A stretch of DNA of 64,000 bases, from positions 1-64,000 of the forward strand of contig JAISCR010000104.1 of assembly GCA_031265435.1 (NCBI GenBank). Direction: 5' to 3'. Source of the stretch: Treponema sp. (GTDB lineage Bacteria; Spirochaetota; Spirochaetia; Treponematales; Breznakiellaceae). This document shows positions 1 to 64,000 of the stretch, one piece after another; within the stretch, counting starts at the first letter, position 1, and each line of letters starts with the position of its first letter. The notes beneath the pieces were generated by a model. The model did not search any database and was not told the origin of the DNA. It worked only from the letters and a program-made list of their open reading frames with translations. Made by a program: the position numbers and the translations under genes.

Positions 1-246
1 TTTTGTCTCAAACAGGGTCAGATTATCGTTGCCGCCGCTTTTATAAAACAGAAGATCTTCCCGTATCGGAATACCATGCTTTCTCAGGGCGTCAAGATAG
101 CCGTTTGTTCTTTCGGCAATTTGGGATGAGATGTAGGCGTTACCCCCTACAAAGGCGATATCCCTGTGACCTAAAGAGATCAGGTGCTCGGTAATATCAA
201 AAAAGGACTGCTTTTTCTTGACAGGGATAAAAAGCGCGGTTACCAT
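1..246 (-). pseudogene. LacI-family regulator fragment, N-terminally truncated, cut by left edge
   Basis: The minus-strand frame reads into a stretch with HLISLGHRDIAFVGG, a hallmark of the LacI/GalR sugar-binding domain, followed by the usual helix and linker, and then leaves the window. In intact members this motif lies roughly 170 residues from the start, behind a helix-turn-helix. Here the frame is closed by a stop at 283-285, the first ATG (246) has no ribosome binding site, and no helix-turn-helix is coded upstream in any frame. I infer a decayed or deleted regulator whose 5' half is lost. A sequencing frameshift with unusual spacing is a weaker alternative. Confidence 0.6.
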
Positions 247-344
247 AAGAAAATACGGCGATTTTAGAGGAAATTTGGCGGTTTAAGGCAAATTTGCTCA
301 GATTTCAGGCATTAAAGGAGGCCGCTTCTTTGTATAGGAAATTG

Positions 345-352
345 AAGCGCTT
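345..352. promoter_or_regulatory. LacI-family operator-like palindrome
   Basis: AAGCGCTT is a perfect 8-bp palindrome with the central CG typical of LacI/GalR operators. It lies 63 bp upstream of the first URO-D gene and beside the regulator fragment. Its position suggests repression of the 416-6862 cluster. The regulator that would bind it is not intact in this window. Confidence 0.4.
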
Positions 353-415
353 TTATATATTTTGGCTTTCCGCGGAAGAAAGGGAGCCTGGGCCCTTCAA
401 ACGCCGGGAGCTGCC

Positions 416-1447
416 ATGAAATCCAGAGAGCGGGTAAAAAGAACCCTGGAATTTAAGAATACCGGGGCCGTACCGAGGGATCTGTGGACATTGCCGTGGG
501 CGTATAATAATTACGGCGCGGAGCTTGAGTCAATTCTGGAAGATTATCCGCCCGATATAGTGCCGGTTCCCGATTCCCACAAAATTTACGCCGAAAAGCC
601 GGTTTCATCGGGCAATGTCTACGAACCGGGAGACGCCAGGGACGAATGGGGCGTGATCTTCACGAATGTCCAGCGGGGTGTTCACGGTGAGGTAAAAAAA
701 CCAATTGTCGGGGCGGAGGACGAGGACTGGAAGGATATTTCCCGGGTACATTTTCCCGGGGAACTCCTCACGCTTGACACGAACAAAGTAAACGAATTTT
801 GCGCGGGAACGGATAAATTCGTCATTTCAAGCGATTTGGCGCGGCCCTTTGAACGGATGCAGTTTTTACGGGGCAGTGAAATGTTTTACTGCGACCTTGG
901 CTCGGAAAACAGGGGAATGTTTGCCATGCTGGAAAAGGTCCACGACTTCTACACAAGACTGGCGGAACTATGGTGCCGGGATACCGCCGTTGACGGCTTT
1001 TGGGCAATGGACGACTGGGGCGCCCAGAGAAGCCTCCTGATACATCCCGATACCTGGATAAAGTACTTCAAGCCCCTGTACCGCGACTATGTCAACATTG
1101 CCCACAGATACGGAAAGAAATTTTTCTTCCACTCCGACGGGTTTACGCTTGACATCATTCCCCATTTGATCGAACTGGGAATGGATGCCGTTAATCTCCA
1201 GATATTCTGCATCGGCATCGATAAGATCGCCCAATTCAAAGGCGCGATCACGTTTTGGGGCGAACTTGACCGCCAGCACCTGTTACCCCACGGAACGCCG
1301 GAGGAAATAGACGAAGCGGTGCGCCGGGTGTATTCCGCGGTCTGGGCGGACGGCGGCGCTATCGCGCAGTGCGAATTCGGGGCGGGGGCAAACCCCGCCA
1401 ATGTGCGTCAAATGTTTAAATCCTGGGAGTTATGTGGAAAACCATGA
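416..1447 (+). CDS. Uroporphyrinogen decarboxylase (URO-D) superfamily protein
   Basis: The product of 343 residues belongs to the URO-D/corrinoid-methyltransferase superfamily rather than to heme-pathway HemE. It has the (beta-alpha)8 layout with a KFFFHSDGFTLDIIPHLIELGMDAVN segment in the second half followed by FWGELDRQHLLPHGTPEEI, which matches the 'HCCG...GI.ID' region of MtaA-like and URO-D-like proteins. ATG 416 was chosen because a GGGAG lies just upstream; the frame stays open to a TTG at 362 but the extra residues have no family match. It is the first gene of a cluster with an RbsABC-type importer and a second URO-D protein. The substrate is unknown; methyl transfer from an imported small molecule is one possibility. 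Confidence 0.75.
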   Translation: MKSRERVKRTLEFKNTGAVPRDLWTLPWAYNNYGAELESILEDYPPDIVPVPDSHKIYAEKPVSSGNVYEPGDARDEWGVIFTNVQRGVHGEVKKPIVGAEDEDWKDISRVHFPGELLTLDTNKVNEFCAGTDKFVISSDLARPFERMQFLRGSEMFYCDLGSENRGMFAMLEKVHDFYTRLAELWCRDTAVDGFWAMDDWGAQRSLLIHPDTWIKYFKPLYRDYVNIAHRYGKKFFFHSDGFTLDIIPHLIELGMDAVNLQIFCIGIDKIAQFKGAITFWGELDRQHLLPHGTPEEIDEAVRRVYSAVWADGGAIAQCEFGAGANPANVRQMFKSWELCGKP

Positions 1448-1508
1448 AAATTTATCTTGCATTATTTTAGGGTGAATGTACAATATATGATTATGGAATA
1501 TGATTATG

Positions 1509-1545
1509 GAAGCCTTCACAAAAACGGAAGTTTTGAGAAGGCTTC
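1509..1545. terminator. Strong stem-loop after the first URO-D gene
   Basis: GAAGCCTTC (1509-1517) is perfectly complementary to GAAGGCTTC (1537-1545), and the inner CAAAAC/GTTTTG arms extend the stem over a GGAA loop. No U-run follows. It may therefore be a processing or attenuation element between the URO-D gene and the transporter genes rather than a classical terminator. Confidence 0.45.
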
Positions 1546-1603
1546 GAAATCTGTGTAAATGAAGCCGTATAGCTTTATTATAGTAATCTTAAGGGGATGA
1601 AGT

Positions 1604-2608
1604 ATGAAAAACAAAGTTTTCGTGATGGCGATCGTATTGTTGATTCTGACGGTGCCGGTGTCGTTTGTCGCGGCAAGAGGCGCACAGGCCGGGAGCGGCG
1701 AAAAAACTGTCGCCGGCATTGTGTTTCAGGAAGACCAGTTCATGAAGCTCTTGTCGCTCGGCTATGCCGATGCGGCCAGAGAAGCGGGTTTCCGCATTTT
1801 GCAGGCAAACACCAACAACGACCAGGCGCGCGAGGCGGAACTCATCAACACCTATGTTGACCAGAAAGTTGCCGGTATCGCCATTGCCCCGCTCAGTGCG
1901 GACTCTTCCGTTGCCACGCTCAGGAGAGCGTCCGATGCCGGCGTCAGGATTGCCGTCACCAATATCAACTTATCCAACGCGCCTTTCATCGTGGGCGGTT
2001 ATACTTCTGACGACAAAAACCTTGGCAGTACCGTTGGCGCGGCGGCAGCCGAGTTTATCAGAACCAGACTGGGCGGCAAAGCGAAAATTGCGATCCTCGC
2101 CTTCTATACGCTCCTGCCCGCCCAAGCGGCAGCCCGTGTAGACGGTTTCAAGGAAGCGATTCTAAAGGTTAATCCCGATGTTCAGTTTTTGGATCCGCAA
2201 GAAGCGTGGCTGCAGGATGTGGCCGTGCAGAAGGCGGGTGACCTCCTTACCGCGAATCCCGACATCGACATTATCTACGGCGCAAACGACGGCGGTACCA
2301 TCGGCTCCGTGATGGCGGTAAAGAACGCCGGACGCGCCGGCAGGACCTTCGTCTTCGGCATCGACACGGGCGACCAGCAGATCGCCATGCTCCGTGACAG
2401 CGACAATGTGTTGCAGGCGGTTACGGGGCAGGATCCCTACTCTCAGGGCTACAATGCCATGAAGGTGCTGGCCGATGCCATCAACGGCAGAGACGTGAGC
2501 GGAACGCAGGGCAAGACCGTTATCGTCGACGGCCTCCTCGTCAGCCGCAGCAACCCGGCCGGTATCGATGAGTTTGAAAAAGAATTGGCGGCAAAGCTGG
2601 CGCGGTAG
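1604..2608 (+). CDS. Sugar ABC transporter substrate-binding protein, RbsB type
   Basis: This 334-residue exported protein has a signal peptide (Lys-rich start, hydrophobic stretch about residues 5-22, cleavage near VAA-RG) followed by a type-1 periplasmic-binding fold. The region GQDPYSQGYNAMKVL near the C-terminus and the internal 'IDIIYGANDGG' segment are typical of the ribose/galactose-binding group. GGGGATGAAGT supplies a ribosome binding site. It precedes an RbsA-like ATPase and an RbsC-like permease, so it delivers ligand to that importer. The ligand cannot be read from the sequence. The flanking URO-D proteins make an ordinary sugar less certain than usual. Confidence 0.88.
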   Translation: MKNKVFVMAIVLLILTVPVSFVAARGAQAGSGEKTVAGIVFQEDQFMKLLSLGYADAAREAGFRILQANTNNDQAREAELINTYVDQKVAGIAIAPLSADSSVATLRRASDAGVRIAVTNINLSNAPFIVGGYTSDDKNLGSTVGAAAAEFIRTRLGGKAKIAILAFYTLLPAQAAARVDGFKEAILKVNPDVQFLDPQEAWLQDVAVQKAGDLLTANPDIDIIYGANDGGTIGSVMAVKNAGRAGRTFVFGIDTGDQQIAMLRDSDNVLQAVTGQDPYSQGYNAMKVLADAINGRDVSGTQGKTVIVDGLLVSRSNPAGIDEFEKELAAKLAR

Positions 2609-2631
2609 TTCTGTCCAAACATTAGGAAGAA

Positions 2632-2710
2632 TCAACCGCAGATAGCACGGACAAAGAAAAGAGATGAAGATCGACAGTTTTCGGTGTTTTTCTGTGTGGT
2701 CTGTGGTTGA
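2632..2710. promoter_or_regulatory. Imperfect inverted repeat between binding protein and ATPase
   Basis: A TCAACC-CAGA-CAC arm at 2632-2651 is matched by its imperfect reverse complement at 2691-2710 (GTG-TCTG-GGTTGA). It lies right after the binding-protein stop, where a stem would shield the upstream mRNA and raise binding-protein levels over membrane components. The rest of the 211-bp gap shows no open frame. Confidence 0.4.
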
Positions 2711-2819
2711 ATTCTTTAATGATCTATCTGATTATTTAAACGAATCAGCCTATTAGTCCCTAATGAACTACCTGGAAAGCCGGGTATTACATCCGCGTTT
2801 TCCAAGAAAGGTGTACTCA

Positions 2820-4301
2820 ATGAGTGTGTTGCGGGCAGAGAATATAACGAAGATGTATCCGGGAACCGTGGCGCTGGATGCGGTGTCGCTTTCGTTTGAG
2901 AGTGGCAAGGTACACGCGCTCGTGGGCAAAAACGGGTCGGGCAAATCCACGCTGGTAAAGATTGTTTCCGGAGCTGAGCAGGCGACGGATGGCGGGGTTT
3001 TCCTGGATGACAAAAAACTCAGTTTTAAAAGCCCTATGGACGCCTTTGACAGCGGTATCGCCACGGTGTACCAGGAACTGTCCCTCGTGCAGGGGATGAC
3101 GGCGGCGGAAAACATCCTGATTGGACGACTGCCGGAAAAGAATGGCTTTATCGACTGGAAGACAACGTACAAAAAGGCGGAGACGCTGATTCGGGAACTT
3201 GGTGTTGATATCGCGCCGGATGCCTATATTTACGAACTTTCCGTGTGGCAATGCCAAATGCTGGAAATTGTCAAGGCGGCAAGCTACAACCCCAAGGTCC
3301 TGCTCCTCGACGAACCTACATCGGCGCTGGCGCAGAACGAAGTGGCGTCTCTTTTTAAAATGGTACGCCTTCTTAAAAAGAAAGACGTGATCGTTATTTA
3401 CATTACCCACAAACTGCACGAACTTTGGGAAATTGCCGATACCTGCACGGTTCTTCGTGACGGCAAATATATCGGCAGCGTCGAGATGGCGTCGGGAACT
3501 CACAAAGAAGTGCTGGGGATGATGTTTGGTGACCTGGAAATTAAGCGCCGTCCTGCCGACCTCCGTGTGGAAGACGAAGTGGTGCTTTCGGTAAAGGGCC
3601 TGTCGCGTAAGCCGCACTTTGAAAATATATCTTTCGATCTGCGCCGCGGCGAGGTACTCGGTATCGCCGGTATGCTGGGCGCCGGCCGTACCGAGTTACT
3701 GCGGGCACTGTTCGGCGCGGACCGTTCCGACAGCGGGAGCCTTATCTTTAACGGGCGGCGGGTAGACAAGCCCACGCCGGAAAAGATGCGTGATGCCGGT
3801 GTGGCGCTGACTCCGGAGGACAGAAAGCGTCAGGGCCTCAACCTGCTTGGCTCAATCAAGGACAACCTTTGTTACGCCAGTCTGCCGCTCCTCGCCGACG
3901 GCTATTTTGTTAACCGAAAACGCGAGGACGAGTTTGCCAACCGGCAGATAACAGGGCTGGAGATTAAGACGGCGTCCAGCCTCGATCCGATGACGAGTCT
4001 TTCCGGCGGCAACCAGCAAAAAGTGGTGGTGGGCAATTGGTTGAACATTAGCCCAAAGGTGATGCTGTTCGACGAGCCGTCGCGCGGTATCGACGTGAAC
4101 GCCAAGCAGCAGATTTTTCAAATCATCTGGGAGCAATCGCGCAAGGGTATTTCGAGTATCATGGTTTCTTCGGAACTTGAAGAACTGCTCGAAGTGTGTC
4201 ACCGTATTTTAATTATGCGCGCCGGCCGCATTGTTGATGAGGTGCGTCCGGAGAGTGTTACAATAGAAGAACTGTATTCATTATGTATGGGGGCCGCGTA
4301 A
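2820..4301 (+). CDS. Sugar ABC transporter ATP-binding protein, RbsA/MglA type (double ABC domain)
   Basis: This 493-residue protein has two fused ABC domains. Domain 1 has a canonical Walker A, GKNGSGKST (36-44), and a Walker B with LLLDEPTSAL (161-170). Its signature motif is eroded to LSVWQCQ (about 140-146). Domain 2 has the usual degenerate Walker A of this family (GAGRT, about 287-291), an intact LSGGNQQ (394-400) and LFDEP (416-420). The length matches RbsA/MglA. ATG 2820 has an AAAGG site upstream and starts directly at the conserved LRAENITKMYPG. The earlier in-frame ATG at 2763 adds unconserved residues. It energises the adjacent permease and ends 3 bp before it. Confidence 0.92.
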   Translation: MSVLRAENITKMYPGTVALDAVSLSFESGKVHALVGKNGSGKSTLVKIVSGAEQATDGGVFLDDKKLSFKSPMDAFDSGIATVYQELSLVQGMTAAENILIGRLPEKNGFIDWKTTYKKAETLIRELGVDIAPDAYIYELSVWQCQMLEIVKAASYNPKVLLLDEPTSALAQNEVASLFKMVRLLKKKDVIVIYITHKLHELWEIADTCTVLRDGKYIGSVEMASGTHKEVLGMMFGDLEIKRRPADLRVEDEVVLSVKGLSRKPHFENISFDLRRGEVLGIAGMLGAGRTELLRALFGADRSDSGSLIFNGRRVDKPTPEKMRDAGVALTPEDRKRQGLNLLGSIKDNLCYASLPLLADGYFVNRKREDEFANRQITGLEIKTASSLDPMTSLSGGNQQKVVVGNWLNISPKVMLFDEPSRGIDVNAKQQIFQIIWEQSRKGISSIMVSSELEELLEVCHRILIMRAGRIVDEVRPESVTIEELYSLCMGAA

Positions 4302-4304
4302 AAA

Positions 4305-5297
4305 ATGGGTGACAAAAACAATTTTGGGAAACTGCTTTCCCGGCAGACAATAAACAAGCATATGCTTGAGGTGATACTCATCCTGTTGATACTGGTAATG
4401 TCGGTAACAACCTACGGTTTTTTTACCGTGGGCAATCTATTGAACATTCTGCGGAATATGTCGTTTCAGGGTTGTATTGCCTTTGGGATGACACTGGTCA
4501 TTATTTCCGGCGAGATTGACCTTTCCATCGGTTCTACCGTAGCGCTTTCCGGCGTGATTACGGCGCTCGTAAGCGGCGGTTTGGCCAGGGCGGGGATTAT
4601 GCCGATGGAGATTGCCGTTGTGTTAGGGATGCTGCTGTCCATCATCGTCTGCGCGCTGTTCGGTGCGTTTAACGGCTGGCTCTTAACCAGGTTTAGAATG
4701 CCGAGCTTCATCATCACCCTGGCGATGATGAATGTGATGTACGGCATTACCGCCATTATCTCCCATGGTTTCCCGGTAGTAACCCTGCCCGGGTGGTACA
4801 ACGTGATTGGCGCGGGACGCATCGGCGGCATCATCCCCATACCGGCGCTGGTACTGGTGGTGGTGTTCATCTTTAACTTCATCATTCTAAACTACACCAA
4901 GACCGGGCGCTCGGTATACGCCGCGGGTGGCAACGCGGACGCGGCGCGTCTTTCCGGAATCAATGTTGCCAAAGTTAAAATGTTCGTGATGATTAACGTG
5001 CAGATTTGCGCGGCACTCGCCGGCATTATGGTTTCCAGCCAGGTGATGAGCGGATCCTCCACCTTCGGCAGAGGCTGGGAGATGACGGCCATTTCTTCGG
5101 TTATTATTGGCGGGGCGAGTCTTTCAGGCGGTATAGGACGGGTGTCGCGTACCTTCGTAGGCCTCATATTCCTCGGTGTCATCATCAACGGCATGACGCT
5201 GCTCAACGTCAACGAGTACGCGCAGTATGTGGTACGGGGTATGCTTATTTTGTTAGCCGTGCTTATTAACACCGTACAGTCCCGGCGGAAATCCTGA
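4305..5297 (+). CDS. Sugar ABC transporter permease, RbsC type
   Basis: This 330-residue inner-membrane protein has about eight to ten hydrophobic segments. It carries the family-typical IISGEIDLSIGSTVALSGV region near residue 65 and the conserved ARLSGINVAKVKMFVM cytoplasmic loop, which contacts the ATPase (the EAA-like region of RbsC). It follows the ATPase by 3 bp, so the two are almost certainly translated from one mRNA. Together with the genes at 1604 and 2820 it forms a complete CUT2-type importer. Confidence 0.92.
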   Translation: MGDKNNFGKLLSRQTINKHMLEVILILLILVMSVTTYGFFTVGNLLNILRNMSFQGCIAFGMTLVIISGEIDLSIGSTVALSGVITALVSGGLARAGIMPMEIAVVLGMLLSIIVCALFGAFNGWLLTRFRMPSFIITLAMMNVMYGITAIISHGFPVVTLPGWYNVIGAGRIGGIIPIPALVLVVVFIFNFIILNYTKTGRSVYAAGGNADAARLSGINVAKVKMFVMINVQICAALAGIMVSSQVMSGSSTFGRGWEMTAISSVIIGGASLSGGIGRVSRTFVGLIFLGVIINGMTLLNVNEYAQYVVRGMLILLAVLINTVQSRRKS

Positions 5298-5354
5298 ACC
5301 GGTCTGGAAACCGGCGTTTATTCGCATTGAGGAAAAATCAGGAGAGAGCCGTTA

Positions 5355-6407
5355 ATGAACGATTACAACCGAATAGTAGACGCCATAGGGAACAAGATGA
5401 CGGAATGGGTACCGCTCTATGACCACATTGTGGCGCCCAATGTAATAGAAGACATTGCAGGCGGAAAATTTTCGGATTTAATCAATGGGGATGATGCCGA
5501 TATACATGAATATTTTAAAAAATACAACCGTTTCTTCGAAAAAGTTGGATATGACGCCATCCCCTTTGAGTGTATTATAGCAGGCTGTCTGCCCGGAAAC
5601 ATGGCTCTCTACGGACACGAGCCCGGGGCCATTCATACCATGGATGATTTTAAAAAATATCCCTGGGAGGAGATCCCCGGTTATTTTAAAAAGAAGTACT
5701 ATCCGCTGTTCCGGGCTTTTGCGGCGAATCTGCCCCCCGGAATGAAGGGGATGGGAGGACCGGGAAACGGCGTCTTTGAATGTGTTGAGGATATAACGGG
5801 GTATCAGAATTTATGCCTTATCAAGTATGATGATGAAGAACTATTCCGTATGCTTTTTGAAAAAATGGGTATTGTCATAGAAAAGATATGGAAAGATTTT
5901 TTGGAACATTTTGCGGACGCCTATTGTATCATGCGGTTTGGGGATGATTTGGGATACCAAACCAATACTCTGTTCCCTCCCGATGATATACGCGGCAATA
6001 TCTTTCCGGTTTATAAAAAAATAATCGATATGATTCATGGAGCGGGGAAACCTTTTTTGCTGCATTGCTGCGGCAAGATATTCAGTGTTATGGATGAGTT
6101 GATTGAGCTGGGGATAGACGCGAAACATTCCAATGAGGATCTGATAGCCCCGTTTTCTTTCTGGGTCGATACCTATGGAAAACGCATAGCTCTTTTTGGG
6201 GGCATTGATACCGATAATCTGGTCCGCCTTGATGAAAAACAAATTGCCGAATTAACAAAAGATGTCTGTTCATATACAAGGGGGCGCTGCGGTTTTGCCC
6301 TGGGGTCAGGCAATTCCATCACGGAATACGTGCCCGCCTCCAAATATATGGCGATGAACCGGACGGTCAGGGAATTCAGGGGGGAAACGGATTTTTTCCG
6401 CCTTTAA
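5355..6407 (+). CDS. Second URO-D superfamily protein
   Basis: A protein of 350 residues, related to but clearly divergent from the protein at 416. It has the superfamily's FLLHCCGKIFSVMDELIELGIDAKH segment with the Cys-Cys metal/corrinoid-associated region, then a GGIDTDNLVRL segment and a C-terminal FALGSGNSITEYVPASKY. That HCCG is intact here, while the first protein has HSDG at the same place, suggests that the two copies have different roles. AGGAGA precedes the ATG. It follows the permease by 57 bp and probably belongs to the same operon. Candidate activities are methyl transfer to a corrinoid or a decarboxylation. No corrinoid protein is encoded nearby. Confidence 0.75.
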   Translation: MNDYNRIVDAIGNKMTEWVPLYDHIVAPNVIEDIAGGKFSDLINGDDADIHEYFKKYNRFFEKVGYDAIPFECIIAGCLPGNMALYGHEPGAIHTMDDFKKYPWEEIPGYFKKKYYPLFRAFAANLPPGMKGMGGPGNGVFECVEDITGYQNLCLIKYDDEELFRMLFEKMGIVIEKIWKDFLEHFADAYCIMRFGDDLGYQTNTLFPPDDIRGNIFPVYKKIIDMIHGAGKPFLLHCCGKIFSVMDELIELGIDAKHSNEDLIAPFSFWVDTYGKRIALFGGIDTDNLVRLDEKQIAELTKDVCSYTRGRCGFALGSGNSITEYVPASKYMAMNRTVREFRGETDFFRL

Positions 6408-6472
6408 GATACTAAGTGTTCGTACACGATTGTAACAGTTCATTATAAAACATAAACACAATGGAGGATCGT

Positions 6473-6862
6473 ATGAAACAGAATTTTTCGGCAGGGATAC
6501 AGCACATCGGCATTCCCACCAATGACATGAACGCTACCATGGATTTTTACCGGAGTCTCGGTTTTGAGCCTGCCTTTGAAACCATTCTCAGGGATGAGAA
6601 TTGCAGGGTATGCTTCCTCAAGCTGGGGAACATGGTGATAGAAGCTTACGAAAACCATCAGGCACTGCATAAGGCCGGAGCCATCGATCACATCTCCCTG
6701 GACTGTACGGATATTGAGGCCGCCTTTGAGTTTGCAAAGAAGGGAGGCTACAGGCTCCTTGGAGAGGGGATTGAAGAACTTCCCTTCTGGGAGAAGGGGG
6801 TACGATTCTTCAAGATCGAGGGCCCAAACAGGGAGACGCTTGAGTTCTGCCAGCGTCTATAA
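6473..6862 (+). CDS. VOC (glyoxalase/bleomycin-resistance) family protein
   Basis: A protein of 129 residues with the single-module VOC pattern: IQHIGIPTNDMNATMDFYRSLGF at the start (metal-ligand His), DHISLDCTDIEAAFEFAKKGGY in the middle, and a C-terminal GPNRETLEFCQ with the metal-ligand Glu. The preferred ATG is 6473, because GGAGG at 6463-6467 sits 5 bp upstream. That GGAGG lies inside the reading frame of the earlier ATG at 6461. VOC enzymes include lyases, isomerases and dioxygenases; this one most likely acts on an intermediate produced by the neighbouring URO-D enzymes. Confidence 0.8.
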   Translation: MKQNFSAGIQHIGIPTNDMNATMDFYRSLGFEPAFETILRDENCRVCFLKLGNMVIEAYENHQALHKAGAIDHISLDCTDIEAAFEFAKKGGYRLLGEGIEELPFWEKGVRFFKIEGPNRETLEFCQRL

Positions 6863-6886
6863 AAACGCTTTTGAAAGCCTCAGCCC

Positions 6887-7804
6887 CTACTCTTTTATAA
6901 TTTCCTTTATTCCCGTTACCAATCCCGCAAGGTTCTGAATATCCGAAGGAATGATGATCTTGGTTGCCTTGCCGTCCGCCACCTTTTGCAGGGCTTCAAG
7001 GCTCTTGAGTCTGATGAGGGCCTCGTCGGCGGCAACACCCTTGAGCATGGACAGCCCTTCGGCGGTAGCCTTCTGAACCGAAAGGATCGCCTGAGCCTCT
7101 CCTTCGGCCTCACGGATGGCGGCTTCCTTGGCGGCCTCCGCCTGCAGTATTACTGCGGCCTTGTCTGCTTCGGCCTTGAGTATGGCCGAGGCTTTCTGCC
7201 CTTCCGCCACAAGGATCGCCGACTGCTTCTCCCCTTCCGCCCTTAGAATGGCTTCCCGTCTCTCCCGTTCGGCCCTCATCTGCTTTTCCATGGCTTCCAG
7301 AATGCTCTTTGGAGGCGTGATATTCTTTACCTCTACACGGTTTACCTTGATTCCCCAGGGATCGGTGGCTTCGTCAAGAACACTGCGCATGCGGCTGTTG
7401 ATCATGTCCCGGCTGGTGAGGGTTTCATCCAGTTCCAGCTCCCCTATAATGTTCCTGAGGGTAGTTGTGGCAAGATTTTCTATGGCGCTGATCGGGTTCA
7501 CTACCCCGTAAGTATAGAGTTTGGGATCGGTGATCTGGAAGTAGACCACCGTGTCTATCATCATGGTAACATTATCCTTGGTGATTACAGGCTGAGGATC
7601 AAAGTCGGCCACCTGTTCCTTGAGGATTACCCGGTTTATCACCCTTTCGATGAAGGGAAGTTTGATGTGGAGTCCTACATTCCATGTAGCGCTGTAGGCT
7701 CCCAGACGTTCCACCACCTGGGCATTCGACTGGGACACAATTCTGACGTTGGCAATGATAAGCAGTACGATTAGTACCACCAGTACAATTACGGCATAAT
7801 GCAT
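6887..7804 (-). CDS. SPFH/Band 7 membrane-anchored protein (slipin/QmcA-like)
   Basis: 305 residues: an N-terminal membrane anchor (residues 3-22), an SPFH domain (about 22-180, with the family motif PWGIKVNRVEVKNI), and a long Ala/Glu/Lys coiled coil (about 180-255) made of repeated AE(G/A) units, as in stomatins and flotillins. Such proteins form large rings that scaffold membrane microdomains. An NfeD gene ends 3 bp before it, the usual partner pair in bacteria, so the two probably act together in membrane protein quality control or microdomain organisation. It is the last gene of a four-gene minus-strand operon. Confidence 0.92.
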   Translation of the reverse strand: MHYAVIVLVVLIVLLIIANVRIVSQSNAQVVERLGAYSATWNVGLHIKLPFIERVINRVILKEQVADFDPQPVITKDNVTMMIDTVVYFQITDPKLYTYGVVNPISAIENLATTTLRNIIGELELDETLTSRDMINSRMRSVLDEATDPWGIKVNRVEVKNITPPKSILEAMEKQMRAERERREAILRAEGEKQSAILVAEGQKASAILKAEADKAAVILQAEAAKEAAIREAEGEAQAILSVQKATAEGLSMLKGVAADEALIRLKSLEALQKVADGKATKIIIPSDIQNLAGLVTGIKEIIKE

Positions 7805-7807
7805 GAT

Positions 7808-8281
7808 TCATTTCTCCTGTTCATTGATGGAATTATTTTCAAGGGGCCGTACAATAGCCTGTACGCCCTCTATCCTGACAACGGTACATTTGCTGTTCTC
7901 GTTTATTTCCTGATTGTCTTCCCCGTGCGCCGACCAGATCTGCCCGGCTATCTTTACTTCACCCTTTTCAAATTCGGTGATCTTTTTGATAACCAGGGCC
8001 GTCTTGCCGATGAGCGCGTCAATATTGGTTTTCTCTCTGCCGATCTTCAATTTTTTTACCGCAATGGGCCGGGTAAAAACAAGGAGCAGCGCGGCAAGGG
8101 CCACAAAGATTATAAGCTGTACGATGAGAGGAACCGGCGCCATGGAAACAAAGATCAGTACCACCGCGGAAATGGCAAACCAGATGGTGGTGAGGCCCAC
8201 GGTAAAGATTTCGATGAGGGCGAGAATAACCGCAGCGGCAAGCCAGAACCAGGGGCCAAAAAGAAAAAACATAAAATTCAT
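7808..8281 (-). CDS. NfeD-family membrane protein
   Basis: 157 residues with three to four transmembrane helices within about residues 1-70 and a C-terminal OB-fold (about 80-145: GKTALVIKKI... then VRIEGVQAIVRPL). This is the short NfeD class without the protease domain. It is placed directly upstream of the SPFH gene in the same operon. The OB domain is known in the family to interact with stomatin-like partners. Confidence 0.9.
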   Translation of the reverse strand: MNFMFFLFGPWFWLAAAVILALIEIFTVGLTTIWFAISAVVLIFVSMAPVPLIVQLIIFVALAALLLVFTRPIAVKKLKIGREKTNIDALIGKTALVIKKITEFEKGEVKIAGQIWSAHGEDNQEINENSKCTVVRIEGVQAIVRPLENNSINEQEK

Positions 8282-8290
8282 GATACGTCC

Positions 8291-9112
8291 TTAATGAGTA
8301 AGCCGGGCGGCTGTGGTCAGAGTAACTTTCCCGCCGATGGACACCGACCGGACAAGACCGTTTTCCATGCTGACTCTTGTCTCTATCGTTCCGCCCGGCT
8401 GCCTGAGGCTGAAACAATGTTCGGCCTGTCCCTGTCCGCTGTCCGCGGCATTTCTGCTGAGCCAGACCCCCAGGGCCGCCGAACCGGAACCGCAGCTTGA
8501 CTCAAATACCAGAGTTCCCGCGGCATAGACATACACTAAAGGGATCATCTCCCGGCCTTCTTCGTCCCAGAAGAGGAGTCCGAGGGCCTGCGGAGCCTCC
8601 CCTTCAGCTTCGATAATTTTCTTCACACCGTAAAACATCTTTTCATCAGGCTTAAAACCCGGCGCTATTACATGGGTGATGCCGTCAAACACAATCACGG
8701 GCAGGGAGCGGTCTTCATACTTTATCACTTTTTCCGCGGCGGGTCCGGGTATTTCCACTTCCGCGGTCCCGGTCTCCGTATCGACCCTGACAGGAACGCT
8801 CCCCCTCATGCCGCTGATTTCGACAGAAACAGTGTGTTTCCCGCAGAGGCCGGAAAGACCTGAAACATAGAGACCGAAACTCCGGGCGGCATTGCCGCAG
8901 AACTCTCCGCCGGACATTTCAAGCCGCCAGAGTTTCTGCGCTTCCCCGTCCGGTTCGGTAACAAAACCAACCTGTTCCACCTTCAGAACCTTGTCCGCCA
9001 TAATCGTCTGAGCCAGGGAGACCCTGTCCTCCACGGGACCCGAAACAAGGGCGGTAATGTTTCCAGCGGGATCCGCGATAACCAGTTCCGGGGTGGGGCT
9101 TTCAACCTTCAT
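8291..9112 (-). CDS. DapF-fold amino-acid epimerase/racemase
   Basis: 273 residues with the two-lobed diaminopimelate-epimerase fold. Both catalytic cysteines are visible: Cys72 in GEFCGNAARS and Cys207 in SSCGSGSAALG. The classical DapF motif MCGNGIR is altered to FCGNAARS, and the second ACGTGA-like site is SCGSGSA, so the substrate may not be diaminopimelate. DapF-fold histidine and other amino-acid racemases show the same kind of divergence. ATG 9112 is preceded by GGAGGAGAG and overlaps the end of the D-aminoacylase gene by 11 bp, showing translational coupling. The neighbour suggests D-amino-acid handling. Confidence 0.75.
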   Translation of the reverse strand: MKVESPTPELVIADPAGNITALVSGPVEDRVSLAQTIMADKVLKVEQVGFVTEPDGEAQKLWRLEMSGGEFCGNAARSFGLYVSGLSGLCGKHTVSVEISGMRGSVPVRVDTETGTAEVEIPGPAAEKVIKYEDRSLPVIVFDGITHVIAPGFKPDEKMFYGVKKIIEAEGEAPQALGLLFWDEEGREMIPLVYVYAAGTLVFESSCGSGSAALGVWLSRNAADSGQGQAEHCFSLRQPGGTIETRVSMENGLVRSVSIGGKVTLTTAARLTH

Positions 9113-10505
9113 GCGTCTCTCCTCCATAGACAAGCCTGCCTCCGGCAATAAGAGAGCGGATACCTTCGGAGGGAAGGGCGCAGACATCAATGCCGTAAGA
9201 GGCTCTGTCGGCTATCTTCTCAAAGTCAAAGAGCACGAGATCCGCGTCGCAGCCTTCCTGCAGTCTTCCTTTTTTTTCAAGCCCGAGTCTTTGGGCCGGG
9301 TTCAGGGTAAGTTTGCGGAGTCCCTCGATCAGGGGGAAGGATTTCTTTTCCCGTACAAATTCCTTGAGGAAGCGGGCCGGGGAACCGGCGGAACGGGGAT
9401 GCCCCTTGATGTGATCCCCGCTCAGGGTGAGCAGGGCGTCGCTTCCCACACAGGCATACTCAAGTTTATAAGCGGCTTCAATGTCCTCAAAAGGCATCGC
9501 GTTATGACAGGCAACCATGGTGTCTTCCGGCGCGTTGCGGAGTTTTTCAAAAAGTTCAGGTGTGCAGTACCGGCCCGCCATCTCTCCGGAAATAAGTTCC
9601 AGATCTTCAATGCCGAAGTTGAATTCATCAACACCCTGATCAAAGACCGCGGACTGTATGGAGGTGGCCCAGACATTGTATGGATACACATCGACATATA
9701 TATCGGCGCCGCCTTTACGGGCCTCGTCAATCAGGAGGGCGGTCTTTTTAATATTATTCTCCCCCGCGGTATTTTTGCCGTACACATTGGATGCCAGATG
9801 GGAGATCTGCAGAGCCGCCCCGGTAATCTTCGCCGCCGCGATCACCTCTTCCACCCCCTCAAGCGCACGGGCGGGAACATCATAACGCATGTGAACCGCA
9901 AAAAACTTCCCCGCTTCCGCGGCGGCCGAGCACAGGGCGACAAGTTCTCCGAATTCCGTTCCCGGCGCGTATTGCAGGCCGAATGAAATTCCCGCGGCCC
10001 CTTCCTTCAATGCGGCGGCGGCCATGCTTTTCAGTGTTACAATCTGCGCGGGAGAAGCCCTGTCATAGTCCCCAAGCCCAAGCTTCTGCCTCAGACTGAC
10101 ATTGCCGACAAGACTCATGCAGTTGATGGGAAGGCCGAGGGTTTCCAGCTTCCGCAGATAGTCCCCCATGGGATAATTGCTGTACCCGCAGTTGCCTCCC
10201 ATAATAGAGGTATTGCCGGTACGCATGGCGCATGCGGAGATCGTATTCGGGAAAAAAAACTGATTCTCCAGAGGCTTGTTGAGGGGGCCGGAACCGCCTT
10301 CGATGGTATCCTCGTGAGTGTGGATATCGATGAAACCGGGCGCGAGGACGAGGCCCCCGCCGTCAATCTCCCGCTTTCCGGCGAGGCTGTTCCGGCTCAG
10401 GGCGGCAATACTGCCCCCGCTTATGCCCGCGTTGAGAATTTCGTCGGTTCCGGTTTCGGGGTCTATGACCCGCGCCCCGGCGATAACCATGTCATAAAGA
10501 GCCAT
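9102..10505 (-). CDS. N-acyl-D-amino-acid deacylase (D-aminoacylase), amidohydrolase superfamily
   Basis: 467 residues. Visible are the metal-binding HTHED (62-66) after APGFIDIH, a GNCGYS motif typical of D-aminoacylases, HMRYDV and QISHLA metal-ligand regions, and the late HPRSAGSPARFLKEFVRE with GRLQEGCDADLVLFD, which closes the beta-sandwich lobe. ATG 10505 has GGGGGAGG upstream; the frame stays open further but without homology. The enzyme would release D-amino acids from N-acyl-D-amino acids in the cytoplasm. It is the first gene of the operon that continues with the racemase, NfeD and SPFH genes. Confidence 0.85.
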   Translation of the reverse strand: MALYDMVIAGARVIDPETGTDEILNAGISGGSIAALSRNSLAGKREIDGGGLVLAPGFIDIHTHEDTIEGGSGPLNKPLENQFFFPNTISACAMRTGNTSIMGGNCGYSNYPMGDYLRKLETLGLPINCMSLVGNVSLRQKLGLGDYDRASPAQIVTLKSMAAAALKEGAAGISFGLQYAPGTEFGELVALCSAAAEAGKFFAVHMRYDVPARALEGVEEVIAAAKITGAALQISHLASNVYGKNTAGENNIKKTALLIDEARKGGADIYVDVYPYNVWATSIQSAVFDQGVDEFNFGIEDLELISGEMAGRYCTPELFEKLRNAPEDTMVACHNAMPFEDIEAAYKLEYACVGSDALLTLSGDHIKGHPRSAGSPARFLKEFVREKKSFPLIEGLRKLTLNPAQRLGLEKKGRLQEGCDADLVLFDFEKIADRASYGIDVCALPSEGIRSLIAGGRLVYGGETHEG

Positions 10506-10563
10506 ACAAACCTCCCCCGAAATAGACCAATGTGATATTATGTGTATTATAAGGGAGGAATCC

Positions 10564-10590
10564 ATGGTTGAAAAGGGACAGAAAACATGA
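10564..10590 (+). CDS. Possible 8-codon leader peptide coupled to rsmE
   Basis: AAGGGAGGA followed 5 bp later by ATG opens an 8-codon frame whose TGA overlaps the rsmE start codon as ATGA. This arrangement would couple rsmE translation to reading of the small frame. It could be chance; support is only the strong Shine-Dalgarno site and the exact overlap. Confidence 0.3.
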   Translation: MVEKGQKT

Positions 10591-11354
10591 ACCTGATCCT
10601 GTTTGAGGAGCATGAACTCGGGAAGGCCCTTTCCCGGCGGGACGAAAGAACCGTACACCTCCTCAAGGTGCTGCACAGGAAAACCGGCGACAGTTTTGAC
10701 GCGGGCCTTCTGGGAGGGATGCGGGGTCAGGGCCGTATCGAAAAGATAAACATTGACGGCTCAATCATCGTATCCCTCAAACTGGACGAGGCCGCCCCGG
10801 AACGCCTTCCCCTGCGGATGGCGGTAGGGTTCCCCAGGCCCATACAACTCAAACGCCTCCTCCGGGATCTTTCCAGCCTGGGAATCGGCGCGGTAGATCT
10901 TCTGGAAACGGAACTGGGAGAAAAAAGTTACCGGGATACAAAGCTGCTTAAAAACGGCGGAGCCCGCGCCGCCTTTATCGAAGGGGCCGTACAGTCCCGG
11001 GATACCAGCATTCCCGAATTGGCTGTCTACGGCAGCCTTGCCGAATGGCTTGAGGCGAGACCCTGGGACAGGCAGGGGAATACAGGAAAGCTTCTTTCCG
11101 TGCGTACCGTGCCTCTTCTGGCGGCCGCGGACAATGTAAGGCCGGAAGGCGCCATGGCCCGGCTTTCCCCGGTACGGCGGCCCGTGGTAGTGGCCGTGGG
11201 AAGCGAGCGGGGCTGGTCGGACACGGAACGGGACAGGTTTGAAACCGCGGGATTTCTGCGGCTTTCCCTCGGGCCGCGTGCGCTCCGCACGGAAACCGCC
11301 TGTGTGGCAGCCGCAATTATTGCCATGGAAAAAATCGGAGCACTGGAGGATTGA
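10587..11354 (+). CDS. rsmE: 16S rRNA (uracil-1498-N3)-methyltransferase RsmE
   Basis: 255 residues with the RsmE plan: an N-terminal PUA-like RNA-binding lobe (about 1-70) and a SPOUT methyltransferase lobe ending in VAVGSERGWSDTERDRF and LRLSLGPRALRTETA, the deep-knot motifs that bind S-adenosylmethionine. It methylates U1498 in the ribosomal decoding region. AAGGGA lies 8 bp upstream of the ATG. It is transcribed divergently from the D-aminoacylase gene, and the next gene starts right at its stop codon. Confidence 0.9.
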   Translation: MNLILFEEHELGKALSRRDERTVHLLKVLHRKTGDSFDAGLLGGMRGQGRIEKINIDGSIIVSLKLDEAAPERLPLRMAVGFPRPIQLKRLLRDLSSLGIGAVDLLETELGEKSYRDTKLLKNGGARAAFIEGAVQSRDTSIPELAVYGSLAEWLEARPWDRQGNTGKLLSVRTVPLLAAADNVRPEGAMARLSPVRRPVVVAVGSERGWSDTERDRFETAGFLRLSLGPRALRTETACVAAAIIAMEKIGALED

Positions 11355-12158
11355 ATGAATCAGGATCAGGTAAAACAAAAATTGCTTTCCATTGAGGACG
11401 CCCCGCTGGAATTTTCCCTTGTCTTTTCCGGCAAGCAGAGCAAGAAGGTCAACGGCCTTTACAAGCCGGATTCCCGCGAGATCATCATCCACAACAGAAA
11501 TTTTGACAGTAGTACTGCCGCGGGAGCAGGCCTCCTTCTCTACACCGCCATTCATGAATACGCCCACCATCTGCATGCCTGCTCGCACGGAGGGAAGCTG
11601 CCGGGCAGAGCCCATACATCCGAATTCTGGGCGATCTTTCACGGGCTCCTCGAAAAGGCGGAAAAGAAAGGGATCTATGAGGATGTCTTTTCGATCTCCG
11701 CGGAACTTACGGCGCTCACCGAAAAAATCAGAAACAACTGCCTTGCCGGAAACGGGAGCCTTGTCAAGGAACTGGGGAAACAGCTCCTCAGGGCAAGTGA
11801 AATTTGCCGGGAAATCGGCGCCCGTTTTGAAGACTACGTCGACCGGGTACTCCGTATCCCCCGGCAGGCCGCGACCATGGCAATAAAAATACATGAATAC
11901 GATCTGAAGCCCGAAACCGGCGCGGACAATATGCGTTTCCTTGCGGGCATCAGAAACGACGAAGACCGGGCCGCCGCGGAAGAAGCCCTCATCAAAGGCA
12001 AAAGTCCGGACACGGTAAAGACGGCCCTGAAATCCGGGCCCGCCAAAACAATCGACCCGAGGGAAAACCTTGAAAGGGAAAAACTCCGCCTTGAGCGGAC
12101 AATCGCCTCCCTCAGCAAGCGGCTTGAAGAGGTAAACGCGGAGCTTGGGGAAAGGTGA
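11355..12158 (+). CDS. Zinc-metalloprotease-like protein (HEYAH) with C-terminal coiled coil
   Basis: 267 residues. HEYAHH at 67-72 matches the HExxH zinc-binding site, and a following HTSEFW offers a third ligand, as in SprT-like and other minimal zincins. Residues about 230-265 are charged and heptad-like (coiled coil). No signal peptide is seen, so the protein is cytoplasmic. The ATG directly follows the rsmE stop codon, indicating one operon. I do not recognise a named family with certainty; a DNA-protein-crosslink or housekeeping protease role would be only a guess. Confidence 0.65.
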   Translation: MNQDQVKQKLLSIEDAPLEFSLVFSGKQSKKVNGLYKPDSREIIIHNRNFDSSTAAGAGLLLYTAIHEYAHHLHACSHGGKLPGRAHTSEFWAIFHGLLEKAEKKGIYEDVFSISAELTALTEKIRNNCLAGNGSLVKELGKQLLRASEICREIGARFEDYVDRVLRIPRQAATMAIKIHEYDLKPETGADNMRFLAGIRNDEDRAAAEEALIKGKSPDTVKTALKSGPAKTIDPRENLEREKLRLERTIASLSKRLEEVNAELGER

Positions 12159-12214
12159 ATCGGCAATTAGCGGAGCGGCCTTAATTTTTAACTAAAGTTG
12201 CCGATAATGGGAGC

Positions 12215-13240
12215 ATGAAAAGGGTACATTACGCTGTTTTACCGTGTACAATGCTTCTGTTTTTTTGTGTGTCTTTCCGGGTCTTTGCCCAGACGCCGGC
12301 GCCCCAGAGCGGCGGCGGAAATGAGATACGGTCTTCCCGGCCCCTCTTCCCGGCTCTTTACTTTTCGGAGAACCTTGCGGCGCTGCAGGCTCAGAACGCG
12401 GGGAAACCGTATGGGGCTTCCAGCTATGGAGAGATGCGGGCCGCCGCCCAGGCGAACGAAGAGTCCCGTTCCCTGCTGCTCAACAACGATATTCTGGCCT
12501 ATTACGGCCACCCCAATTCCAAAAACATGGGGATTCTGGGCCGTTATTCCATCGAAGAACTGGATTCCATGCTCAGCGGGTTAGCCGCCGAATATGAGTC
12601 GGTGAGTAACGGACGGAAGGTGAGAAAAGCCTTCTATATCATTTACGGCACGGTGTGGCCCGAAGGGGAAATCGGTATTCTGAAAGATGAAACCGTCCTC
12701 AAATATATCCGTTATGGGCTTGAAAACGACATTCTTGTGTTCCTCGATCACCAGATCGGTCGGTACGATCCCATCAGTTCCCTGAAGAAGCTTCTCCCCT
12801 GGCTGCAGTATCCCAATGTGCATCTGGCTCTTGATCCGGAATGGAGGACCGCCAGGCCCATGCAGGAAATCGGTACTGTTTCCGCCGGGGAATTGAATCA
12901 GGCCCAAAAAATAATGGAAGACTATATCATCGAACATCGTATTCCCGGTGAACGGCTTCTGGTGATCCATCAGTTCAACTGGCGGATGATCTCGGAGCGG
13001 GAACGGGTATCCACCGCCTTTGATCGGGTGCGGCTTGTACATTGCGCCGACGGTTTCGGGAATCCGCGTCTCAAGCGGGGTTCCTATGCCTTCAACGCGG
13101 AGGCGGCCAACATGCCGGTCAAGGGTTTCAAGCTGTTCTACAATTCCGGTATTCCCGGCGCAGGCTACGACAGCCCTCTGCTCAAGCCGGAAGAAGTCTA
13201 TACATTAAATCCCCGTCCGTATATCATTATGTATCAATAG
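12215..13240 (+). CDS. Secreted protein of unknown function
   Basis: 341 residues with a clear signal peptide (hydrophobic residues 10-24, cleavage near VFA-QT) and a GGGAG site upstream of the ATG. The mature part is a regular alternation of hydrophobic strands and helices (AFYIIYGTVW, DILVFLDHQIG, VHLALDPEW, RLLVIHQFNW, VRLVHCADGFG), which resembles a (beta-alpha)8 barrel such as a glycosidase. Conserved acidic catalytic residues cannot be assigned by eye. It ends 8 bp before the GPH symporter, so a role in releasing or sensing that symporter's sugar is possible. Confidence 0.6.
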   Translation: MKRVHYAVLPCTMLLFFCVSFRVFAQTPAPQSGGGNEIRSSRPLFPALYFSENLAALQAQNAGKPYGASSYGEMRAAAQANEESRSLLLNNDILAYYGHPNSKNMGILGRYSIEELDSMLSGLAAEYESVSNGRKVRKAFYIIYGTVWPEGEIGILKDETVLKYIRYGLENDILVFLDHQIGRYDPISSLKKLLPWLQYPNVHLALDPEWRTARPMQEIGTVSAGELNQAQKIMEDYIIEHRIPGERLLVIHQFNWRMISERERVSTAFDRVRLVHCADGFGNPRLKRGSYAFNAEAANMPVKGFKLFYNSGIPGAGYDSPLLKPEEVYTLNPRPYIIMYQ

Positions 13241-13248
13241 GAAATCCA

Positions 13249-14586
13249 ATGACAGAAACAGTACGTTTGAGAGAGAAAATCGCCTATGGAGCCAGCGATG
13301 TAGCGTCAAACCTTTCCTGGGGAACGGTAGGCACTTTCCTCATGATCTACTATACCGATGTGGCAAAGATTCCCGCCCTGGCGGTGGGAACCCTCTTCCT
13401 CATTACCCGTATCTGGGACGCGGTCAACGATCCCATCATGGGTATCATCATCGACAAGACTCACAGCCGCTGGGGGAAATGCCGTCCCTACTTTCTCTGG
13501 ATGTGTCTGCCCCTGGGAATCCTCATGGTGCTTACCTACTCGGTGCCGCAATTCAGCGGCATGGGCAAGCTGGTGTACGCATACATAACCTTTACGTTCC
13601 TGGGAATGGTCTATACGGCCATCAATATTCCTGTAACGGCGATTCTGCCCAGGCTTTCTTCCGATCCGGGCCAGCGTACCGTTCTGGGGGCTTTCAGGAT
13701 GTTCGGGGCTCTGATGGGCGGTATTCTGGTAAATGCCCTGACCTACCCGGCGGTCCTTGCCCTGGGAAAGGGGAGTCTCCAGCGGGGTTACACAACGACA
13801 CTAAGCATATATGCCGTTGTCGCCATCGCCCTTTTTCTCTTTGCCTTCTTCAATGTAAAAGAGATCAATCTTGAAAAATCCGAAAAGAAAGTAAGCATTG
13901 CCGAAGGGATACGCGCCGCAAAGGGCAACCTTCCCTGGGTTTTGGTTCTCCTCGTGGGCCTTGTATTGCAGCTTACCATGGGCATGCGGGGCGCCGCGCA
14001 GATATACTACTGCAAGTATGTATTAAAGAATGACGGCCTTATCGCAATTCTGGGCGCCATGGCTGTCGTCATGCTGATTCCTGTTGTCTGTCTTCCTGCC
14101 GTGGTAAAGAGACTGGGGAAACGCAATACCGTCAGCATGGGGATACTGCTGGCCCTGGCGGGCAGCATAACCGTTCTGTTTTCAGGATCATCAATTCCCC
14201 TGCTTTTTGCCGGGAATATTGTCATATTTGCCGGCTTCGGTTTCTCCTTCGGGCTTCTCTTTGTGCTCATCTCCGATACGGTTGACTACGGCGAATGGAA
14301 AAACGGCGTCCGCTCGGAAGGCTTCCTCTCCGCGGCGGCCAGCTTTGGACAGAAGCTCGGCATAGGGCTTGGCGGCGCGTTTGCCGCGTGGGTGCTTGGT
14401 TTCGGCGGCTATGTTGAAAACGCGGCTGAACAGAACCCCGGAGCGCTGGCCGCAATCCGCTTCAACTATGCGGTAGTTCCCGTGCTGGCCTGCATCGTCA
14501 TATTCATATTGATGTGCTTCTACGGCATGGACAAGATAATGCCCCAAATGACGGCGGATCTTGAAAAGCGGCATGCAGAGGCTTAG
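13249..14586 (+). CDS. Sugar:cation symporter, GPH family (MelB/XynB-like)
   Basis: 445 residues with about 12 transmembrane helices. The family signatures are present: EKIAYGASDVASNL at the start, NDPIMGIIIDKTHSRWGKCRPYFLW between helices 2 and 3, and DTVDYGEWKNGVRSEG in the second half. These are typical of glycoside-pentoside-hexuronide transporters. ATG 13249 lies 8 bp after the preceding stop with AGGAAA as the binding site; the frame extends upstream into the previous gene but this overlap is not conserved. It imports a sugar or glycoside with sodium or protons. Confidence 0.88.
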   Translation: MTETVRLREKIAYGASDVASNLSWGTVGTFLMIYYTDVAKIPALAVGTLFLITRIWDAVNDPIMGIIIDKTHSRWGKCRPYFLWMCLPLGILMVLTYSVPQFSGMGKLVYAYITFTFLGMVYTAINIPVTAILPRLSSDPGQRTVLGAFRMFGALMGGILVNALTYPAVLALGKGSLQRGYTTTLSIYAVVAIALFLFAFFNVKEINLEKSEKKVSIAEGIRAAKGNLPWVLVLLVGLVLQLTMGMRGAAQIYYCKYVLKNDGLIAILGAMAVVMLIPVVCLPAVVKRLGKRNTVSMGILLALAGSITVLFSGSSIPLLFAGNIVIFAGFGFSFGLLFVLISDTVDYGEWKNGVRSEGFLSAAASFGQKLGIGLGGAFAAWVLGFGGYVENAAEQNPGALAAIRFNYAVVPVLACIVIFILMCFYGMDKIMPQMTADLEKRHAEA

Positions 14587-14618
14587 ATAGAGCCTGTCCT
14601 GAAAATTAAAAGAATTTA

Positions 14619-14645
14619 CCGCCGGCGAAATTCCACACCCGGCGG
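14619..14645. terminator. GC hairpin between convergent genes
   Basis: CCGCCGG (14619-14625) and CCGGCGG (14639-14645) form a 7-bp stem between the symporter stop and the end of the dehydrogenase gene. No U-run is present in either direction, so it may be a Rho-independent-like or mRNA-stabilising stem. Confidence 0.35.
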
Positions 14646-14655
14646 GCGGCGGCGC

Positions 14656-15633
14656 CTAATACCCCAGGTTTTTGTCAACGATACCGTGGAGCGCCTCTCC
14701 CCTTACATAGCGGCCCAGGTTTTCCAGCGCGATTTCCAGGGCCAGCTTACCGTAACAGGGATGCATCCCCGCATAGTGGCTCGAAATAATAACATTATCC
14801 AGATCCCAGAGGGGCGACGAAGGCGGCAGGGGTTCTGTCTCGGTAACATCCAGCAGGGCTCCCGCAATCCACCGGGTTTTAAGGGCCTCTGTCAGGGCCG
14901 CCTCATCGGTGGTAGAACCTCTGCCGACGTTGACATAGAGGCTGCCCTGCTTCATAAGGCCGAATTCCGCGGCGCCGAAAATATGCCTTGTTTCGGGAGT
15001 CGCGGGAAGAATGTTTACCACGAGATCCGCTTCCTCCAGCAATTCGCACAGCTTTTCCATTCCGGCAACCTTTACGCCGGGAAGCCCCGCCGCGGAACGC
15101 CCGGGGTTTCTGCGCAGTCCCGTTACCTTCATGTTAAAGGCTCCCGCGACGCGGGCCATCATCTCCCCGATGCGGCCATAGCCCAGAATGAGCATGTTCT
15201 TCCCTTCAAGAATCGCAGTTTCACTGTCATTGACGCGCAGCCATTCCTTCCGTTTCCGGGCCTCAAAGGCCCTGGGGAAACTTCTGTTCCAGGCAAGAAT
15301 AAGGCCGAAGGTATGCTCGGCAAGCTGCTGGCCGTGCATACCCGATGTACTGGTAAGAACAAAGGGAAGATCCTTCAATTCGGGAAACTGCTGCAGCCGG
15401 TCTGCCCCCGCCGACCAGAGCTGCACCCACGCAAGGCGGGGCATGCGGGCAAGCAGATGAAAAGGCACGTCCCCAAAACCAATTTCGATGCGGTCAAGAT
15501 TTTCTTCAATAATCCTGTCGTCAAGCGTAACAAGCAGATCCCTGCCGCCGCCTGCCTCCCTGATCTTTTCCGCGGCGCCGTGAGGTATCCGGTCTGCCTC
15601 CATCGAAAAAAGAATGATCCCGTTTTTTTCCAT
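14656..15633 (-). CDS. D-2-hydroxyacid dehydrogenase, NAD(P)-dependent
   Basis: 325 residues with the formate/glycerate dehydrogenase plan. The Rossmann motif GYGRIG lies near residue 150. Catalytic residues fall in NVGRG (Arg), DVTETEPLP (Glu) and SSHYAGMHP (His). It would interconvert a 2-oxoacid and a D-2-hydroxyacid. It lies 47 bp downstream of the DeoR regulator gene on the same strand and is likely in its transcription unit. The substrate cannot be deduced. Confidence 0.85.
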   Translation of the reverse strand: MEKNGIILFSMEADRIPHGAAEKIREAGGGRDLLVTLDDRIIEENLDRIEIGFGDVPFHLLARMPRLAWVQLWSAGADRLQQFPELKDLPFVLTSTSGMHGQQLAEHTFGLILAWNRSFPRAFEARKRKEWLRVNDSETAILEGKNMLILGYGRIGEMMARVAGAFNMKVTGLRRNPGRSAAGLPGVKVAGMEKLCELLEEADLVVNILPATPETRHIFGAAEFGLMKQGSLYVNVGRGSTTDEAALTEALKTRWIAGALLDVTETEPLPPSSPLWDLDNVIISSHYAGMHPCYGKLALEIALENLGRYVRGEALHGIVDKNLGY

Positions 15634-15680
15634 GCTTTATCCCCGCATTTTTTCCAGTATGAATATTGATCCGAATACTG

Positions 15681-16460
15681 TCAAGTTAACGGAACCTCAC
15701 TACACTCACCCTGCTGCACCTTGAAGACTTCTACTTTATTTCTCAGGAGGAGTTCTTCCGCTTGTTCGGGAATAGCCTCATCGGTATACACGGCGGATAC
15801 ATCTTCCGTGCGAATCAGACCGACCACACCCTGCTGATAAAATTTTTCGGATTCGGTAAGCACAAGAATCTGCCGGGCCTGTTCGGCCAGATCCTGTACC
15901 GTCTGGGCCCGGAGGTGATCGTTGCTGGTAAAGCCGAAACCGGGAGAAAAGCCGTCGGTGCCGATAAAATACTTGTCCGAAAAGAAAACCTCTCCGCATT
16001 TGCGGGTCATGGGGCCCACCATCACCTGGGATTCACTCTGGTAATAGCCTCCCAAAAGGATAATCTTGCCGGTGGAAGCAAAACGGAGATGATTCGCAAT
16101 AAAGGCCGAATTGGTTACTATTGTTACATCCCGTTTACTGTTTACCAGTTCCTCCGCAAGAAGCGTACAGCAGGAACCGGACTCAATCATCACCGTTTCG
16201 CCTTCTTCCACACTTGCCGCCGCCAGACGGGCAAGACGCTGCTTTGTTTCATAGTGGGTTGCCATGCGCCTTCCTACATCGTCTATACCGTCAATGCAGG
16301 CATAGCCGTGCTCCCGCCGGATGAGTCCCCGTTCTTCCAGAGAATCCAAATCTTTACGCACTGTAACCTGTGAAACCTGCAGCATATTTGCAAGTACCGT
16401 AACTTCCATACGCAGGTTCCGGGTTAAAGCCTCAAGAATCTTGTTATGTCTGTTCGTCAT
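15681..16460 (-). CDS. DeoR-family transcriptional regulator
   Basis: 259 residues. The N-terminal DeoR winged helix-turn-helix (residues 5-55, with VSQVTVRKDLDSLEERGLIRREHG) is followed by a DeoRC sugar-phosphate-sensing domain (ESGSCCTLLAEEL, FIGTDGFSPGFGFTSNDH). Such proteins usually repress a sugar-catabolic operon until a phosphorylated intermediate binds. It sits between the lpl-type importer and the 2-hydroxyacid dehydrogenase and is preceded by its own promoter-like sequence, so it may control both. Confidence 0.88.
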   Translation of the reverse strand: MTNRHNKILEALTRNLRMEVTVLANMLQVSQVTVRKDLDSLEERGLIRREHGYACIDGIDDVGRRMATHYETKQRLARLAAASVEEGETVMIESGSCCTLLAEELVNSKRDVTIVTNSAFIANHLRFASTGKIILLGGYYQSESQVMVGPMTRKCGEVFFSDKYFIGTDGFSPGFGFTSNDHLRAQTVQDLAEQARQILVLTESEKFYQQGVVGLIRTEDVSAVYTDEAIPEQAEELLLRNKVEVFKVQQGECSEVPLT

Positions 16461-16514
16461 TCTTCTTTCTCCTAAATCGTTAAAAAGGTTTGCAGCGCGC
16501 TTTGGAACTGCAAG

Positions 16515-16530
16515 CAGAAATTAGTTTCTG
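16515..16530. promoter_or_regulatory. Inverted repeat just downstream of the deoR promoter
   Basis: CAGAAA-TTAG-TTTCTG forms a 6+6 palindrome between the predicted -10 and the DeoR start, a position suited to an autorepression operator. It is a short repeat and could be chance. Confidence 0.3.
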
Positions 16531-16545
16531 TGCAAGTCCTTGCCT

Positions 16546-16575
16546 ATAAAATAATAAAATTACTAAAATAGTCAA
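16546..16575 (-). promoter_or_regulatory. Sigma-70-type promoter for the DeoR gene
   Basis: On the minus strand, TTGACT (16570-16575) and TTTTAT (16546-16551) are separated by 18 bp in a very A+T-rich tract, about 90 bp upstream of the DeoR start. A further 7+7 palindrome (TATTTGA-AG-TCAAATA, 16587-16602) sits just upstream of the -35 box. The remainder of the 16461-16757 gap contains no open frame of interest. Confidence 0.5.
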
Positions 16576-16757
16576 GAAAATAGTTTTATTTGAAGTCAAA
16601 TATGGAATCAAACATAAGAGAAGGAAAAAAGAGGCGCTTCATACTCCGCATGGTGAACTTCTTCGACTTTTTCGACTTCGAGGTGATTTTTTGCTTCAAA
16701 ATATTGCTTTTGAGGGAATTTTGATGCTGAAAAAGTAAACGTCGATACCCTGGGCGG

Positions 16758-17663
16758 CTATTCCTTCACGCCGCCCACATTGAGGCCTACCACAAAGTAG
16801 CGCTGCATGAAGGGGTAAACCACGAGAATGGGGAGGGCGGCTACAACGGTTACCGCGGCGCGGATGCTCACCGGGGTTACCATGCCGGCGGTACTCTGCA
16901 TGGACATGGAACCCACGTCTCCCGCGCTCTTCGCCTGGCTCTGGCTGGACTGGATATACTCCATCAGTTTGTACTGAAGCGTATGGAGCCTTGACTCGCC
17001 TGAGTTGTAGATGAGGGTATCGAACCACGCGTTCCAGGAATCCACCGCCACGAAGAGGGCGATTGTCGCCAGTACCGGCAGGCACAGGGGCAGAATGATG
17101 CGGATGAAGATCGGGAAGTCCCCGCAGCCGTCTATCTTGGCGGATTCGATGATGCTTTCAGGAAGGCTTTTCATGTAGGTGCGGATCACCACAAAGTTAA
17201 AGGCATTAACGATGCCCGGCACAATGTACACAAAAAAACTGTTGGTAAGGTGGAGGCTTCTCATAAGAAAATAATTCGGAATGAGTCCCGCGTTTACGTA
17301 CATTGACAGAATAAGTACCATGGTAAAGGGTTTGCGGAGCACAAATTCCCTGCGGGAAAGGACAAAGGCTACCATTGATGTAAAAAATACATTTACAACA
17401 GTGTTTATCACTGTCCGCGCTACGGAAATAAAGAACGCGTTATAAATAGTACCGGTGGCAAAAACAATCCTGTAATTCTGCAGGGAAAATTTACGGGGCC
17501 AGAATGTAATGCCGCCCCGGAGGGTATCGGTTGCCTGATTCAGGGAAACCACAATGGTGTTCCAGAAAGGATAGAGGGTACATACGATAATCAAAACCAT
17601 AACAAAGGTATTTATAGTTTGAAAAACAGTATTTTCTATTTTGGATAATGTCCGGACTTTCAT
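16758..17663 (-). CDS. Carbohydrate ABC transporter permease, LplC/YtcP type
   Basis: 301 residues, six predicted transmembrane helices. The ABC permease EAA loop reads ESAKIDGCGDFPIFIRIILPLCLP. The C-terminus ends in PFMQRYFVVGLNVGGVKE, the conserved ending of LplC-like proteins ('G...GavKG'). Its ATG shares one base with the stop codon of the preceding permease, so the two are coupled. It forms the membrane channel with the permease at 17663. No ATPase is encoded nearby, so a shared MsmX-like ATPase elsewhere is expected. Confidence 0.9.
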   Translation of the reverse strand: MKVRTLSKIENTVFQTINTFVMVLIIVCTLYPFWNTIVVSLNQATDTLRGGITFWPRKFSLQNYRIVFATGTIYNAFFISVARTVINTVVNVFFTSMVAFVLSRREFVLRKPFTMVLILSMYVNAGLIPNYFLMRSLHLTNSFFVYIVPGIVNAFNFVVIRTYMKSLPESIIESAKIDGCGDFPIFIRIILPLCLPVLATIALFVAVDSWNAWFDTLIYNSGESRLHTLQYKLMEYIQSSQSQAKSAGDVGSMSMQSTAGMVTPVSIRAAVTVVAALPILVVYPFMQRYFVVGLNVGGVKE

Positions 17664-18613
17664 TATATCAAACGCTCCTCTCCGGCCCGCCTTGCGATCC
17701 AGTTGGCAATAAAAATCAGGGTAACATTGACCAGGTTCTTGAACATCCCCGCGGCGGTAGCCAGGGAGAAGTTGTTATTGCGGAAACCGAAGACCAGTAC
17801 AAAGACATCAATGGTGTCGGACACATCCTGGATAAGCCCGTTCCGCAGGAGATACTGGAGTTCAAAACCGGCGTTCATAATATTGCCGATGCTCATAATC
17901 ATCATGATGATGATGGTAGGCTTTATTCCCGGCAGGGTGATATGCCACATCTTGTGGTAACGGTTACAGCCGTCGATCTCGGCGGCTTCGTAAAGGGTAG
18001 GATCGATACCCACAATGGCCGCCAGGTATATAATCGTATTCCAGCCCACCTCTTTCCATACATAGGTGGCGCCCACGATACCCCAGAAGTATTTGGGGAT
18101 GCCCAGCCATAGCAGGGGTTCCTTGATAAGGCGCAGAGCCATGAGGACTTCGTTGATCGCCCCCGAATCCGGGGATAACATATTGGATACGAGGCCCGTT
18201 ACAATGACCCAGGAAAGAAAGTGGGGAAGGTACGAGATGGTCTGAACGACCCGTTTGAAAAATACCTTTCTTAGTTCGTTGAGGAGCAGGGCAAAGGAGA
18301 TGGCCGTAATATAACCCAATGTCATGTTGATAAGGCTCATGCACACCGAGTTACGGATGGTTCGCAGGAATACCTGATCCCGGAAAAGGAAGATGAACCA
18401 GCGGAAGCCTGCCCATTCCTGATTGAAGAAGGTTCGGGCGGGCCTGAAATTCTGGAACGCCATTGTCCAGCCCCAGAGGGGAATGTAAGAAAAAAGAATG
18501 ACATAAAGGACAAGGGGCAGGGACATGAAGACAAGCTGCCTTTGGAGAACCAGTTTCCGGAAAAAAGTTTTCTCCCCGTGTATCTGTTTCTCCGCAGCCT
18601 TCATCATGTCCAC
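17663..18613 (-). CDS. Carbohydrate ABC transporter permease, LplB type
   Basis: 316 residues, six predicted transmembrane helices. FQNFRPARTFFNQEWAGFRWF is the LplB-type periplasmic signature (compare 'F.ny.p..gi..s.WvGl.nF'), and the EAA loop is YEAAEIDGCNRYHKMWHITLPGI. The gene lies between the binding protein and the LplC-like permease in one minus-strand operon. This type of importer takes up oligosaccharides such as those released from polymers. Confidence 0.9.
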   Translation of the reverse strand: MDMMKAAEKQIHGEKTFFRKLVLQRQLVFMSLPLVLYVILFSYIPLWGWTMAFQNFRPARTFFNQEWAGFRWFIFLFRDQVFLRTIRNSVCMSLINMTLGYITAISFALLLNELRKVFFKRVVQTISYLPHFLSWVIVTGLVSNMLSPDSGAINEVLMALRLIKEPLLWLGIPKYFWGIVGATYVWKEVGWNTIIYLAAIVGIDPTLYEAAEIDGCNRYHKMWHITLPGIKPTIIIMMIMSIGNIMNAGFELQYLLRNGLIQDVSDTIDVFVLVFGFRNNNFSLATAAGMFKNLVNVTLIFIANWIARRAGEERLI

Positions 18614-18641
18614 ACCCCTTTTAACAGGTTTTATATTTAGA

Positions 18642-18673
18642 GTCTGTCTATAATAGACACATTATGGACAGAC
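18642..18673. promoter_or_regulatory. Stem-loop between binding-protein gene and permease genes
   Basis: GTCTGTC (18642-18648) pairs perfectly with GACAGAC (18667-18673); within it lies a second perfect 13-nt palindrome (18646-18658). It starts directly after the binding-protein stop codon on the minus strand, a usual place for differential-expression hairpins. The same 14-nt core recurs at 30167-30180 on the other strand. Confidence 0.5.
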
Positions 18674-18674
18674 G

Positions 18675-20330
18675 CTATTTACCGCCCCAGTCCTTGATCC
18701 GCTGGTTGAGCTGACTCTGCATATAGGCCTCGTACTGGGCCATGCCGTCGGCCTTCATCTGGTTCACATACGCGGCCCACTGGGTTTCAAACTGAGCGGG
18801 CGCGCAGGTGATCACCTGAGGCAGCATCTTCTTCATGGTTTCGGTAGCCTTCGCCATGGCCATCTGGGCTTCCGATCCATCGGGAGGATTGGGCATGCTC
18901 CAGGTGGGGAACCACAGGGTGTTGGGCGAAGGATTCTTGTCCATCAGTTCGTTGGCGCTGTTTACGCCATACGCGGCAAAGAGTTCCTTGTCTTCGGGCC
19001 TCAGCATCGCTTCCCTTTCGGGATAGTACCAGGAAAGGTCGGTGGGATACCCGTCTTTGAAGGAGCCTTCCCACTTGGGGAACACATCCCGCATCAGGAG
19101 ATTGGTGTTGGCAACCTGCCACGCATCGTTCTCCCAGTTGGCCCGCTGTTCCGCGGTTCTGTAGGGCTTCCTGCCTGAATCGTACTGCCAGTCCTGGCCT
19201 TCGATGCCCCAGCTTGCGGTGCGCTGGAATTCTTCACTCATATACGCGTTGATAAAGCGCATGATACGGGCGGGATCTTTTGCCTTGATGCTGATGCCGC
19301 CGCCGCGTCCCAGGTTGGGAATGGGGAGGTTCCGGTAGCGGGGCTTAATGCTCTTGTCGAATACAATGGGCAGACCCGCAAAGCTGCGATTGTAACGTCC
19401 CGTATCCCGCAGGGCATAATCGGCCTGGTTGAACTGCCAGTACTGGTCATGCATGCCGAGCACCCGGCCGGAAGAGAGTTTTGCCAGATACTGATCGTAG
19501 TTATCCACGAAGGCCGTCCTGTCGATATAACCCTGGGCATTGAGTTCGTTGAGTTTCCTGAACCAGCGTTTGGAAAGATCCTGGGTAAAGAAGTTTTCAT
19601 ACTTGTAGGTTCTGGGATCGACCGTGCCGTTCCCCTCGTTGGGGTAACCTGCCAGGAAGTTCGGAGGATTCCAGAGGCAGAAGGCATGCCAGTCGTAGGT
19701 AAGGATGGTGAAGGGGATGGTTGCCGCTCCGTCAATGGTGGGATGTCTCTTCGCGTAGTTAATGAGAAGATCGAAATACTCATCCATGGTAGTAATTGTG
19801 GGATACCCGGCTTCCTTGAGGACTTCTTTCTGCACCCAGAGCGCGGAATCGTTGTAAATCGGCTGTTGATACTGACCGTGAACGATACCGTAGTTGATCA
19901 GATAGTAGATGTGACCATCGCTAGGCCATTTAGCCTTTTCCCAGTTGCCGGAATCCTTGAGGTGCCATTCGACATTGGGGGCTTCCTTTACTATGAGGTC
20001 TTCAAGGGGAATCATGGCGCCCGCGTCGATGAAGGCCGTTTCATTAAGTTCAATGATATCCGGATAATCGCCGGAAGCGATCATGACGCCCCGTTTCTGA
20101 TCCCGGTCGCCGACCAGAATGTCCCATTTGATGGTGACATTGAGCTTTTCCTTCATCAGCCTGAAGAATTTGTTGTCCGCCGGGGGCTGCTGCCGCTGGG
20201 CCTGGGTGAATACCGAAATTTCAATCGGGTAATTGGGATCGCTTGAGGCTGCCCTCTGATCGTTTCTGCCGCCGGCAAAGGCCAATGCGGCAAGACAGAG
20301 GAGCGTCAACACGACAATGATTTTCTTCAT
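18675..20330 (-). CDS. Extracellular solute-binding protein, LplA type
   Basis: 551 residues with a signal peptide (residues 1-19, cleavage near AFA-GG) and the large LplA-like binding fold. The WYYPEREAMLRPEDKEL and KDPARIMRFINAYMSEEFQRTASWGIEG segments are typical of this long class of oligosaccharide-binding proteins. ATG 20330 is preceded by CAGGAGGAAACTT; the frame's earlier start has no binding site. It lies downstream of the sensor kinase gene on the same strand, with 150 bp between them, and begins the importer operon. Confidence 0.88.
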   Translation of the reverse strand: MKKIIVVLTLLCLAALAFAGGRNDQRAASSDPNYPIEISVFTQAQRQQPPADNKFFRLMKEKLNVTIKWDILVGDRDQKRGVMIASGDYPDIIELNETAFIDAGAMIPLEDLIVKEAPNVEWHLKDSGNWEKAKWPSDGHIYYLINYGIVHGQYQQPIYNDSALWVQKEVLKEAGYPTITTMDEYFDLLINYAKRHPTIDGAATIPFTILTYDWHAFCLWNPPNFLAGYPNEGNGTVDPRTYKYENFFTQDLSKRWFRKLNELNAQGYIDRTAFVDNYDQYLAKLSSGRVLGMHDQYWQFNQADYALRDTGRYNRSFAGLPIVFDKSIKPRYRNLPIPNLGRGGGISIKAKDPARIMRFINAYMSEEFQRTASWGIEGQDWQYDSGRKPYRTAEQRANWENDAWQVANTNLLMRDVFPKWEGSFKDGYPTDLSWYYPEREAMLRPEDKELFAAYGVNSANELMDKNPSPNTLWFPTWSMPNPPDGSEAQMAMAKATETMKKMLPQVITCAPAQFETQWAAYVNQMKADGMAQYEAYMQSQLNQRIKDWGGK

Positions 20331-20480
20331 AAGTTTCCTCCTGTAGAAATAGAAAAATAATTTTCGGCATCTTATGAACACTCAAAAGACACCCGAACCT
20401 AATTTTATCATGGGCTTTGACGGGAAGGTATCAGGCGTTTTCCCTATTAAGTGCCTGTCCGCAAAGCCGGTTACTTTACT

Positions 20481-22583
20481 TCAGTTTTTGGGCCCGGCAA
20501 ACATAAGCGCAAGGGGCATGGTAATTTCCACTGCCGTGGAACCCTTCCGGGAACGGAGACGGTATTCGGCTCCCAACTGGTGGGCTCTGTATTCCATTGA
20601 ACGGAGCCCCAGGCCTTCCCGGCCGCGCCTATGCCCTTTGCCCATTCCTTTGCCGTTGTCCCTCACCTGGAGAAGCAGAAAAGAATCTTCGGCGGACAGC
20701 TTTACCCGGACAAGTTCCGCTCCCGAATGTTTCAGCACATTCTGCAGGGCCTCCTGGATGATCCGGTAGATGTTAATCTCCTGGTTGCGGTTCAGGGGGA
20801 GAGGATCGGGCGCATCCCATGAAAGGCTGCAGCGCAGAGCTCCCTCCCGGCTGATGCTGTCGCAGAGCCCCGCAACGGCCTCCCGAAGCCCGAAGGCGTC
20901 CAGATCCATGGGAAAAGAATCGTGGGCATAACGGCGTGTACGGATCAGGGTTTCATCAATAAGTTCCGACAGTTCGGGCAGAAAAACCCCCGGCGCGTCC
21001 TGAGCGGCAAGGCTCTTGCAGAACATGGAAATTCCGGCCAGCCGCTGACAGATATCGTCATGGAGGTCGGCGCTGAAACGCCGCCGTTCAAGGTCGCTGA
21101 TCCTGAGAACCTCGGCCTCCACCGCGATACGGCGTTCCCCCTCTTCCTTGAGTTTCCGGTTTACCTCAAGAAGATCCTTTGTGCGGTAGGCCACTTCCTG
21201 TTCAAGCCTGCGGGAACGTTCCTTTTCATCATCCAGTAAACGGAGCCGTTTTACCGTATTGGCAATAAAAACAGCTCCGCCGGACATCTGGGGATACACC
21301 TGATCGGGAGCCTCGTAAAGGACAAAACCCAGGTACTCGTTCCCGGAGCGGAGATGAAAAAGACAGAGATCCTGAAACTCTTCTTTGGCTTTTAATTTTC
21401 TGAAAAAGAAGCCTGTATCCATAGCCGGAGGATTTTCCGCAAAAGAGAGATCCCTGCCCCCGGATCGCTCAAAAACCAGGTATCCTGTTTCGCCGGTGTT
21501 TTCCAGGGCATCGCCGTAGAGAATAAAGTAGAAACTCCGCACATGAAGGTTGGTTAAAAAACTCTGCAGATAGGGAATCATGACGGGAAGAGAATCGATA
21601 AGGGCCAGATTGTGTCCCAGGGAATTCACATTGAGTGAATAAATTTCCGATTTGATGATGTCATAGGGAGCGGCGCTCATGCTCATGTCCGGCAGAATTC
21701 TTTCCGTGCCCCCGCTTGCGTCTTCGGGCCTTTCCGGGCATCCGCAGGAAGAACGCAGTATCAGTGTCGATTCAACATAGATGATCCCGGGCACGGCAAT
21801 TCCCCGTATAAGATCCCGGATGGCGCGGACGGCCATGCGGCCCTGTTCCGAAAGAGGCTGACGTACCGTGGTAAGGGGAGGATTCACCAGCCGGGCCTGA
21901 CTTATATCATCAAAACCCGTTACCGGACAGTTCCGCCACCGGGGATCGGACAGGCTCTGCAGCAGTTCCTGAATACCGATGGCAATATTGTCGCTTCCGG
22001 CAACAATGCAATCCGGCCTTTCAGGATGAAGGGCAATGTGATTCCGCATTATTTCCATACCGGAAAGCTCATTGAAGATACCGCTGTATACCCTTCCCCG
22101 GAGCCCCGGAAAGGCCCGTTCCCCGTCCTTAATCGCCTTCCGGAACACATCTTCCCGGACAACGTTATCCTGATGCTTTGCCGGGCCTCCCACATAGATA
22201 AAATCCCGATAGCCGTGGGTCATGATAAGGTGTTCCATGAGGAGTTCCATGGATTCCCTGTTCTTGACAATAATTGAATGATAATCGAAGAGCCGCATAC
22301 CGATGGAGACAAAGGGAACTTGGGAGGCCATGGCCTTTAGTTCCGAAGGAATAGCAATTTCACTCTCGTCGGTAAAAACCGAAGAGAGGAGGAGTATGCC
22401 GTCTGTGGCAATGAGTTTCCAGGTGGGAATGGTTCCCGCGCCGGATGCGCTCTTCCCGTTCAGCGCTTCACCCTGAACGGAGAGCAGGCCGATACCCAGT
22501 TTGCGGGCCTCTTCCCGCACCCCCCGGTACACCGAAAGCTGGTACTCCCCATCCAGGTTGTTAAGGAACAGGGCTATACGCAT
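20481..22583 (-). CDS. Soluble histidine kinase with N-terminal LacI-type ligand-binding domain
   Basis: 700 residues, no transmembrane segment and no helix-turn-helix. Residues 1-285 form a LacI/XylR-type periplasmic-binding-like domain: MTHGYRDFIYVGG (about 121-133), GSDNIAIGIQELL (196-208), and FDDISQARLVNPPLTTVRQP ending in SSCGCPE (278-284). Residues about 300-445 are an uncharacterised middle domain, then a coiled coil (450-500), a HisKA_3 dimerisation helix with the phospho-accepting His508 in ADLHDDICQRL, and an HATPase domain (N-box about 604-620, DNGKGM 642-647, GLGLRSM). The kinase would sense a cytoplasmic sugar. Its probable partner is the divergently encoded NarL-type regulator 34 bp away, and the probable target is the downstream lpl-type importer. 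Confidence 0.88.
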   Translation of the reverse strand: MRIALFLNNLDGEYQLSVYRGVREEARKLGIGLLSVQGEALNGKSASGAGTIPTWKLIATDGILLLSSVFTDESEIAIPSELKAMASQVPFVSIGMRLFDYHSIIVKNRESMELLMEHLIMTHGYRDFIYVGGPAKHQDNVVREDVFRKAIKDGERAFPGLRGRVYSGIFNELSGMEIMRNHIALHPERPDCIVAGSDNIAIGIQELLQSLSDPRWRNCPVTGFDDISQARLVNPPLTTVRQPLSEQGRMAVRAIRDLIRGIAVPGIIYVESTLILRSSCGCPERPEDASGGTERILPDMSMSAAPYDIIKSEIYSLNVNSLGHNLALIDSLPVMIPYLQSFLTNLHVRSFYFILYGDALENTGETGYLVFERSGGRDLSFAENPPAMDTGFFFRKLKAKEEFQDLCLFHLRSGNEYLGFVLYEAPDQVYPQMSGGAVFIANTVKRLRLLDDEKERSRRLEQEVAYRTKDLLEVNRKLKEEGERRIAVEAEVLRISDLERRRFSADLHDDICQRLAGISMFCKSLAAQDAPGVFLPELSELIDETLIRTRRYAHDSFPMDLDAFGLREAVAGLCDSISREGALRCSLSWDAPDPLPLNRNQEINIYRIIQEALQNVLKHSGAELVRVKLSAEDSFLLLQVRDNGKGMGKGHRRGREGLGLRSMEYRAHQLGAEYRLRSRKGSTAVEITMPLALMFAGPKN

Positions 22584-22617
22584 TTACCTTTAACACCATA
22601 CATAGGGAAATTATACT

Positions 22618-23295
22618 ATGGTTAAACGGTTTTTGCCAAAGTATAATGAATCCATGCCTGTGGCAAAAGTCATGATCGTAGAGGATCATCCGCTCTTTAG
22701 TAAGGGTTTAAGTTCTCTTATCACCAGCCGGGGATCTTATTCCGTGGTGGGAGAGGCAAAGGACTCCGCGGAGGCCTTCAAGCTTGCCGGAGAGGAACAG
22801 CCGGATCTCGCCATTGTGGATCTCAACCTGGGAGACGAAGACGGCCTGGATCTGCTCAAAGAGCTGCACAGCCGCTTTCCGGGGATTGCGGTGCTGGTGC
22901 TTTCCATGCACGACGAACGTTACTATGCCGAACGTGTGCTCAATGCCGGCGGGCGGGGCTACATCATGAAGGCCGAAGCGGGCAATAAAGTTATGGAGGC
23001 AATTGAAACGGTTCTGGGGGGAGAGATCTACCTCAGCAAGGCCGAACAGGAGCGGCTTTCGGAATGCCTGGAGCCCGGAGGCCCCTTTGCCTCTGTAGAA
23101 AAACTTTCCGACCGGCAGCTCCAGATATTCAACCTCCTTGGGAAAGGGCTGGGTACGGTGGAGATTGCGGCAAAACTCACTCTGAGCACAAAAACCATCG
23201 ACACCCACAAAGAGCACATCAAGATCAAACTCCACTGCAACACCACCCAGGAACTCAGGCAGCTTGCCATCGAGTGGGTCAACCGTCCCGCGTAA
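22618..23295 (+). CDS. NarL/FixJ-family response regulator
   Basis: 225 residues: a receiver domain (phospho-acceptor Asp68 in LAIVDLNLGDEDG, acidic pocket VEDH) and a LuxR-type helix-turn-helix (about 161-215, KLSDRQLQIFNLLGKGLGTVEIAAKL). The ATG at 22618 has AGGGA 9 bp upstream. A second in-frame ATG at 22654 starts directly at the conserved receiver but has only a TATAAT-like sequence before it, so the start is uncertain by 12 codons. Divergent from the LacI-domain kinase, 34 bp apart, so promoters overlap and the pair is almost certainly one two-component system. Confidence 0.9.
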   Translation: MVKRFLPKYNESMPVAKVMIVEDHPLFSKGLSSLITSRGSYSVVGEAKDSAEAFKLAGEEQPDLAIVDLNLGDEDGLDLLKELHSRFPGIAVLVLSMHDERYYAERVLNAGGRGYIMKAEAGNKVMEAIETVLGGEIYLSKAEQERLSECLEPGGPFASVEKLSDRQLQIFNLLGKGLGTVEIAAKLTLSTKTIDTHKEHIKIKLHCNTTQELRQLAIEWVNRPA

Positions 23296-23347
23296 AACGC
23301 TTTCCGGAATTTGCGTATATGAACATCAGAAAGCCGGCGGCCTCTTT

Positions 23348-25132
23348 CTACAGATCCAGATCCTTGGCTTCGACCTTCTTTTGCACATAGTCCGCAAAGT
23401 CCGCGATCTTCATGGGCTCAAGCTGCCTTCCGTCCCTCAGCCGGATTGAAACCGTGCCTTCGTCCATCTCCCGCTGACCTGCCACCAGCATGTAGGGGAT
23501 CTTCCGGTTCTGGCAGTTACGGATCTTGGCGTTAAGCCTGTCGTCATCCAGTTCCGTGCTGACCCGCAGATCGCAGCCGCTTTCGCGGGACCTGGCCCTG
23601 AGGCAGTCCGTTATTTTTTTCGCGTAATCGTTGAAGCCTTCGGCCACGGGGATAACCGCTATCTGTTCCGGGGCAATCCATACGGGGAAGGCGCCGCCGA
23701 AGTGTTCGATAAGCACCCCGAAGAAACGCTCAAGACTCCCCAGCAGGGCCCGGTGAACCATGTAGGGGCGTTTGTGCTGACCATCCGCGTCGACAAAGGT
23801 CATGTCGAAGCGTTCAGGCTCGTTGAAGTCGAACTGGATTGTAGTCATCTGCCATTCCCGGCCCAGCGCGTCCTTTATCTTGAGGTCGATCTTGGGCCCG
23901 TAGAACGCGCCGCCGCCTTCGTCGATCTCGTAGGCCAGCCCTTCGGCTTCTACCGCCTTGCGGAGACTCTCCAGGGCGGCATCCCAGCGGCTCTGTTCCC
24001 CCACCGATTCGACGGGCTTGGTCGCAAGATAGGCCTTGATGTCCTTAAAGCCGAAAACCTTCCAAATCCACAGGCTGAAGCGCAGCACTTCAAGAATTTC
24101 AGCTTCCATCTGTTCGGGGGTGCAGAAAATGTGCGCGTCGTCCTGGGTAAAACCCCTCACCCGCAAAAGGCCGTGGAGAACCCCGCTCCGTTCGTAACGA
24201 TAAACCGTACCCAGTTCCGCCCAGCGCAGGGGCAGATCCCTGTAGCTTCGCTGTCTGTTTTTGTAGATCAGAATATGAAAGGGACAGTTCATCGGTTTGA
24301 TGATGTAGTCCTGCTTGTCGATCTCCATGGGGCTGTACATGTTGCTCTTGTAGAAACCCAGGTGCCCGGAAGTTTCCCAGAGCCAACTCTTGCCGATGTG
24401 GGGCGTATAGAGAATTTCGTAGCCGTTACGGTAGTGTTCCCTGCGCCAGAAATCCTCAATGGCTACCCTCATGCGGCCGCCGTTGGGATGCCAGTAGATG
24501 AGCCCCGCTCCGGCTTCCTCGTGGATCGAGTAGAGATCCAGATCTTTACCCAGACGGCGGTGATCCCGTTTCTCAACTTCATCAAGGAAGGCAAGGTATG
24601 CCTTGAGATCCTTGGGATTCTCCCACGCAGTACCGTAGATCCGGGTAAGCATGGGCCGGTTCTCGTCCCCCCGCCAGTAGGCTCCGGCAATGTTCATCAG
24701 GCGGAAGGCCGCGGAGTTGATCTCCCTGGTGTTCGCCACATGCGGGCCGCGGCAGAGATCCGCCCAGAGGCATGTGCCGAGCGAATCCCGGTTTTCGTAC
24801 ACGGTGATGGCTTCCCCCGGGGGAAGCTCGTTGATAAGTTCAGTCTTGAACTCTTCGGAGGCGAAACGCTTCAGGGCCTCCTCCCGGCTCAGTTCTACCC
24901 GCACCAGATCGAGTTTTGAATCGATGAGCTTCTTCATTTCGGCTTCAATGGCGGGGAGATCCTCATTGGCAATGGGCCCGGGGAGGAGAAAATCGTAGTA
25001 AAAACCGTTTTCGATTGAAGGCCCGATGGCTGCCTTCGTACCGGGGAACAGGGTAGTTACCGCCTGAGCCATGACGTGGCTCACCGAGTGGCGGATAAGG
25101 GATAGACGTTCTTCTTTTTGGCTGGCAGACAT
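23348..25132 (-). CDS. thrS: Threonyl-tRNA synthetase, TGS-less
   Basis: 594 residues. The protein begins at the N2 editing domain (HSVSHVMAQAV with the HxxxH pair at 15-19 and the later CRGPHV), continues with the class II catalytic core (MNCPFHI zinc site, RYERSGVLHGLLRVRGFTQDDAHIFC motif 2) and ends with the anticodon-binding domain (RIRLRDGRQLEP region). It lacks the roughly 60-residue N-terminal TGS domain of the 640-residue E. coli type. ATG 25132 was chosen for its GCAGGAGG site; the frame continues upstream without TGS similarity. It charges the tRNA-Thr present at 32353 among others. Confidence 0.95.
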   Translation of the reverse strand: MSASQKEERLSLIRHSVSHVMAQAVTTLFPGTKAAIGPSIENGFYYDFLLPGPIANEDLPAIEAEMKKLIDSKLDLVRVELSREEALKRFASEEFKTELINELPPGEAITVYENRDSLGTCLWADLCRGPHVANTREINSAAFRLMNIAGAYWRGDENRPMLTRIYGTAWENPKDLKAYLAFLDEVEKRDHRRLGKDLDLYSIHEEAGAGLIYWHPNGGRMRVAIEDFWRREHYRNGYEILYTPHIGKSWLWETSGHLGFYKSNMYSPMEIDKQDYIIKPMNCPFHILIYKNRQRSYRDLPLRWAELGTVYRYERSGVLHGLLRVRGFTQDDAHIFCTPEQMEAEILEVLRFSLWIWKVFGFKDIKAYLATKPVESVGEQSRWDAALESLRKAVEAEGLAYEIDEGGGAFYGPKIDLKIKDALGREWQMTTIQFDFNEPERFDMTFVDADGQHKRPYMVHRALLGSLERFFGVLIEHFGGAFPVWIAPEQIAVIPVAEGFNDYAKKITDCLRARSRESGCDLRVSTELDDDRLNAKIRNCQNRKIPYMLVAGQREMDEGTVSIRLRDGRQLEPMKIADFADYVQKKVEAKDLDL

Positions 25133-25233
25133 ACGGTACCTCCTGCTGCACAATTCACACATTGCGGGGACGGATACAGTCTCTTCTTGAAACGGGGTAA
25201 AAAGCCTACTCGTCTCCATACAAGGCTTTCATT

Positions 25234-25262
25234 CACTATGTGCATTTTACCGGTCTTGTCAA
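25234..25262 (-). promoter_or_regulatory. Possible thrS promoter
   Basis: On the minus strand a consensus TTGACA (25257-25262) is followed at 17 bp by ATAGTG (25234-25239), a weak -10 box, about 100 bp upstream of thrS. No T-box leader is seen. Confidence 0.35.
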
Positions 25263-25304
25263 GCTGACGAACAGCCTCATGTCGAACAGCCTCATTCATG
25301 TAGG

Positions 25305-25320
25305 GGTTTTGGAACAGGCT
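25305..25320 (-). repeat. Dispersed short intergenic repeat, copy A
   Basis: Read on the minus strand, these 16 bases (AGCCTGTTCCAAAACC) are identical to 30121-30136 on the plus strand. Nearby, CGAACAGCCTCAT occurs twice in tandem (25268-25280 and 25283-25295). Both lie in the thrS-chemoreceptor intergenic region. Confidence 0.5.
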
Positions 25321-25323
25321 CAA

Positions 25324-25353
25324 TTGACTTATTCATACAATTTGGCACATAAT
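25324..25353 (+). promoter_or_regulatory. Sigma-70-type promoter for the chemoreceptor gene
   Basis: TTGACT (25324-25329) and CATAAT (25348-25353) are separated by 18 bp, about 60 bp upstream of the chemoreceptor ATG. Confidence 0.5.
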
Positions 25354-25414
25354 GAATTTATCGAGATTTGTGGGCATCCTGAGGGTTTATGAAAAACAAT
25401 GAGGAAGGCGCTGT

Positions 25415-27616
25415 ATGAAAATCGGGAAAAAACTCATTCTAATGATTATCGCTATTACGCTGTCGGGGATTGGTATTCTTCTGGGGACTGTTTTAAACAG
25501 TTCAAGGAAACAGATCGTCTCGTTAATAAACAATGAAATGAGGAATCTGGCGGAAAAAGAAGCCAGCGATCTTGGGATATGGCTGGAGTCCTCGTTCAGG
25601 ATAGCCAGGACTCTGTCGCAGTCCATGGAGAGCTTTGAGGAGATAGAACCGGCCCAGCGTCGTTTCTTTTATAATCTGCTGCTTAAGCGGATGGTCGAGG
25701 CAAACCCGGAAATAGCCGCCATCTGGACCTGCTGGGAGCCAAACGCCCTGGACGGCCTTGACGCCCAATACGCCAACACGCCGGGGACGGACGCGACGGG
25801 CAGGTTCATCTCCTACTGGGAGCGGACTTCCGACGGGGGGGTCGGCCTGGAAGCGTCGGTGGATTACACGGTCAGCGGCGCGGGGGATTACTACCTTATC
25901 CCGATGCAAACCGGGAAAGAAACCGTGGTGGAACCTTATCCTTACGATATTAACGGGATCAGTACCCTTATTACCACCCTGGCGGTCCCGGTAAAAAACA
26001 GGGGCCGGAACGTCGGCGTGGTCGGCGTTGATCTTGCTCTGACGAGGATTCAAACCGCCGCGGAGGATATCAATCCCTACGAAGGCAGCGCCGCGTCGGT
26101 TTTTACCAACGACGGCCTTGTGGCGGGCTACTTTGACGTGGCAAGGCTTGGTAAAACAATGGACGAAGCCTACGCCTATGCGGCGGGCCCTTATTTGAAC
26201 GACATGAAGGCCGCCATTAAAAACGGGGTGGAATTTGATTTTATAAACGACATTGATGTCAACGGTACCATAATGCGCTACGATGTCCTTTCCGTTCCCC
26301 TCACCATAGGAAGAACCGATACCCCCTGGTCTCTGTCGATAGGGGTACCGCAAAAAGTTATCAACGCTCCGGTAACCAGGATGCTCCGGCTGAGTATCAT
26401 TATAAGCGTGGTGATGCTCCTCGTGATAGCCGCCGCGGCCTTCCTGCTTGCCCGCTCCATCAGCACTCCCCTGGGGCAGATGGTAACGGTTGTTTCAGGC
26501 CTGGGAGAAGGGGATTTGACCGGACAGTTACACATCAAACGCCGGGACGAAATAGGGGATATGGCTGTGGTTTTTAACGGAACCCTGGAAAAGATCAAAA
26601 ACCTCGTACTTACCATCAAAAACCAGAGTGTTGCCCTTTTCGACATCGGGAACGAGCTTGCCGGCAACATGACCGAAACCGCCGCGGCCATCAACCAGAT
26701 AACCGCGAATATTCAGAGCATCAAGAACCGGGTTATAAATCAGTCCGCCAGCGTTACCGAAACCAACGCAACCATGGAACAGATTACCGGCAATATCGAA
26801 AAACTTAACGCTCATGTGGACCGCCAGAGCGAGAGCGTTGCCCAGTCCTCCTCTGCCATTGAGGAAATGCTTGCCAATATCCAGTCCGTTTCCCAGACCT
26901 TGATCAAAAACGCCGGAAATGTCAAAGAGCTTACCGAATCATCCGAGGTGGGCCGTTCGGGCCTTCAGGAAGTGGCCGCGGATATTCAGGCGATTGCCCG
27001 GGAATCCGAAGGACTCCTGGAAATCAACGCGGTGATGGAAAACATCGCCAGCCAGACCAACCTCCTTTCCATGAACGCCGCCATAGAAGCGGCCCACGCC
27101 GGGGAAGCGGGGAAGGGTTTTGCCGTCGTGGCCGATGAAATACGGAAATTGGCTGAAAATTCCGGGGAACAGTCCAAGACTATTTCCACGGTACTCAAAA
27201 AAATCAAGGACTCCATCGACAAGATAACCAAGTCCACCGACAGCGTCCTCAACAAGTTTGAAGCCATAGACGGCGGGGTCAGAACCGTTTCGGATCAGGA
27301 AGAAAATATCCGGAACGCCATGGAGGAGCAAAGCGCCGGGAGCAAACAGATCCTGGAAGCCATCGGCCGGTTAAACGAAATTACCCGCATGGTCAAGGAC
27401 AGTTCGGTTCAGATGCTTGAGGGAAGTGAGCAGGTAATCCGCGAGAGCAGGAACCTGGAAGCCGTAACCCAGGAGATAACCAACGGAATGAACGAAATGG
27501 CCACCGGGGCGGATCAGATCAACGTGGCGGTAACCAGAGTTAATACCATCAGCAGCGAAAACAAGGAAAACATTGATGTGCTGGTCCAGGAGGTAACGAA
27601 GTTCCGGGTGGAATGA
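25415..27616 (+). CDS. Methyl-accepting chemotaxis protein with dCache sensor
   Basis: 733 residues: transmembrane helix 1 (about 7-28), a large periplasmic double-Cache-like domain (about 35-325, with a [18 protein letters not shown] region and a second PAS-like half), transmembrane helix 2 (about 328-350), HAMP (350-402), and a signalling domain ending near residue 730. The hairpin tip [36 protein letters not shown] is nearly invariant across the family. Typical dCache ligands are amino acids or organic acids; the actual ligand is not readable. The gene is monocistronic and preceded by a good promoter. Confidence 0.94.
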
Positions 27617-27687
27617 GCGTATATGCCGGATCAAGCCTTTAGTTGACCTCGTGTACGCGGCATCGCGCTATATTCAGGGAGCATTGT

Positions 27688-28569
27688 ATGACCATCGGTT
27701 TTATCGGTTTAGGAATCATGGGGCGTCCCATGGCAAAGAATCTTATCAAGGCAGGCTGCAGCCTCGTAGTCTATGACAAGTTTGTCAATTTTGACGACAT
27801 CACCGCCCTGGGCGCCGGGGCCGCTTCTTCAAACAGGGATGTCGCCGCCAAAAGCGATCTTGTCATCACCATGCTGCCCAATTCGCCTCATGTGAAGGAG
27901 GCCGTGCTCGGCCCCGGCGGAGTCATTGAAGGCATCAAAAGCGGCGCCACGGTGGTGGACATGAGTTCCATTGCCCCGGCCGTCTCCCGGGAAGTGGCCG
28001 CCGCCCTCAAGGCCAGAGGGGTTAATTTTCTTGACGCGCCGGTTTCCGGGGGAGAACCCAAGGCCGTCGACGGAACTCTTGCGATCATGGCCGGCGGGGA
28101 CGAGAAGGTCTTTAATGAGGTGAAGCCTGTGCTTGAGAAGATGGGTTCCAGCGTGGTTCTTGTAGGGGATGTGGGCGCGGGAAATATAACAAAGCTGGCA
28201 AACCAGATCGTGGTTGCCCTCAATATCGCCGCGGTTTCGGAAGCCTTTGTGCTGGCACACAAGGCCGGTGTAGATCCCGAAAAGGTCTTTGACGCAATCA
28301 AGGGCGGTCTTGCCGGTTCCACGGTGATGAACGCCAAGGTTCCCATGATCCTCGACGGCAACTTCAAACCCGGTTTCCGTATTGAACTGCATATCAAGGA
28401 TCTCCAGAATGCGCTGGATACAGCCCACGATCTGGGGGTTCCCATTCCCCTTACCGCCGGTGTGATGGAAACTCTGCAGGCCCTCAAGACCGACGGCATG
28501 GCGGCCCACGATCACAGCGCCATTGTGCGGCATTACGAAAAGCTTGCGAAGACAGAAGTACGGAAATAA
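27688..28569 (+). CDS. 2-hydroxy-3-oxopropionate reductase-like (beta-hydroxyacid dehydrogenase family)
   Basis: 293 residues, the normal length for GarR/GlxR. TIGFIGLGIMGRPMAKNL is the Rossmann motif, DAPVSGGEPKAVDGTLAIMAGG is the substrate-binding signature, and the catalytic Lys lies in NITKLANQIVVA. ATG 27688 follows GGGAG by 6 bp. The enzyme would reduce tartronate semialdehyde or a related beta-hydroxyacid. The family also holds 3-hydroxyisobutyrate dehydrogenases, which cannot be excluded. Coupled to the following SDR gene. Confidence 0.83.
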   Translation: MTIGFIGLGIMGRPMAKNLIKAGCSLVVYDKFVNFDDITALGAGAASSNRDVAAKSDLVITMLPNSPHVKEAVLGPGGVIEGIKSGATVVDMSSIAPAVSREVAAALKARGVNFLDAPVSGGEPKAVDGTLAIMAGGDEKVFNEVKPVLEKMGSSVVLVGDVGAGNITKLANQIVVALNIAAVSEAFVLAHKAGVDPEKVFDAIKGGLAGSTVMNAKVPMILDGNFKPGFRIELHIKDLQNALDTAHDLGVPIPLTAGVMETLQALKTDGMAAHDHSAIVRHYEKLAKTEVRK

Positions 28570-28571
28570 GC

Positions 28572-29327
28572 GTGAAAAGGCTGGATAACAAAGTTGCCCT
28601 GATCACCGGGGCAGGGCAGGGACTGGGGGCGGCCATCGCCTCCCTTTTTGCCGCGGAAGGAGCCGTAGTATTTGTGGCGGATCTCAGGGCCGAAACAGGG
28701 AATGACACCGTTACCGTCATCAACGGCAGGGGAGGCAGGGCCTTCTTTGCCGGTCTGGATGTTACAAACGAGGAGAGCTGGATCGCCGCCCTGGGAACGG
28801 TAGAAAAGGAATGTGGGCGTCTGGATATTCTCGTGAACAATGCGGGGATCAACATCCGCGAGCCCATCGAAACGATGAAAGCTGAAAACTTCGACGCCAT
28901 GCTGGCGGTGAATGTAAAAGGCCCCTTTCTCGGCTGTAAACACTCCATTCCCCTCCTGCGCAGAGCCGGCGGCGGCTCGATCATCAACATGTCCAGCGTC
29001 TGCGGCCTCATCGGCCACCGCTACACCACGGAGGCTTACACGGTTACCAAGGGCGCGGTAACGCTGCTCACAAAAGCCGTCGCGGTGCGTTACGCCAAAG
29101 ACAATATCCGCTGCAACAGCCTTCACCCCAGTACGGTGGATACCCCGCTGATGCAGGAACTTTTTAAAGATCCGGCCCGCAAAGCCGAACGCCTCGGAGA
29201 AGTGCCCTTGGGCCGTCTTGCCTCCGCGGAAGACGTAGCCAACGCGGCCCTGTTCCTTGCCTCCGATGAGGCCGCCTTTATAAACGGTGTCGCCCTGCCC
29301 GTGGACGGAGGGACACGCGCGGATTAG
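28572..29327 (+). CDS. Short-chain dehydrogenase/reductase (SDR)
   Basis: 251 residues with the classical SDR plan: TGAGQGLG (cofactor-binding), LVNNAGIN, a catalytic Ser in INMSSVCG, and YTVTK with catalytic Tyr and Lys. It starts with GTG, 2 bp after the stop of the reductase gene, and ends with the PVDGGTRAD C-terminus common in the family. It probably oxidises or reduces a sugar or sugar-acid derivative in the same pathway as the GarR-like enzyme. Confidence 0.86.
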   Translation: MKRLDNKVALITGAGQGLGAAIASLFAAEGAVVFVADLRAETGNDTVTVINGRGGRAFFAGLDVTNEESWIAALGTVEKECGRLDILVNNAGINIREPIETMKAENFDAMLAVNVKGPFLGCKHSIPLLRRAGGGSIINMSSVCGLIGHRYTTEAYTVTKGAVTLLTKAVAVRYAKDNIRCNSLHPSTVDTPLMQELFKDPARKAERLGEVPLGRLASAEDVANAALFLASDEAAFINGVALPVDGGTRAD

Positions 29328-29334
29328 AAAAACT

Positions 29335-29355
29335 GCCGGATCGTTGTTGTCCGGT
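29335..29355. terminator. Weak hairpin between convergent genes
   Basis: GCCGGA and TCCGGT form a 6-bp stem with one G-T pair around a 9-base loop, followed by an A/T-rich stretch. It could terminate the SDR operon, but a proper U-run is lacking. Confidence 0.3.
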
Positions 29356-29381
29356 ACAAATTTTCGTTTTCGATGTCTTTT

Positions 29382-30095
29382 TCAATTCTTTCCCATGAAT
29401 TTTTTCCCGGTTTCGGAATTACGGAATTCGTCCGCCGTACCGTAGAAAAGCTGCCGGTTTCCCAGGTGGAGGACATGACTTGCGGCCCCGATGGCTTTTT
29501 CAATATCGTGGGATACCATGATTACGGTAAGTCCCTTTTCCCGGTTGAATTCTTCCACGATGCCGTACATTTCCGCGCTTACTACCGGGTCGAGCCCCGC
29601 GGAAGGTTCATCAAGAACAAGAAGCTGATCCGCAGCGCAGAACGCGCGGGCCAAAAGAACCCGCTGCTGCTGACCCCCGGAAAGTTCGCCGTAACATTGA
29701 TTGCGCAGGGAGGCGATTCCCAGACGTTCAAGATTTTTCTCTGCCGCGTGCTTGTCGGCATGGCTGTAGAAAGGCTTCATGCCCAGACGCCCGATTCGCC
29801 CGGAAAGGACTACTTCGTAGACCCCCGCGGGAAAAAAATTCATGAAGGATCGCCTCTGGGGAAGATAACCGGTACTGCGGGATTTCAAATCCCCGTTCCG
29901 TATAATGCTTCCCCCTTCAGGCTGCTTGATTCCCAGGAGACCCTGGATCAGGGTGCTTTTTCCCGATCCGTTTTCCCCGGTGATGCAAAGATAATCTCCC
30001 CCCTGTACTTCAAAGTTGAGCCCCTGTACTACGGTGAGCCCCTCCCATTCAAAGGATACATCACGACAGGTAAAAAGGGCGGATTGCTTATTCAT
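29382..30095 (-). CDS. ABC transporter ATP-binding protein, Zn/Mn (ZnuC/MntB) type
   Basis: 237 residues, one ABC domain: Walker A GENGSGKST (about 41-49), LSGGQQQRVLLARAF signature, Walker B LLVLDEPSAGLD, and switch His in MVSHD. The GYLPQRRSFMNFFPAGVYEVVLSGRIGRL region is typical of the metal-transport group. No permease or binding protein lies beside it: on one side is the SDR gene, on the other an unrelated divergent gene. It is therefore an orphan ATPase whose partners must be elsewhere. Confidence 0.82.
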   Translation of the reverse strand: MNKQSALFTCRDVSFEWEGLTVVQGLNFEVQGGDYLCITGENGSGKSTLIQGLLGIKQPEGGSIIRNGDLKSRSTGYLPQRRSFMNFFPAGVYEVVLSGRIGRLGMKPFYSHADKHAAEKNLERLGIASLRNQCYGELSGGQQQRVLLARAFCAADQLLVLDEPSAGLDPVVSAEMYGIVEEFNREKGLTVIMVSHDIEKAIGAASHVLHLGNRQLFYGTADEFRNSETGKKFMGKN

Positions 30096-30120
30096 TATTT
30101 CTCCTATACTCTATAAGGTA

Positions 30121-30180
30121 AGCCTGTTCCAAAACCCGGTTTTTCCGGAACAAGCTCTGTGTCTACATTATAGACAGACT
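30121..30180. repeat. Dispersed intergenic palindromes, copy B
   Basis: AGCCTGTTCC (30121-30130) pairs with GGAACAAGCT (30147-30156) with one mismatch, and its first 16 bases match 25305-25320 on the opposite strand. Next to it, AGTCTGTCTATAAT (minus strand of 30167-30180) matches 18641-18654 and forms a GTCTA/TAGAC stem (30161-30175). Short repeated palindromes of this kind sit in several intergenic gaps of the window. Confidence 0.5.
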
Positions 30181-30224
30181 TTAATATACGGGAATTTCGG
30201 TTTCAGGACTATAGAGGTAACAGG

Positions 30225-31274
30225 ATGGAGAAATCTCAGTTTGGTATAGATCCTTCGCCCATACAGAATGCTGAGCTTTTTTCGGGCCTCCTCAAGAAGG
30301 AGCGGGAATTTGTAATATCCCATTCCAGCCTGATTCAGCTCCGTAAGGGAGGAAGGCTCTTCTCCGCGGGCCAGAAGGCCGAACATTTTTACATGCTGCT
30401 GGAGGGCTCCATCCGGGTTTACCGGATCAGGGACGATGGGGATGAAGTTGAAATGGCGCGTTTTACCCCGGGAGACACGATAGGCGACTTTGACTTTGCC
30501 CGGAACGCCGCCTACGATGCCTTTGCCGTTGCCGCGGAAGATTCAAACCTCGCCATGTTTCCCGGTTACGGCCTCATGATGGACGATTTTGTGCTTGAGG
30601 AACCCCATGTCATCTCCCGCATACTCTTGAGTTCCATCGTCATGATGACCGGCCGTATCAAGTCCATCCGGCGGATACTTGTGGAAAACTTCTCCTGGGT
30701 TCAGGAACTGCACCGCCGGGCCTATGAAGACTCCGGCACAGGACTCTGGAAACAGGCTTTTCTTACCGACGAAATCAACCGGATTCTGGAAGATCCCATG
30801 ACCTTCATCATGTGCAAGCCGGATCGTTTCAAGATTCTGGTGGATTCCAGGGGGCATGCCGCGGGAGATGAGGCCATGGTACGGATCGCGATGGTGCTTA
30901 AAAAAATTGCCCGCCGTCATGGCCGGGGATGGTCGCTCCGTTTCAAGAGTAACGAAACCGGGCTCCTGATTAGCAAGTGTGATGCTTCCCAGGCGGAAAA
31001 GATAGCGGATGAACTGCATAAGTCCATTGCCTCCCTTGCTCCCGTTCCGGCGGCAAAGGACATTCCGGCTTTTCCTTTTTCCGCCACTGTTTCCTGGGCG
31101 GTATGGCCTGAGGATAATCATGTCTGGGACGATCTTTTCCAGGGTGTCTACGAGCAGCTTCTCGATAGCTGGCGCGGCGGCGGCGACACGATTATCCATT
31201 GCCGGAATATCCCGTCGAAGCCCGCCGGACAAGGTTCGGCTTTAGCTGAGCTTCCCCCCGGGAAGGAGGACTAG
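30225..31274 (+). CDS. Cyclic-nucleotide-binding-fold protein with degenerate GGDEF domain
   Basis: 349 residues: a cNMP-binding beta-barrel (about 15-130) and a GGDEF-like domain (about 185-315). The phosphate-binding cassette that normally reads GE...R-A is GDFDFARNAAYDAFAV here, with the Arg replaced, so cNMP binding is doubtful. In the second domain the catalytic GGDEF is SNETG (242-246), although the earlier RFKILVDSRGHAAGDEA helix is preserved. The protein is thus likely a non-catalytic regulator or sensor. Its stop codon abuts the ATG of the next gene, an intact relative, which suggests that the two function as a pair. Confidence 0.75.
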   Translation: MEKSQFGIDPSPIQNAELFSGLLKKEREFVISHSSLIQLRKGGRLFSAGQKAEHFYMLLEGSIRVYRIRDDGDEVEMARFTPGDTIGDFDFARNAAYDAFAVAAEDSNLAMFPGYGLMMDDFVLEEPHVISRILLSSIVMMTGRIKSIRRILVENFSWVQELHRRAYEDSGTGLWKQAFLTDEINRILEDPMTFIMCKPDRFKILVDSRGHAAGDEAMVRIAMVLKKIARRHGRGWSLRFKSNETGLLISKCDASQAEKIADELHKSIASLAPVPAAKDIPAFPFSATVSWAVWPEDNHVWDDLFQGVYEQLLDSWRGGGDTIIHCRNIPSKPAGQGSALAELPPGKED

Positions 31275-32285
31275 ATGCCGGACGGAAAAATGCCCTTATC
31301 GCCTGTTGCCGATCCGGTACTGATTAAAAGCCCCCTCTTCGTTGCCATGAGCGATCTTGAATTCAACGCGGTGGCGGCCTTTCTGGAACGGAGAAAGGTG
31401 AAGAAAGGAGCCCGGGTTTTCCGGGAGGGAGACATCGGGGAAGAGATGTTTATCCTCCTTTCCGGCTTGCTTTCGGCTTTTGTATCCCAGTCCGACGGTA
31501 CCGACCGCTGGATGTTCGACATCAAGCCCGGAGACTTCTTCGGGGAGATGAGTATCATCGCCAATGAGCCCCGTTCCGCCACCATAAGCGCCAAGATCGA
31601 TACGGAGATCATGGTTCTGCAGGGCATCGACTTCTACCGTATCGTCTTTGAACATCCCATGATCGGGCTGAAGCTGCTCCAGGCAATCGACACCGTACAG
31701 AATCAATGGCTGGATCAGACCAGTAAACACCTGGAGGATCTGATGCGCTGGGGTGAAACCGCCCGCCGCCGTGCCATTACCGATGAACTTACCGGACTTT
31801 ACAACCGCCGTTTTCTTGAAGAATCAATCAAAAACCGCTTTGAACATAGTTCCGTAAATCTCCGCAAGATGTCCCTCATGATGATGGATCTGGACAAGGT
31901 TCATGAAATCAATGATAAACACGGTACCCAGGCGGGGGATCAGGTGATCGTCACCGTAGCCGACATACTCCGTTCCATCATGCGTTCCGAAGATATCGCT
32001 TCCCGGCTTTCAGGAGACGAGTATGCGGTGCTGCTTCCCGATACGGATGCCGCCGAAGCCGCTCTTGTAGCAGAACGGATCAGAAAAGCCGTCGAGACTA
32101 AAGAGGTGATTGTTCCAAAGTCTCCCGGCGCGGCAGAAAAAATGCCCATCCACATCCGTACCAGCATCGGCATAGCCGTGGCGCCCACTCATGCCAAAAA
32201 TGTGGAAAGCCTGATCTTTGCCGCGGATTCCGCCCTCAGAAACGCCAAGGATCTGGGCCGGAACCGGGTGGTAGTCTGCTCATAG
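31275..32285 (+). CDS. cNMP-binding diguanylate cyclase
   Basis: 336 residues: a cNMP-binding domain (about 15-140) with a well-formed phosphate cassette FGEMSIIANEPRSATIS, and a GGDEF domain (about 170-335) with the active variant SGDEY (246-250) and DLDKVHEINDKHG. The product-inhibition site RxxD is present as RSED (237-240), exactly five residues before the active motif. It should make cyclic-di-GMP under the control of a cyclic nucleotide. It starts directly at the stop codon of the degenerate paralogue. Confidence 0.86.
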   Translation: MPDGKMPLSPVADPVLIKSPLFVAMSDLEFNAVAAFLERRKVKKGARVFREGDIGEEMFILLSGLLSAFVSQSDGTDRWMFDIKPGDFFGEMSIIANEPRSATISAKIDTEIMVLQGIDFYRIVFEHPMIGLKLLQAIDTVQNQWLDQTSKHLEDLMRWGETARRRAITDELTGLYNRRFLEESIKNRFEHSSVNLRKMSLMMMDLDKVHEINDKHGTQAGDQVIVTVADILRSIMRSEDIASRLSGDEYAVLLPDTDAAEAALVAERIRKAVETKEVIVPKSPGAAEKMPIHIRTSIGIAVAPTHAKNVESLIFAADSALRNAKDLGRNRVVVCS

Positions 32286-32298
32286 GCAATGCGTATAC

Positions 32299-32327
32299 TT
32301 GACGAAGTTTTTTTCTTTTGGTATCTT
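32299..32327 (+). promoter_or_regulatory. Sigma-70-type promoter for the tRNA-Thr/rpmG/tRNA-Trp transcript
   Basis: TTGACG (32299-32304) and TATCTT (32322-32327) at 17-bp spacing, ending 25 bp before the tRNA-Thr 5' end. Confidence 0.6.
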
Positions 32328-32352
32328 AATCTTACGTAATATGTGAAATTAT

Positions 32353-32425
32353 GCCCTTGTAGCTCAGTTGGCAGAGCATATCCATGGTAAGGATAAGGTC
32401 AACAGTTCGATTCTGTTCGAGGGCT
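32353..32425 (+). tRNA. tRNA-Thr(GGU)
   Basis: Cloverleaf read by eye: acceptor GCCCTTG pairs with CGAGGGC (one G-U), the D-arm is GCTC/GAGC, the anticodon stem is TATCC/GGATA with loop ATGGTAA (anticodon GGT), and the T-stem is AACAG/CTGTT with TTCGATT. Discriminator base U; CCA is not encoded. First gene of the tRNA-Thr-rpmG-tRNA-Trp transcript leading to secE-nusG. Confidence 0.95.
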
Positions 32426-32463
32426 GGATTCAATGAGGATTGTGGAACCAGGAGGAATGAAAA

Positions 32464-32637
32464 ATGGCTAGTAAGAAACAGGTGGTCGAATTGGTGGCCC
32501 TGCAGTGCACCGAATGCAAACGGAGGAACTATACTACCTCCAAAAACCGCCGGAATACCCAGGAAAAGCTCGAATTGAAGAAGTATTGCCCCTTTGACCG
32601 GAAGCATACCCTGCATAAAGAGACTAAAATAAAGTAG
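32464..32637 (+). CDS. rpmG: 50S ribosomal protein L33
   Basis: 57 residues beginning [19 protein letters not shown], with the first CxxC of the zinc-binding L33 type intact (Cys15-Cys18). The second pair is reduced to one Cys (YCPFDRKHT), an intermediate between zinc-binding and zinc-free forms. AGGAGGAATG provides a strong ribosome binding site. Located between two tRNA genes, as is common upstream of secE-nusG. Confidence 0.95.
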
Positions 32638-32644
32638 TTTTCAG

Positions 32645-32700
<56 letters not shown>

Positions 32701-32717
<17 letters not shown>

Positions 32718-33197
32718 GAACCTGTAAGCGCTCGGTAAAGTAATTACAGGGACGAAAGTACCTGGTACGGGATAAAGGCAGGCTTCGAAGGGTTTAGTCC
32801 GCCGAACGAATGTGAGGAAAAGGCGCCATGATGGCGCCGGAAGGACTAAACCCCGGCCCGGAAGGAGCCGGAAGGAGCCGGCAGGACGCCGGCGAGGGGA
32901 GGGGAAGCCTACTGCGCCTGGAACCTGTAAGTGCCCGGTAAAATAATTACAGGGACGAAAGTACCTGGTACGGGGATAAAGGCAGGCTTCGAAGGGTTTA
33001 GTCCGCCGAACGAATGTGAGGAAAAGGCGCCATGATGGCGCCGAAAGGACTAAACCCCGGCCCGGAAGGAGCCGGCAGGACGCCGGCGAGGGAAGGGGAA
33101 GCCTACTGCGCCTGGAACCTGTAAGCACCCGGTAAAGTAATTACAGGGACGAAAGTACCTGGTATCGGGGTAAAGGCAGGCTTCGAAGGGTTTAGTC
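32701..33197 (+). repeat. Structured tandem repeat of about 200 bp starting inside tRNA-Trp
   Basis: Three copies start at 32701, 32904 and 33098 (periods 203 and 194; the third is cut after about 100 bp). Each begins with the tRNA-Trp 3' end GAAGCCTACTGCGCCTG. Each complete unit contains a CCTGTAA/TTACAGG stem, a GGGTTTAGTCC/GGACTAAACCC 11-bp stem enclosing GGCGCC-ATGAT-GGCGCC, and a GCCGGC-AGGAC-GCCGGC hairpin. Differences between copies are a few substitutions plus an extra AAGGAGCCGG block in the first. The region would be transcribed between tRNA-Trp and secE. A long minus-strand frame across it merely translates the repeats. Confidence 0.9.
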
Positions 33198-33221
33198 AAA
33201 ACGTCTGGAAAGGAATTTTTA

Positions 33222-33401
33222 ATGAACAAACTGATTCAATTTGTAAAGGAATCCTATGCCGAGCTCAGGAAGGTTATCTGGCCCGGCAGAGATGACGTAG
33301 TTAGCTCGGTCAAGGTGGTTGTTATATCCACCGTCATTATCGCCGCCGTACTGGGACTAGTGGATGTACTGCTCCTCTTCGGAATCCGGGCGATTTTCTA
33401 A
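33222..33401 (+). CDS. secE: Preprotein translocase subunit SecE
   Basis: 59 residues: an amphipathic N-terminus with the conserved YAELRKVIWPGRDDV surface helix and a single transmembrane helix (about 32-56), as in minimal bacterial SecE. An AAAGGA lies upstream of the ATG. It sits directly before nusG, its standard neighbour, and clamps SecY in the translocon. Confidence 0.95.
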   Translation: MNKLIQFVKESYAELRKVIWPGRDDVVSSVKVVVISTVIIAAVLGLVDVLLLFGIRAIF

Positions 33402-33424
33402 CAAATAAGGAAGTAAGGTACGCT

Positions 33425-33982
33425 ATGGCTGCAGGCTGGTATGTCCTCCATACCTATTCGGGGTACGAAAACAAGATAGAAAAGACAATCCGGATGATGA
33501 TGGACATGGGGGATATCGACAAGGAGATCGTGCGGGACATTAAAATTCCCTCCGAGGATGTCGTGGAAGTCCGCGATGGCGAAAAACGGGTTCAAAAGCG
33601 GAAATTTTTGCCCGGTTATATCCTGATCGAGATGGATCTGCCGGAACTGGACTGGAAAACCACCTGTTCCAGGATACGCAAGATCCAGGGGGTTACCGGT
33701 TTTGTCGGAACTCCGGCGGACAGGCGTCCCAATCCCCTTACCGGGGATGAGGCCCGGGCTATTTTGCAGAAATCCGGGGAGATTAAGGGTGAAAGACCGG
33801 CACGGGCCCGGCAAATTTTTTCCTCAGGCGAGCAGGTCAAGATCATCGATGGGCCTTTTGAGTCCTTTACCGGTACCATAGAAGAGGTCAATCAGGAGAA
33901 AGGCAAACTCAAGGTCATAGTAGGTATCTTTGGCCGGAACACCCCGGTGGAAGTCGATCTTTTACAGGTAGAAAAATTGTAG
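33425..33982 (+). CDS. nusG: Transcription termination/antitermination factor NusG
   Basis: 185 residues: the NGN domain starts at WYVLHTYSGYENKIEK, and the C-terminal KOW domain reads PFESFTGTIEEVNQEKGKLKV...PVEVDLLQVEKL. It binds RNA polymerase and links it to Rho or the ribosome. AAGGA precedes the ATG. In its standard place between secE and rplK. Confidence 0.97.
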   Translation: MAAGWYVLHTYSGYENKIEKTIRMMMDMGDIDKEIVRDIKIPSEDVVEVRDGEKRVQKRKFLPGYILIEMDLPELDWKTTCSRIRKIQGVTGFVGTPADRRPNPLTGDEARAILQKSGEIKGERPARARQIFSSGEQVKIIDGPFESFTGTIEEVNQEKGKLKVIVGIFGRNTPVEVDLLQVEKL

Positions 33983-34056
33983 GAAAGGCGGAGCGGGAGG
34001 GCTTATGGTGAAAATTCCACCCGAGGTCTTACCGTCCGCTTTAATTTGAAGTAGGA

Positions 34057-34096
34057 GAAGTTCTTATGAACTTCGCCAGCCCGGTTTCGGCCGGGC
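34057..34096 (+). promoter_or_regulatory. Two adjacent hairpins in the rplK leader
   Basis: GAAGTTC-TTAT-GAACTTC (34057-34074) and GCCCGG-TTTCGG-CCGGGC (34079-34096) stand next to each other in the 134-bp gap between nusG and rplK. They may be part of an autoregulatory or processing leader for the ribosomal-protein genes; in other bacteria L1 binds in this area. Confidence 0.5.
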
Positions 34097-34116
34097 ACAC
34101 TACGAAGGAGTATTGA

Positions 34117-34548
34117 ATGGCAAAGAAAAAGGTAACTGTAATGATTAAGTTGCAGTGCCCCGCAGGCAAGGCCACCCCGGCCCCCCCTGTCGGCCCGGCT
34201 CTGGGACCTCACGGTGTCAGCGCTCCTCAGTTTGTCCAGCAGTTTAATGACCGGACAAAGGCAATGGAACCGGGGCTTATTATCCCGGTTGTAATCTCCG
34301 TATATGGGGACAAGTCTTTCAGTTTTATTCTCAAGACTCCGCCCGCGGCGGTTCTGATCAAGAAGGCTGTCGGCCTGGAAAAGGGTTCCGCCGAATCTCA
34401 CAAGGTAAAGGTAGGAAAGCTTCCCAGGGCCAAACTTGAGGAGATTGCTAAATTGAAGATGCCGGATCTTTCCGCCATTGATATTGACGGCGCCATGAAG
34501 ATCATCGCCGGTACGGCCCGTTCCATGGGTGTGGAGGTGGAAAAATGA
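34117..34548 (+). CDS. rplK: 50S ribosomal protein L11
   Basis: 143 residues, nearly the standard length. The [22 protein letters not shown] segment is the conserved proline-rich N-terminal part that binds the GTPase-associated centre, and the C-terminal domain ends in [14 protein letters not shown]. The stop overlaps the rplA start (ATGA), so the two are coupled. Confidence 0.97.
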
Positions 34549-35225
34549 GCCGGGGCAAGAAGTATCAGGAAAGCGCAAAGAAGTACGACAGGGCAAAGAT
34601 TTACCCTCTCGGCGAGGCGTTGGACGTGGTAAAGTCCATGTCCTATGCAAAATTTGACGAAACGGTGGATCTTTCCGTAAAAGTGAACCTTAAAAAGAAT
34701 CAGTCTGTCCGGGATACGGTTGTACTCCCCAACCAGTTCAAGGGTGAAAAACGGGTGCTGGTCTTCTGCAAGCCCGAAAAGGAAAAAGAAGCCCAGGATG
34801 CCGGAGCGGCCTTTGTGGGTGCGGATGATCTTATCGAAAAGATCAAGGGCGGATGGCTGGATTTTGATGTGGCGGTTGCCACTCCCGACATGATGAAGGA
34901 TGTCGGAAAACTCGGTATGGTTCTCGGCCGCCGTGGGCTTATGCCCAACCCGAAGACAGGGACGGTAACCTTCGACCTCAAGAGCGCCCTTTCGGAACTC
35001 AGGAAAGGCCGGGTGGAATTCCGTGCGGACAAGACCGGGGTAGTGCATCTGGCGGTGGGGAAGGTTTCCATGGAACCCGCCATGATTGCGGAAAACGTAA
35101 AGATCGTTGTTGAAGAGATCACCCGGAAGCGTCCTGCGGATGCCAAGGGTGAGTTTATCCAAACCGTTTCGGTGGCTTCCACCATGGGGCCCGGCGTATG
35201 GGTCAGCATGGGTGAAAAGGAGTAA
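34545..35225 (+). CDS. rplA: 50S ribosomal protein L1
   Basis: 226 residues with [15 protein letters not shown] at the start, the [10 protein letters not shown] strand and a TMGPGVW C-terminus, all typical of L1 of the L1 stalk. L1 usually also represses its own operon. Start overlaps the rplK stop by 4 bp. Confidence 0.97.
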
Positions 35226-35229
35226 GTGC

Positions 35230-35763
35230 ATGGCTATTGTTGCTAAAAAGATACAGGAATCCAAGACAGACTCCATCAGGGAGCTGAAGGAAGTCTTTGG
35301 TATTTCCAGGGACTTTATCTTTACCGATTACCGCGGCTTAACGGTGGAACAGATCACCGAACTGCGCACACGGCTTCGTGCCAAGGAAGTTCATTATAAG
35401 GTTGTAAAGAACAACTTCGCGCGGATCGCCTTCGAGGAACTCAAGGCGCCCGATGTGTCTTCCTATCTGGTTGGGCCTACCGCTGTGGCCGTTGCCCCCA
35501 GGGATTCCAACGAGGTGGCCAAGATCCTTTTGGATTTTACCAGGGAGGCCCCCGCGCTCCATGTGAAGGGCGCTCTGGTTGGAGACTCGATATACGATGC
35601 CGCCCAGACCGCGGCCTTTAGCAAGCTGCCCGGCAAGCTGGAATTGATCTCCATGCTTATGTCGGTGATGAATGGTTCTGTCCGGAATCTTGTCACTGCC
35701 CTCAACGATGTTCCCGCGCGGCTGGTGCGTACCATCAAGGCGGTCGGCGAAAAGAACGGTTAG
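35230..35763 (+). CDS. rplJ: 50S ribosomal protein L10
   Basis: 177 residues. The conserved [20 protein letters not shown] and [14 protein letters not shown] segments form the rRNA-binding half; the C-terminal helix carries the L7/L12 dimers. AAGGAG at the rplA end acts as the binding site and the gap is only 4 bp, so there is no room for a separate L10 leader. Confidence 0.96.
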
Positions 35764-35837
35764 CGGAGGTGTTTTCGGGGTTTGTGTTTTTTTGTCTGTC
35801 AGGCTTCGGTGCTGTCGTCCTGTCGGGCTGTAATAAA

Positions 35838-35851
35838 CCGGGTTCGCCCGG
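35838..35851 (+). promoter_or_regulatory. UUCG-capped hairpin between rplJ and rplL
   Basis: CCGGG-TTCG-CCCGG forms a very stable 5-bp stem with a UUCG tetraloop in the 133-bp rplJ-rplL gap. A role in the higher rplL dose or in mRNA stability is plausible. Confidence 0.45.
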
Positions 35852-35896
35852 GCGTGTCTTGTATGAGGCGCGTAAATAATTTAAGGAGAAGATAAT

Positions 35897-36280
35897 ATGG
35901 CAGCTACAAAAGAAGAAATTTTAGAGGCGATTGCTTCCATGACCGTTCTGGAGGTTTCCGAACTGGTAAAAATGATGGAAGAAAAATTCGGTGTGTCCGC
36001 CGCGGCTCCTGTGGCGGTTGCCGCTGTTGCGGCTCCTGTTGCGGGCGCTGAGGCTGTTGAGGAGAAGACGGAATTTACCGTAGTCCTCAAGGCCTTTGAT
36101 GACACCAAGAAGATTGCCGTTATCAAAGAAGTGCGGGCGGTTACCGGTCTGGGTCTCAAGGAAGCCAAGGAATTGGTGGAAGGGGCGCCCAAGCCTCTCA
36201 AGGAAAATATTTCCAAGGACGAGGCTGCCAAGATCAAGGATCAGGTTACTGCTGCCGGCGGTACGATAGAAGTACAGTAA
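35897..36280 (+). CDS. rplL: 50S ribosomal protein L7/L12
   Basis: 127 residues with the N-terminal dimerisation helices, an Ala/Val-rich hinge (about 36-55) and the conserved C-terminal domain [16 protein letters not shown] that contacts translation factors. AAGGAG is well placed before the ATG. Present in several copies per ribosome, so the upstream hairpin and spacing may raise its yield. Confidence 0.97.
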
Positions 36281-36322
36281 CACTGAAGAACCCGGAAGCT
36301 TGCTCCCGGGTTCTTCAGTGTT
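36279..36322 (+). promoter_or_regulatory. 17-bp perfect hairpin between rplL and rpoB
   Basis: The arm at 36279-36295 (AACACTGAAGAACCCGG) is perfectly complementary to 36306-36322, around a 10-base loop, and begins in the rplL stop codon. No U-run follows. It corresponds in position to the attenuator/RNase III site of the E. coli rplL-rpoB gap, which reduces rpoB relative to the ribosomal proteins. Confidence 0.75.
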
Positions 36323-36373
36323 GAGGCGGGCAGGATTTGCCCCCTCTATTGTTCAATTAGCGGGGGTTAAGGG

Positions 36374-39300
36374 ATGGCGAAAATCAAAGCTGCAACGAAA
36401 CGGACGTATATCGGTAAGAATATTAATGATGTAATGGATCTGCCCAATCTTATTGATATCCAACTCAGTTCCTATGAACGCTTCCTGCAGCGGGAAAAAG
36501 TTGCCAAAGGCGAAAAGCCCAATTTCCAGGGTCTGGAAGAGGTCTTTAAGACGACATTCCCCATAGAAAGTCTCAACGGAGACATGATTCTGGAGTACGA
36601 GTACTACTCTCTTGATGAGGATAACATCAAGTTTACCGAACAGGAGTGTAAACAGAAGGGTCTTACCTATTCGGTGTCTCTCAAGGCCCGTGTAAACCTG
36701 ATCTTTAAACAGACCGGTGAAATCCGCCAGAAAGATATCTACATGGGGGATGTTCCCATCATGACCGAGCGGGGTACTTTTATCATCAATGGGGCGGAAC
36801 GGGTAGTTGTTTCCCAGATTCATCGTTCACCGGGTGTTATCTTTAGCCATGAAAAGGGGATCTATTCTTCCCGGATCATTCCCTACCGCGGTTCCTGGCT
36901 GGAATTTGAAATCGATCAAAAAAAAGAACTTATTTATGCCAAAATCGACCGGAAGAAGCGTATCCTGGGGACTATATTTCTCCGTGCCCTGGGTTATGAA
37001 AGCCGGGAAGACATAATCAAGGCCTTTTATCTCACCGAAACCATGGAAATTCGGGATGACCGGGAAACCAGGGAATCTATCTCCGGCAGGGTGTTGGCCG
37101 CTCCTGTCTGGATTAACAGCGGGGCGGAGGGAGAAGAGATAAAAAAGAAGCTCTACCGGGCAGGCGAGAAGCTCTACCCGCACAATGTGGATGAACTTCT
37201 TTCCAACAATATTTCTTCTATAGAGATTATCGATTTTGATGCCAACGATTCCCTCAAGTCCGACATGCTCCTTAACTGTTTTGAACGGGAGGAGATAAAG
37301 TTTGTCAAGGAAGATCCCAGCCGGGATGAACCTTCCCGGGAGGAGGCTCTTGCCGCGGTGTATACGGTTCTTATGCCCGGCGAGTCGATTACTTTCGACG
37401 CCGCGGAAAAGGATCTTAACGGTATGTTCTTTACATCCCGGCGTTACGATCTGGGCCGGGTGGGCCGCTACAAGCTCGACAAAAAGTTTCAGTTTGAAAA
37501 CAAGGGTGATACCGAAAAGAAGAACCCCGAAAAGAACGCAAAAAAAGAAGAGTTTGTCCTCACAAAGCCTGACATTATCGCTACCATGAAGTTTCTTATC
37601 AAGGTTTATGCGGGGGATGAAAATATTGATGATATCGATCACCTGGGGAACAGGCGGGTGCGGTCTGTTGGCGAGCTGATGGCGAATTCGATGAAGACAG
37701 CCTTTAGCCGCATGGAACGGGTTGCCAAGGAGCGGATGAGTCTTAAGGAAACCGATACGATCAAGCCGCAGGATCTTATTTCCATAAAGCCTCTGGTGGC
37801 CGCGACAAAGGAATTTTTCGGTTCAAGTCAGCTTTCCCAGTTTATGGATCAGGTGAATCCTCTTGCGGAATTGACCCACAAGCGAAGGCTCAATGCGCTG
37901 GGGCCCGGCGGTCTTTCCAGGGATCGCGCGGGTTTTGAAGTGCGGGATGTTCACTATACACATTACGGGCGTATGTGCCCCATCGAGACGCCGGAAGGCC
38001 CGAACATCGGGCTTATTGTTTCTCTGGCAAACTATACCAGGGTCAATGAATACGGTTTCCTGGAAACTCCCTACCGCAAGGTAGACAGGGGGGTTGCTAC
38101 CGCGGATATTGAATACCTTTCCGCCATGGATGAAGATCGCTACTTTATCGCTCAGGCTTCCGCCAGGCTCAACCACAACGGCTCTTTTGCGGATGATCAG
38201 ATCTCCTGCCGCCGTCAGGGGGACTATACTACCCGTTCTCCGGAAGACATTCAGTACATGGACGTGTCGCCCAAGCAGATCATTTCCGTGTCCGCTTCGC
38301 TTATTCCCTTTCTGGAGCACGACGACGCCAACCGGGCCCTTATGGGTTCCAACATGCAGCGCCAGGCGGTGCCGCTGGTATTCCCCGACGCTCCCCGTGT
38401 GGGGACAGGCATGGAAGGCAAGTGCGCCTATGATTCGGGTGTTCTTGTTAAGGCCCGCCGGGGAGGAGAAGTGATCCGGGTAACCAGCGGGGAAGTGGTT
38501 ATCAAGCCGGAACATCCCGGCCCCGCCAAGCCTTCCAGTCAGGCGACAATAGACTCCGGGGGCAACGATGTATACCGTCTGGTTAAATACCAGCGGACAA
38601 ATCAGGATACCTGTTACAACCAGCGGCCTGTTGTCAAACTGGGGGAGAAGATCGCCGCCGGGCAGGTGATTGCGGACGGGCCCGCCACGAGGAACGGTGA
38701 ACTTGCCCTGGGCAGGAACATTCTTGTGGGTTTTATGCCCTGGAACGGCTATAACTACGAAGACTCGATCCTTATCTCCCAGCGTGTGGTTAAGGATGAT
38801 ATGTTTACATCGATCCACATCAAGGAATTCCTCACGGAAGTGAGAGAAACCAAGCTGGGGCCCGAAAAGATAACGCACGATATTCCCAATACCTCCGAAA
38901 AGAGTCTTGATAATCTGGATGCGGAGGGCATTATCCGGGTAGGCGCTAAAGTCCGTTCAGGCGACATTCTGGTAGGCAAGGTAACGCCCAAAAGTGAGAC
39001 GGAAACCACTCCGGAATTCAAGCTGCTCAATTCGATATTCGGCGAAAAGGCCAAGGAAGTGCGGGATACAAGCCTTCGGGTACCTCACGGCATCGAAGGC
39101 ACGGTGATAGATATTCAACGGCTCAGCCGGGGGAGCGGCGACGATCTTAATCCCGGAGTAGATGAGGTGGTAAAAGTCCTCATCGCAACCAAGCGGAAGC
39201 TCCGTGAAGGGGACAAGATGGCGGGCCGTCACGGCAACAAGGGTGTTGTTGCCCGCATTCTCCCGGAAGAGGATATGCCCTATATGGAAGACGGTACTCC

Positions 39301-39955
39301 CCTCGATCTCTGCCTTACGCCGCTGGGTGTGCCGTCCCGTATGAATATCGGGCAGCTTCTGGAAACGGAACTGGGCTGGGCGGGTTCTACCCTGGACGAG
39401 TGGTATTCCGCCCCGGTGTTCCAGTCTCCTTCCACGGAGCAGATTGAAGATAAACTCAGGGAAGCCGGTCTCCCCGTTACCAGCAAGACGGTTCTCCGGG
39501 ACGGTCGGACAGGTGAACCTTTCGTAAACCAGGTTTTCTGCGGCGTGATTTACTTCCTCAAGCTTCACCATCTGGTGGATGACAAGATGCATGCCCGTTC
39601 CACAGGGCCCTACAGCCTGGTAACCCAGCAGCCGCTGGGAGGCAAGGCCCAGTTCGGCGGTCAGCGGCTCGGGGAGATGGAAGTCTGGGCGCTGGAAGCC
39701 TATGGCGCTGCCAATACCCTGCAGGAATTATTGACGATAAAGAGCGACGACATGACGGGCCGCTCAAAGATCTACGAAGCAATTGTCAAGGGAGAGCCTT
39801 CCGCCGCGGCCGGTATCCCCGAATCTTTCAACGTCCTTGTGCAGGAACTCCGCGGTCTTGCCCTGGATCTCACCATCAAAGATGCCAAAGGGAAACAGAT
39901 CCCTCTTACTGAGCGTGACGAAGAACTGATCGCAAAGTCAGGCTCAAACTTTTAA
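36374..39955 (+). CDS. rpoB: RNA polymerase beta subunit
   Basis: 1193 residues. All conserved blocks are visible, including [11 protein letters not shown]...[24 protein letters not shown]-type core (here [15 protein letters not shown]), and the C-terminal [17 protein letters not shown]. In the rifampicin pocket the residue equal to E. coli Ser531 is Asn507 (codon 37892-37894), and Ser522 is Ala. Asn at 531 is known in spirochaetes and accompanies natural rifampicin resistance. Followed by duplicated hairpins before rpoC. Confidence 0.98.
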
Positions 39956-40094
39956 GGAGTGATTTGATTAACACTTTGTGTTAATCTCCGATTGACATAA
40001 GCGGCGATGCCGCCGCTTTTTAGGGAGTGATTATTAACACTTCGTGTTAATGTCCGATTGACATAAGCGGCGGTGCCGCCGCTATTTTAAGGAG
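39953..40094 (+). repeat. Two tandem 68-bp units between rpoB and rpoC
   Basis: Units start at 39953 and 40021. Each contains a Shine-Dalgarno-like GGAGTGA, a palindrome ATTAACAC-3 nt-GTGTTAAT (39967-39985, 40033-40051) and a hairpin AGCGGCG-4 nt-CGCCGCT (40000-40017, 40066-40083). The first hairpin is followed by TTTTT, the second by ATTTT, so they look like weak Rho-independent terminators. A third GGAGTGA (40091-40097) serves as the rpoC ribosome binding site. The two copies differ at a few positions, with the stems kept. Confidence 0.85.
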
Positions 40095-40100
40095 TGAGAA

Positions 40101-43100
40101 GTGCGGGATATACAGGATTTCGATTCGATAATGATAAAGTTGGCCTCGCCGGACACGATTCGGGCCTGGTCTTACGGTGAAGTGAAAAAACCGGAAACCA
40201 TTAACTACAGGACTCTCCGGCCGGAGAAGGACGGTCTCTTCTGCGAACGGATCTTCGGCACAACCAAGGAATGGGAGTGCTACTGCGGAAAGTTTAAGTC
40301 GATCCGCTACAAGGGTGTTATCTGCGACCGCTGCGGGGTGGAAGTAACCCACTTCAAAGTCCGCCGGGAACGGATGGGCCATATAGAACTTGCCGCCCCG
40401 GTTTCCCATATCTGGTACTACCGCTCCGTGCCCAGCCGCATGGGGCTTCTCCTTGATATGCCCCTTATCGCCCTTCGTTCCGTACTCTACTATGAAAAGT
40501 ACGTGGTCATAGATCCGGGTGACACGGATCTTAAAAAGATGCAGCTTCTTTCCGAAGAGGAATACTACGAAGCCCAGGAGCGTTACGGCGGCCAGTTCCA
40601 GGCCGGTATGGGGGCCGAGTCCGTCCGAATTCTGCTTGAAAATATTGACCTCGATCAATTGGCCGCGGAACTCAGGCGGAAGATGATCGTTAAGGGAATG
40701 AAGAGCGATAAAAGGCTTTTGAAGCGGATCGATATTGTGGAAAATTTCCGCGCGTCCAACAACAAGCCTTCCTGGATGATCCTTGATGTGATCCCGGTAA
40801 TCCCGCCGGAACTGAGGCCCATGGTGCAGCTTGACGGCGGCCGTTTTGCCACGAGCGATCTTAACGATCTGTACCGCCGGGTTATCAACCGGAATAACCG
40901 CCTTAAGCGGCTCCAGGCCCTCAATGCGCCTGATATCATTATTCGTAATGAAAAACGGATGCTTCAGGAGGCGGTGGACGCCCTCTTTGACAATTCCAAG
41001 AAGAAACGAGTGGTCAAGGGCGCTTCCAACCGGCCCCTCAAGTCTATAAGCGATATGCTGAAGGGAAAGCAGGGACGCTTCCGGCAGAATCTTCTGGGTA
41101 AACGTGTTGACTATTCGGGCCGTTCGGTTATTACCGTGGGGCCGGATCTCAAGATGTGGCAGTGCGGGCTTCCCACCAAGATGGCCCTGGAACTCTTTAA
41201 GCCCTTTATAATGAAGAAACTGGTGGACAAGGATGTGGTCTACAATATCAAGAAGGCCAAGATCTTTGTAGAACAGGAAACCCCGGAAGTCTATGCAATC
41301 CTTGATGAAGTGGTAAAGGAGCATCCGATACTGCTTAACCGCGCGCCTACCCTGCACCGGCTGGGTATTCAGGCCTTTGAACCGGTATTGGTAGAAGGCA
41401 AGGCGATTAAGCTCCACCCTCTCGTGTGCCATGCCTTTAATGCGGACTTCGATGGAGATCAGATGGCAGTCCATGTGCCCCTTACCCAGGCGGCCCAGAT
41501 GGAGTGCTGGACCCTGATGCTTTCCGCCCGGAATCTGCTTAACCCGGCGAACGGCAAGACCATTGTGTTCCCCTCCCATGACATGGTTCTGGGGATCAAC
41601 TTCCTTACCAGAATTAAGGCCAGGGCCAAAGGTACCGGACGGCGCTATACCTCCGCCGATGAGATTCAGCTGGCGGTGGAAACCAAGGATGCCAACGGTG
41701 TTCCCGTGCTGGACTGGGAGGCCCTTATCAAGGTAAAGGTTTCCAAAATGCCCATCTGGGACAAGGCAGGCCACGAGGCAGAGGCGGACAAGGACGGCTA
41801 TATCGAAACGACTGCCGGAAGGCTCGTCTTTAACGAAGAGCTTCCTCCGGAGATTCCTTTTATCAACTATGAACTTAAAGACAAGGAACTGCGCGCCCTG
41901 ATTGAGCATATCTTTGCGGTCAAAGGTTCCTGGATTACGGTCAAGATGCTCGATGTGATCAAGGCAACCGGCTACAAGTACGCAACCGTTTTCGGCGCTA
42001 CCATCGGCGTGGATGACATCGTGGTGCCCAAAGAAAAGGGCGAGATGATCGACAAGGCCAACAGGGAAGTCGAAAACATCCAGAAGCAGTACCGTTCGGG
42101 ACATATCACCCAGGAAGAACGTTACAACAAAGTCATTGACGTGTGGTCGAAGACTAACGAAGACCTTACCAATATCATGATGAAGACACTGGAATCAGAC
42201 CGGGACGGCTTTAACTCGGTTTATATGATGGCTAACTCCGGCGCCCGCGGAAGCCGCAACCAGATCCGGCAGCTTGCCGGTATGCGCGGCCTTATGGCAA
42301 AGCCTTCCGGCGACCTTATCGAATTGCCGATCCGCTCAAACTTCAAAGAGGGTCTCAGCGTTATCGAATTCTTTATCTCCACAAACGGCGCCCGCAAGGG
42401 TCTTGCCGATACGGCTCTTAAAACCGCTGAGGCAGGTTACCTGACCCGCCGTCTGGTGGACATTGCCCAGGACGTGGTTGTCAACGAGGAAGACTGCGGT
42501 ACAATCAATGGGATAGAGTATTCGGCAATTAAGGATGGCGAGGATATAATCGAGCGGCTTTCCGAACGGATTGTAGGCCGCTATACCCTGGAGCAGGTAA
42601 AGCACCCCATAACCAAGGAACTGATCATCGAAGTTAATGAAGAGATTACCGAGGAGATTGCCAGGCAGATTGAAGACGCCGGCATTGAGTCGGTACGGAT
42701 CAGAACCGTGCTTACCTGCGAGGCGGAACATGGAGTCTGCCGCAAATGCTATGGCCGCAACCTTGCGACCAACCGCACGGTTGATATAGGCGAAGCGGTG
42801 GGAACCATTGCCGCCCAGTCCATCGGGCAGCCCGGTACCCAGCTTACCATGCGTACCTTCCATATCGGAGGGGCCGCCACCAAGTTGAGTGAAGAAAACC
42901 GTACCTTCCTTAAGTATCCTGTCATGGTAAAGAGTGTTGAAGGCGTCCATGTGGAATTGTCCAGCGGACACTGGCTCTTTACCCGTAAAGGCCACGCCAT
43001 AGTGAACCGGGTGATGAAGGAATTCGTCCTTGAGGCCAGGGATCATGTCCTTGTGGAAGACGGCATGCGGGTCAACCGGGGCGCGCCGGTGATTAAACGG

Positions 43101-44423
43101 GGCAGGGAGGAGATTCTCTCCCCCGAACACGCCTTTGTATTGGTCACGGAAAGCGAAGAAGGCAAACACCTTTACCTTATCGGACAGGATCAAAAGATCG
43201 AGATTCGTAACGGTTCTGAGTTCCTGGTAAAGCAGGGCGACATGGTGAAGGCGGAAAAAACCATTGCCACATTTGATCCCTTTAGCGATCCTATCATTGC
43301 CGAAGCTTCCGGTTTCGTAAAGTTTGAAGATATTATTCCCGGCACCACCATGAAGGAGGAACTGGACGAAGAGACAGGCAATACGGAAAAACGGATTACC
43401 GATTTCCAGCTTGAAAGCAAACAGCCCCGTATATTCATTGTTGACGATGAAGGCGTTGAAGTTGCCAGTTATTTTCTCCCCAGCGGCGCCTATATACAGG
43501 TGGATGAGGACGAAAAGATACAGGCGGGACGTACCATTGCCAAAACCCTCAAGGAAAGCGCCAAGGCCAGTGATATTACCTCCGGTCTTCCCCGCGTTTC
43601 CGAGCTTTTTGAAGCCCGCAAACCAAAACTCCCCGCGGTGCTTGCGCTGGTTTCCGGGAAGGTGTATTTCCGGGGCACGATTAAAGGCAAACGGGTTATT
43701 GTTATTGAGGACAACTTCGGCAAGGAATACAAGCACCTTGTTCCCATGTCCAAACGGCTTCTGATCCGGGACGGAGACATTGTTGATGCGGGAGAGCCCC
43801 TCTGCAATGGTTCCGCCAATCCCCATGACATACTTCACATACTGGGAGAATCAACCCTGCAGCGCTACCTGATGGACGAGATACAGCAGGTTTACCGGCT
43901 CCAGGGCGTTTCCATTAACGATAAACACATCGGCGTTATTATACGCCAGATGATGCGGAAGGTAGAGATTGTGGCGGTTGGAGATACCTCCTTCATCTAT
44001 GGCGACATGGTAGACAAATACAACTTCCACGAAGAGAACAGCCGGGTTATGGCCGAAGGAGGCCAGCCTGCCGTGGCAAAGCCCATGTTCCAGGGTATTA
44101 CCAAGGCTTCGCTGAACATTGATTCCTTCCTCTCGGCGGCAAGCTTCCAGGAAACCACCAGGGTACTTACCAATGCGGCCATTGCCGGCGCGACAGACAA
44201 TCTCAGAGGCCTCAAGGAAAACATCATCATCGGGCACCCGATACCCGCGGGAACGGGGATGAAACGTTACCGGGATGTGAAGCTTTTTGATGAAGACAGC
44301 CAGGATCTTGATGAATACATGAAGGAAATCCTCGAAAAACGCCGCCTCGAAGAGGCCGCCGCGGTCGAACGATCCGGAGAGGAAGAAGAATTTGTCGTAG
44401 AGGAAAGCGAAGCGGAAGAGTAA
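40101..44423 (+). CDS. rpoC: RNA polymerase beta' subunit
   Basis: 1440 residues starting with GTG, 6 bp after AAGGAG. The catalytic [12 protein letters not shown] lies at 447-458 with the three Mg-binding Asp. The N-terminal zinc site is [20 protein letters not shown], the second zinc ribbon is [17 protein letters not shown], and the trigger loop contains [13 protein letters not shown]. It ends in an acidic tail. Coupled with rpoB through the duplicated spacer. Confidence 0.98.
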
Positions 44424-44424
44424 A

Positions 44425-44445
44425 GGGAAGCGCCTGCCGTTTCCC
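44425..44445 (+). terminator. Hairpin after rpoC
   Basis: GGGAAGCG and CGTTTCCC form an 8-bp stem with one G-U pair directly after the rpoC stop. It has no U-run, so termination is doubtful. The convergent mtlD ends 24 bp away. Confidence 0.35.
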
Positions 44446-44469
44446 CGGCCCTAAAATATCCCGGTTTGC

Positions 44470-45720
44470 CTAATGCAGTACGCCGCTATATACCAGGGAA
44501 TCAACCGGGTCGTTTCTGTCGAGACCCGACACTTCGGTCAGTATTGCGGACAGGGCGGAATGAACCGCCTCGCCGGATTCGCACGTTCTACCGGTTTCTC
44601 CGGACGGGGAAACCGGCGGGCATGGCAAAGCGTATTTTTTTCTGAATTCGGCATCGGGGGGAAAGAGAACGCCGTCTTCACCCGGACAGGCAAAGTCCAG
44701 GGCGGCGCGGTACACTTCCGCAATGGCGCCGAAGGGAAGATGGTGTTTCGCGCAGAGGAGCATGGCCCCGGTAAGGCGGTCGTCCCGGCTGAGTTTTCGG
44801 GGGAGATCCCGGCCTACGCGGTGAACGGTATCGGCGAGGGCGGTATTTTTAAACCGCGCGACGAGGTCTTCAATGTGGCGGGAAAGATCCTGCTTACTGA
44901 ACACCCCGGGGTATTCGGCAGACAGGGCTTCGGCGGACTGGTTCATCGCCAGCCGGACGGCGTCCTCTATACCCGGCAGGGCCAGTACGCGGGCTATGGT
45001 TGCGCCGCGGAAATCGCCTGAGGCCCGGTAACCAAGATACGCGGCGGCGGCATGTCCAAGGTTATGAATAAAAAGTTTCCTGTCCACATAGGCTTCAATC
45101 GGTTCAACGGGACACAGGGCTTCTATATCCGGTATGGGGCCCTTGAAGCCCCGCTTGTCTACAATCAGGGTTTCGTATTCTTCGGCAAAAAGAAGAAGGG
45201 GGTCGGAAGCGAGATCCTCTTTTCGCATGATCGGAACCATCTTGCCGATACTGGTTTCAACAATGCCTACAAGTCTGTCAAGCGGATAGCCGCCGCCCAG
45301 TTCTTTTGAAAGAACGGTCCTGAAAAGTTCCGGAGCTTCTCTGGCGTTTTCCGCGATGATAATGTCCAGCGGCCTTTCCCCGCTGTGCTGCCGCCGCTTT
45401 TTAAGGCCGGCGGCGATAACAGGCAGAATCTTTACCAGGGCGTTTTTCCCTACGCTGGTAACGGCGATGTCCGCGCCGGCAAGCTCTTCGGAAATGGCGG
45501 CGGCGTCCCTGCCGTCGACGGCCCGAACCGGTCCGACACTCCGGAGTTCATCTTCCCTGCCTTCCCGTTTTATCGCCAGCGTGTAGCGTTTCTTTTCGTT
45601 TAAAAGGGAAACAAGCTTTGCGTCAACATCGACAAAGACTACGTCCCAGTGCGATCTTGAAAAAACCTGGCCGATAAAAGAACGGCCTATGTTGCCCGCA
45701 CCGAATTGAACCAGCTTCAT
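44470..45720 (-). CDS. mtlD: Mannitol-1-phosphate 5-dehydrogenase
   Basis: 416 residues, polyol-type long-chain dehydrogenase. GAGNIGRSFIGQVF is the NAD-binding start; the central KLFIHNLGHAAAAYLGY is the family's substrate region, with the catalytic Lys and His. It interconverts mannitol-1-phosphate and fructose-6-phosphate. Its start codon shares one base with the PfkB kinase stop, so the two are translationally coupled. With the isomerase and kinase upstream it would link mannose-derived fructose-6-phosphate to mannitol. Confidence 0.9.
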   Translation of the reverse strand: MKLVQFGAGNIGRSFIGQVFSRSHWDVVFVDVDAKLVSLLNEKKRYTLAIKREGREDELRSVGPVRAVDGRDAAAISEELAGADIAVTSVGKNALVKILPVIAAGLKKRRQHSGERPLDIIIAENAREAPELFRTVLSKELGGGYPLDRLVGIVETSIGKMVPIMRKEDLASDPLLLFAEEYETLIVDKRGFKGPIPDIEALCPVEPIEAYVDRKLFIHNLGHAAAAYLGYRASGDFRGATIARVLALPGIEDAVRLAMNQSAEALSAEYPGVFSKQDLSRHIEDLVARFKNTALADTVHRVGRDLPRKLSRDDRLTGAMLLCAKHHLPFGAIAEVYRAALDFACPGEDGVLFPPDAEFRKKYALPCPPVSPSGETGRTCESGEAVHSALSAILTEVSGLDRNDPVDSLVYSGVLH

Positions 45721-47048
45721 CAGAATTGAACTTCCCTTTTGTACGCTTCAACAAATGGGGCAAGGAGTTCCCGTTTCTCTCCGGGCCTTTTTTCATAAAA
45801 CACTCCGCCCAGGGTAAAGCACGCGTAACCTCCCGCGGCGATTCCGGGTATGCAGATTTCCCGCAGATCGATCCCGTCCGGCGTTCCGGCGGGCCGCCTG
45901 TCCATCTCTTCGGCAAGGCCGGCGATAACGCCGCCCGCGAAGTTATCGCCGCAGCCTGTGGTGTCTCCGCGTTTTTCAGGATGGGCGGCAAGTTCCCGGT
46001 TTATCGCTTCGGAAACAGGAAGCTCTGTTTCCGCAAGCGGTTTAAAGAGCCGCGTTCCGGCCGTCAGGCGCAGCGGCTTTGTTCCTTCGGTAACGATTGC
46101 CCCTCCGCACCCTTTTTTGACAAACCACCCTGCCGCGTCAACTGCTGAGGAACAGCCCGAAGTCCGCAAAGCCTCGTCCCTGTCCGCGATAAGAAGATCG
46201 ATAAAGGGATACGCATCGTCGTTTTTTCCAAGTTTCCATTTTTTCCCCGGCGCGGCCTGTTCGCTCCGGTAATCGTAAACCAGATTCACCACTGTCCGGG
46301 CGCCCCGTTGTTTTGCCCTGCCGAGCAATTCACTCAGGCTGTCGTGTATTTTCGGAGTCAGGGCTGTGCCGCCAAACGCGACGATATCCGCGTCAAAAAA
46401 GCCGTCTCCCAGATCTTCCGGCCCAAACTCCCCCGCCGCCCCGATAAGGTTGATGAAGGTCCGCTCGCCGTGGTCGTTGTTGTAACCGGGATCGGAAAGC
46501 ACGTCGGTACGGGGTGTAGGCCCTTTACAACGTGTAAGCGTATAGCTTGCCGTGGTTCCATCTCTTTGTCCCCCGGACTCCGCCTTTGTGACGAGCGTAC
46601 CGGGGATCGGCCGGACGCCGCCGTCCGGTTTTGTGTGGGCTGCGTCCTGTCCGGCCGGGACATGCCCGGGCGGGTTTGACGGTGTAAAACCCGCCCGGAC
46701 AAGGGCTTCTTCCACCAGACACCCTGTTTCGTCGTCCCCCCGTGCGCCGTAAAAGCAAACCCGCGCCGAAACACCGGAACCCAAAACCTGGGCGGCGTGA
46801 ACAATGGGCACAACGGCAGGCCCGCCGAGGTTATGCGAAGGTGTTCCGCCGGCAATTTCCTTAAGGGCGCTTTCGTAGGACACCTTTACAAATTTCTCGA
46901 AGTTTTCCGCAAACACGAGCTTCCCGATGGCAAGCCCCCCGTCCCCGTCTTCCAGGGAAAGCTTTTCCCTGAAAGCGGGAGCGTTGAAATCGGTCGCGGG
47001 ATAAAGAAAATCAATCAGGCAGCAGCCCGTTCCGTGTATGGTAATCAT
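45720..47048 (-). CDS. PfkB-family carbohydrate kinase
   Basis: 442 residues, longer than the usual 300-340 because of insertions. The start ITIHGTGCCLIDFLYP, the adenosine-binding GGPAVVPIVHAAQVLG and the C-terminal catalytic GDTTGCGDNFAGGVIAG (anion hole and base Asp) identify a ribokinase/fructokinase-fold kinase. ATG 47048 has GAGAAGGAGAG directly upstream; the earlier in-frame ATG at 47075 would overlap the isomerase gene. In this operon the substrate is most likely fructose or mannose; this is inference from neighbours. Confidence 0.82.
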   Translation of the reverse strand: MITIHGTGCCLIDFLYPATDFNAPAFREKLSLEDGDGGLAIGKLVFAENFEKFVKVSYESALKEIAGGTPSHNLGGPAVVPIVHAAQVLGSGVSARVCFYGARGDDETGCLVEEALVRAGFTPSNPPGHVPAGQDAAHTKPDGGVRPIPGTLVTKAESGGQRDGTTASYTLTRCKGPTPRTDVLSDPGYNNDHGERTFINLIGAAGEFGPEDLGDGFFDADIVAFGGTALTPKIHDSLSELLGRAKQRGARTVVNLVYDYRSEQAAPGKKWKLGKNDDAYPFIDLLIADRDEALRTSGCSSAVDAAGWFVKKGCGGAIVTEGTKPLRLTAGTRLFKPLAETELPVSEAINRELAAHPEKRGDTTGCGDNFAGGVIAGLAEEMDRRPAGTPDGIDLREICIPGIAAGGYACFTLGGVFYEKRPGEKRELLAPFVEAYKREVQF

Positions 47049-47058
47049 ACTCTCCTTC

Positions 47059-47727
47059 TCATAGATCATACTCATTGCAGAGGAGCCGGACCGGTTTTTC
47101 GTCTTCTTCTATATTCGCAAAGCGGCTCGTTGGTTCCGCAAAGTAGTTATCTGTTTTGTCGTCGTTCACCGACGAAACTTCGCCTATGACCGCGTCTGTA
47201 CCGGTGGCGCCGAACACATGATACAGGCCGGGCCGCAGGGTAACGCTGTTTCCCGGTTTCACTTCAAAACGCTCACCCGCCGCGTATGTCTTTGGCAGGC
47301 CGTCGCAATACACCTTTACCGGGCTCTCCCTGTCTACCGAACCGTCGGGTTTGGAATTATACAGTTCCATCCACATCAAGCCGCTTCTGGTGATGATGTC
47401 CTCTGTTTTTACCAGATGGCAATGCAGGGGCAGGCGCTGGTTCTTATAAAGGCAGATGAGCTTTTCCGCGTAAGGACTGCCTATGTCCGGCTTACCGGCT
47501 ACACCGTTGCGCAGGGTAAAAAGCACAGCCCCGATTGCGGGAAAATTGCCCGTCCCGAAATCGGTAATATCCCAGCCCAACATGGTCTGCCGTATAACCA
47601 TGGTTTCACTCCCGCGGATCTTCCATTCCTCCGGTTCCCAGGAACCGAATTCAGGCAGCCGAAACGCTATGGAATCCAGCAAGTCCTCAACATGCCGCAA
47701 GGCTTTGTTAATTTCGCTTCTCTTCAT
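47059..47727 (-). CDS. D-lyxose/D-mannose isomerase
   Basis: 222 residues, cupin fold. The metal-binding LPLHCHLVKTEDIITRSG and the later LYHVFGA segment match D-lyxose isomerases (YdaE type), which also convert D-mannose to D-fructose. AAAAGGGG precedes the ATG. Located between the beta-mannosidase and the PfkB kinase, it supplies the isomerisation step of a mannose route. Confidence 0.85.
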   Translation of the reverse strand: MKRSEINKALRHVEDLLDSIAFRLPEFGSWEPEEWKIRGSETMVIRQTMLGWDITDFGTGNFPAIGAVLFTLRNGVAGKPDIGSPYAEKLICLYKNQRLPLHCHLVKTEDIITRSGLMWMELYNSKPDGSVDRESPVKVYCDGLPKTYAAGERFEVKPGNSVTLRPGLYHVFGATGTDAVIGEVSSVNDDKTDNYFAEPTSRFANIEEDEKPVRLLCNEYDL

Positions 47728-47838
47728 ACTATAAACCCCTTTTCCACAATAGTATTAGTATAATCGGCCTGTTGCCTATTCAGCTACTACCACCCGAAAG
47801 CCGAAGGGAAGGAGGATGAAGTGCGGGGTCTTTCCGTG

Positions 47839-50361
47839 TTAAGGGTTTCCGGGAACCAGGTACGCGGCCTTGATGGCGGATTGCTCCACCCTCCCCAGGG
47901 CGTCCCGGATGGTGATGGTACGGATTTCTCCGGGCAGCATATCAAAGTATTCATCATCAAGACGCACATCCCCGGGAAGCCCCAGGGAAACCGCGTGGCT
48001 GTAGCCGGAACTCTTCAGGGTAACTTTGTAGTCCCTGCCCACCGTCTCAATATTCAGAACAGAAACGCTGCTTTCCGCTTTGTGGTAGTTTCTGAAAGGC
48101 CCGGTCCGCAGCATGGCCAGCGGCGCGTCCCCTCCCCGGGCAAACACGATGCCGCGGCCCGGATCCCCGGAGGGCATGACAAATTTCCGGACAATAGCTT
48201 TGCTGAAGCTTCCCAGGGTAAGCGGAGCCTTTTCGGTTTCGTATTTTCCCTCAAAACTCACCCGGCCGTACTCCAGTTCAAGGCGTATATCCTCCGGGGT
48301 ATCGTTGACACCCATGACCCGTACCGTTTTTCCGTCCTCCGAGGCCCTCAAAATAAATTTCACCGGCGCGAATGCGCGTTTGACATAATAAAATGAAGGC
48401 TTGCGATCCAGATAGTAATCTATGATGGTCCAGCCCACCTCCCCCCAGGTGTCGTTATACATCCAAAACAGCGAACCGTCGTTGCGGGGGTAGAAACGGA
48501 TCGCCTCAAGGGAATAACCGTACATCAGGCCCTGCACAAGCCGGGCGTATTGCAGATACGCGGAGAGTTCCAGCCCTTCAGGATCGATGTACTGTTTCCG
48601 GATGCCCTCGGGAACAGTGGCTTTCTCAAAAGTATTATTGTGGAGATTCCATATCCGGTCATTCCGCACTATGGGCTTGCCGCCGTAGTATTTACTGATG
48701 GTAGCCTCCGAACAGGGGCCGATGTAGCCGTATTCGGTGATAAACCGGGAAGTAACCGCGTCGTAAGCTTCGGGGCTGATGCGGTTCTCCATCTTTTCAC
48801 TCATGGTACAATCCCCCCAGTGGTGGCGGTCTCCCACGGTATTGTCGTTCGGCAGGGCTCCTCCGTAGGGGGAGGACGGCCAGTAGGGGATCTCGGGGCA
48901 ATTGGCGCGGATAATCGAGGGGATGATCTCGTTGTATATATGCAGTCCCCCCGAAACCGGAGTTCCGCTTTTCCCTCCCAGGTATTCCTCGAAGATCGAC
49001 TGGTTTTCGTTGTTGCCGCACCAGAGCCCCATGCAGGGGTGACGGCGGAGCCGCCTGGTCTGGTAGTCGATTTCCTTCCGGGCCAATTCCCGGAACCATT
49101 CCTGATCATCGGGGTACAGAGAACAGGCAAACATAAAGTCATGCCAGAGCAGGATTCCGTATTGGTCACAGAGATCGTAAAACTCGTCCCGTTCGTAGAT
49201 CCCGCCGCCCCAGATCCGCAGCATGTTAAAGTTACAATCCCTGGCTTCCCGGATAAGAGTTTCGTATTTTTCCGGGCCGACACGGGCGTAGATGGAATCC
49301 GCGGGGATCCAATCTCCTCCCTTACAGTAGATATTTACGCCGTTGACCCGCAGGGCAAAGCGGCGATCGTTATCGCCGTATTTTTCCAGGTTGAGTTCCA
49401 CCCGGCGGATGCCGAAACGCAACGGCCCGGACTTGTGTTCACCCCCGGCAGTTTTTACCGAGGCTTCCACGGTGTACAGAGGCTGTTCCCCCGCGCCGTT
49501 TGGCCACCAGAGTTTCGCGTTGGGTATCAGCGCGTCAAAGTCCGCGTAGTTCAGTCCCGACACCGCAAGGAACTGCCGTTTTTCGGTCAGTACCGTTGCG
49601 CCGTCCTGTTTCACCTCAAGGGAAATTTCCGCCTCCTGGGTTGAGATGGGGAGGAGACTTTCAAACTCAACTTCAAAGCGCATTTTAGCGTCCCGGCCTG
49701 CCTCCACCGTAATGGGCTGAACCCTCCTGATAACCGCGTCTCCGGGAAAGGCTATCCGCACATTTTTCATGATACCGATGGTAGCGACCCGGGGCCCCCA
49801 ATCCCAGCCGTAGACGTACTGGGGCTTGCGCAGGAAGGCACGGGCCTTTTCCCCCCGGTCGCCCCGGCCTCCATCGGATTCGGTGCAAATACGATCCGCC
49901 AGATAATCATAATCCCCCCGGGCTATCCGCTCCGGGCCCGCGGTAAGCCGGACGAGGAGGCTGTTTTTGCCCGGCCGCAGGCGGTCCTTGATTTCGGCAG
50001 TGAAAGGATAATGAGCGCTCGCGTGACTGCCTATGAGGCTGCCGTTTATAAAAACATCCGCGAAGAGATCCAAGCTTTCTATCTCGAGCCGCGCTGCCCG
50101 GGCGGAAAGCTCCGCCGCGCCGAGATCAAAATCCCTGCGGAACCACCAGGATTTCCGCTCCATCCATTCACAGTCGTAACTGTAATCGGCCACCACCGGA
50201 TCCTGTATGATCCCCGCTTTGATGAGGGGGATATGGACATCGCAGGGCAGCGATCCTGAATCGATGTAATCCTCCGCGGCCAAAACATCATTCACCTGTT
50301 TTTCGGTGACCGACAGATCCCGGTATAAAAGTTTCCAACCCGTGTTCAGTGAAAGATCCAT
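47839..50361 (-). CDS. Beta-mannosidase, glycoside hydrolase family 2
   Basis: 840 residues, the usual GH2 beta-mannosidase plan: jelly-roll sugar-binding domain, immunoglobulin-like domain, (beta-alpha)8 catalytic domain and C-terminal sandwich. The acid/base is Glu452 in WCGNNENQ, the nucleophile Glu543 in FITEYGYIG. YGWDWGPR (about 184-191) is a mannosidase signature. No signal peptide, so it acts in the cytoplasm on imported beta-mannosides. The gene starts 10 bp after the permease stop, so it is in the transporter operon. Confidence 0.95.
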   Translation of the reverse strand: MDLSLNTGWKLLYRDLSVTEKQVNDVLAAEDYIDSGSLPCDVHIPLIKAGIIQDPVVADYSYDCEWMERKSWWFRRDFDLGAAELSARAARLEIESLDLFADVFINGSLIGSHASAHYPFTAEIKDRLRPGKNSLLVRLTAGPERIARGDYDYLADRICTESDGGRGDRGEKARAFLRKPQYVYGWDWGPRVATIGIMKNVRIAFPGDAVIRRVQPITVEAGRDAKMRFEVEFESLLPISTQEAEISLEVKQDGATVLTEKRQFLAVSGLNYADFDALIPNAKLWWPNGAGEQPLYTVEASVKTAGGEHKSGPLRFGIRRVELNLEKYGDNDRRFALRVNGVNIYCKGGDWIPADSIYARVGPEKYETLIREARDCNFNMLRIWGGGIYERDEFYDLCDQYGILLWHDFMFACSLYPDDQEWFRELARKEIDYQTRRLRRHPCMGLWCGNNENQSIFEEYLGGKSGTPVSGGLHIYNEIIPSIIRANCPEIPYWPSSPYGGALPNDNTVGDRHHWGDCTMSEKMENRISPEAYDAVTSRFITEYGYIGPCSEATISKYYGGKPIVRNDRIWNLHNNTFEKATVPEGIRKQYIDPEGLELSAYLQYARLVQGLMYGYSLEAIRFYPRNDGSLFWMYNDTWGEVGWTIIDYYLDRKPSFYYVKRAFAPVKFILRASEDGKTVRVMGVNDTPEDIRLELEYGRVSFEGKYETEKAPLTLGSFSKAIVRKFVMPSGDPGRGIVFARGGDAPLAMLRTGPFRNYHKAESSVSVLNIETVGRDYKVTLKSSGYSHAVSLGLPGDVRLDDEYFDMLPGEIRTITIRDALGRVEQSAIKAAYLVPGNP

Positions 50362-50370
50362 ATATTCCTC

Positions 50371-51246
50371 CTATCCTTTGATTGCTCCGGACATCATTCC
50401 CTGGATGATCTTCCTGGAGAAGGCAAAGTATATTACCAGCGCGGGGGCCATAGCAATTACCATGGTGGTCATCATCCGGGGATAGTTAGATTGGTAAATA
50501 CCCTTGAATAAAGTCAGCCCCAGGGGAAGGCTGAAAAGCCTTTGATTCTTCAGCAACACCAGGGAAAAGCTGAACTCGTTCCAACAATTAAAAAATGAAA
50601 TGATCCCCACCGTAACAAGGATAGGGGTGACCAGGGGGAATATTATGGTGAACAGCGTCCGGGAGAAACCGGAACCATCAATTATGGCGGCCTCTTCAAT
50701 TTCTCTGGGTACCGTACCTATATAACTTTCAATCAGAAAGATGGCTACCGGCAAGTTAAAGGCGATATTGGGAAGCGCGACAGTATACCAGCTGTTGGTA
50801 AGGCCGGTTCTGGTAAAAAGGATATAGAGGGGTATAAGCAGGGCGTGGATTGGCACCAGCATGCCCAGCATATACAGGGTGTACAGTACCTTGCGTCCGG
50901 GAAAGCGGAAGCGGGAAAGAAAATAACCGTTGATAAAACTAAAGATGACGATAAAGATCAGGGAGATCGCGGTATTTCGTACCGTATTGAGCATGTATAT
51001 CCCTATTTTGCCTCCGGTAAAAACCTGGATATAGTTTTCGATTTCGATTGCCCGGGGCAGTCCGATGATATTGGTTTCAAAATCACGGGAGGTTTTTAAC
51101 GAAGAATATATCATCCAGAATATCGGATAGATGCAGGTTACCGAATAGGTAATCATCACCAGGTTGGTGAAAACCCGGCCCAGTATTCTTCCCGGTGATT
51201 TTTTTATTTTTACGGATTTGGGTTTTACCCGCCCTGAGTTTTTCAT
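50371..51246 (-). CDS. Carbohydrate ABC transporter permease, MalG type
   Basis: 291 residues, six predicted transmembrane helices; EAA loop EEAAIIDGSGFSRTLFTIIFPLVTP, and the family's MMSGAIKG ending. Start overlaps the preceding permease stop by 4 bp. Partner of the gene at 51243. The matching ATPase is not encoded here, so an MsmX-like shared ATPase is expected. Confidence 0.92.
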   Translation of the reverse strand: MKNSGRVKPKSVKIKKSPGRILGRVFTNLVMITYSVTCIYPIFWMIYSSLKTSRDFETNIIGLPRAIEIENYIQVFTGGKIGIYMLNTVRNTAISLIFIVIFSFINGYFLSRFRFPGRKVLYTLYMLGMLVPIHALLIPLYILFTRTGLTNSWYTVALPNIAFNLPVAIFLIESYIGTVPREIEEAAIIDGSGFSRTLFTIIFPLVTPILVTVGIISFFNCWNEFSFSLVLLKNQRLFSLPLGLTLFKGIYQSNYPRMMTTMVIAMAPALVIYFAFSRKIIQGMMSGAIKG

Positions 51247-52151
51247 TCAACCTCTCCCTTCCGGCTCAGCCATGTTAAAAAACTCCGGGAAGCGATCACT
51301 AAGGTCAGGCTGAGGATCAGAATACCCAGACTCAGGGTCGAACCGTAACCCATGTTCACCTGCATAAAAGACACGTTGTAGGCGTACATGGCCATCACGC
51401 TGGATGCGTAACCCGGCCCGCCCCGGGTCATGGCGTAAATATGATCAAAGGCCCGCATATTGCCGGATATGCAAAGCATAACACAGGTGATCAGGGTTCC
51501 CCGGATCATGGGGAGAGTGATGTAGACCGCCTTTTTTATTCCCCCCGCGCCATCGATTTCGGCCATCTCAAAAATTTCGGAAGAGATAGAAGTCATCGCG
51601 GCGAGGATGATAACCAGGTATAATCCAATATACTGCCAGGTGAGGGGGATACTGACCACCGCCATGATGGTCGAAGGTTCGGAGAGCCACACCTTTGCCA
51701 TGTCCTCTCTGCCCACGGCCCGGAGCAGTAAATTCAGAATACCGTAATTGTAATCGTAGATCATCGTCCATACAAACCCTACCACCACCGCCGATACGGT
51801 TACGGGAAAATAGGCTATGGCCCGGTGAAAATTCTTAACCTTGAGGTCTCTGGTGTTAAGCAGGCATGCGAACAAAAATGCGAGCCCTATTTGACCAATC
51901 AGGCAGAATACGGTCAGGAAGATGTTGTTACCGAAGGAATGCCAAAAGATTGAATCCCGAAGCATGTCGATATAGTTCTGCACCCCGATGGGGGACATCT
52001 TCTGCCCTCCCGGCCATTTGAATGTACTGTAATAGCCGGCCGCCACAATGGGCGCGATAACCACAAATAAAAAAAGAACCAAGCTCGGCAGGAGATAAAC
52101 CGCCATCATCAGGCGGGAGGGAGCGAGCCTGTTTTTTCCCCTCTTTGTCAT
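51243..52151 (-). CDS. Carbohydrate ABC transporter permease, MalF/UgpA type
   Basis: 302 residues, six predicted helices; EAA loop FEMAEIDGAGGIKKAVYITLPMIRG, early FKWPGGQKMSPIGVQNYIDML, and the VMAMYAYNVSFMQVNMGYGSTLS segment. It forms the heterodimeric channel with the MalG-type protein. Confidence 0.92.
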   Translation of the reverse strand: MTKRGKNRLAPSRLMMAVYLLPSLVLFLFVVIAPIVAAGYYSTFKWPGGQKMSPIGVQNYIDMLRDSIFWHSFGNNIFLTVFCLIGQIGLAFLFACLLNTRDLKVKNFHRAIAYFPVTVSAVVVGFVWTMIYDYNYGILNLLLRAVGREDMAKVWLSEPSTIMAVVSIPLTWQYIGLYLVIILAAMTSISSEIFEMAEIDGAGGIKKAVYITLPMIRGTLITCVMLCISGNMRAFDHIYAMTRGGPGYASSVMAMYAYNVSFMQVNMGYGSTLSLGILILSLTLVIASRSFLTWLSRKGEVE

Positions 52152-52184
52152 AGTAACTCCTGATTTGTTTTGCAGCAGGGCCGG

Positions 52185-52225
52185 GCCGGATGACGCGCAT
52201 CCCCCGCGAGAGCTGCGCGTCCGGC
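52185..52225. promoter_or_regulatory. Stem-loop between binding-protein gene and permease genes
   Basis: GCCGGA-tga-CGCGC (52185-52198) pairs with GCGCGTCCGGC (52215-52225), leaving a 3-nt bulge. It follows the binding-protein stop by a few bases, the third example of this arrangement in the window. Confidence 0.55.
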
Positions 52226-52229
52226 ATAT

Positions 52230-53540
52230 TTACAGTTTGTCCTGTTCAGCCTGAATTGCGGTGGCGACTTCCTGAGGACTGGCGGTACCGCCGAGCAGCT
52301 CCTGGAGTTTTGAGTTCATGACATCAATAACGGCGCCGTCCATCTGAATATCATAGATGGGTACGAGACTGAGGGAACCAACATAGTCAAGATATAGCTG
52401 GGAAATGCCCGGCAGAGTTTCCTTGTTTTTCACCGGAACTTCACACGGCCCCAGAAGGCCGGAATCATCCATGATAAACTGACTGAATTCTACTCCCGTA
52501 GTCATTTTTACAAAATCAACCGCAGCCGTAAACTGCGCACCGGAAAGTTTTGCGCTTACACTTTGCGACCAGCCGGCCCCGCCGGAGGCGGCATTGGCGG
52601 CGCCTTTTTGACCGGGAACCGCGGGGAGGACCGAAAGCCTGGTATTGGCAAGAACGTCGGAATCGGCATTTTGGAGTAAGAAAGCTATGGTCCAGGCACC
52701 CTCGAGGATAGAGGCGGCCTTACCGGTACCGTAAAGGACATCGGCCTGTTCATTGTTGATGGCGTTAAAATCCCTGTTGAACATTGCGGCCATTTGCTGA
52801 CTGTATCCCAGGGCGGTTATAAATTCGGGATCCGTGAATTTGGCTTTTCCGTCGTTGAGGATGATGGACTGAGTCCAGTCGGTTCCGGTGAAACGGTCAC
52901 CCAAGGTAGATAAAATGCAGGATTCATAGGGCCATTTGTCTCTATTGCCATGGGCGATGGTGGTAATCCCTTTGGCTTTAAAGAGGCTGTCCGCCGCTAC
53001 CAGCTCTTCCCAGGTTGTGGGGAAGTGATCGTAGCCGATAGATTTCCACAACTCTTCGTTATAATAGAGAAGGGAAGTCAAGGTGAACTGTATGGGACTT
53101 GCGTAAATTTTTCCTCCCCTGCTAAAGGGAATAAATATACCGTCCCGGTAGAGGCTCTGGTCCATATAGGGGGTCAGATCCGCCATGAGGTTGTTGTCGT
53201 AAAAATTTTGTACCCACGAACCCTTGGTAAAATAAATATCGGGCATCTCATCAGCCGCGGCCAGGGCCATGATCTTGGTATGATAATCTACCTGCTGAAA
53301 AATGGTTTCGTTGATCGTAACATCGGGATGTTCCTGGATGAACTTTTGCTTCATCGCATGGTAGCCCTTGGCTTCACTGCTGTTATCGACGGTTTCAAGG
53401 GTGTGAAAATGCATCAACTCCAATGTGACCTTTTCTCCCCCGGATCCGCTCCCGGACCGGGACGATGCCGATTCCCTGCCTTTGCAGCCGGCAAAGATCA
53501 GAACTGCGACCGTGGTAAATACCAATACTGCTCGTTTCAT
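52230..53540 (-). CDS. Extracellular solute-binding lipoprotein
   Basis: 436 residues with a lipoprotein signal (FAGC, Cys19) and the family-1 sugar-binding fold: IQFTLTSLLYYNEELWKSIGYDHFPTTWEEL and the C-terminal LQELLGGTASPQEVATAIQ are typical. Anchored to the membrane, it captures the mannoside substrate for the permeases downstream. AAGGAGG precedes the ATG. First gene of the seven-gene operon and divergent from its two-component system. Confidence 0.92.
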   Translation of the reverse strand: MKRAVLVFTTVAVLIFAGCKGRESASSRSGSGSGGEKVTLELMHFHTLETVDNSSEAKGYHAMKQKFIQEHPDVTINETIFQQVDYHTKIMALAAADEMPDIYFTKGSWVQNFYDNNLMADLTPYMDQSLYRDGIFIPFSRGGKIYASPIQFTLTSLLYYNEELWKSIGYDHFPTTWEELVAADSLFKAKGITTIAHGNRDKWPYESCILSTLGDRFTGTDWTQSIILNDGKAKFTDPEFITALGYSQQMAAMFNRDFNAINNEQADVLYGTGKAASILEGAWTIAFLLQNADSDVLANTRLSVLPAVPGQKGAANAASGGAGWSQSVSAKLSGAQFTAAVDFVKMTTGVEFSQFIMDDSGLLGPCEVPVKNKETLPGISQLYLDYVGSLSLVPIYDIQMDGAVIDVMNSKLQELLGGTASPQEVATAIQAEQDKL

Positions 53541-53565
53541 GAATAAATCCTCCTTACATAATGCA

Positions 53566-53581
53566 ATAATGGAATCATTAT
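53566..53581. promoter_or_regulatory. Inverted repeat upstream of the binding-protein gene
   Basis: ATAATG-GAAT-CATTAT, a perfect 6+6 palindrome 25 bp upstream of the binding-protein start, is a candidate operator for the divergent AraC-type response regulator. The rest of the 53541-53862 gap is A+T-rich and holds only the kinase promoter. Confidence 0.35.
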
Positions 53582-53804
53582 CAGATTATTTTTCAGAAAT
53601 AAAAAGGCATAAGTATTGCTAAATTAGGAAGAAAACTTTCGTAATTCGGGACTGATTTTATATTTTAATCAACTTATACAGAAACAATACCGGATAATGC
53701 ACAAAAATATCCCGAATAATTGCCATACATCCCCAAAAATAGAAATAATATTCAAATGCACAAGGATGAATGTCGCTCGGGCATAAAGTTCCGCTCCCAA
53801 AATC

Positions 53805-53833
53805 TTGACAGGAGTCCTTTATTATTGTATATT
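53805..53833 (+). promoter_or_regulatory. Sigma-70 promoter for the sensor kinase operon
   Basis: Consensus TTGACA (53805-53810) and TATATT (53828-53833) at 17-bp spacing, 30 bp upstream of the kinase ATG. Confidence 0.65.
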
Positions 53834-53862
53834 GATATTTTCTGTTTTATGGATGGATAGAG

Positions 53863-55560
53863 ATGACCAATGATCTCCGTACCAAGCTGTTCTGGTTTTC
53901 CGTGGCGGTGGTGATAATTCCCATGATCATCCTGTATCTGATCATTCTGGCCTTTTTTATCAACCGTTCAATTCGGGAAAATCAGCGTTATGCGTATCAT
54001 AATATTGTTAATGTAAGCCAGGCCCTGGACTCCGCCTTTACCGGATTGAATGAACTGTCCCTTTACTTTATCGCCAATACTTCGGTACGCAGTTATCTGG
54101 TTGATCTTCCCTCTAACGACACGTATATCCGGGTTAACACTTCCATGCAGTTTCTCCCCTTTAGTTCCAAGTATTATACATCCACGGCGGTGATCTCGGA
54201 TTTCCGTCGATCTCTTAACACGGGGCCCTTTTCTGACACCGTCTTAACCGAGACGGAGCGGAAAAAAGCCGATGCCCTTAAAGGCGCCAGTTTTTTGAGT
54301 GTGGAGCGGAATGACGTATCGCTGATACGCCTGCTGCGTGACTTCAACCGGATCTCAAGACCCCTGGGGTATATCAAAATACGGATCAATCAATCCGCCC
54401 TGTTTGAACTCTTTGCCTCTCCGGACAATCTGCCGGAAACAAGTTTTCTCTTGTTTTTTGAGGATGGGTACCTGATAGGGAACGGAGAAGTTCCCTCCGA
54501 GGCGCTGGAAAGCGAAACCCTGAAGTTTTCGAATCTCCGTGCAGTTAATGCGGACAGCAGGATTTTTGAGGCGGGGGGAAGAAACTATACTTATTCTTCC
54601 CGGACGATATTTAATGGAAAAGTAGTGGTAGTATCTCTGCTCGATCAGGCCGGGCTCTACCGGATGGATTCTCTCCTCCTTGCAAGTATCTTTGCAGCCC
54701 TTCTGATGTCCTCCTTCTTTGTATTTGTTATTTCCGCCTACTATACCAAACAGGTATTCGATCCCCTAAAACAGCTTGGGGAGATAATGTGCAGTATTGA
54801 GCAGAAAGATTTTGATTCCGATTTCCGGATTACCGGTAGCAATGAAATAACCGTTCTGGTAGATCAGTTCAACCTGATGTGCCGGCGGCTTAAAATTCTC
54901 AACGAGCAGATCTATGTGAGTGAGATAAAACTCAAGGAGGCGGAACTTGCGGTATTACAATCCGAGATAAATCCTCATTTTTTCTATAACACCCTGGATA
55001 CTATCTATTGGATGAGCGAAATGAGCAACACCTGGAAGATCAGCGAAATGGTACGTTCTCTTTCAAAGATGTTCCGCATTACCCTTCAAAAAACAACCGG
55101 TGGTCTTGTGCCGCTGCCGGTTGAACAGGAATATATGCAATGTTACCTGGCAATTCAAAAAGTCCGGTTTCAGGATGACATATCTTTCGAATTTTATGTA
55201 CAGGAAGGATTAGAGGATCTCCTGGCGCTTAAACTGCTTCTTCAACCCATAGTAGAGAACGCCATTATTCACGGCCTCGAACCCAAGGGGGGCGGCAGGG
55301 TGGTGATTAACATCTATCGCGAAGACGAGGAACTGGTATATAAAGTTTATGACAGCGGTGATCCGGTTAATATTGACGAAATGGAAACCCTTATGGCGGA
55401 GGAAAATATCAGCAAACGGGGTTTGGCTGTTCGCAATGTAAATACCCGCATCAAAATGCGGTTCGGCGATCAATACGGACTCAGCTTTGAAAACCCTGAG
55501 GCCGGCGGAGTGCTGGCTACCATACGTCAGCCCCTGGTGGTGGGGAGGCAGGGAGAATGA
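53863..55560 (+). CDS. Sensor histidine kinase, YesM/LytS type
   Basis: 565 residues: transmembrane helix (about 10-34), extracytoplasmic sensor (35-270), second helix (about 272-295), HAMP linker, and the His_kinase domain with phospho-accepting His372 in INPHFFYNTL, followed by an HATPase domain (PIVENAIIHGLEPKGGG). This class senses sugars, often through the binding protein of the neighbouring importer. Its stop overlaps the regulator start (ATGA). Confidence 0.92.
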   Translation: MTNDLRTKLFWFSVAVVIIPMIILYLIILAFFINRSIRENQRYAYHNIVNVSQALDSAFTGLNELSLYFIANTSVRSYLVDLPSNDTYIRVNTSMQFLPFSSKYYTSTAVISDFRRSLNTGPFSDTVLTETERKKADALKGASFLSVERNDVSLIRLLRDFNRISRPLGYIKIRINQSALFELFASPDNLPETSFLLFFEDGYLIGNGEVPSEALESETLKFSNLRAVNADSRIFEAGGRNYTYSSRTIFNGKVVVVSLLDQAGLYRMDSLLLASIFAALLMSSFFVFVISAYYTKQVFDPLKQLGEIMCSIEQKDFDSDFRITGSNEITVLVDQFNLMCRRLKILNEQIYVSEIKLKEAELAVLQSEINPHFFYNTLDTIYWMSEMSNTWKISEMVRSLSKMFRITLQKTTGGLVPLPVEQEYMQCYLAIQKVRFQDDISFEFYVQEGLEDLLALKLLLQPIVENAIIHGLEPKGGGRVVINIYREDEELVYKVYDSGDPVNIDEMETLMAEENISKRGLAVRNVNTRIKMRFGDQYGLSFENPEAGGVLATIRQPLVVGRQGE

Positions 55561-57089
55561 TAAAACTCTTGATTGTAGATGATGAAGCGGTTATCCGCCG
55601 CGGTCTGCAACATTCAATTAATTGGGAAGAATACGGCATTACCGTTATCGGGGAAGCCAGAAGCGGTTCTGCGGTGCTGGAAAAATTCCAGGCCCTGCGG
55701 CCGGATATTATTATCAGCGATATCCGGATGGCCAACGGAGACGGTCTCATGATGACCAGGAACATTCTAAAGACCCTGCCGCAGGTGCGGATAATCCTTC
55801 TCTCCGGGTACAGCGATAAAGAGTATATGATGGAGGCCATTAAGCTGGGAGTTAAAGATTATCTTCTAAAACCGGCGGGTACCGAACAGATTGTCAAAAC
55901 CGTATTGAAACAGCGGGATGAAATTTTGCTTGAACGGCAAAGGGAGCAGCAAAATATCCGCATGGAAAATCTTATCAGCGAAAACATAGAAACCCTAAAG
56001 GTTCACTTTCTGGAAAAATTATTGAGCGGCGGACTATCGGTTCTCCGGGCGCAGGAGAATGCATCGTTGTTTCAAATCAATTTGCCCGGACCACGCTACT
56101 CTCTGTTTACGGTTGTACCGGAAGAGAAACGCTGCTGGGAACTGCTCCAGCTTATCAGCTGCAGGCTGGAACGGTACGATCCGGTCCTGGTTGCCCATAA
56201 AGACGGTGTTCTGGCGGCCATTCTCAATGTTACGGAAGATCTGAACCAGGCGGAACTCCAACCCCTGGCTGAACAAATCCGCGGAATGACCAGGCCGATG
56301 GTCATGCCCTGTTACGGAACGGCCTGTCAACTGGAAGAACTGCATAAACTGTACGCCGCATGCAGCGAAACCTCGGCCCGTTCAATTTGGTACGAAGGTC
56401 CCTGCCTTACCGCGGGGAAGGATTCTTCTTTTGAGACGCTGCCGGAGCTGAAACTGCTGGGGTTCGAACGCAATATTGTCCAGAATATACGCAGCGGTAA
56501 TTTTGCCGATCTGGCGGGGGAAATCGAAGAGCTGTTCGAACTCCTGGAACAAGTTAAGCCCGCCGACACACAGTTTAAAGAATTCTTTTTAAATCTCGGA
56601 CGTTCAATCCAGGTATTTAGTGAAAATAACGAGTTGTACTCCCGGTTCGAAGATCTCTTTAGCGGTCTCTACAGTCCCGGTGAAGTCAAAAATCTTCTTT
56701 TTTCAATCACCAACAATGACTATTCCCGGTATGGCCCCCAGGTAAGGAATGCCTTGAATTTTATGACAAAAAACTGCGCCGCCGATCTTTCTTTGGTGGA
56801 TCTGGCTGCCGAATTGTACATATCGCCGAGTTATCTCACCCGGCTTCTGAAGAGTAAAACCGGCCGGGGTTTCCATGAATGGCTGCATGTTATCCGCATC
56901 GGTAAGGCCAAAGAACTTCTGGAAAAGTCGGATCTGCGGCATTATGAAATCGCCGAACAGGTGGGATATAGTTCCTACAAAATATTCAGCGAGTACTTTA
57001 ACAAAATTGTCGGATGCAGTGCCCGCAGTTACCGGGAGACCGCGGGTTGCGGTTCAAAAATGTCCGCCGGAGAGGACGGAAGAATATAA
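55557..57089 (+). CDS. AraC-type response regulator, YesN type
   Basis: 510 residues: receiver domain with Asp55 (IIISDIRMANGDG), a long linker domain and a C-terminal double AraC helix-turn-helix (about 412-500, SPSYLTRLLKSKTGRGFHEWLHVIRIGKAKELL and EIAEQVGYSSYKIFSEYF). It would activate the divergent mannoside-use operon when phosphorylated by the coupled kinase. Confidence 0.92.
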   Translation: MIKLLIVDDEAVIRRGLQHSINWEEYGITVIGEARSGSAVLEKFQALRPDIIISDIRMANGDGLMMTRNILKTLPQVRIILLSGYSDKEYMMEAIKLGVKDYLLKPAGTEQIVKTVLKQRDEILLERQREQQNIRMENLISENIETLKVHFLEKLLSGGLSVLRAQENASLFQINLPGPRYSLFTVVPEEKRCWELLQLISCRLERYDPVLVAHKDGVLAAILNVTEDLNQAELQPLAEQIRGMTRPMVMPCYGTACQLEELHKLYAACSETSARSIWYEGPCLTAGKDSSFETLPELKLLGFERNIVQNIRSGNFADLAGEIEELFELLEQVKPADTQFKEFFLNLGRSIQVFSENNELYSRFEDLFSGLYSPGEVKNLLFSITNNDYSRYGPQVRNALNFMTKNCAADLSLVDLAAELYISPSYLTRLLKSKTGRGFHEWLHVIRIGKAKELLEKSDLRHYEIAEQVGYSSYKIFSEYFNKIVGCSARSYRETAGCGSKMSAGEDGRI

Positions 57090-57160
57090 AACTCCGGGAT
57101 GAATTCCTTTTATCGGCCCGGGCGGTTCCGGGATGTTTTAGGGAAAAAGGTGGTGCCCCT

Positions 57161-58333
57161 ATGATGTTATTAAAGCAAACGGATATTCTAAACTGTGGAG
57201 AGGCCGTAACGCCGCTTTACCTCCGCCAGAGAGATCATCTATACTATTGCAGAAGAGCAGGTCAGGTTGATACAACGAAGTATGGAAATAAAACGCAGGA
57301 GCAAAAGGCAAGACACAAAATGAGTATTAATAGCCCTCTGTTTGTAAATCCCGAAGCAAGCCGCCTCTTTTTCCGGGGAGTTGATCTATACCTGAAAGGC
57401 GATATTGACGAAGCTCTGGAAACATACACAAGGTCTATTATGCTTTATGACGGAATCAGCGATGCATTTCATAATCGCGGCTTGATATACGCAAGGAAAG
57501 GAATGTCTGAAGAAGCGATTGATGATTTTACCAGAACAATAGAATTAAGTCCTTGTTCTTTTAATGCCTTTTATAATCGTGGGCATGAATACCGAAAGCA
57601 GCGTCAATATGATAAAGCAAAACGTGACTATATAGAAGCGACGGCGTTGTACTACCCCGGCGAAGACGCTGAAAAAATTGTTGGTATTTTTACTGATAAC
57701 GAAAAAGCTGAGGCTGTAGAATTTGCGGTTACTATAATTAAAAATGGATTTTATTTGTGTGTTCAAGATGACTTACAGGATATTCTAATATCTCCAATGT
57801 ATTTTCGGGAAAGAGCGATACTCTTTTTTGACAGACTCCATACAGGAAAAACCATACTCCGCCATTTGAAGAATTATGGAGAACGTTATGAACTCCGTGT
57901 TGATACTGATTTTGATAGTATAGTGGATAACTGCGCAAAGCAGCATGGGACAGCCCTTCTTACTTCTTCTTTTGTGGAATGTGTCAGGGGAATGCAGGGT
58001 AAAAGCTATGAAACCAGGCCCGTCTCTTTTTCTCTTTATCTTGACAAAAAATTAGTTGCCGGGGATATAGGAATACAAACGGGCAGGATATATACAAGCT
58101 ATACCGGCTATCATGATCTGCCCTCATCCGGGACAGTCCAATTAATTTTAATGTCCCGCTGGCTTGAGCAAAACGCCTTTGCTTTCCTTGACTTGGGGCC
58201 TGGTCTAAGCGATTATAAAAAACGTTTAGGCGCTGTTGGAATGGAACATACCGTATTCAAGCAGCTTTTTCATCGGTGGACTGGTCCGCGAAAAGACAGC
58301 CGCCGCCTCTATCCCGCTCAGGGATTCTCGTAA
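57161..58333 (+). CDS. TPR protein fused to an Aat-like (Leu/Phe-tRNA-protein transferase) domain
   Basis: 390 residues. Residues about 62-155 contain three TPR repeats. Residues about 185-375 resemble Aat: SPMYFRERAILFF, then DTDFDSIVDNCAKQHGTALLTSSFVECVRGM, VSFSLYLDKKLVAGDIGIQTGRIYTSYTG, and FAFLDLGPG...KKRLGA. In E. coli Aat the catalytic Asp186 and Gln188 sit in IDCQ; here Asp344 is kept but Gln is Gly346, and the WWSPDPR and CGESMFS motifs are altered. A changed or lost activity is likely. Start: AAAGGTGG supports 57161; 57320 is an alternative. Base composition looks more A+T-rich than its neighbours, perhaps through transfer. Confidence 0.68.
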   Translation: MMLLKQTDILNCGEAVTPLYLRQRDHLYYCRRAGQVDTTKYGNKTQEQKARHKMSINSPLFVNPEASRLFFRGVDLYLKGDIDEALETYTRSIMLYDGISDAFHNRGLIYARKGMSEEAIDDFTRTIELSPCSFNAFYNRGHEYRKQRQYDKAKRDYIEATALYYPGEDAEKIVGIFTDNEKAEAVEFAVTIIKNGFYLCVQDDLQDILISPMYFRERAILFFDRLHTGKTILRHLKNYGERYELRVDTDFDSIVDNCAKQHGTALLTSSFVECVRGMQGKSYETRPVSFSLYLDKKLVAGDIGIQTGRIYTSYTGYHDLPSSGTVQLILMSRWLEQNAFAFLDLGPGLSDYKKRLGAVGMEHTVFKQLFHRWTGPRKDSRRLYPAQGFS

Positions 58334-60069
58334 CTCTTGTATAAAAACCTGCGTACCTTCTGCTGGGCATTTTTTTCGAAAGGCTCGGTGCGGAAAATAA
58401 AGTCGGTAATCTTCTTGTAGCCGGGAAGACCGCGGTTTATATTTTCAATTTCGGTCTTGATAAGCTTCCTGACAAACTCTTCGTCATGTTCCCTGCCCGG
58501 ATAATCCCCGGCGAGTATTTCAAAATTGGGAACCGTTACCGCCACTATCTGTTCGCCTCCGAAATCCTTCTCCTTGCGGCCGACCACGAGAATTTCACCG
58601 ATGACCCGTGAAGAGGAGAAATATTTTTCAATCTCTTCGGGGTAGATATTCTTGCCTCCCGAGCTTACGATGAGGTTCTTCTTCCTTCCGTTGATGTAGA
58701 TAAAACCGTCACTGTCCAGATAGCCCAGATCCCCTGTCTTGAGATAGCCGTCTTCGCCGAACATTTCTGTTGTGGCTTCGGGGTTTTCAAAGTACCCGAG
58801 CATGAGGGACGGCGACATTACCGCGATTTCCCCGCGGCCTTCCTCGTCCGCTTCGATTATCTTTACAAAGGTGTCTTTTACCGGGAGGCCCACAGATTCA
58901 TTGCGCCGGTGCCAGGGTGTGTTCACACTGATAAGGGGACTGTTCTCGCTCATGCCGTAACCGTGCACCATGTTGAAACCGAAGGAATCAAAAAAGTCGG
59001 CTGTTTTGGGATTGAGAGCCCCGCCCCCGGCTACCATTATCCGTATCGACGAAAGTTTTGCCTTTTTCCTGATGATGTAGAGCATCGCCCGCCCAAAATC
59101 AATCCGTCCCTTGTGCGCTTCGGCCAGGGAGATCTTCCTCAGCAGATTGAATACCGCCCTGAGGGGGAAGGGGAGTTCCTGGAAACCCTGGTTCAGGGCC
59201 ACCATGACTTTATCGTAGAGCAGGGGCACGGCAATGAGGAAGGTTCCTTTGGCGTCGTGTATATCATCCACTACCACTTTTCCCACCAGTTTTTCTACGA
59301 TGATCGTTCCGGCTCCCACCGTGAGGGGAGCGATGAAGGAACAGGTTGTGGGATAGGTATGGTGAAGGGGGAGCACATTGATAAAGCGATCCCATTCGTA
59401 TGCCCTCAGGGAGAGAATTGCCCCATTTACATTGGCGATGATCCCCCTGTGGGAGAGGGTAACGCCCTTGGCAAAACCCGTGGTACCGCTGGTAAAGACG
59501 ATGGAAACCGGATCTCTGCCGGCAATGGAGGAGGCGCCGGGAAGCGCCTGATTTTCGTTCCCCTGCCCAAAACTGTAGAAGGGGGTATCTTCATCTCCGC
59601 CGGAACCGTCCGCCTTGCTGACGCAGACTTTTACGGCAAGCCGCAGGTTTTCAGCCTCAAAGGAATCGACAAAGCTCTGTTTTCGCCCGGAATAGAAAAA
59701 AGCCCCGGCGCCGGTCATTTTGATGATATTGAGGCACTCTTTCTCCGAGACAAGAAAGTCAACCGGAACGATGACAAGCCCCGCTATTGCCGCTCCCATC
59801 CAGACCGCCATCCATTCGGGACGGTTTTCCGCCCAGAGAACTACCCTGTCTCCCTTGCCGAGACCCGCGGCCAGAAGTCCCCGGGCGATTCTGCGGCATT
59901 CACGGGCATACTTTGTATAGCTCCAAACGGTAAAATCCCTTTGCTTTCCTGCCCTGTAGAAGATGGCAGGATTGTCGGGAAACCGTTTTTCCCCGGCGTC
60001 CAGCCATTCAATAAAGTTCTGATTACTTATATCCGGCCAATCCGCCACATAGTCTTTGAATTTTAGCAT
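58318..60069 (-). CDS. Acyl-CoA synthetase (AMP-forming, long-chain type)
   Basis: 583 residues. The AMP-binding motif FTSGTTGFAKGVTLSH, GYGMSENSPL, YLKTGDLGYLDSDGFIYINGRKKNLI and the C-terminal catalytic-lid region ending KVRRFLY identify an ANL-superfamily enzyme of the long-chain fatty-acid class. It activates fatty acids to acyl-CoA or a related thioester. It ends convergently with the TPR-Aat gene, overlapping it by 16 bp, so no terminator separates them. Confidence 0.9.
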   Translation of the reverse strand: MLKFKDYVADWPDISNQNFIEWLDAGEKRFPDNPAIFYRAGKQRDFTVWSYTKYARECRRIARGLLAAGLGKGDRVVLWAENRPEWMAVWMGAAIAGLVIVPVDFLVSEKECLNIIKMTGAGAFFYSGRKQSFVDSFEAENLRLAVKVCVSKADGSGGDEDTPFYSFGQGNENQALPGASSIAGRDPVSIVFTSGTTGFAKGVTLSHRGIIANVNGAILSLRAYEWDRFINVLPLHHTYPTTCSFIAPLTVGAGTIIVEKLVGKVVVDDIHDAKGTFLIAVPLLYDKVMVALNQGFQELPFPLRAVFNLLRKISLAEAHKGRIDFGRAMLYIIRKKAKLSSIRIMVAGGGALNPKTADFFDSFGFNMVHGYGMSENSPLISVNTPWHRRNESVGLPVKDTFVKIIEADEEGRGEIAVMSPSLMLGYFENPEATTEMFGEDGYLKTGDLGYLDSDGFIYINGRKKNLIVSSGGKNIYPEEIEKYFSSSRVIGEILVVGRKEKDFGGEQIVAVTVPNFEILAGDYPGREHDEEFVRKLIKTEIENINRGLPGYKKITDFIFRTEPFEKNAQQKVRRFLYKSYENP

Positions 60070-60147
60070 AATGATATACTAAACGAAATTTAATTTTTTG
60101 TCAAAATAAACCTGCTCTATTTTATGGGATTGAAACAGGCTCATCTT

Positions 60148-61623
60148 TCATTCGACAGGGGCGAAGAGGCGGAAACCGTGTTTGCCGCTCTTTTTTACGG
60201 CGTACATGGCGGCATCCGCCTGCCGGATGATCTCATTGGCTTCCATTTTGCCCGAAGGATAGGGACAGGCGCCTATACTCACCCCGCATTTCACCGAGTG
60301 CTCCCGAAGCCGCCAGCGTTTTCCAAAACGGTCAAGGAGCAGATCCCGAATACCGTCGAGGTCTTTGGGTTCCCTGTCTTCCGTAATGATCACGAATTCA
60401 TCCCCGCCGTAGCGATAGGGCATACCCAGCGCATCCCGTTCGGTATAGAGCCATTCCCCAATCGAACGGAGTAGGGCGTCTCCGGTAAGGTGGCCCAGAG
60501 TGTCATTGGTTTTCTTGAAATCGTCCAGATCCATGAAGAGGAGGTAACCTCCCCGGCTCTCCGCGTGGGCTCTCTTGAGATTATCTTCCAGATCCTGAAT
60601 GAATTTCCTCCGGTTGGGAAGCCCGGTGAGGGTATCGTGTTCCGCCATTTTACGGATCAGCTCTTCGTTCTTCTTGTTTTCGGTAATATCGATGAAACTT
60701 ACCACATGGGCAAACCGCCCGTCTACCCAGCGGCAGGGAGTATCGAGAATATGGTACCAGGTATCGTTCTTTTCATCGTGGTAATCCCAGGCAAAAAGGC
60801 CGCCTTCTTCCTCCGGTATATCCCGGTTTTTCCGGGGACAGCTATCGCAGGGTTCTCCCACATTATTTCCCACGGGAAAGAGTTCCCAGCAGCGCTTTCC
60901 GATAACCTTCTTGCTGCCCCCGTAACGGGAAACGAGGGATTCATTGGCAAAGATCACCTCGCTGCTCTGGAAATCGCTTACATAGATGTCCAGCCCCGCG
61001 TTATCCACGATGTTTTTCATGGATTCAAGGGCATATTCAAGCCGTTTCTGGTAAACCCGCGTCTTTATATGGCCCGCAAGAACGGAAAGCACCGCGTCGG
61101 CGTCGTTTATCTCCCGTTTGGAGAGACGGATGGGCCGCCGGCGATCCATGAGACCTACAAAGGCAATAGGAAGCTGAGTTTCAAAGATAACCGGCACCAT
61201 GATCAGCGTCTTTGCGGAGAAAAACTCAAGGAATTTTGAGCCCATTTTGTTTTTTCTGGAGTTGAGGTAGACAATTTCCCCGGTCTGCCCTGTAAGAAGC
61301 TCAATATCCTTGCGGGAAAGGTAGTCTGAAAGAAGAAATTCATCCTTCAGGCTGGAAGCGCCATCGTGGATATAGCGTTCAATCAAATGGAAGACCTGTG
61401 AATGATCCGCCTCATAGACAAAACCCGAGTAAAAACCAAAAAAATCGCAGAGATCGCCCAAAATATCGATGATGGACTGGTAAGGGTCCCGGTACGCGGC
61501 AAGCTTCCGGAAGATCTTCACAAAGAGATCTTTTTCCTGTTCATCAATGGTTTTTTCTATATCCACAGTATAAATTCCTACTATAACATCGGAAAAATCA
61601 AGCCCCTCCATGAGGCTCTTCAT
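60148..61623 (-). CDS. GAF-PAS diguanylate cyclase
   Basis: 491 residues: a GAF-like domain (about 40-190), a PAS domain (about 200-315, with an unusual CDSCPRKN cysteine cluster at 259-266 that could bind a cofactor or metal) and a GGDEF domain with an intact GGDEF (406-410) and DLDDFKKTNDTLGH. The RxxD product-inhibition site is absent at the expected place. It should make cyclic-di-GMP in response to a cytoplasmic ligand. Divergent from the membrane protein gene. Confidence 0.88.
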   Translation of the reverse strand: MKSLMEGLDFSDVIVGIYTVDIEKTIDEQEKDLFVKIFRKLAAYRDPYQSIIDILGDLCDFFGFYSGFVYEADHSQVFHLIERYIHDGASSLKDEFLLSDYLSRKDIELLTGQTGEIVYLNSRKNKMGSKFLEFFSAKTLIMVPVIFETQLPIAFVGLMDRRRPIRLSKREINDADAVLSVLAGHIKTRVYQKRLEYALESMKNIVDNAGLDIYVSDFQSSEVIFANESLVSRYGGSKKVIGKRCWELFPVGNNVGEPCDSCPRKNRDIPEEEGGLFAWDYHDEKNDTWYHILDTPCRWVDGRFAHVVSFIDITENKKNEELIRKMAEHDTLTGLPNRRKFIQDLEDNLKRAHAESRGGYLLFMDLDDFKKTNDTLGHLTGDALLRSIGEWLYTERDALGMPYRYGGDEFVIITEDREPKDLDGIRDLLLDRFGKRWRLREHSVKCGVSIGACPYPSGKMEANEIIRQADAAMYAVKKSGKHGFRLFAPVE

Positions 61624-61662
61624 GAGTGGACGAGGATGATTTTTCGGTATATAGTGTTATCC

Positions 61663-62454
61663 ATGATTGGTTTTTTGATAAAGAAGAACTTCTTTGACCT
61701 CTGGGACAACATGTTCAGGGTTGCATTGCTCAATTTGGGCTTCTTTGCGCCCCTTGCCTTTACCCTTCTGCTTCCCAGCCTGCTTGCGGATATCCCCGTT
61801 CTCTCCCTTGCCGTGGTTCTTGCCGGCATCCTCTTATGCTGCGTATATCTGTCTACCGCGGCCCTCTGCCTCAAAACCGTTTCCGACAACGGCGGCTTCG
61901 GCTTCCGGGAATTTTTTGACAATCTCAAAACCGCCTGGCCCGCGGGCCTCGTGATGGGAGGCCTGGCTTTCCTTGTCTTTGCCATGGTCACCATGGTGAT
62001 CCCCTTCTACCTTCAGTTGAACAGCCTCGTCGGCCTCCTTCTGGCCTCGCTGATCTTCTGGACTATGGTGGTTGCCCTTCTTTCCCTCCAGTTCTTCTTT
62101 ACCGTCTGTTCCCGGCTTGAGCCCAAACTCTCCAAGGCCTTCAAGAAGTGTTTTATCATCTTTTTTGACAATCCCGGCTTCGCTTTCTTTACCTTTATCA
62201 GTACCGTATTTGTGATGGCGCTTTCCGCCCTCCTCGCCTTCCTCTTTCCCGGTTTCGCAGGAATGTTGCTCTACCAGGACGAAGCCCTGCGCCTGCGCCT
62301 CCTCAAATACGACTGGCTTGAAGCCAATCCCGAGGCCGTTTCTTCCGCGGGAAAGAAGAGGCCCCAGATCCCCTGGGACGCGATTCTTATTGATGAACGG
62401 GAGAGAACCGGCACCCGCACCCTGAAGAATTTTATTTTCCCCTGGAAGGATTAG
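61663..62454 (+). CDS. Conserved integral membrane protein of unknown function
   Basis: 263 residues with about five to six transmembrane helices (around 18-40, 45-68, 90-120, 125-150, 170-200) and a polar C-terminus ending in IPWDAILIDERERTGTRTLKNFIFPWKD. The overall plan recalls the YesL/DUF624 type of small membrane proteins, but I cannot assign it firmly. ATG 61663 is used; ATG 61636 is a possible earlier start with a GTGGA-like site. Confidence 0.65.
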   Translation: MIGFLIKKNFFDLWDNMFRVALLNLGFFAPLAFTLLLPSLLADIPVLSLAVVLAGILLCCVYLSTAALCLKTVSDNGGFGFREFFDNLKTAWPAGLVMGGLAFLVFAMVTMVIPFYLQLNSLVGLLLASLIFWTMVVALLSLQFFFTVCSRLEPKLSKAFKKCFIIFFDNPGFAFFTFISTVFVMALSALLAFLFPGFAGMLLYQDEALRLRLLKYDWLEANPEAVSSAGKKRPQIPWDAILIDERERTGTRTLKNFIFPWKD

Positions 62455-62542
62455 AAAACAATTTACTGCTGTACAATACCCCTTGTATAAAACTCTTAAA
62501 AATTTTATAGTAAGTGTTATCAAATCCAATAAGGAGTCCTAC

Positions 62543-62827
62543 ATGGCAGCAAAATTTGAAATTTTTATTGACCGGAAAAAACAATACCGGTTCCACCTCA
62601 AGGCAAGCAACGGGGAAACCATCGCCGCAAGCCAGGCGTATGATACCAAGGCGGCATGTATTAAGGGCATCAAATCGATTCAGAAGAATGCCCCTTCCGC
62701 CGCAATCATTGATCCCGAAGAAGCGGCAAAAAAGGCGGTCAAGGCCGCTCCCGCAAAGCGCGGCGGCAAGGCCGCCGTCGAAGCCAAAGAAAAGAAACCC
62801 CGGGGCCGCAAGCCCAAGACGGAATAG
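62543..62827 (+). CDS. YegP/DUF1508-like protein with basic tail and AT-hook
   Basis: 94 residues. Residues 4-58 match one DUF1508 module (KFEIFIDRKKQYRFHLKASNGETIAASQAY). The remainder is Lys/Ala-rich, histone-H1-like, and ends with PRGRKP (86-91), the classical AT-hook core. AAGGAG lies 6 bp before the ATG. The tail suggests DNA binding, perhaps as a nucleoid-associated protein. I know of no such tail on typical YegP proteins. Confidence 0.7.
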   Translation: MAAKFEIFIDRKKQYRFHLKASNGETIAASQAYDTKAACIKGIKSIQKNAPSAAIIDPEEAAKKAVKAAPAKRGGKAAVEAKEKKPRGRKPKTE

Positions 62828-62829
62828 TT

Positions 62830-63004
62830 TTCCGTATCGCCCGGTCAGGGCGAACACAAACTCCCGGTGTTCTTCAACGGTAAAGGTTTTATCCGCAATC
62901 TCGTCTTTGTAATGCGAAACCAGATGAATGGCGTAGGTGTTGCCCACCGCGAGCAGAACGATTGGTAGTACCATATAGAAGGAAGATGATTTTATCCGCG
63001 ACAT
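62830..63004 (-). pseudogene. Remnant of an RND/MMPL-type exporter
   Basis: On the minus strand the segment VLPIVLLAVGNTYAIHLVSHYKDEIADKTFTVEEHREFV is the RND-superfamily transmembrane segment 4 region (compare 'lP...ma.G..Y.IH....y.ee'). The similarity begins at 63004 and stops about 60 residues later, where the frame runs antisense into the YegP gene; no upstream or downstream exporter sequence is present. It is a short decayed fragment, next to a plus-strand RND adaptor gene. Confidence 0.55.
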
Positions 63005-63218
63005 TAACTGATGTAGCCAATAAAATGGGAGTAAAATATCAAGTTTATCAAAAACTTGAAAATCCTAGATTGGCAAATCCGACACTCAAAACCTTATAAA
63101 CGATTTTTGGCCGCTTACCGCTTTGTACCGTATAAATCCTGTAAAGAAGTTTCCTAAAAGTTAATATTCTGTTTATCCCCAGTTTATTCCTGCTCTTTAC
63201 CCTTTGGTATAGCTAAAA

Positions 63219-63239
63219 CCGGCCGCCGTTAGCGGCCGG
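63219..63239. promoter_or_regulatory. GC-rich palindrome upstream of the RND adaptor gene
   Basis: CCGGCCGC-cgtta-GCGGCCGG is a perfect 8+8 palindrome 53 bp before the adaptor ATG. It could be a regulator-binding site or a leader hairpin. No U-run is present. The rest of 63005-63291 shows no gene. Confidence 0.4.
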
Positions 63240-63291
63240 AAATGGCTATAGTACCGTCCTTTGGGCGCGAGTCGTTTTTACAGGAGTAATC

Positions 63292-64000
63292 ATGAAAAGT
63301 AAAACGGTGAAAGGAATAGGCATTTTTATCGGAACGGTTATCGCGGCGGGAGCGTTGTTTTTCCTGCCATCGCTGCTTGCCGGAGGCAATGAGCCGCAGG
63401 CCGCCGCCGGTGCGGAACCGGCTGTTTCGGCTGTTTCGGTAAAAATCGCGGAGGCGGAAATACGCAGCCTCAGGAGGCGGCTTGAGGTGAACGGCGACGT
63501 GCGGAGCGTTCAGCAGGTCGAGGTGTTCCCCGAAGCAAGCGGGAAACTGGCCTCCGTTAGGGCTGTCCTGGGGAGCAGCGTCCGCCGGGGAGAGATTGTC
63601 GCGGAAGTAGACCCATCCCGGCCGGGCGTTCAATTTATGCGCAGCCCGGTATACGCCCCGATAAGCGGTACGGTAAGCAGGACGCCGCTTTCCGTGGGAA
63701 CGACGGTAAGTACCGGGGACAGCGTCATGACCATTTCCCTTGCCGAAAACCTTGAGGTGATGGCGCTGATCCCGGAAGGAGACATAGGCGGGCTTGCTCT
63801 GGGATTAAAAGCCGATATTTTCTTACGCGCCTTTCCCGGCGAATCCTTTTCCGCGGCGGTAACGCATATAGCGCCGGTACTGGACCCGGTTTCGCGGACA
63901 AAGATGATAACCCTTTCTTTTGACCGCCCGGACAGCAGGATTAACGCGGGTATGTTTGCCCGGATCGCCCTCACTACCGGAACCTACGATAATATCATTG
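63292..64000 (+). CDS. RND efflux periplasmic adaptor (membrane-fusion protein), partial
   Basis: The frame is open from an ATG with CAGGAG to the right edge (236 codons seen). It has an N-terminal membrane anchor (about 8-30), a biotinyl-lipoyl-like domain (KLASVRAVLGSSVRRGEIVAEVD and APISGTVSRTPLSVGTTVSTGD) and the start of the beta-barrel (EGDIGGLALGLKADIF). This is the HlyD/AcrA-type adaptor that links an RND pump to an outer-membrane channel. The alpha-hairpin is very short, which is unusual for AcrA-type adaptors and recalls MexH/MdtA-like forms. Confidence 0.85.
   Translation, partial: MKSKTVKGIGIFIGTVIAAGALFFLPSLLAGGNEPQAAAGAEPAVSAVSVKIAEAEIRSLRRRLEVNGDVRSVQQVEVFPEASGKLASVRAVLGSSVRRGEIVAEVDPSRPGVQFMRSPVYAPISGTVSRTPLSVGTTVSTGDSVMTISLAENLEVMALIPEGDIGGLALGLKADIFLRAFPGESFSAAVTHIAPVLDPVSRTKMITLSFDRPDSRINAGMFARIALTTGTYDNII

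Follow-up and report, generated by a model that had tools for sequence, protein, structure and literature searches.

Most sugar-responsive two-component systems read the outside of the cell through the membrane, and it is one-protein repressors that respond to sugars in the cytosol. Sensors of the XynDC/XuaSR type are membrane proteins that read external signals; in hybrid systems of Bacteroides (such as BT1754) a PBP1-type sensor is periplasmic, membrane-linked and coupled to a histidine kinase. XuaSR of Ruminiclostridium cellulolyticum is a xylan two-component system with an AraC-type regulator, XuaR, beside an importer similar to the one analyzed here (PMC9675976), and that paper and the references in it also cover XynDC of Geobacillus stearothermophilus, so that xylo-oligosaccharide and arabinoxylan two-component systems are both on record. 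Diguanylate cyclases with a PBP (LacI-like) domain are mentioned in a review (PMC8846402).

Here we analyze a 64,000-nucleotide stretch of a Treponema sp. genome (hereafter the window), in which a soluble histidine kinase with a LacI-type sensor lies between a NarL-type regulator and an oligosaccharide importer. The kinase shares the cytosolic PBP1 domain of LacI/GalR repressors (RbsR, CelR, PurR, LacI), including the equivalents of R197 and D274 of LacI; unlike them it has no helix-turn-helix (HTH), and instead of binding DNA it is predicted to pass the signal on via GAF to a histidine kinase core. The locus resembles XynDC and XuaSR in pairing a two-component system, here predicted to be in control, with an oligosaccharide ABC importer and, in the cluster, xylan enzymes, whereas it has a NarL-type regulator in place of the AraC-type XuaR, and a soluble LacI-type sensor; a transmembrane sensor as in YesMN, XynDC and XuaSR is absent from the window kinase and 35 homologues. 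Bacteroides hybrids likewise couple a PBP1-fold sugar sensor to a histidine kinase, but here all parts are predicted to be cytosolic. PBP diguanylate cyclases carry the same type of sensor on an enzymatic output, and the PBP1-GGDEF proteins of Spirochaetota share the cassette described below; they make c-di-GMP, whereas the window kinase is predicted to transfer phosphate to a regulator. HisKA_3 kinases of the NarX/UhpB/DesK type have the same core (H-D-x-x-x-Q) and the same class of regulator, but the window kinase has an unrelated sensor and no transmembrane helices. Each part is known; in the open-licence literature searched, we found no description of LacI-type or Peripla_BP histidine kinases, nor of this combination.

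Results

A soluble kinase that opens with a LacI-type domain

The kinase gene (window 20481-22583, minus strand) encodes a predicted soluble protein of 700 residues with the order PBP1/LacI-type sensor, GAF, helix, HisKA_3 and HATPase_c. Pfam matched Peripla_BP_3 at residues 122-280 (E = 8e-16), HisKA_3 at 499-555 (E = 9e-6; 26.5 bits against a cut-off of 24) and HATPase_c at 602-692 (E = 2.5e-11). By Pfam and alignment, the HisKA_3 domain (20919-21089, minus strand) carries the phospho-acceptor H508 in HDDICQ, and the HATPase_c domain (20508-20780, minus strand) carries N615, D642-x-G-x-G and G657/G659; the features of an HPK7 kinase, namely HisKA_3 with HDxxxQ and the N, G1 and G2 boxes of HATPase_c, are present. 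H508, D509, Q513, N615, D642, G644, G646 and G659 were invariant in an alignment of 36 sequences with identities down to ~23%, and judged by these residues the catalytic core is intact. An AlphaFold model of the kinase (pLDDT 84) showed a LacI-type core (residues 1-285), a small alpha/beta domain (301-427), a continuous helix (427-526) and the kinase core.

An in-frame TAA stands immediately 5' of the kinase ATG, which excludes an upstream HTH or signal peptide, and the start position is common to the 36 homologues; a LacI/GalR-type N-terminal HTH is accordingly absent. No 19-residue stretch of the window kinase qualified as a membrane helix (maximum Kyte-Doolittle value 1.63), nor did any in the homologues. 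Since the kinase shows neither an export nor a membrane signal, it follows that its sensor should be cytosolic and its sensing intracellular. The first-pass annotation had described a kinase of 700 residues without a transmembrane segment that opens directly at a LacI-type ligand domain, lacks the DNA-binding domain usually fused to it and ends in a HisKA_3/HATPase core with His508; it had further suggested adaptation to an intracellular sugar. The architecture was borne out, and when we looked for an upstream signal or membrane anchor, or for a degraded histidine or N-box, we saw neither.

The sensor (residues 1-285; 21729-22583, minus strand) was assigned as a LacI/RbsR-type ligand-binding domain without HTH by Pfam, PDB and fold searches: its closest PDB sequences are RbsR, a LacI ancestor and PurR, its relatives there also include CcpA and LacI, and Foldseek matched its predicted fold to LacI-family cores. 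In LacI, R197 and D274 contact the sugar. Profile alignments place R143 of the kinase on R197 and D225 on D274, and both residues are invariant in the 36 homologues; we infer that the kinase may bind a sugar through them.

The middle domain (residues 300-445), previously given as not recognised, now has an assignment: residues 301-427 (21303-21683, minus strand) form a degenerate GAF domain, from which the continuous helix (427-526) leads into the kinase core. Pfam gave no match for the window's own copy of this domain when it was searched alone; the best-ranked structure matches of a separate model (pLDDT 89) were GAF domains (TM about 0.55), including that of KdpD, and GAF_2 was matched in 4 of the 36 homologues. 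The GAF sequence is weakly conserved among them.

A two-clade family paired with a NarL-type regulator

Homologues were gathered from relatives of the window's genome and by a scan of GTDB species genomes. Full-length kinases were found at ~40 loci, all in Spirochaetota and many in Treponema from termites, rumen and other guts, whereas matches in other phyla were confined to the kinase core. Among 296 evenly drawn Spirochaetota genomes there were 17 whole-profile matches; 195 Verrucomicrobiota and 198 Bacteroidota genomes yielded no full-length match above the cut-off, and none was seen in plasmids (searches run without a positive control). The PBP1-GAF-HisKA_3 architecture is, on these sequences, a conserved family with two clades; of the phyla covered (by direct sampling Spirochaetota, Verrucomicrobiota and Bacteroidota), Spirochaetota alone showed it. 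In clade A, which includes the window kinase, the regulator gene is usually divergent; clade B kinases have a longer linker and the regulator gene immediately downstream on the same strand, often with sugar ABC permeases nearby. The regulator gene adjoins the kinase at nearly every locus, with four kinase loci lacking a regulator nearby.

In the window the NarL/FixJ-type response regulator (22654-23295, plus strand; annotatable from 22618) was assigned by Pfam (Response_reg, 1.2e-24; GerE, 3.8e-12) and promoter geometry. Its receiver is intact, with D23, D68, S96 and K118 invariant, and a LuxR-type HTH is present. Because the ATG at 22618 falls within the conserved promoter box described below and a -10 hexamer lies at 22642-22647, translation probably starts at the ATG at 22654, from a nearly leaderless mRNA. 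The proposed pairing of the kinase with a divergent NarL-type regulator therefore stood, but not the 34-bp gap between them, which is likely to be about 70 bp as counted from the ATG at 22654.

A box with fixed geometry precedes the regulator and the importer

An alignment of six relatives revealed that a block upstream of the importer, TAGGGAAAACnCCTGATA, was kept while its flanks had diverged; a block akin to it lies upstream of the regulator gene. In the regulator promoter of the window, the 18-bp box TAGGGAAATTATACTATG (22603-22620, plus strand) is followed 21 nt later by the -10 hexamer TATAAT (22642-22647, plus strand). Upstream of the importer operon, the box TAGGGAAAACGCCTGATA (20429-20446, minus strand) is followed, again after 21 nt, by the hexamer TAAAAT (20402-20407, minus strand). 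The arrangement of box, exactly 21 nt and TAnnnT before regulator and importer recurs with kinases down to about 45-70% identity, and across 18 non-redundant sites (one of which had been chosen using the hexamer as a criterion) TAnnnT lay at exactly 21 nt in 10, compared with 0-3 at every other distance. Activators that contact RNA polymerase sit near -42, and the predicted center of the box would lie near this position. The box also contains TATAAT on the opposite strand (22610-22615, minus strand), a candidate -10 element of the divergent kinase gene; because of this overlap, an occupied box could block or dampen the kinase promoter.

Two sister species carry short insertions, hairpin-like by eye, between kinase start and box (11220-11500 of locus L029 and 4850-5030 of locus L046), which leave the distance from box to regulator unchanged. 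No recognizable box was present in the regulator promoters of several rumen Treponema loci, or in those of G006 and L050.

The importer operon comprises an extracellular solute-binding protein (18675-20330, minus strand; the open reading frame opens at 20381 and the likely ATG is at 20330), whose orthologue matches SBP_bac_1, and two permeases with BPD_transp_1 matches (17663-18613 and 16758-17663, both minus strand), which we take to be LplB-like and YtcP-like, respectively. Adjacency and the common promoter box suggest that the regulator controls this importer. The importer had earlier been noted to lie downstream of the kinase; this holds, and beyond proximity, a common promoter element with fixed geometry stands before both regulator and importer. 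A gene for a DeoR-type regulator (nearest model YciT; window 15681-16460) lies downstream of the importer and is kept in close relatives.

In relatives the box precedes xylan genes

We trained a matrix on the window's genus, G022 and L047 alone and applied it to the other homologous loci. Its eight best matches, at independent loci, each stood before a gene for a regulator, an importer or a GH67 enzyme. At a loose cut-off there were 11 motif matches compared with a mean of 5 for column-permuted matrices; since this difference is not significant, we used only the top matches and their positions as evidence, and not the plain count. A wider scan placed the box before GH10 xylanase genes of two genera, with the 21-nt spacing in each case, before GH67 at two loci (spacing 22), and also before one gene for a GH3 beta-xylosidase and one for a polysaccharide deacetylase.

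Outside the homologous loci the box was sought by pattern rather than matrix. Over 59 relatives the genome-wide pattern gave 34 listed matches, compared with 7 for a reversed control. Exact matches occurred only in genomes with a clade-A kinase, a distribution that is partly circular because some of these sites had built the pattern. Sites outside the pattern-building set included two in G007, one on an unlinked contig, where the box immediately precedes the orthologous importer, and one that precedes another importer, and one in G019 followed by a cluster of deacetylase and GH8 genes. In G032, which has a clade-B kinase, a site with one mismatch precedes a GH3 gene nearest to the Xyl3A beta-xylosidase model. 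G040, a genome from the same taxonomic order with no strong full-length kinase match, contains three one-mismatch matches to box plus hexamer, by chance or through another regulator.

Because the box precedes GH10, GH67, GH3 and deacetylase-GH8 genes in relatives, the signal is likely a cytosolic sugar derived from xylan. The genome of the window has two GH10 genes, which lie elsewhere, and the box stands before none of its xylanase genes, so the link to xylan there rests on orthology; a genome-wide search of it found no sites above chance beyond the two of the window, and its regulon therefore looks local. A pullulanase-like gene comes after the orthologous importer of G007, and a GH77 gene adjoins the regulator of rumen Treponema; because of these neighbors, ligand specificity may differ between clades. 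Judged by neighbors and box targets in several genera, xylan is the best-supported source of the sugar; the case is weaker in the window's genus, where the box stands before importer and regulator only, and in clades whose neighbors are GH77 or pullulanase-like.

One sensor cassette on several outputs

The sensor and GAF profiles also matched proteins of 640-1260 residues with GGDEF, HisKA_2, AraC and HisKA-HATPase-receiver-AraC outputs, the GAF profile matching some but not all of the members with a GGDEF output. The cassette thus occurs with five outputs: a HisKA_3 kinase with a NarL partner, a HisKA_2-type kinase, a kinase-receiver-AraC hybrid, a diguanylate cyclase and an AraC factor. A tree built from 47 sensor domains, with LacI repressors from the same and related genomes among them, placed the cassette proteins in one group apart from the repressors (support 99/98) and the clade B kinases with the hybrids, not with clade A (96/94). 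Because the tree separates the two, the sensor is, as far as sequence can tell, an old shared cytosolic PBP1-GAF cassette and not a local repressor that has shed its HTH. The first-pass annotation had seen a repressor-type sensor turned into a kinase input; the LacI-type domain upholds this, but the tree (99/98) speaks against a fresh conversion of a local repressor, and a recent birth of the sensor in that way found no support.

Large PBP1-GAF proteins of 1110-1258 residues are encoded at L127 (992-4765, plus), L128 (1697-5374, minus), L130 (1010-4630, plus), L131 (2090-5419, minus) and L142 (3991-7371, plus). Of those scanned with Pfam, L127 has the order PBP1-GAF-HisKA-HATPase-receiver-AraC, L130 has HisKA and AraC, and L131 has AraC. 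These hybrids resemble the hybrid systems of Bacteroides, but with the LacI-type domain first. Several PBP1-GGDEF proteins occur together in single Treponema genomes (L133-L138, L144), with at least three in G051 by Pfam; their number suggests a wiring of sugar to c-di-GMP.

Discussion

Proposed mechanism and alternatives

Architecture, intact catalytic residues, conserved pairing, the box, its geometry to the promoter and the target genes can be read directly in the DNA; from them we infer the identity of the ligand, the sign of the response, the phosphotransfer and the binding of the regulator to the box. We think there is a good chance that the locus encodes a fully cytosolic two-component system which passes a xylan sugar signal from the LacI-type domain through H508 and D68 to the box, in a positive-feedback loop of uptake. 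Oligosaccharides would be imported, and cytosolic enzymes would release a small sugar; this product of xylan, most likely xylose, xylobiose or a short xylo-oligosaccharide, would bind the LacI-type domain. The ligand-induced change would travel by way of the GAF domain and the long helix, reach the HisKA_3 core and there alter autophosphorylation of H508, from which phosphate would pass to D68 of the NarL-type regulator. The phosphorylated regulator would then bind the 18-bp inverted-repeat box near -42 and activate its own gene together with the importer operon, giving positive feedback on sugar uptake, and in relatives also genes for xylanase, xylosidase and glucuronidase. The regulator is thus likely a local activator with positive feedback.

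With the same architecture, the pocket might instead bind a different sugar or a metabolite that is not a sugar, or GAF might be the true sensor and PBP1 only regulatory. GAF domains in other proteins bind small molecules, and the enzyme neighbors differ by clade, with GH77 in rumen Treponema and a pullulanase-like gene after the importer of G007. We nevertheless hold this to be unlikely, as the equivalents of the LacI sugar contacts (R143, D225) are invariant in all 36 homologues and the GAF domain is weakly conserved, and the enzymes linked to the box in several genomes are xylan enzymes. Rather less probable still is that the box is bound by some other regulator, such as a xylan-gene repressor of the LacI, ROK or DeoR type, and that the two-component system has other targets: repressors, too, typically recognize inverted repeats, and a DeoR-type gene does lie downstream of the importer, but in several lineages the box takes an activator position before the regulator gene itself, and exact sites across the 59 genomes were seen only with a clade-A kinase (in part circularly).

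Two further readings we rejected as highly improbable. An exported or membrane-anchored sensor that reads external sugar might be expected from the PBP1 fold, which periplasmic binding proteins share, and from sugar kinases of Bacteroides that have PBP1 sensors outside the membrane; the stop codon before the start, the fixed start in 36 homologues and the absence of a signal peptide or membrane helix argue against it, and the nearest structures are cytosolic repressors. Equally hard to believe is a degenerate, non-functional fusion, for although the HisKA_3 score of 26.5 bits barely exceeds the Pfam cut-off of 24, no catalytic motif varies among the 36 homologues from across Spirochaetota, where the family has been maintained with its regulator. 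Cytosolic sensing of a xylan sugar by an active kinase is the reading that we prefer.

Taking the cassette as a whole, we lean toward an undescribed signaling superfamily of Spirochaetota, in which one LacI-like and GAF cassette serves at least five outputs and the kinase branch runs xylan uptake via an 18-bp activator box. The family would merge the two ways of reading sugars, with a repressor-type pocket driving predicted phosphotransfer, and offers a natural test case for the exchange of parts between one-component sensors and two-component outputs. Because PBP1-GAF is found on five outputs in one phylum, output swapping on a single type of sensor can be compared directly, and the cassette may serve as a modular sensor part. 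Soluble at full length, the kinase should be biochemically tractable, and importer and xylan enzymes make up a concrete predicted regulon for poorly culturable gut spirochaetes.

Other genes in the window

By eye, from translations, window 362-6407 contains a ribose-type sugar importer (substrate-binding protein, two-domain ATPase and permease), flanked by two uroporphyrinogen-decarboxylase-like proteins, which is an odd pairing. Likewise judged by eye from translations, two adjacent genes at window 30225-32285 each seem to encode a cyclic-nucleotide-binding domain together with a GGDEF-like domain.
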